Source: Cochliopodium minus
Taxonomy: Eukaryota > Discosea > Himatismenida > Cochliopodiidae
DNA: 32,352 bases
NCBI GenBank assembly: GCA_024220525.1
Contig: JAMYWO010000169.1
Location: forward strand, 1 to 32,352
Direction of reading: 5' to 3'
Shown here one piece after another: positions 1-32,352 of this stretch. A model generated the notes under the pieces. It saw only the letters and a list, made by a program, of their open reading frames with translations. It ran no database searches and had not been told where the DNA came from. The position numbers were made by a program, and so were the translations under genes. Within the stretch, counting starts at the first letter, position 1. The number at the start of each line of letters is the position of its first letter.

Positions 1-3000
1 CAAAAAGGTAAAATCATCTTCAATTTTTTATTTTTTATTTTTTATTTTTTATTTTTTATTTTTTATTTTTTATTTTTAAAATTATTATTTAATATTTTAT
101 TTTTTATTTTTAATTGAATTTAAATTTTTTAAATTTTTATTTTTTAAATTTTATTTTTTATTTTTTATTTTTTATTTTTTATTTTTTATTTTTTATATTT
201 TATTTTTTATTTTTTATATTTTATTTTTTATTTTTTATTTTATTTTTTATTTTTGTTTAAATTTTATTTTTAATTTTTGTTATTTCCACTATTTTAATTT
301 TTTATTTTAAATTAATTAAAAATTAATTATTTCATTTGTTTTTTTAATTTTTAAATTTTAATATTTTTTTACTTTTTAAATTTATTTCATTATTATTATT
401 TTGTATTTTAATTTATTTTTTAATACAGACGATTCCAATAAAGAAAAAATAACAACAATTTTAGAGTACATGAGAAACATGATAACAAACAGCAAAAACA
501 AAAAGGAGAAGGAAAAGTTGTTCGAGCCTCTCATCTCCTCTTTCTTATTTCCCTCTTTTGAACTCCTGGAACAAAAAAACATTTCCTCTCTCTTTGATGA
601 AAAACAAAAAACTTTCTTCGTTGAAATCTTCTGTCTCTTGACTTTGTCTTATTCTGAATCGTAATTTATTTATTATTTTTATTTTTATTTTTATTATTTT
701 TTATTATTTTTATTTTTTTTTATTTTTATTTTTATTTCATTTCATTTTTTTTATTTTGTTTTCATTATTTATTTCATTTTATACTATTTTTTTACTATTT
801 TTATCATTGTTCAACATTTATTTTTATTATTTTATATTTCATTATTTATTTTATTTTTATATTTTTATCATTTTTTTATTTTTTATTTTGAAATTATTTT
901 TTATTTTTTCTTTTTTATTTTTTATTTATTAATATTGTATACTATTTTTTTTCTATTTTTATTTTTGATTTAATTTTTATATTTTCAACATTTTTTTAAT
1001 TTATGTTTTGAATATTTAAATATTTTAAATTTATTTTATTTTTAATTTAATATCTATATTTCTATAGTTTTTTTTGAATTTTTATTTTGAAATTATTTTT
1101 TAAACAATTTTTTTTTCCAAAAAGAACCCAAAAAACAGTGATAGAAAAAGTAATGGAACAAATAAACAAAAAAGACTTCAAAAAAGAAAACATAGAGTAC
1201 CTAGGACCAATAATAAACCACTCCAGAATCTTCCTCGACAACACAGAGTTTCACACCAAATTAATTTCCCTCTTAACTTCCGAAACTTCCGAAACTTCCT
1301 CCAATGAGAAAATTCTTTTTTGCGTTTCCAAGTGTCTTGCTTCTTTGATCAACAAAATTCCTCTCCCTTCTACTGATTCTTTGTTGGATAAAGTTTTGCC
1401 TGATCTCCTTTCTTCCATTCAATCTTCTCAATCTCTTCCTTCTTTGTTTGCTTTTCAATGGGTAAATTTTTTTCATTTTTCTTTTTTTTTAATTTATTTT
1501 TCATTTAATTTTAATTTTCTTATAGTTTATTTTAATTTTATTTTATTTCATTATTTTATTTTATTTCATTATTTTATTTTTTGTTTTTTATTTTTGATTT
1601 TTATTTTTGATTTTATATTTTATTTTTCATTATTTTTATATTTTTCATTATTTTGGATTATTTTATTTTATAATCATTTTTTAATTTATTATTTTTTATT
1701 TCTTATTTCTTATTTTTATTAATTTTTATCAAATAATATTTCAATTTATATTTTTTTTATTAATACTTCTTTTAATTTTATTATTTTTTTATTTTTTTTT
1801 ATCATTTTTTTTATTTTATTATTTATTTCTTATTTCAATTTAATTTGATTTTTTATTTTTATATTCTTAACTTTATTTGGATAGATTTTGAAAGGACTAA
1901 TATTGAAGGGGTACAAGAAGAGTTGGGACTTGGTGAAGACATACGTCTCCTTTCTCCAATTTCCAAAACTTCAACGAGAAACCGCTAACGGATTTTCAAC
2001 TCTCCTGGGTAAAAAAATTTAAAAATAATATAAATTTAAAAAAAATCAAAAAAATCAAAAAAAATCCAATTTTAAAAACAATTTTAAAAATAAAATAATA
2101 AAAAAAAATGAATAAAAAAATGAATAAAAATAAATAAAATAAATAAAATTTATAATAATAAATAATAAATAAATAAATAAAATAATAAAAATAAATAAAA
2201 TAAAAATAAATAAAAATAGAAAATAAAATAAAATAAATAAAAATAAATATAATTTTAAAAATAAATAATAAATAAATAAATAAAATAATAAATAAAGATA
2301 AAAGAATAAAAATTAAGAATAAAAATAAAAAATAAAATTTAAAAATTGTTTGTGAACAGGAAATACTCCATATTTGAATGAGGAATCATTTGCTAAAATC
2401 AGCTTTTTGTGGCAACAGAAACTTTTCACTCAACTTTTGCCTGTCCTCCTGGAGAGTTTTGGGAAAAGCAATGATGAAAATTTGAAGGCTTCTTATCTCC
2501 TCTCCATTGCAAATATCATTGGTAAAAAAAATAAAAAAAAATAAAATAAAAAAAATAAAAAAATAAAAAAATAAAAAAATAAAAAAATAAAATAAAAAAA
2601 TAAAAATAAAAATTAATTGTTTTTTATTCTTTCAGGACATCCTAAGAAAGAAGTTTTAATGCCAGAAATACCAAAAATAATTCCACTTCTCCTCCAATCT
2701 CTTTCCACAGAGGACCCTTCTCTCATCGAATCTTCCCTCGAAACATTTCTTCAAATTATTGACGACTCTGCTGATTCTTTGAAAGACCACATCTCATCCT
2801 TAGTCAGCAACCTTGTCTTGTTATCTAAATTTCCTTCATATCCAAAAATTCGTTTAAATTCTCTCAAATGTTTATTTTTGTTCACAAAAAATCAAGTATT
2901 ATTTTTTTTATTTTTATTAATTTTTTTATACTTTCTTTTTTAGCCTTTCCATCTTTTGTATCCCCATAGAGATAGTGTTGTCAACACCCTTATTTATGCT

Positions 3001-3081
3001 TTGGACGATAAGAAGAGAGTTGTAAGAAAACAAGCAGCACAAACAAGAAATGAGTGGATTACACTCCAATCAGAAAATTAA
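1..3081 (+). CDS. MMS19: MMS19 nucleotide excision repair/CIA factor, C-terminal part (5' end is on the other side of a contig break)
   Basis: MMS19 is a HEAT-repeat scaffold of the cytosolic iron-sulfur targeting complex, which delivers Fe-S clusters to DNA repair and replication enzymes. Exons by splice sites and frame: 1..7, 429..660, 1125..1461, 1885..2008, 2360..2521, 2636..2895, 2944..3081 (1260 nt, 419 residues plus stop; all junction phases agree). Family signatures seen: KCLASLINK near the middle, then AANGFSTLLG-like text (here TANGFSTLLG), LMPEIPKIIPLLLQSL, and the diagnostic C-terminus LDDKKRVVRKQAAQTRNEW, which matches the human end LDDKKRLVRKEAV. Only seven bases of the first exon are present, so the gene enters from outside contig A. 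The N-terminal half is at 26934-30796. Introns 1-3 are T-rich and 4-5 are A-rich on the coding strand. No other family fits the C-terminus. Confidence 0.93.
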
Positions 3082-3160
3082 AAAAAAAAAAATTTTATTT
3101 AATTAAAATATTTAAGAAAAAATTAATTTATTTTTATTATTTTTATTTTTTATTTTTTTT

Positions 3161-4621
3161 TTATTTATCAATCTTTAATACAAACACTTTCCATTCTACT
3201 TTATGAGTATGTTTAAACAAATAGTAAATTTTGTCAACATTTTTGGGTTTGAAAATAAGAGTATGAGAAAGAGTCTTGTATTTCATTTGGGGAACATCAA
3301 TGAAAACATTTTTTTGCAAATCGTATTCGTACTCTTTCATATGTGATTCAAAAACAGGACAATTTTCTTTTGGAAAATTTGGTTTGGAGTTTAAAAGATC
3401 ACTCAAACTTTTAACAAGCAAAGATTCTACTATTTCTTTTTCGGTGAGAGGAGAATCTTTGGAACTACAAGTGAAAGGATTCTCTATATTAGGAAGATTT
3501 ACTATTTTGTTCATCTCTGAAATACCAAATTTAACTTTAGGCCAACTTGTATCATTAAAAGAGGAATTAGAAAAACCATATTCTCCTTTTTTAATATAAA
3601 AATAAAATTGAAAAAGAATGAAAAAATTCTTCAAAAAAACTATAAAAAAAATTAACAAATAAAAAAAATTTTTTACCATTTCCTATATTTATGTTTTGTT
3701 CTTTTATTTCACAACCTATTCTTTCTTTGTGAAACTTTGAATTAGAAACAAATCGGAAAATGGGAGTATTATCGAATAAGTTTGAATAAACCAAGTTGAA
3801 AGCAGAGTATTTGTTAGCTTCTTCTTCAGACACTTCCTCAAGTTTTCCCTCCAACAATCTTTCTACTAATAATCCTCTACTCTCAAAATTTTGGTTTCTA
3901 TCTATTTCTTTTGGCCTCACATTTGTCAATACTGCAAAGTTTCCATTCAAAATATTAATTCCGCACCATGTACCTCCCTATTAATATATCAAAAACGTTA
4001 ATTCAATTAAATAATGTATTAAATTGTTTTTAAATAAAAAATCTAGCCAACTTTAGGGATGTCCAAAAATATTACAACAGTTTAAATTTTGTTAGTAAAA
4101 ATATTATATCCGCTAACAAAGTTGTAATATTTGGACATGTCTAAGCCAACTTTTTAATATTTTAAACCGAAATGTTTTTGAAATGTTCTTTTTCTTTTAA
4201 TACTTTTATGACTAAAATTAGTTTATAGGGAAACATTTGAAGTATATTTGATTTTTATAAAAGTTAAATTCTATATTATGCTTTAATTTTAAATTGTAAT
4301 TTATATTTTTAAATTAGGGAATGGATAGATGCCTTTTAAGCTTTAGAATGATATATCTCAATAATGATTAAAAATATTTTGATCCATTTTATTATAAAGA
4401 GATATATATCTTTAATTCAACAAACAAAATATTTCTTCACATTTTATGTTAATCAATGATCCTTTTCATCATATTTATTTTACCTTTACATTATCTGAAC
4501 AAGATAGGATATTATCTTTGATCTCTATTTCACCAGTAGGTCTATCAATAATTTCATCTCTTCCATTCGCAATAATAAAATCGAAATGTTTTCCATTCAA
4601 ATGAATGAATACGATGCACAT
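3161..4621 (-). CDS. TANGO2 / NRDE-family protein
   Basis: TANGO2 homologues (NRDE domain, fold related to N-terminal nucleophile hydrolases) act in mitochondria, ER/Golgi and lipid or heme handling; the exact role is debated. Exons on the minus strand: 4621..4484, 3977..3677, 3585..3161 (864 nt, 287 residues; human is 276). The start is fixed by the conserved MCIVF, with Cys2 as the would-be nucleophile. Residues 18-23 read ANGRDE, where the family usually has ANRDE. Next come GGTWCGI (from residue 47), AVLTNVR, SAFNLVYSN and GEYGFSNSSFNDTSWPKV, all aligned to human TANGO2 text (GGTWLGI, AALTN, YGLSNALLETPW). The first intron (3978..4483) is long and carries a hairpin element. The gene is convergent with MMS19, with 79 bases between stops. 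Confidence 0.9.
4045..4153. repeat. MITE-like hairpin element in a TANGO2-like intron, with flanking direct repeats
   Basis: An element of about 90 bp (about 4054-4143) has terminal inverted repeats: TAGGGATGTCCAAA at the left and TTTGGACATGTCTA at the right. The match extends inward through TATTACAAC / GTTGTAATA, and an inner pair TTTGTTAG / CTAACAAA closes the hairpin. It is flanked by the direct repeat AGCCAACTTT (4045-4054 and 4144-4153), giving an 8-10 bp target-site duplication depending on where the ends are placed. TIR starting TAGGG plus an about 8-bp duplication suggests a non-autonomous hAT-like element, by inference. There is no coding capacity. A decayed relative lies at 21405-21490. 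Confidence 0.72.
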
Positions 4622-4675
4622 TTTCTGATTTCGATTTTTTTTCTTTTTTTTTTTTTTTTGAATTTCAATTTTTTG

Positions 4676-4840
4676 AAGAACTCATTAAAGTTGATTGTGC
4701 TGCCTCATATTCAAATTCCTTCAATAAAAGCTTCCAATAGTTGTTAACCTTGACAAATTCATTATATTTCTTATTGACAACACTCTCAATTTCCAAATAA
4801 TCAAGTATTTTCCATCTTATATACTTGGAACATTCTCCAT
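4676..4840 (-). pseudogene. F-box-SPRY family pseudogene, 5' exon only
   Basis: The minus strand from 4840 begins ATGGAGAATGTTCCAAG and follows the first exon of the neighbouring F-box genes (MENVPKYIRWKILDYLEIE) closely. It has a one-base deletion right after the fourth codon, which puts a stop within three codons. It also lacks the EDKLKL segment. In the shifted frame the matches NKKYNEFVKVNNYWKLLL and QSTL are still readable. The copy stops near 4676, and no SPRY exons follow before the TANGO2-like start at 4621. The upstream flank also resembles that of the intact gene at 6687. This is a truncated tandem duplicate. Confidence 0.75.
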
Positions 4841-4942
4841 TATCCTTCAGATTAGACTTTAATTATTTTTTTATTTTTTTTTTTTATTTCTCTGAAATTT
4901 ATATTTAATAAAATAAAATAAAATAAAAAATATAAATCAAAA

Positions 4943-5566
4943 TTAAAACATAAAGCATTTTTTATTTTTATAAAGTTTTTCATTGTCAACATTATACAAA
5001 TTCTTTTCTCCTTCATCTTGAAGAAAATCATCAAAACCCTTCTCGTGGACGCCACTGACCAATCTCCTGTAAAAAAGAAGAGCCTCAACCCTATCTTTTT
5101 CGGCCAGTTTTCCCTTTTCTTTAGAAAGAATCTCCTCCGATTTGCCTAATTGATATGGTGCCTTCATTCTCTCCATTTCTTCCGTGATTGTGGGTATTGA
5201 GGATGGTTTTATGAACTCTACTTCACCATCATTTCCCATTCTCTTTGAAATAAAAATTATTAATGAGAAATTTAAAACATTTTCATTTTTTTATTTTTTA
5301 TTTTTTGTATTTTTGTATTTTTATATTTTTGTATTTTTGTATTTATTTATTTTGATTTTAATTTATTATTTTTGTATATTTTTTATTTTTATTTTTTATT
5401 TTTTAATATTTTAATAATTTGTTATTATTTTATTTTATTTTACTTGTTTTATTTTTTATTTTTTATTTTTTGTTTATTTTTGTATTTTTGTATTTTTTTA
5501 TTTTTATATTTTTATATTTTTGTATTTTTTTTATTGTTTTATTTTTTATTTTTTTTATTTTTTTAT

Positions 5567-5599
<33 letters not shown>

Positions 5600-6687
5600 A
5601 TTTATTTTATTTTTTGTTTATTTTTTTGTTTTTTATTATTTTATTTATTTTTTATTTTATTTTATTTGTTTTGTTTTTTACAATAGCGGGATAAAACCTG
5701 AATTTTCCTTTGAACGATATGGCTTTGCATAAAATTTTCCTAAAATATGAATAAAGGTTTAAAAAATAATAAAATTAAAATTAAAATGGAAAAAAAAAAA
5801 AAAAGATAAGAAAATATACCCATCAATGAAAAAATAAACAGAATTTGTTTTTTTAAAATCAAATAAAATTCCAAAAGAACATTTTTCATTAAATATGACA
5901 CTTTTTTGGGTACCTTCCATTGCTCCTTTATTCCAAAGATTTGCTGTTAAAACAAAAATTAAAAAATAAAAAATAAAAAATAAAAAAAATTTAAAATAAA
6001 ATAAAATTTAAAAATTTGAAAATAATTTAAAAAATATTTTAAATTAATAATATGTTTTACAAGAATAAGGATTGAAGCAAAAACTGAGTTTGTCTTCGAG
6101 AATGTTCAGATCACATACTTTCATAAAATAAGTGGAAACACCCAACCCAATAGATTTTTGTCCAGAGTTGTGAACTTTGATCTCAATATATTTCACACCA
6201 TTCGTATATGCTTTCGCAAAAATAAAAATAATAATAAAAAAAAATTAAAAAAAAAAAATTATAAAAATTATAAAAAAAAAATAAATATTTATTTTTCTTA
6301 CGGATGCATGATGTTGTAGATATACGATCTTTTAACAGAAAATGAATTCAATTATTTTATTTTTTTTTTTTTTTTACTAGAGGCATTTTTTTTGATCAAT
6401 CTATGAGAACTCACTTCCAAATAGGATTCGGGAAATTTCATTTTGTCTTTTATTTCGCTTGGAAAGAAAGGGAGATTAAAAATTGAAAGATAGATTTCTT
6501 TGAAATTAGAATTTTTATTTGATTGTGCTAGTTCATGATCAAAATCTCTTTCCAATAACATCTTCCAATAGTTATTATCGTTAACAATTTCATTATACTT
6601 CTTATTGAGAAGACACAATTTTAATTTATCCTCAATTTCCAAATAATCAAGTATCTTCCATCTTATATACTTTGGAACATTCTCCAT
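4943..6687 (-). CDS. F-box-SPRY protein, copy 1
   Basis: Probable substrate-recognition subunit of an SCF-type ubiquitin ligase, cytoplasmic. Exons: 6687..6378, 6328..6302, 6210..6061, 5943..5820, 5739..5682, 5242..4943 (969 nt, 322 residues; frame closes). Residues 1-50 are an F-box-like helix bundle (MENVPKYIRWKILDYLEIED, then NKKYNEIVNDNNYWKMLL). Residues about 115-225 look like a SPRY/B30.2 fold: GVKYIEIKVHNSG, IGLGVSTYF, FGILFDFKKTNSVYFFIDG, FYPAI, GNDGEVEFI. The tail after the SPRY-like region is charged and unique to this copy. The five intron positions and phases, and the 27-, 124- and 58-nt internal exons, are the same in the copies at 6868 and 25555. Intron 5 (5243..5681) is a T-rich low-complexity tract. 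The substrate is unknown. Confidence 0.8.
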
Positions 6688-6867
6688 TATCCTTCAAAAT
6701 AAACTTCAATTTTTTATTAATTATTGAAAATATATTTTTTTGATATTAAATCATGAAGGGAAATTCTTGTATTCAAACAAAAAAATGAAACCAGATCTCA
6801 AATATCAAATTTGTTTTTTTTTTTATTTTGAATTGAAATCATTCTAACAATTTTTATAATTTTTTTT

Positions 6868-8263
6868 TCAAAGGTTTCTTTTGATAACTTTGAAATGATC
6901 AATATTTTCCAATCTTTCCTTTTCATTTATTGCACAGTGTTCAGCATAATCAAGTTCTTGAACTCCAAAATCGAAAAGAGCAACCTTATGCTTCATTTCC
7001 TCAGTGATTATAGGAAGAGAAGTAGTCTTAATAAACTCTATTTCGCTCGAATTTCCAAAGCTCTAATTTTTTTAAAAAAAAAATTTAAATTTAATAAAAA
7101 ATTAAATAAAAAAAAATTTAAATAAACAAAATATAATCTTACAAAGGAAGGAAAAAATTTAAAATTTCCGTCAAAAGAAATTGCTTTTGTAAAGATTTTC
7201 CTACAATTTTTTTGTTAACAAAAAAAAATTAAGAATCAACATTAAATACAAAATTATTTCTTTTTAAAAAAATGTTTAGAACCCATTAAAACATAAATAA
7301 ACGGACTTTGTTTCAACAAAATCAACCAAAATTCCGAAAATATCTCCATCTTTAAATTTGGGTACTGAATGAGGAGTTTTTTTAATATCTTTTTTCCAAA
7401 CTCCCGCTGAAAAAATAAAGAAGTAAATAAAAAATAAAAAAAATAAATAATGAATAAAAATGATAAAATGAAAAAATAGTTTTAAAATAAACTAAAAAAA
7501 ACAAAAAAATTATTACTTGAATAAGGGTTGTAATAAACATTATTAACACTGTTGATGATGGTATCTATTTTCAACCCAAAAAAATATGGGGATACTCCCA
7601 TACAAACTGCTTTTCCACCTGACCTGATGATTTTCATTTCTACATATCTTTTGCCTTTCGAAATCGCTATTCATTCAAAAAAGAAAATGTTGGAAAGAAA
7701 AAAAAGTTTAAAAATTAGTTAATATTAACAAGATATTTTACGCATGCAAGCACAAGTGATTATACTCCCTGATAAAAAAAAATATAAAGTCTTTTTCAAA
7801 CATGTGTAAAAAAAAATTTAATTAAAAATAAATTATGGAATGGATAGGTTCCAATTGAGATGTGGAATGATATATCTATTATATGATCTGATGAAATTAA
7901 AATTGCTTTTTATTATAAAACATGAAATGTTGAATATTCTTTTTTGTTTCAAAAATTACCTCCTGCTGATATTTTATTCAATTTATAAGGATGCATCACT
8001 AAATCTTCAATTGGAGTCTTAGTGGGGAAAAAAGGGATGAGATACAAAGAAAGATAGGTCTCTTTGAAATTAGATTTTTTATTTGAGTTTTGAGAAAGAT
8101 ATTCTTCCCCAAATTGAAATTCTCTTTCGCATAATCGCTTCCAATAGTTGTTATCGTTGATCATTTGGTTGTATTTTTTATCGAGAAGACTCAATTTTAA
8201 TTTATCTTCTATTTCTAAATAATCAAATATTTTCCATCTTATAAACTTTGGAACATTTTCCAT
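6868..8263 (-). CDS. F-box-SPRY protein, copy 2
   Basis: Exons: 8263..7960, 7768..7742, 7666..7517, 7406..7283, 7200..7143, 7062..6868 (858 nt, 285 residues; frame closes at TGA). The F-box-like N-terminus reads MENVPKFIRWKIFDYLEIED with NKKSNFKETYLSLY downstream. The SPRY-like part reads GKRYVEMKIIRSGGKAVCMG, FGILVDFVETKSVYL, then GNSSEIEFIKT. It has the same exon lengths as copies 1 and 4 for exons 2-5 (27, 150, 124 and 58 nt), so these are recent tandem paralogues. One donor is unusual (GTTCTA after exon 4) but fits the phase. The start is the same ATG as in the other copies, 115 bases from the stop of the next gene upstream. Role as for copy 1: inferred ubiquitin-ligase adaptor with unknown target. 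Confidence 0.8.
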
Positions 8264-8378
8264 CTTGTGATTTGTTTATATAACTGTTTACTTTTGGCTT
8301 CAATTTTTTATAAATTTTTTTTTTGTAAAAAAATTTTCTCTGAAATCTTTTTAATCAAATCAAATTAATATAATAAAA

Positions 8379-9721
8379 TCAAAGGTGAATGTGATCTAAC
8401 ACCCACTCTGATTTTTTGTATTTACTTTGAAAAGGATAAGGATCTTTGAGATAGTTTTGAATGGAAGATCTCCCAATGATGTGGCGAGTGAAAGTCATGA
8501 TTATGTCGTCCGCGACACAGTTGAAAATGAAGACCTCTTCAGGGATGTTGGAATATGCAAGTATTGGGGGTTGGTTGTTAAACACGTAAGACAAAGTCTT
8601 TTTTTCAAAGTCTATTATCATTCCAACGAACATTGGTTTACTCAATTTTTCTTTCTTTCTAATCTTTTGATCACAAAAATTTTAGATTAAAAAATGATTT
8701 AAAATAATAGTTGAAAAAATAATAATAATACTAAAACTAAAATGAAAAAATTAAAAAAAATAAAAAAAAAATTTTTTTTGGATTTTTAATAAAAAAAAAT
8801 AAAATAAAATAAAAAGAAAATAATCTTAAAATTAAATTAAAAATAAAATAAAAAAAAATTAAGAAAAAACATCCAAAAAAAAAAAGTAAACTTCTTCACT
8901 TCGAATACATCTCTTATCATATCTGGTTTCAAACCCAATAGTCCAAACTCCTTCGTCATCACCAATACAACCATCCCACTCTATCTTTTCATCTTTAAAT
9001 TTTATTTAAAAACATCTTTTTTTTTAGAAAAAAAAAAATAGATTTTACTTGGGACTCCTATTCCATAAAAGAAATCCCCATTCTTTAAATAAATTTGATT
9101 AATTTTAAATTTTTTTAAATTTTTTATTTAAATATTTGAAATAAATAATTTCTTTTTTTTACAGTTCTGTCGAGATAAACTTCCACAAAATGAACTCCTC
9201 CCTTTAAACTTTTTTCTGACATAATACAATTCCAAGCAACGTATCCCTTTTCTAATAAAAAAATAATAAAAAAAATAATTTTTTTTCTTTTGAACGATAC
9301 CTGTGAATATCGATTTTCCATCAGGACTAACATATATTCTTTTTCCATGTCTATTTTGATCCCATTTGGGAAAGAGTGCATATTTGAAATATAAACAATA
9401 ATCGTTCAATTTTTTCTCATATTCTGTTCTATTCAATCTCTTCACCAACGAATCCATTTCCATCTCATTGTCGGAATCTTTCAAATGGACAGCACAGATA
9501 TTTTTCCAGACGATATTTGCACAATTGGAATTGGATAGGAGATGCAAAAAGAATCTGTTCAATCCCCATACTTCAAATAAATCATTGGGTGACAAATATT
9601 TGAAGATGTTCGAAAGAATATTCTTGGGAAGTTTCTCAAAGGGAGATAATTCTCCTTTATATTCTCCAAATAAAATCTGCACATCTTTTTTGGTGAGAAT
9701 TTGTGATTGAAAATCAGACAT
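8379..9721 (-). CDS. F-box-SPRY protein, divergent type (copy 3)
   Basis: Exons: 9721..9301, 9251..9163, 9082..9049, 8992..8892, 8663..8379 (930 nt, 309 residues; frame closes). It carries a canonical F-box at about residues 27-75 (FEKLPKNILSNIFKYLSPND, then LFEVWGLNRFFLHL). This is more typical than the MENVPK type of its neighbours. A SPRY domain follows: VAWNCIMSEKSLKGGVHFVE (the family's G-hYWEV stretch), NGDFFYGIGVPN, GVWTIGFETRYD, FVGMIIDFEKKTLSYVFNN, and FIFNCVADDIIMTF. The intron pattern differs from copies 1, 2 and 4, so it is an older relative. Its last 65 coding bases recur exactly at 10086-10150. It is probably an E3 adaptor, with unknown target. The last exon has no ATG of its own; it opens at an AG acceptor at 8664-8665. 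Confidence 0.78.
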
Positions 9722-9914
9722 TTAATTTTTTAATTGAAATATTTATCGATTTTTTATTTTTTTAATTACAACCTTTTTACATAAAAAGAAATAAAAAAAA
9801 TTTTGGTAAAAACCTTCTTTTTCAAACTCCAATAGTTTCACAACAAAATTTTTTTTTTTAATTAAAAGATTCAAACAAAAAAAATGGTTCAAAAAAGTTT
9901 TTCTAGAAAAAAAC

Positions 9915-9969
9915 AAAAAAAAATAATGAAATACTTTCCATCTCATCAACATTGATGTAGATTTTCCAT
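9915..9969 (-). pseudogene. Relic of an F-box-SPRY first exon
   Basis: From 9969 the minus strand reads ATGGAAAATCTACATCAATG and then TGATGAGATGGAAAGTATTT. It is recognisable against the intact start ATGGAAAATGTTCCAAAGTT...AGATGGAAAATATTTGATTA of copy 2, but it is out of frame and has stops at once. Its upstream flank (9970-10085) matches the flank of copy 2 (8264-8378). The unit duplicated here was therefore the 5' end of a copy-2-like gene, the spacer, and the 3' end of a copy-3-like gene. Beyond about 9915 towards 9722 only A/T-rich sequence is seen, with no further recognisable exons. Confidence 0.5.
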
Positions 9970-10085
9970 CTTATGATATGTTTATTTAAGTATTTTTGTG
10001 ATCGATTCAATTTTTTTATTAAATTTTTTTTTTTAATAAATTTTCTCTGAAATCTTTTTAATCAAATCAAATCAATATAATAAAA

Positions 10086-10150
10086 TCAAAGGTGAATGTG
10101 ATCTAACACCCACTCTGATTTTTTGTATTTACTTTGAAAAGGATAAGGAT
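10086..10150 (-). CDS. C-terminal end of another copy-3-like F-box-SPRY gene, cut by the contig end
   Basis: The last 20 or so codons (ending KKSEWVLDHIHL and a stop) are identical to those of the gene at 8379. The exact match runs 10074-10150 against 8367-8443, 77 bases, and then the contig ends. It could be the 3' end of a true next tandem gene, since the flank further out (9950-10073) is similar but diverged, which favours a real second locus. Coding sequence upstream of 10150 is missing. Any reading frame continued across the N into 10152 is an artefact. Confidence 0.6.
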
Positions 10151-10151
10151 N
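10151..10151. other. Contig junction (single N), false adjacency
   Basis: The left side is the minus-strand coding end of an F-box-SPRY gene. The right side is the interior of the RIO1 last exon, whose true continuation lies at 32275 and below. The first 77 bases after the N (10152-10228) equal the last 77 bases of the window (32276-32352). The two sides do not belong together. Confidence 0.9.
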
Positions 10152-11383
10152 AGAAGATTTAGTGCCCAAAGAAGTTGAAGAAGAGGTAATAGGCTTGTTG
10201 CTAACTTTGGATTTGTTTTTAGAAGAGGTCTTTGAAGATTTGGTAGGTTTGATGAATTTATCATTGGAAGTATCAGAAGAATCAGATGCAAAAGAAACAG
10301 AAGAAGGATTAGATGTATTAATTAGATCAGATGTTAGATCAGATGTCACATCAGATGTTGTATCAGATGTATTTTTTGGATCGGAAGAAGAATTAGAGAG
10401 GAGATCAGGGACGGAGATGGGACCAGAGAAATCTGAACCCATACCCGTGATGATGTTGTAGACTGGCACTTTCTTTTCGGAGACGAGGAGGTGGTAGTCT
10501 TTCTCAAAGTCCACCACTTGGCCCAAACTTCTGGGAATGAACACATTTTTGAACACTTCCTCCTCTACTATTTCCTCGTTGGTCATATCTCCTCTTTTTT
10601 CTATAAATTCTTTAATCTACAATAAAAAAAAAAAAATTTAAAAATGTTGAAAAAAGTCAGAGAAATAAAGTTAAAAAAAAAAGACAAAAGAAATTAAAGT
10701 ATATCAAAACAAGAATAAAAAATAAAATGATCTGATGAAAAAAACATAAATAAAAAAGTTTTAATGTATACGAAATGAAAAAAAATAAAAAATTTAAAAA
10801 TAATTTTAAAAAACAATTAAAAATAAAAAAATTTTAAAAATAATCAAATGAAAAAATTAATTTCTTTTTACTTTTTCCAAATAAGGTTGAATTAAGGAAT
10901 CTTCAATGGTTGGATCGACCACAAAGTCGAAAAGCTGTTTGGTGGTCATTACTTTGACACCATGCTTCTTGAAGAAAATGTTGATATTTTCACAATCCTT
11001 TCTGAGAAACTCTAAAGCATTAGGGTGTTCATGTTCGACTGATTGGGAGACATCAATATAATATAATTTTTTTTTCCAATATCTTTTTTAAAAAAAAAAA
11101 ATTAAAATAAATAAAATAAAATAAAAAAATGGAAAATAAAAAAATAAATAAAATGAAAATAAAAAAATAAATAAAAAATTTTTTTTTTTTATTTACAGAA
11201 TATTGTATTCACTGAGATCAGCGTGTACTAATTTTGCTTTTTGGAAAATGTTTCTCACATCCACAACACACTCATAATACAATTTGATAGCTCTTTTAGT
11301 ATTGAAAGAAGCATCCTTCAAACGAGGAGCAGCAACACCATCCTTGCCTTAAAAAAGGAACATTAATTTTAAATTTTTTATTT

Positions 11384-11419
<36 letters not shown>

Positions 11420-12490
11420 AATATTTAATTTCAAATTTTTTATTTTATATTTTTTACCAATCAGTTCCATCAACAAAACATGTTGTCTAACTACAAAAGG
11501 CTGAGGACACCTAATGTCGATTTTTTTCAAACGAGAAAGATTTCTAAATTCTTTTTCAGCCCAAACTTTCACCATTTTTCTGGGGTTGTGTTTGGAGTAT
11601 CCTGTTCTGAATCTGAATTCTCCTGTTACGTATTTATCTCTGTCTTTAAACACTAAAATTGATGTTTTGTAAATTTTCACACCAAATTCTTGTCCATCTA
11701 ATTATTTCGAATATAAAAATTAAATATTAACAAAAAAAATTCAAATAAAAACATAAAAACATTTTAAAAAACGAAACAAATTAATCATAAAAAATAAAAA
11801 AAAATCATTCTATTTTATTGAAAAGGATTTCTCCAAAAAAAAAATTCTGTTTAATAATTTAAACAGAATTTAAAAACAAAATAAAATAAAAATAAATAAA
11901 CAAAAAAAAAAACAAAAAAATTTCATTTTAAAAAGGATGATAATAATTTTTTTTTTTGACCTTTGTTTGATGCATAATAAACATTCGCTTCCTAAATGAA
12001 AAATAAATATCCGATTGAGGAATTAAATTTAATTTTATTTTTTCAAAGATTATTTAACCTTTCCTGTACTTATACAACCCAAAACTTCATCTATTGCTCC
12101 ACCATTCAACAATTTGAATAAAATGATTCTCGTTCTATCATCCATCACCTGTTCAGTGGTGGCTCTATGAGATTTATCTTTTATTCTGTATCTATTCAAT
12201 TCTTGTTTCTTTTCATGCACTTTGATTACATTCTCCACCTTATTAGGCAACTCTAATTTATCCAAATGAACAAATTTATCGTATTTTTCTGTTAATGATT
12301 GTAATTTGCTTATTTGGTATTCATCTTTGTAAAATTGATTCTCATATTCTTCAAATTCGTTTGCATATTCTTCATCTTCATCATCTAGTTCATAATCTTC
12401 ATGATCATATTCTTCATTCTCTTCCAATTCATTGTTTTCCATTGTATTTACATTCACATTGGTCACGATGGTTTCAATTTTTGTCTCCAT
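10152..12490 (-). CDS. RIO1: RIO1 atypical protein kinase/ATPase, N-terminal and kinase part
   Basis: RIO1 is needed for late maturation of the 40S ribosomal subunit (release of factors and 20S rRNA cleavage). Exons: 12490..12059, 11991..11961, 11697..11458, 11347..11197, 11082..10872, then 10616..10152, which continues at 32275..31739. The joined gene is 2067 nt, 688 residues, in frame throughout; human RIOK1 is 568. Seen: an acidic N-terminus; P-loop STGKEANVYYA (about 141-151); [18 protein letters not shown] with the ATP lysine near 162; [27 protein letters not shown]; catalytic HADLSEYN (Asp about 278, Asn about 283); and [13 protein letters not shown], whose Asp (about 295) binds metal. 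All are RIO1 hallmarks, not RIO2 or RIO3. The C-terminal extension is Ser/Thr-rich with repeated TSD units. Exon 2 is only 31 nt. Confidence 0.95.
11843..11870. repeat. Perfect inverted repeat (hairpin) in RIO1 intron 2
   Basis: Two 12-base arms, AATTCTGTTTAA and TTAAACAGAATT, are separated by four bases. They sit within the 263-nt intron between RIO1 exons 2 and 3. It is a perfect stem in an otherwise simple A-rich tract, and its function is unknown. Confidence 0.6.
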
Positions 12491-12982
12491 TTTTTTTTTA
12501 TTTCTTGTTTTTTTATCAAATATAAAAAAAATAAGGCATCTTTATCAATATATCTCACCAAATCATTTCAAATAAATCATTAATTTTGCGGATGGAATAT
12601 AATAGAATCTTAAAAAGGATTTTTTATCTTTTTTCATAAATCCATTATTAGTGATTTTTATTGTTTAACAATATTGGCCAATTTCAATTATAATGAAAAC
12701 GAAACAATTGGAAATTCATTGAATGTGATCTGAAAATTTTTTTTAATAATTATTCAATAAAGTATAATTAGTAATTATTGAATCAAATGTCATATCAATT
12801 CAAAAATAATTTTTCTTTCTTCTTTTGGAGTAATATAAAATATTTTTTTGTTTGAAATGGAAGTGAGATAAAGAAAAATAAAAAAAAAATTATTTCAAAT
12901 TTTAATGCTCTTTTAATTATACAAAATTTAAAAGTAAAAGGAGACACATTTTATTTACATCTCATATTATATAGTTTTTATG
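12491..12982. other. Intergenic region between RIO1 and the Sel1-repeat gene
   Basis: About 490 bases, A/T-rich but less repetitive than the introns. It should hold the RIO1 promoter (RIO1 reads away to the left) and the 3' flank of the Sel1-repeat gene. No RNA gene, repeat or further coding segment was recognised. Confidence 0.5.
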
Positions 12983-13860
12983 TTAGTTTTTGCATGAAAT
13001 TTGGGATTTCTTCTTTACAGGAGCGTTCTTCATTTCATAAAGATAAATCTCAGCTAATTCTTCCATTGATTCTTCATTCCCCAAGGTATGCGCTTTTTCA
13101 TAGAGTTGTACAGCTTTTTTGATGTCCATTCTAATCAAATTTCCCAAACGATAAATTGATGCAAGTTTATACATCGCAAGGGAGTTTCCTTGTTCAATGG
13201 ATGAATTATAATAAGCAATTGCAAGTTGTGTATTTTCATAAAGGTAAATTTCAGCAAGACTAAATAAAAAAATAACGATATTAAATGACATTAAAAATAA
13301 CAATAAGAAAGAATAACAATATATGGAATGAAAATAACAATTTGATGAAATAAAATAAAAAATATAATAATGGATGTGCATATATTTTGATTTGAGTTAT
13401 TAAAATAGAAAAATGAACCCATTTAATTCACCTTTAATGATAATATATAATTTTGGTACCAAAATAAAAAAATAGAAAAAAATAAATAATACCTCAACAT
13501 AGCATTACTATTCTGGCTTAATTTGATAGAACCTTCGAAATAATGAAGGGAATGTTTTTTATCTTGTTTGAATCCTTCCCCATTCCACAAACACATACCA
13601 ATCAACCATAAACAATAACCCAATACATCTTTTTTATGCTCTATCGAGTTATTCTCTTGATAATATTCTGAAAAACTTTTGGCGGCAGAATATTTATCAA
13701 TTTCGGCATCCCATCCATAGTAATACTTGAGCCCTAAAGCCATCTTATTTCCGCTTTTGGAGTGTTTGACTGTCATGTTTTTTGCCTCCGCTTCATCTTT
13801 TCTGCTTTTTATACCAAAGAGAAAGCGAAAGATCAAATCCATCTCGTTGTTTTCTCTCAC
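12983..13860 (-). CDS. Small Sel1-like repeat (TPR-like) protein
   Basis: Exons 13860..13493 and 13259..12983 (645 nt, 214 residues; AG|T junction in frame). Sel1-like repeats are visible as A-x2-Y-x8-G-x5-L-x2-hY patterns: GNKMALGLKYYYGWD, LGYCLWLIGMCLWNGEG followed by QDKKHSLHYFEGSIK, NSLAMYKLASIYRLG, DIKKAVQLYEKAHTLGNEES, and MEELAEIYLYEM. Such solenoids are scaffolds for protein complexes (ERAD, signalling), and no catalytic residues are expected. There is no signal peptide or membrane segment, so it is probably cytosolic. It is shorter than most Sel1 proteins, and the specific partner cannot be told. The start ATG follows an A/T-rich intergenic stretch shared head-to-head with the gene at 14690. 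Confidence 0.78.
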
Positions 13861-14689
13861 ATTTTCATATTCTTTTTAAATGTTTTTAATTATTGATGCA
13901 TTAATTTTAATTCCTCAGTTTTTTTATCTTTGTTTATTACCTTTATCATCTCTCTTTGATGTATTCATTCTTAGGTTTTTTTTTAATATTTATTTTATTT
14001 TTGATGAAAAGGTTTTTTTTTAATTGAATTTGCATTTTAGGGAAAATTAACCTAATTCCTCTGCCTAAATATTCCTTTATAAATACGTATTTCTTTTATA
14101 ATTGAAAAGATTAACAGAGTTAAATAAAGAAAAAAAATCCAGCGTCAATTATTTTCTTCAAAGAAATCAACCAATCTTATCCATTTAAAATCAAAATTAA
14201 ATTTAAATCTAAAAGTATCACTTTGATCTCAATTGCTTGATCCTTTTCTTCCAAAGAATTTTTTATTTAGCGGAATTTTAGAAAAAAATTAAAAATTGCC
14301 TTTAATTAAATATCTGAACAATTAAATTTAGGATCTTGATTAATTTAATGAATCAACTGGTTGAAATAGATTCGAAAAATTTGAAATATAATTTTGAAAT
14401 AAATTTTTAAATTTTAAATTATTTAGTGAGTTAAAAAATAATTTTTGTGACGGTAGAAAAATTATTGTGATTGTTCACAAGAAACAGGAATAATATTTAA
14501 AGCATCTATGATTCCCTTGAAAAAAAAAATAACTAACGATTTAATTTACCAATGTTTTTGCAAAGAAATCAAAAATAAAACAAATTGTAAAAGTTTTCTT
14601 CAAAATATTGATATGAAGTTGTTTGTTTTGTAAATCTATTCAAATTATTTTGAAAAATTGAAACAAATGATAATTTAAAATTAAAAAAA
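13861..14689. other. Divergent intergenic region
   Basis: About 830 bases between head-to-head genes (Sel1-repeat gene to the left, DUF4209 gene to the right), so both promoters should lie here. I see no RNA gene, mobile element or conserved exon. T-rich stretches near 13990-14040 and A-rich stretches near 14110-14200 are ordinary for this genome. Confidence 0.5.
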
Positions 14690-17420
14690 ATGGAGAATGA
14701 TAAAATTTTCGAGTTTATAAGAGAGTCAGAAAATTCACAAAGATCAATTTGCAAAAGTTTTTGGCTGAATAAAGCAATACAACTCAATAAAGATCAAAAA
14801 ATGTCTGAAGAATTGAAAGAAAAAGAGAGAAATCTGGAGAGTGAAACCTGTTTATCAGATTTTTATAAGAAGATGTGGATGGATGATTTTAATAATAGGG
14901 ATCACAATCAACAAAAAAAGATTGAAGAATTAATTCTACAAAATTCAGGATGGACCCTAAATTTTAATTTGTTTGATTACAACAACTATAAATTTGAAGT
15001 GGAGAATTCTGACAAGAATTGGAAAATGGACAGACAATCTCTTCGTTTTCTTCAATCAAATCTGAGAATTATACATGAATACGTTATAAAAATGAGCAGT
15101 GAGAAATTTCTGGAAAGATATGGTTACATATCAGAGTATTTCGATATTTATAATTCAAATATGCTCTCCAAATCGTTTGATTGTAAAAGAAGAAGAAGAA
15201 ATTTTTTTTTTTTTTAAATTTAAATGTAAGCAAAGTGATCAAAAAGAAGAAGGGATTGGCTGCTGCACTTATGCTCACTTCCCACACAGAAGCTATATTG
15301 AGTGAAATATATGCCACAAAGAACAATTACAGACCAAGGAAGTTCAGGGAGCTCATGTTAGCGATCAAACAACAAAAAATAATCAACGAAAATTTTTTGT
15401 TCTGGATTGATGTTATAATGGGTTGTCCACCAGGTCTTAAAAAATTCATTTTCACTTTATTCATATGACTTTATTTTTTTAGTTTTATTATTTTTTTATT
15501 TGTTTATCATTATAAAATAATTTTTTTTATATTAGTTATTCTTATAATTTCTTATTTTTTTTTTTCTTTTTTATTTATTTTTATTTTTACAATTTCTTTT
15601 TTTTTTTTTATTTTATTTATTTTATTTTAAGGATTAAACTTGAGAAACATCATATGGCACGGATTTATTTATGAAGAGGAGTTTTTTGATGAATATTCCT
15701 CTTTTTTGCTGATTCTTTTGTTGAGTGTTGCCTATCATCTTTACCACCAAAAAATTCTTATCAAAAAGAGAGAAGAAAATATTTTTGAGACAAAAAAAAT
15801 ATCCGCCATATATCCCAATTACTCTTCGTATTTCGATTTTAAATGTCAAATATATTTTTTTTTTTAATTTTTCATGATTCTTTACTAAAGATAAAGAAAT
15901 TATTTTAATTCGTAATTATTATTTTAATAAATTTTATTTTTTAGTTAATAAAGAAATGATCAATGAAATTAGAAATTTGGTTGAAAACTCGTTTTTCATT
16001 ACAAAAGAGAGAAAAGAGGATTTTTCTTTTGCACTTCAGTGTTATTTGGACAATGAAAAGAGCATCTTTCTTTTTGTTCTTTTGCCCATTTTGGAACATT
16101 CCATTAGAAGAATAGTGGTTTGTGTCAATCACTGTGAAGGTAAAAAAAATTTAAAAAAGAAATGAAATTTCCACGAAAAAAAATTAAAAAAAAAAAAAGA
16201 TAGGATACTGACAATAGGACCTGACATAACTTTAACAACTGTAAAAATAATTTTAAGAATATTTTTTTAAAATTTTTTACAAGCCATTTTTACAATTCAA
16301 CAATTTTTAATTTATTTTAAAGATGAAAAAATTGACAAATGAGGAAATTGAAGTGGTGAAGAAAGGAGAGAAAATTAAAAACAAAATGTTGGAAGAGGTG
16401 GGAGAAAACTCTTTAGGGATGCTTTGGGACGTGCTAGTATTCGAAGAAGGGCTGAAATTGAGGGAGATGGTTTCACATTGTGTTGTCAATGTAGAAAAAA
16501 TTGATGATTCCGTTTTGAATCATCTTCTTTTCATTTTTATTCATTTTTGTTTTGTTTATTGTAATAATTTAGAGGAGAAAAACTCTTTTAATTTCTCTGA
16601 TAATTTTTTTTCTCTTCTTTTCGGAAAAATGCAAAATTATCGTCCTTTCTTTCACCCTTTAAATATTTTGAAAACCAAAGTTTCAATATGCAGAGAAAAG
16701 AAGAGGATTTGCAAAGAGATGTTTGATTTAAACAATCTCAATGGTATTATTGAAGAAGACAAAGGAATTATGGATGAAAAAGTGTTGGATTTTGTTTGTT
16801 TTTTCCAATTTGGTTCAGATGATTTTAGTTTTTACGTTTCTTCTGCTCTTTCTGACAAGTATAACAAAATAAACAATTCCTTGTCTTTTATTGAAGACTT
16901 GTGCCTCTTTCTGTCCGAAAACAATAACAACAAAGAGAAAGAGAAGAAGGAAAGGATGGAGAATGAAAAGTGGAACGATTTGTACTTTGTTGTAACCTTT
17001 TTATTTTCTGGAATCAATTTTTTATTCTCCAAATCAAATGAAAAAGAAACAAAAATAAAAAATCTAATCAAATCTTTCAACAAAAGTGAAAATAATACAA
17101 CTAGCAATACAAGTAGCAGTTCAAAGAAAAAAGTAAATGACAAAATAAAAAACCCTCAGTTTCACAAAACAAAGTCTCCTAACAATAACAATAGCAATAA
17201 CAATAATAAAAGTAATAACAATAAGAAAAGTTTTTCAAAACCTCTTTACGATACTTTTTTCAATTTCGCTCATCAGATTCACTCCAATCTCTTTTCTTCT
17301 AAAAAAGATACAAAAAAAAACTTTGCCTTTCTTCCAAAATTCCTTAAAACCAACGACGCTTTCATTCAAAGCTTTATAAAAGTGTTAACCAGGTTTTATG
17401 AAAAAAAGAAATCCAATTGA
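14690..17420 (+). CDS. ERMARD-like protein with DUF4209 (RNxxxHG) domain
   Basis: Homologues of ERMARD carry DUF4209, defined by the motif RNxxxHG; they are ER-membrane-associated and linked to RNA degradation, with unclear biochemistry. Exons: 14690..15182, 15236..15433, 15632..15844, 15945..16139, 16323..17420. Seen across the exon 2/3 junction (15433|15632): GCPPGLNLRNIIWHGF at about residues 226-242, with R235, N236, H240 and G241. Downstream: PILEHSIRRIVVCVNHCE (human-like LEHALR...VNNC) and LGMLWDVLVFEEGLKLREM, matching the human LWDFLNHQEGPRIRDHL region. The long last exon ends with an Asn/Ser/Lys-rich linker and a basic tail. The first four junctions are in frame. The exon 4 donor (phase 1, after 16139) does not fit the phase-0 acceptor at 16323, so that junction is uncertain. 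Confidence 0.75.
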
Positions 17421-17573
17421 AACTTAAAATTCAAATTGTGAAAGAAGATGTAAACGATTATGTGCCCTATTTACAAAAAAGAAATTAAAACCAAACTCTT
17501 TAAATTATTAAATAATATAAAAAATAAAAAAAATATTGTTTCTGTGAACCATCCAAAAATAATATTTGAAAGA

Positions 17574-19846
17574 ATGAATTTGGGTAAATAGAATTAATAT
17601 CAATCATAAATCTTTCATCCAAATAATTGTCTCAATATATCTCATTTATATTTTTTAACTAATTGAATCCTCAATCCAATTTTTTTCAATTCGGAAGTTG
17701 GTATATTTTATACAATAGTGGCGAAAGGATCGATTGCATTGATAGAACATTCACTGATCGAAGGAGATTTTTTGGATATAGCGAAGCATATGCTGAACAA
17801 AATAACCCCCAAAGATAAAAGGAAGAGTTTGAATGAAAAGAATGGAGAGTAATACAAATGATATAAGCTTATTAAAGGAATCCTTTAATTCTTTTTGTTG
17901 TATCAAATAAAAATAAAAAAATAGATTTGCAGTGCATTATATCATCGATCAAGATATCACATTCATGTGTTTTTCATCAACAATAATAAAATTGGGTAAA
18001 ATTTCCATTCCAAAATAAAATCTCATTAAGCTAAAAGAAAAATAAAAAAAAAAAAAAAAAAATTTAAAAAATTAAAATAAAAAAACATTTTTTAATTTTA
18101 AATCAAGGTGTTAGCTATGAATATTTAGAATCTGTCTCCAAAAAATTTTTCGAATCATTTGACAAGAATACAGTGCAAGAAGCAAAGGAGAAAGATCCTT
18201 CCATTTCTTCGTTTAAGGGAGTATTGAACTCGGAAATGGAAATTTTCGGACAGCTGAAGGGCGTTGATAAGTTGTTGCCCAAATCCGAAGAACCTTTGAA
18301 TGATAAAGGTCGGAAATAAAAAACTGATATGAAAAAATTTTTTATTGAAGAGGATATTTTAATTAATCGGAAATTTCTTTTCAGATTAAATTTAATAATT
18401 AAGTTAAAAAATATAATATAATATAATATAATATAATATAATAATAAAAAAAAAAATATCAATTTACAGCTTTATTAGCAGATATTAATTTTTAACTAAC
18501 ATAATTTAAACTGTTGTAAAATTTTGAAAATCTCTAAATATTATATTTAATTTATTAAATCAAAAAATATCAATTTAGATTGTTCAAAAAATTTTAAAAG
18601 TTGAAAATCACAAAGTTGATAGATAACAAATTTTTTATTTTTATTGTGTTTATAGTTTGATTATTTTTTATTTATTATTTATTTATTTTTTATTTTTTAT
18701 TTTATTTTTTATTTTTTATTTTTTTATTGTTTTCAAAGACGAAGGAATATTCTACTTTATAGTGGCAAAGGGAGACATAAGGTTAATAGATTATCAAACG
18801 TTAAAGGGAGATTATTTCAATTCTGCCAAATTCATGATGAACAAAATCCCCTCCCACAATCAACGAATCAGTTTCAAAGAGCAATCCAAAAAGTAAAAAA
18901 TAAAATGAAAATGAAAATAAATAAATAATAAAAATAAAAATAAAAGAAAAAATGAAAATAATAAAAAATAAAAAATAAAAATAAAAATAAAAATGAAAAT
19001 AACAAAAAATAAAAATAAAAATAAAAATAAAAATAATATTAAAATAAAATGAGAAATAAAATAAATAATAATAAATGAAATAAATAATTTTTCTTGTTAG
19101 TTTTTGTATTCACTACATTGTGGAGGAAGAATTAACATTCATGTGTTTTGCAACTTTAACTCACAAAATAGGTTTCAAAAATTAAAATTTTTTTTTTTTT
19201 GAATTTTTTAAATTTTAATTTTATAAAAGGAGTTTGTTATGAATTTTTGGAAAAGGCAATGTCTAAATTTATCAAAAAGTACAACCCCTCTGAAATAACA
19301 GATCCCAAAGACAGAGATCCCAAGTTCTACGAATTCGAAAACAAAATAATCAAATATTTAGGCATTTACGGAAAAGTCAAAAAAGGTTAAACAAAACAAA
19401 ATTTATTTAAAAATAAAAAATAAAAAATATATAGAAAAATAATATAAATAGAAAAAAATCAAAATAAAACAAACAAAAACAAAAATAATTTTAAAAAAAT
19501 TAATTTTTTTAAAAAGAAAATAAGATAATCCTTTCTCCCGAAGAAGAAGAATTCAAGCCAAGGGTAAACAGGGGAAGGGAAAAAGTGAAAAACAGAAAAC
19601 CCATAGTAGTTTCCAAGAATAGAGTAGATCCTGGTAGGAAAAGAGCCATCTTAGAAGACCTCAAACATGATCTTGAAAAACAATCGAAAAAATTTAAATG
19701 GGTTATTTATGCTTTATTAGTTCTCGTAAACTTTTTTTTTTAATTTTCTTTTTTTTTATTTTATTTTTCTAATAAAAAAGGCTTATTTTTACTTTGTTTT
19801 TGCGGTTTCTTGTGGTTGGGATTTTGGTTGTTTGGCCAAAGATTGA
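17574..19846 (+). CDS. Tandem double-longin protein with C-terminal membrane anchor, no clear SNARE motif
   Basis: Longin domains regulate membrane fusion and trafficking. Exons: 17574..17583, 17698..17848, 17925..17995, 18108..18308, 18739..18892, 19101..19171, 19230..19385, 19517..19725, 19781..19846 (1089 nt, 362 residues; frame closes). The first longin (about 1-90) reads GIFYTIVAKGSIALIEHS, MLNKI, FAVHYIIDQDITFMCFSS, LGVSYEYLESV. The second (about 145-235) reads GIFYFIVAKGDIRLIDYQ, MMNKI, FCIHYIVEEELTFMCFAT, IGVCYEFLEKA. Both use the same exon pattern: phase 1, phase 2, a 71-nt exon, phase 1. The second unit has no nearby ATG of its own, so I read one gene rather than two. The linker is rich in Lys/Arg/Glu, without the R-SNARE heptads. 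A hydrophobic segment (KWVIYALLVL plus AYFYFVFAVSC) ends the protein as a tail anchor. Confidence 0.7.
18411..18443 (+). repeat. AATAT-type microsatellite in an intron
   Basis: Five-base units of ATAAT/AATAT type are repeated about six times inside the 430-nt intron that separates the two longin units. It is simple-sequence DNA with no sign of function. Confidence 0.7.
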
Positions 19847-20028
19847 TTAACTAATCCTTAAAATTTTCAGTTTTGAAAAATAAAAATGCTTACATTTCGA
19901 AATACATTAAGAATTTTAACAAAAAACAAAAAACAAAAACAAAAATAAAGAAATTTGTATAAAATTGAGTTTTTTTTTTTTAATAACAAATAATAAAAAT
20001 ATAAAATTTTTTTTTGAGGAAAACATTT

Positions 20029-22402
20029 TTAGTTATCGCTCTTATGAACACTAGATTTAAAATTAAGATCACTGTCAAACTCCTTGTCAGAAATTTCTTC
20101 TTTAAGCTGACTGTTATTGTTTCTAGATGTCATTGGAGTCAGAGTCTTACTTGAACTTGCTCCACTAGGATGTCTGAAAGTGAAAACAAGAGGAACTGAA
20201 ATCAAAAGTTGTGCTCTAAATAAAACAATATGTGAGAGAACATTTTTTATGAGAAAAAATTTTTTAAACAAAAAAATAAAAAAAACTTAAATAAAAAAAC
20301 AAAAAAAAACTTAAATAAAAAAGTACAAAGTGAGAATAATGAAAAAAGCAAGTAAACTCTTATGAGATGGAGGTTGCAACACTGCATTAACAACCAAAGC
20401 AATAGCAGAAATCAACATTCCAAAAGCGGACAAAAAAACAGTGAAAGCGACCCTTCCTATCGTTCTTTTTTTGAACTTTTTCATGGAAGTGATGACTTTG
20501 AAACCTCCGACAGTAAGAAATACAACCAAAATAAAGAAAATAGCAGCAGGAACGAGACTAGCAGCACGAATATAAGGAACAGTCGTCCTGTTAATTGAAA
20601 AAACAATACTGAAAGAGATAAAAATACCCAACAATGCTATTTTTTTTATAAAAAAAAATATTTAAAATTAAAAAAAATATTTTATTAAAAAAAATTAATT
20701 GCTTTTTAAAAAATTTTTAAAAAATAATTTTTGTTTAAGTAAATTTTTAAAAATGATGTTAAAAATATTAAATTCTTAAAAATTGTTTTTTACCAATACT
20801 CGTTATGACGAAGGGTATTTTGAAGTGTGAAAGACCAGGGTAGGACATTTTCTTTGAAATCAACAATTCTTGGAAAAAATAAGCTAGGGAAAGACAAGAT
20901 ATTGTCACAAATGCAGACGCAATAAAGTTCATAGTGATATAAAAACTGTAAACATACCTAAAATAAATGGAAATAATTTATAATAAAATAAAAAAAAAAA
21001 TATAAAAAAAAAAATTTATTTTTTTGTATTTACCATCTTCTTACTGAATAAGGATCCAATGTAAAGATGATATTCAATATCAAAGAGAGATTGATGAAAA
21101 TTAAGGATAATTGTGCTGCGGTTGGTTTTAATCCTTGTTGCATCGCGAATAGAATCTGTCCTCTTATTCCAACTATCAAGGTGCTGATCAAGATCACTTC
21201 CAAAAAGATCTGATAAAAGATGATTCCACCTCCTCCTGTCATTTTGATCCAGATATTTTCGTTTTCTATCACTGTAATTAGCACAGGGATGAAAGAAGAG
21301 TTTGCTGCCATTGAATTTTTCGTTATTTCTCCTATTATCAACAAGAAATCCTTCATTGGTAGCCATAATTGTTATTATAAGCTTTAATGAATTTTATACA
21401 TCAATAGAGATGTCCAAAATTTTGGAACAGTTTAAAATTTGTTGGTTAAAAATTAATATCCGCTAATATAGTGTAAATTTTAGAAGAATATTCAAACTGC
21501 AAGATTATAAATCAAAGGTTATTTGATGCAAAAATCTAAATTTTGAATTATTCTAAATTTCTTAGCATCGAATTTTTGAGTTCTGTTTATATCAGATCAT
21601 TTCAAGTATAATGCTTAAAATCATGGATTAATCTAGATTAATGTATAATTAAAATCATTCCAAAATTAAAATTTTTTTAAAAAAAAGATATACCATCGGG
21701 ATATATCAAGTTAATTATATATATGGCATTTATCTTAATGGTATATCAAATTAATTGTTAATATATTTTTGAACAACAGTTAATTATTTGGAATTTGATA
21801 TTTTTTTATGTTTATAATTTTTGATTGGGAATTACATTTGTGTTTATAAATAGGATTGGGACGGACTGATTGTATCTATTATTGTTATATTTTGTTGTTG
21901 CAAGATAATCAGGTACATTCCCACCAACAATAAATACAGCAGAAACTTTTGATTTTTTTGCTACTTCAGCATGTGTCTCCAAATCACATCCTCCTTGTGG
22001 TAGAACAATTGTGGCAAATCCTTCCAATGGAACTTGGCTATTGAGCATGGTACAAGACTCCATATCCTTTTGTGTAGATCCTAAAATTTGAGGATAAAAA
22101 ATTTGAAATCTAAAAATCCGCATTGAGGGATTAAATGAGATGCTCTTGAAATTTGATTAAATTATTTTTTTAATAAATTAAAATATTAAAAATTTTTTTT
22201 TTATCATTTGAATTTATATCTCCAATTTCTTCTTACCTCCTGGGAAAATGGGAACAGTGAAAGCTGTCCATGTTCTTTTTGATGTATGTAAAAACTTTGG
22301 GGTATGGATATTGATCGTGGTATTATCCAATGGATTGTAAATGATGGATGATCGACATATACTGGCCAAAATAAAGATAATTATCGATATTTTTCTATAC
22401 AT
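20029..22402 (-). CDS. PA-domain seven-transmembrane protein, copy 1
   Basis: Likely a surface or endosomal receptor-like protein; the ligand is unknown. Exons: 22402..22237, 22080..21836, 21350..21034, 20957..20794, 20636..20327, 20215..20029 (1389 nt, 462 residues; every phase agrees). The start MYRKISIIIFILASICRS is a signal peptide. Residues about 25-150 look like a protease-associated (PA) domain: GFATIVLPQGGC, AEVAKKSKVSAVFIVGGN, QSVPILFINTN. Seven hydrophobic segments follow at about 180-202, 214-236, 245-270, 287-310, 323-345, 355-378 and 385-415, with the basic loop GGFKVITSMKKFKKRTIGR between 5 and 6. The Ser/acidic tail is probably cytosolic. There are no peptidase motifs (no GxGD, no HExxH). 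The arrangement recalls TOM1/THH1-type 7TM proteins only loosely. The 485-nt second intron carries a decayed MITE. Confidence 0.78.
21405..21490. repeat. Decayed second copy of the hairpin MITE
   Basis: The stretch TAGAGATGTCCAAAAT, then GAACAGTTTAAAATTTGTT, then ATATCCGCTAA lines up end to end with the element at 4054 (TAGGGATGTCCAAAAA, ACAACAGTTTAAATTTTGTT, ATATCCGCTAA). The right terminal repeat is eroded and no flanking duplication is clear. It lies in intron 2 of the first PA-7TM gene. The shared internal text outside the inverted repeats shows common descent rather than a chance hairpin. Confidence 0.65.
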
Positions 22403-22865
22403 CTGTTTGATTTCCAATTTTTTTTATTTTTAATTTTAATTAAATTAATAATTATTAATAATCTTAAAAACCGGAAGCAAAGAAGATTTTAAATTCTTTA
22501 AAAAGAAAAAGAAAAAATAGTAAAAGTGAAGTGATGCTTTGTTCATTAATTCGGAAAATTAAAATCTAAATTGAAAAACATAAGAAAGGGATTTGAAAAA
22601 AAAATAAAAGCAATCTAGCTTGGAGAAGCAAGTGAAAAGAGGAATAGGAACAAAAGTTCAATTAATCTTCTAATTCAAAAAAAAAAGTTTCTTGCTTTTT
22701 GAAAAAGGTTAGTCAATGTGTTTAAAAAAGGTGAGAGTAAATTTATGTAAGTTTTTTGTTCGAAAAAGATCTAGGAAGTAACGTAGTCCCTTTTCAATTT
22801 AAAATTGTTTATTTATTTTTAATATACTAAAATACATAATTTCAAAATTTTGTTTTGGTTTTTTT
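22403..22865. other. Intergenic region between the two PA-7TM genes
   Basis: About 460 bases containing the promoter of copy 1 and the 3' flank of copy 2. It is A/G-rich in the middle (22500-22680), with no coding segment, RNA gene or repeat that I can recognise. Confidence 0.5.
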
Positions 22866-24777
22866 TTAGTTTTCCTTGGTGGGAGCATTAGAGTTTATAA
22901 AGTTGAGATTATAATCAAATTCTCTATCAGATATTTCTTCTTTTAGTTGACTGTTATTATTTTTGGTTGTGACATTAGAAGTCATATTCTTTTTAGATAT
23001 AATTTCACTGTAACTAGGATGTCTAAAAGTGAAAACAAGAGGAACAGAAATTAATAACTGAGCACTATAAAATAAAATTAATTAGAAAAGATTAAAAATT
23101 AAATTGAAAAAAAAAAAATAGTAAAAATAAAATTAAAAAAAAAATATTTTACATTATAAATATAACAAAAAATCCTATCAAAACTTTTTCAGTTGGGGGT
23201 TGTAAACTTGCAAATACTAAGAGAGAAATGGCAGAAACTAACATTCCAAGCACAGAACAAAAAACACTCAAAGCAACTCTTCCTATTGTTTTCTTTTTGA
23301 ATTTTTTCATTGAAGTCAACACTTTGAATCCTCCAAAAGAAAAGAAAATGATCAAAAAAATATAAACTCCAGCCGGAACGTATTGAGATGCTCTCAAAGC
23401 ACCAACGTTGTATGTATTTCGACAAAATATTACAATGAAGGATAAAAAGATTCCAAAAATAGCTAAAAATTGTTTTGAAAAAAAAAATTAATATTTAATA
23501 ATTAAAATTAATTAAAATTATAATTAATTAATTGAAATTAAAATTAATTGAAATTAAAATTAAAAAAAAATTATTTGGATTTATATTTATTACCAACACT
23601 CGTAAAGATGAAAGGTATTTTGAAGTATGAAAGACCTGGATATGACATTTTCTTCTGCAGTAATAATTCTTGAAAGAAATAAGCGAGTGAAAGTGATGAA
23701 ATGTTCAAAAAAACAGTTGCCAACAAATTAGCAGTTAAACTTAATCCATACACATACCTTAAAAAAAATTAAAAAATAAAATTTAATTTTTTTTTTTTCT
23801 CTGTTACCATCTTCTTATTGAAAAGGGATCAATCACAAAGATTATGTTGCAAATTAAAGAAAGATTAATGAAAAATACGGATAATTGTGCTGCAGTTGGT
23901 CTTATTCCTTGTTGCAACGCAAATAAAATCTGTCCTCTTATTCCAAAGATGAGGGTGGTTATCATTATCAATTCTAAAATGATCTGGAAAAAGATTATTC
24001 CACCTCCTCCTGTCATTTTGATCCATTTATTTTCATTTTCTATCACTGTAACAAGGACATGGATAAAAGAAGAATTTCCTGCTTTTGAATTTTTTGTTAT
24101 TTCTCCCAATATCTTTGAGAAATCCTTCATTCATTTTCAATTTAATAAGATTAATCGTCAAAAAAAATTAATTTAAATATTTCTTGGTTGATATTATTAG
24201 GATAGGGAATTACATTTGTGCTCATGAATAGTATTGGGACAGATTGATTGTATCTCCCATCATTATATTTTGTTGCTGCAAGATAATCGGGTGAATTCCC
24301 GCCAACAACAAATACAGCAGAAACTTTAGATTTTTTTGCCACTTCTCCATGTTGCTCTGTATCACATCCTGCTTGTGGTAAAACAATTGTGGCAAATCCA
24401 TTCAAAGGTATTAAACTTTTCAGATTGCTACATGATTCCATATCCTTTTGGGTAGATCCTAAAAGAGTGAATTGATATTTATAGAAAAAGCAAATTTGTG
24501 GAATTTTTTTTTTTTTTATTTCTAAAGTGAAGATTATGAATAATTCTTCAAAAATTATTTCCGAACTTGAATTTTCTTATCACTTGAATAAAAAAAAACT
24601 TTATAAACCTGCTGGATAGATTGGAACTGTAAACGATGTCCATGTTCTTTTTGATGTATGCAAAAACTTTGGGGTATGAATATTGATAGTTGTATTATCA
24701 AAAGGATTGTAAATGATTGATGATTGAGATAAAGACACTAAAAGCATGAATATCATTAAATTTTTGAAAAGATCCAT
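22866..24777 (-). CDS. PA-domain seven-transmembrane protein, copy 2
   Basis: Exons: 24777..24609, 24458..24214, 24124..23808, 23757..23594, 23462..23153, 23064..22866 (1404 nt, 467 residues; frame closes). Exons 2-5 have exactly the same lengths as in copy 1 (245, 317, 164 and 310 nt), with identical phases. The start MDLFKNLMIFMLLVSLSQSS is a signal peptide. The PA-like domain reads GFATIVLPQAGC, EVAKKSKVSAVFVVGGN, QSVPILFMSTN. The membrane part begins KMTGGGGIIFFQIILELIMI and keeps RGQILFALQQGIRPTAAQLS and GGFKVLTSMKKFKKKTIGR. The tail keeps NNNSQLKEEISD, a motif also present in copy 1 (NNNSQLKEEISDKEFD), so this cytosolic stretch is probably functional. Cys of LPQAGC and a second Cys of the first PA exon (MESC) are kept in both copies and may form a disulfide. 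Confidence 0.78.
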
Positions 24778-25122
24778 TTTTAATTGGAAATTATTCCACC
24801 AAGATTTTTTTTATTTATTCAAATTTTTTCTTTTATTTTTTTTTTTTGTAAAGAAGATCTAAAAATATTTAAAGTCAATTTATTTTGTTTGAAACGTTTG
24901 TATTTCGAAAAAATATGTATCAAATCATCTTGAACCTCAAATTTTACTTTTAAAAAATATATTTTAACCTTTTTGATTTTCTATAAACTAGTATAAATTT
25001 TCGTTTTGAGATTTACATTTTAACTTTAATCGAAATTCGAGATTATCTTTTTAACGAGAAAACTATTCACGAAAATACTTCTTTTATATATTCAACTATA
25101 AATATAAAAAAATTGAAGTGAT
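24778..25122. other. Intergenic region upstream of PA-7TM copy 2
   Basis: About 345 bases between the PA-7TM start and the F-box relic. It should hold the promoter of copy 2. Nothing else was recognised. Confidence 0.45.
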
Positions 25123-25300
25123 AATGGAGAATCTCTCAAGTTTATAAGATGGAAATTATTTGAAAGTTAACGAAATGATCAACTATACAGCAATTGGTAA
25201 AAAAGATTTTTAATTAAGAGGAAATGAATCAAATGAGATAAACCAATTAGAAACAAAGAATCCTCTCATCTTTCCATTTGATGCTTAAGGGGAGAAATAT
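25123..25300 (+). pseudogene. Relic of an F-box-SPRY first exon
   Basis: The stretch ATGGAGAATCTCTCAAG, then TTTATAAGATGGAAATTATT, then AACGAAATGATCAAC copies the first exon of the intact gene at 25555 (ATGGAGAATATTCCAAAG, TTTATAAGATGGAAAATACT, AACGAAATGATCAAC). A one-base loss brings an early stop, and about 45 bases of the middle are deleted. AAAAAAGATTTT and later fragments near 25200-25300 probably continue the exon. No SPRY exons follow. Confidence 0.6.
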
Positions 25301-25554
25301 GTAAGGAAGTGAAGCAATTTGTTGGGAGAAGAATACTTTACAATCATCTCATTAAAAAAAAAAAAAAAGGGTATAACTGATATCAAACATCCTTGAAATA
25401 ATAATACAAAGTATTACATTAATCTGTAAAAAAAAAATATTTGGCACCTATCTTCCAATAATCAATAAAACTCTTATAATATTATTATAATAAAAGAAAT
25501 AAATAAATAATATAAAAAAAATTTTTGAACCTATTTTGGGTGATATAGAGGATA

Positions 25555-26785
25555 ATGGAGAATATTCCAAAGTTTATAAGATGGAAAATACTTGATTATT
25601 TAGAAATAGAAGATAAATTGAAATTAGGTCTTCTCAATAAAAAATATAACGAAATGATCAACGATAATAACTATTGGAAGCAATTATGCAAAAAAGATTT
25701 TCAATATGAAGAGAAAACTTCCCCTTTTATTAATAACAATCTACAAACAAATGATGGAGAAATACAAATCAACTTTAAAGAAACCTACATCTCCTTTTAT
25801 AATACACCTTTTTTCCCTTTTCAACAAAAAGATCTGGCAAGTGTATCTATTCATACATTAGAACCATACAGATTAAAAAAGAGTGGAAGTAATTCTGATC
25901 CTAAATATTTAAATTTCTTAAATATATTTAATTAAATTTGAAAAGATTGGTTGAATGTGAGCTCTATGATACGTAAAAATCTTTTTTTTTTTTTTATATT
26001 TTCATTTATTTTCATTCTGATTTAATTTGAAAAGCATATTCAAAAGGAAGAAAATACATTGAATTGAAAATCAAAAATTCTGGAGGCAAGGCAATTTGTT
26101 TGGGAATATCTTCTTATTTCTTACAAATAAACTCCGAGAAGAATATTTCATATGATAAACTAGCTCTCAGCTACAATCCTTTTTCAAGTAAAATAAATTT
26201 TTTCAAGTTTTCTGATTTGATGAAATAAATATTAAATATTTATTTATTTATTTTTAAAGAAAAAATTTGGAATGAGGGAAAAGAGTTTGAACCACATTTA
26301 GTCCCAAAGTTTCAAGATGGCTCCACGTTTGGGATTTTGTTTGATTTTGAAAAGACTTTGTCTATTTTCTTTTTCATTGATAGGTTAAAAAAAAAACTTT
26401 TTTTTAAAACAAAAACTGAACTAATTTTATTAAAAAGAAAATTTTTCTGTAAGCCTCTTTCTTTCAAAGGAAACTTCAATTTTTATCCTGCTTTTGTAAA
26501 AAAATTTTTATTCTTTGTTTATATATGAAATAATTTTTTTTTGTTAAAAATTATTTTATTAAATGAAAGGGATTGGGAAATGATAGTGAAGTAGAATTTG
26601 TAAATACTCATTCTTTTTTCCCTCCTATTACTGAGCAAATGGAGAAGGAGAAGTCTTTGTTAAACTTTGGCTCCACCGAGGAAACTCTCTCCATGCAAAA
26701 AAATAAGGAGACAGAAAAATACAGACTTTGTGAATTATCTTTACAGAAAGTTTCCAACAAAAGAAAATTGGATAAAACATATTAA
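25555..26785 (+). CDS. F-box-SPRY protein, copy 4
   Basis: Exons: 25555..25888, 25946..25972, 26035..26187, 26260..26383, 26438..26495, 26570..26785 (912 nt, 303 residues; frame closes). The F-box-like start is MENIPKFIRWKILDYLEIED, then NKKYNEMINDNNYWKQLCKK. The SPRY-like part reads GRKYIELKIKNSGGKAICLG, FGILFDFEKTLSIFFFIDR, KPLSFKGNFNFYPAF and GNDSEVEFVN. It is the plus-strand member of the family whose other copies are on the minus strand at 4676-8263, with the same introns, including the 27-nt second exon. Exon 3 is 153 nt instead of 150, one extra codon. It probably works as an SCF-type adaptor. It lies 148 bases upstream of the MMS19 start, in the same direction. Confidence 0.8.
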
Positions 26786-26933
26786 AAATAATATGTTAAA
26801 AAATATAAAGATTTAAATGATAAAAAAAAAACAATAAATCCTTTATTTCTTTTCACAACTCTATTTTGGATTTGATCATTGTTTTTTTCATTGATTTCAA
26901 AAAATTACCAAAAAATTAAAAAAATAAATAAAA

Positions 26934-29900
26934 ATGGAAATTAAAGAATTAATTGAGAATTATGATGCGTTTATAAAAAACACAAATAGAAATGAATCTA
27001 TCAAAAATATACTCAATGGTAATTATCATTTCAACAAAAAATTTAATTCTTCCTTTTTATACTGTATTAAAAATAAATATATTTGTTCTTCACACAAAAT
27101 AAAAACATCCCTCTTTATTATTAATTGATACATTAGTGATTGAAAAGAAGGAATTGGATATACAAAGGATAGTGGAATCATTGAAAGATTATTTGGTTAA
27201 TAGCGAAGATACTATTAGATCATCGGGGATATTGATACTATCAGAGATAATAAGCAAGATGCCACAGATCATACTCGATTATAACTCCATCAAATTCATC
27301 GTGATCTTCTTGTGCGATAGATTGAAGGATGATACATGTATACCAAATGTTATCAAGGGATTATTATCCGTTGTAAATCAATATAAATTGGAAAAGGAAG
27401 AAATAATTTTGATAAGCACCACGTAAAAAAAAAAACTTTAAAAAAGCTTTATTAAAATAATAAAATTAAATAAAAATTTCATAAAATGAAAAAAAAAATA
27501 TGGAAACATTGCATGTCTAAAACAAATACATTAACTTTTTTTTCCTTCAGAATATTTAAAGATTTATATGCTCAATCGCAAGTCCAACAAACAAGACATG
27601 AATTGATATCCATATTAAGTATTTTACTTAGAAAGTATACTGAAGGTAAACTAAAAAGATTTAGGGACCCACCTTGAATTTTTTTTTTTTTTTAATTTAT
27701 TGGATTTTTATTATTTTTATTATTTTTATTTTTATTTTTATTTTTTTATTATTTTTATTTTTTTATTTTTTATTTTTTTTTATTTTTTTTCATTTTTTTT
27801 TAATTGAAATAGTTGTCAAACAATTTGACCATGATTTCGTGTACGGATATATACAGACAATAGACTCTGAAAGAGATCCTAGAAATCTGCTTCTTGTCTT
27901 CGAAACCACCGAATACATTTTAAAACACTTGAAAGGGTTTGCAAGGTGATTATAAATTAAAATGATACTTTATTTATTTTAATATTTTATTTTTTGGATC
28001 TTTTTGATTTTGTTTGATTTTTATTTTATATTTTTTTATTTATTACATTTTTTTTTTTATTTTTTTATTATTTATTTTTTTATTATTATATTTTTTTATT
28101 TGTTACATTTTTTTATTGTTTATTGTTTATTGTTTATTTTTATTTTGAAAGATTTACGGAAGATTTTTTTGATGTGACATCTTGCTATTACCCTGTCAAT
28201 TTCACACCTAGAGAAACAGATACGGTCACCAAAGAAATGCTTTCAGGTGCTTTGAGAAATGCCATGACAGGAAACAATTTGTTTGCAGAGCATCTCTTCC
28301 CTTTTTTGTTTGAAAAATTAAGTGGATCCATTTTGGGTAAAAAATAATATTTTTTAAAATAATTACACTAAATAAATTAACAAATAAAATTAGACTTTAG
28401 AAATTTCGAAAATAAATAAAACTCATAAAAATATTCAATTTAAAAAATTCAAAATCTAGTTATCTTTTTTTTGAATTATTTTAATTATTTTAATTATTTT
28501 AATTATTTTTAATTATTTGATTATCTTTTACTTTATTTTTTTAAATTCTTTATTATTTATTAATATATAAAATTTACTTTTCTTTTTATTTTTATTTTAA
28601 ATAATTTGTATTATTTTTATTATTTTTTATTAAATTTACATTTTAAATAATTATTTTTCCACTCAAAGAAACAAAGCTAGAAACAATGGAAGTGATAGTG
28701 TACGCACTAGAAAGGTTCCACAGCTCCGTAATCACCCCATGGGTCGAAGAGATCTGGACAACACTCCGCCGAGAAATAATGGACACCACTGACAACTTGG
28801 TAAAGAAAGAAGCATTAGACACAATAAGCAAAATAAGCAAACATTTGTCGCTAAATAATATCTCCGACGATGAAAATAATTCTCCGCTATTTCTTTTTTT
28901 GTCTCCTCTTGTCTCTCACTCTGTTCATGAGTTGGATTGTCCTGATACCAAGACTGCTGTTGTTTCTGCCAACATTCTTCATCATGCTTCCAGGTCCTCC
29001 ATCACTTCTTGCAATTTTGTCTTCAAGTAAATATTTTTATTTTTGATTTTTTAATTTTTATTTTCTATTTTTTTATTTTTTTATTTCTTTCATTTTGATT
29101 TTTTAATTTTTTTTTAATTTCATTTTATATTTTTTGTTTATTTTCATCTTGATTTTTTATCAATATTCATTTTTTATTTTTTGTTTTTTATTTTATTTAT
29201 TATTTTTTCATTTATTTTTATTTTTTATTTTTTATTTTTTATTTTTTGTTTTTTTGTTTTATTTTTTGTTTATTTTATTTTCATATTTTATTTTTTTTTT
29301 CTTTTGATTTTTTATTATTATTCATTTTGATTTTTATTTTTATTTTTTTTTACTTTTTTTTTCTTTTTTTTTTTTTCATTTATTGATTTTTTTTTGGAAG
29401 ATCTGCCATCCCAAAGTTGCTTCATGTTTTGAACTCTATTGATACCATCGGAAACAAACAAATAGTGTTGGAATTATTGAATGGATTTTTGGATTCTGCT
29501 CTCTTTGCTGCCAACCAAAATAAATGTAACCTAAATACATATTTAATTTATTTTTAATATTATTTTATTATTTATTATTTTTTTATTTTTATTTTTTGAT
29601 TTTGGTTTTATTTTTTAATTATTTTTTTATTTTTATTTTCTTTTCTTTTCATAAAGTGAAAGCAAAAGAACATCCTTTGTTTGCTTTCTTTGAAAAATTG
29701 TTTGAAATTTATTTCCTCAATTTGAGTGGTGCAACTTCTGATTTGAGGTATTAATAAAAAAAAAAAAGAATAAAATAAAATAAAATAAATCAAGAAATGA
29801 ATCTTTTAAAAATGAATTATTTAAAAAATTATCAATAAAATTATTTAAAAATGTAAAAAATAAAAATTATATTATAAAAAATATTTAATAAAAAAAATTA

Positions 29901-30796
29901 AAAATTTCATAAAATAAATCGATGAAAAAAAAATTTAAAAAAAATCATTTAAAAATGTAAAAAATTTTTAAAAAGAAAAATATTTTAATAAAAAAATAAA
30001 AAATAAAAAATAAAATCATTTTTAAATAAATCAAAAAATAGATCAACATCAGTGGAGGGAATATCAAAATTGATGGATTGTTCAATAATGACAACGAATG
30101 AAGGATTTTTTGATGAAAAAAAGAAAGAGGGAGTGATCAAATCCCTCTCTGAGATGCTTTTGAACGATTATTCCTCCAAAGTCAGGAATCAATGTCTCGT
30201 TTCTCTCGTTGTTCTTTCTAAGAGTGAAGTTTCCAGTGTCACTTCTTTTGCTTTGAATACTTTGTGGGAATTTTTAGGGAAAAAAGGTAAAAAATAAAAT
30301 ATATGGCTTTCATTGAAACAAGTGAATAAAAATTTATAAAATTAAAAAAATAATGTCAAAAATATTCTTAAACAAAATTAAAAAAAAATTAAAAAATACT
30401 TAAAATAATAAAAAATACTTATAATAATAAGTAATTTGATAAAAAAAAAAACAAAAAATAAAAACAAAAATTAAATTAAAAAATTAAAAAATATAAAATT
30501 AAAAATTAAAATGAAATAAATAAATTAAAAAAATAAAATTAAAAATGTTTTCAAGTAAATAAAAATAAAAATAAAAATAAAAACAATAGTCCAAAATGAA
30601 ATATTAATTTAAATATTTTGTTTAGAGAGCAACGAAAAAGAGATTCCATTGTCAGTTCCAGAAGGAGAAGAAATTTCAAGCGGGAAAAATTTTGGACAGA
30701 TCTTGAACTACTTGTCTGCTTTCTCCTTGAACGAAAACCTTTTCTCCTCCATTTTCACCAAAACTTCTCAAATCTTTATTTCTCATTTAAATGATT
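26934..30796 (+). CDS. MMS19: MMS19, N-terminal and middle part (continues beyond the contig end)
   Basis: Exons: 26934..27018, 27137..27422, 27551..27645, 27813..27945, 28152..28336, 28669..29026, 29401..29525, 29657..29747, 30042..30286, 30626..30796 (1774 nt, 591 codons plus one base; all phases agree). Family landmarks: IVESLKDYLVNSEDTIRSSG, ILSEIISKMP, FLCDRLKDD, then the diagnostic DVTSCYYPVNFTPRETDTVT (human YFPIDFTPPPND), LRNAMTGNNLFAEHLFPFL and FEKLSGSILGETKLETMEVI. The last exon here ends with a phase-1 donor at 30797 into a T-rich tract that reaches the N at 31200. The C-terminal 419 residues are at 1-3081. The sum, 1010 residues, is close to human MMS19 (about 1030), so little is missing, perhaps one exon. 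Confidence 0.93.
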
Positions 30797-31125
30797 GTAA
30801 AAAAAAAAAAAATTTATTCTGAATTTTTGTTATTTTTTCATTTTTTCATTTTTAATTTATTCACTTTCAATTTTTTTATTTTTTTATTTTTTTCTGGCCA
30901 AATTTTTTTTATTTTTTCTGGCCAAATTTTTTATTATTTTATTTTTTTTAAATTTTATTTTATTTTTATTTTTATTTTTTGTATTTTTATTTATTTTTGT
31001 TTAAATTTTATTTTATTTTTATTTTTATTTTATGTTTATTATTATTTTTATTTTTTTTTGTATTTTTATTTTATTTTATTTTATTCATTTTATTTTATTT
31101 TATTTTATATTTTTATTTTATATTT

Positions 31126-31199
31126 TATATTTTTATTTTTATTTTTATTTTTATTTTTATTTTTATTTTTATTTTTATTTTTATTTTTATTTTTATTTT
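31126..31199 (+). repeat. ATTTTT hexanucleotide tract ending the contig
   Basis: About twelve uninterrupted copies of a six-base ATTTTT unit run into the N at 31200. It lies in the unfinished MMS19 intron that begins at 30797. A tract longer than the assembly word size would explain why the contig stops here. Confidence 0.85.
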
Positions 31200-31370
31200 N
31201 GTAAAAGGGATTATATTTTTGATTTTGGTGATATTCAATTAATTATAAAGCCAAATAAAAATTTGGATTGAAGAAATTCCCAATAATCAAATCACTCCGA
31301 AATGATTTATTATTAATATTGGGTGGGATTGGTTATGTTTTTATGATTTATATAAATGATTCATTCTTAC

Positions 31371-31523
31371 TTGAGAGATTTGTGGGGATATGGGATGATC
31401 CTTGCTATCCTCAAAGGGATATTTGAATAAGATTGTAGGGATTAATTTTTTATCAATTTTCTTCAAATTATCAATATATTCAGTTGTCCCCCATAAAATG
31501 AAACTAACAACAAGATTCTGCAT
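31371..31523 (-). CDS. First exon of an unrecognised gene
   Basis: It begins ATG at 31523 and reads MQNLVVSFILWGTTEYIDNL, then KKIDKKLIPTILFKYPFEDS and ends PISPQISQ at a good donor GTAAGAATG after 51 codons, phase 0. The sequence is conserved-looking (balanced codon use, no low complexity), but I do not recognise the family. The next exon is not seen between 31201 and 31370, and probably lies beyond the contig edge at 31201. It is read towards the left, away from RIO1's 3' end region, in the same direction as RIO1. Confidence 0.45.
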
Positions 31524-31738
31524 TTCCTTCTTCCCTTTTTTTTTTTATTTTCAATATGAATGCTCTTTATGAGAAAATTTACCTTTTTTTAACTTTGATA
31601 ATTATAATTTAAGAATAGGTTTGATATATTGAACAGAACGAATTGAAAAATGTTGATTTTATTTTATTCTCAATATAATTCGACGATATAATGAATAAAT
31701 AAATAAATAAATAATAAATAATATTTCTTGAATAAATT

Positions 31739-32352
31739 TTATTTTTTTGATTTAGATTTCTTTTCTAATTTCTTTTTGACATGCTTTTTCATTTTGGTGG
31801 TTCTTTTTTCTTTGTTTTCAGATCTAACTTGCTTTTTGTTTTCTTTTCTAAGTTTCTTGAGCTCTTCCCTGGTATAATTGGATCTTTCCTTCTTAGTAGG
31901 AAGTTTAACTCTATCATCATCACTATCTTCTCCCTCATCACTATCTTCTTCATCATCGTCCAAAGAATCTTCTGTTTCTTTTTCTTTTTGAGAAGAAGGA
32001 TCCAAGTTTGTGGAGCTTGTTAAAGTATTTTCCACATTTTTGTTGTTTTCTTGTTCTAATTTCTGTTTTACATTTTCATTGGAAATCTCTTCTTTTTTTA
32101 CTTCTTTTTTATCAGAGTTTTCTTCTTGAGAAATTGTTTTGTTTTTTAAATCTTGATCAAGGGAAGGATTAGAAGATGAAGGTTTTTTCTCAGAAAAGGA
32201 AACTTTTTTCACTTCTTTTTTCTCTTTATCGTTAGTTTTTTTGAGATTAGATTTGAGGTTAGATTTTTCATCAGAAGAAGATTTAGTGCCCAAAGAAGTT
32301 GAAGAAGAGGTAATAGGCTTGTTGCTAACTTTGGATTTGTTTTTAGAAGAGG
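31739..32352 (-). CDS. RIO1: RIO1 kinase, C-terminal part
   Basis: This stretch is the end of the last RIO1 exon. Positions 32352-32276 repeat 10228-10152 exactly, and unique sequence then runs from 32275 to the TAA at 31739. It reads a Ser/Lys-rich linker (GTKSSSDEKSNLKSNLKK), an acidic block (DDDEEDSDEGEDSDDD), then the conserved RIO1 end TREELKKLRKENKKQVRSEN, KRTTKMKKHVKKKLEKKSK, which parallels the human ending KKEHKKMVKEAQREKRKNK, IPKHVKKRKEK. The basic tail probably helps in nuclear import or rRNA contact. An ATG-initiated reading at 32293 is not a real start; the frame is open upstream into the kinase. Confidence 0.92.
   Translation of the reverse strand, partial: SSKNKSKVSNKPITSSSTSLGTKSSSDEKSNLKSNLKKTNDKEKKEVKKVSFSEKKPSSSNPSLDQDLKNKTISQEENSDKKEVKKEEISNENVKQKLEQENNKNVENTLTSSTNLDPSSQKEKETEDSLDDDEEDSDEGEDSDDDRVKLPTKKERSNYTREELKKLRKENKKQVRSENKEKRTTKMKKHVKKKLEKKSKSKK

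Follow-up and report, generated by a model that had tools for sequence, protein, structure and literature searches.

De Bruijn assemblers leave exact identity of a fixed length at contig ends where the graph branches, and neighbouring contigs from SPAdes-type assemblers have k bases in common; a terminal direct repeat of length k is likewise the usual mark of circular contigs. At the scaffolding stage, small pieces are often misplaced, and scaffolders such as SSPACE print one n for a negative gap. PMC3504050 describes negative gaps as those in which adjacent contigs are expected from mate-pair distance to overlap, while their sequences show no overlap, and PMC5368935 also discusses negative gaps. 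The locus described here resembles both systems, with differences. Its pieces show the exact end identity of de Bruijn contigs, here over 77 bases, but these ends stand about 22 kb from each other in the printed scaffold instead of adjoining. As in the "negative gap" misjoin of PMC3504050, pieces are printed side by side without overlap while the real neighbours overlap; here, however, the whole order is inverted with orientation kept, and the inversion is repeated in other scaffolds. Two genes carry the comparison. One is the atypical kinase RIO1 (RIOK1), whose kinase domain and following conserved segment match human RIO1, but which here has a long low-complexity tail; the other is MMS19/Met18, with both Pfam MMS19 domains, colinear with the solved structures 6tc0 and 8usp. 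Each differs from its known relatives in being split, and in both cases the split is due to the assembly alone.

The window, which is the whole stretch of 32,352 bases analysed, comprises bases 1-32352 of scaffold C169 in a draft assembly of 44,654,751 bases (44.65 Mb) and 598 contigs. Its G+C content is 23.1%, and from its introns and eukaryotic gene families the source was read as an AT-rich eukaryote. It contains two Ns, both single, which separate three pieces, A, B and C, in the printed order (Table 1). Since C169 is 78,771 bases long and the 1,500 bases past position 32352 read N, this position closes piece C and not the scaffold. The evidence set out below gives C-B-A as the true order, that is, the printed order A-B-C fully reversed with the orientation of each piece kept.

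Table 1 Features of the window; exon bounds are approximate where stated.
Feature	Position	Strand	Remarks
Piece A	1..10150	+	placed right of B, last of three; ends at N 10151; carries MMS19 C-terminal half at left end
Piece B	10152..31199	+	placed in the middle
Piece C	31201..32352	+	placed left of B
Single-N join A/B	10151	.	printed neighbours are not true ones; order contradicted by RIO1 and MMS19
Single-N join B/C	31200	.	printed neighbours are not true ones; B is truly followed on its right by A
RIO1, N-terminal part and kinase domain	10152..12490	-	five open exon stretches, approximate bounds; last exon runs off left end of B
RIO1, C-terminal tail and stop codon	31739..32352	-	in-frame continuation across the overlap
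MMS19, N-terminal half and probable middle exons	27103..31199	+	PF14500 match; 6tc0 alignment; runs off right end of B
MMS19, C-terminal half	380..2940	+	exons, approximate bounds; PF12460 match; 6tc0 alignment
Right terminal 77-mer of C	32276..32352	+	exact copy at left end of B
Left terminal 77-mer of B	10152..10228	+	exact copy at right end of C
77-mer also found at right end of A	8367..8443	+	exact match to 10074-10150
Right terminal 77-mer of A	10074..10150	+	3' part of second F-box-like gene copy; probably a graph branch point

The original prediction had proposed that one RIO1 gene is printed as two halves in the wrong order, with the kinase part at the left end of B and the tail in C, joined in frame through a 77-base identity, and in all of this it was borne out. 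The identity between the right end of C and the left end of B is exact and the match stops at 77 bases. The last exon in B (10616-10152, 465 nt) continues through this overlap into 32275-31739 (537 nt including the stop) with the frame kept, so that beside C the frame runs beyond B for 178 more residues to a stop at 31739. As printed, the frame crosses the N and stops after 20 residues in A, encoded by the 3' end of a gene of an F-box-like family. The exons in B matched the Pfam RIO1 family (7.9e-64), with human RIO1 as the nearest solved relative over the kinase domain and the conserved segment that follows (1.4e-104), and were closer to RIO1 than to RIO3 (353 bits vs 216). The tail is of low complexity: no RIO match was found for it by itself, and the alignment of its last residues with the C-terminus of human RIOK1 was not significant (i-Evalue 20). 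An annotation of the printed order would yield a single truncated kinase plus an orphan low-complexity tail rather than the two broken kinases that had been foreseen.

A second full RIO1 locus, which the original prediction had named among the observations that would refute it, was sought in the readable assembly and no second copy was found. The one other RIO-domain gene encountered, on C26, scores nearly the same against RIO1 (243.6 bits) and RIO3 (238.7 bits); it was considered as a second copy and set aside as a different paralogue. A DNA search of the readable assembly with C and the start of B likewise returned no other copy of either, the hits being the sequences themselves, the 77-base overlap and 17 further short matches within C, none longer than about 105 bases. 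No match to a phage collection was found for 10152-13900. The exact overlap, the preserved RIO1 frame and the lack of a second copy in the readable assembly together support the placement of piece C before piece B.

The position of piece A is given by MMS19. In the readable assembly, the MMS19_N family (PF14500) had its sole match in B, at C169:27172-28368 (+), and MMS19_C (PF12460) its sole match in A, at C169:2368-2883 (+); no second MMS19 gene was found there. The joined exons of the right end of B matched MMS19_N (7.8e-53) and those of the left end of A matched MMS19_C (3.2e-38), so that both domains follow one another in a single gene when B is placed before A. In this order the joined halves are colinear with the solved MMS19 6tc0 (residues 51-178 and 211-427 in B, 809-987 in A) and likewise with Met18 8usp. 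The first 509 residues of the joined protein come from B and the MMS19_C match spans residues 489-834, starting just before the join; the last two MMS19 exons in B, taken alone, matched no MMS19 profile. Because the gene is split between the right end of B and the left end of A on the same strand, piece A lies downstream of piece B. The earlier view that the pieces are misordered therefore stands for C before B, by the overlap and the RIO1 frame, and was incomplete in that A, too, is misplaced, as MMS19 shows. Combining RIO1 for C-B with MMS19 for B-A yields the order C-B-A, and two split genes thus suffice to order three pieces without any reads.

The ends of the pieces were also compared directly. 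Among the 32,122 77-mers of the window, only two kinds occur twice, and each has a copy at a piece end: that shared by C and B, and that at the right end of A, for which identity to 8367-8443 again stops at exactly 77 bases. Twenty other stretches of the assembly served as a control (158,369 77-mers, with each stretch searched for repeats within itself), and in these repeated 77-mers were confined to C500; this near absence excludes chance for the repeats in the window. When suffixes and prefixes of A, B and C were compared in both orientations, the sole overlap of at least 8 bases was that of C before B, with its reverse complement. The readable assembly yielded no third copy of the C/B 77-mer. 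The fixed length of these end repeats suggests that short reads were assembled on a de Bruijn graph with k=77. Between B and A no 77-base overlap was found, and B closes with a simple repeat (31128-31199, AT-rich, short tandem units). Similar AT-rich short tandem repeats were seen at starts or ends of C350, C400, C480, C510, C540, C550, C560 and C598, and such repeats at the ends of pieces and scaffolds probably stop assembly. In C500, 1,162 77-mers are repeated from positions 4037 and 5678 onward, with a spacing of 1,641 bases in the first three pairs, which is an exact direct duplication of about 1.2 kb if contiguous.

Eight single-N joins were seen in all. Four are testable, namely the two in C169 and one each in C580 and C598; those in C101, C171, C183 and C350 were left out. 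At 4/4 testable joins, in these three scaffolds, the pieces are reversed with orientation kept: on one strand, the piece printed on the left comes after the one printed to its right. C580 and C598 are other one-N scaffolds and were read end to end. In C580 (1-11232, N at 9762), 974 alignment columns are shared by the right end of the second piece and the left end of the first, with 908 matches, 9 mismatches and 57 gap positions (44 in the first piece, 13 in the second); 25 of the 36 indel events lie next to a homopolymer of the base concerned, and the overlap closes in an exact 77-mer (11156-11232 = 854-930). Bases 1-853 of C580 look like an unpolished long-read extension added to a k=77 short-read contig. 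In C598 (1-10038, N at 2378), a far-right exon joins a far-left exon with matching intron phase. These two exons matched a paralogue on the minus strand of C43, the far-right exon (query 2-56) at 51445-51600 (38%, 5.9e-5) and the far-left exon (query 62-251) at 50605-51177 (27%, 6.8e-11). Both matches lie in one reading frame and in the same order, each giving a 426-aa stop-free frame, and the C43 paralogue is taken to be one open frame. In C580 and in C598 alike, the piece printed second is the true first piece.

Further scaffolds were inspected less completely. Twenty stretches sampled at scaffold starts comprised 160,041 readable bases, with 2/20 all N and six opening with a long N run; the readable bases held four internal gaps, all single Ns and none longer. 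Left and right ends were compared in 14 further scaffolds, six of them with N at the left end, and 7/8 usable scaffolds were without a suffix/prefix match. C350 (N at 2158), read in part, is among these seven, its start and end not overlapping; in C400, also read in part, a 45-base end match lies in a simple repeat and was not counted. C500, C570 and C590 were read whole and contain no N.

That the end of C equals the start of B would also be expected of a circular molecule made of B and C, or of a 22 kb tandem repeat, in which the adjacency B-C would be as real as C-B, with the circle closed through the 77-base repeat. A circular contig should run from its right end into its own left end; by MMS19, the right end of B continues into A instead, with one place found for each half of the gene, and the readable assembly yielded no other copy of C or of the start of B. 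We therefore regard a circle or tandem array as very improbable. RIO1 by itself is compatible with a more modest error, in which C, a small piece of the kind that scaffolders often misplace, was put in the wrong position while A and B were joined correctly (true order A-C-B). This reading was rejected once MMS19, split on one strand across the right end of B and the left end of A, had set A downstream of B, and little credence is left to it.

Two genes lying in permuted segments with a direct repeat at one junction recall the germline genomes of some ciliates, in which segments are truly scrambled and flanked by short repeats. Both breakpoints here fall on an N, the repeats measure exactly 77 bases at each of two ends and again in C580, and the overlap in C580 has indels resembling long-read error. 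Because each break falls on an N and on either an exact 77-mer or a simple repeat, we reject scrambled-gene biology, which has almost no probability. The arrangement is an assembly artefact without biological novelty, in which RIO1 and MMS19, both ordinary housekeeping genes, are cut into distant halves, and the printed order A-B-C is almost certainly a scaffolding error of the draft assembly, for which we infer an inverted link direction as the cause.

Such an error probably arose as follows. Branch points and simple repeats would have broken the locus into pieces running C-B-A on one strand. The scaffolder would then have paired the right pieces in the right relative orientation with every adjacency flipped, giving A N B N C. 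One link-direction setting was presumably inverted, for example through a confusion of inward with outward read pairs, and the inverted direction would give negative computed gaps and hence single Ns. With orientation right in all three scaffolds and order alone wrong, an inverted link direction fits better than lost strand flags, which would have left some pieces flipped. The software step is a guess, as distance filters would ordinarily discard a mis-set pair orientation on a piece of 21 kb. The repetition of the reversal across scaffolds suggests one systematic cause over chance misjoins.

We lean slightly towards the wider reading that nearly every single-N join in this assembly is printed inverted with orientation kept, from one scaffolding setting. 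By rough extrapolation from the four joins per 160,041 readable bases, such joins may number about 1000 assembly-wide. If this is true, many "split" or "missing" genes would be products of one setting and correctable wholesale. Wherever a join is affected, this assembly would give wrong gene counts and synteny and mislead claims that genes were split or lost. Each single-N join in this assembly deserves checking. Neither this assembly nor any report of the same reversal was recognised in a literature search.

Other genes and repeats were noticed along the way. Several similar F-box-like genes lie at 6355-10150 and 25549-26782 of the window and at C183:76996-77038, and the repeated 77-mer at the right end of A sits in the 3' end of one of them; the two that were scanned gave weak Pfam F-box matches, under the curated cut-off. 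Two tandem similar genes on the minus strand (20314-22423 and 22869-24810) probably encode membrane proteins, and a Pfam scan of part of one of them matched no family. Adjoining the N of C171, a dispersed repeat of about 170 bases (C171:3000-3170) has at least 60 matches, one of them to itself and the rest at 67-81% identity (40 of 608 candidates scored).
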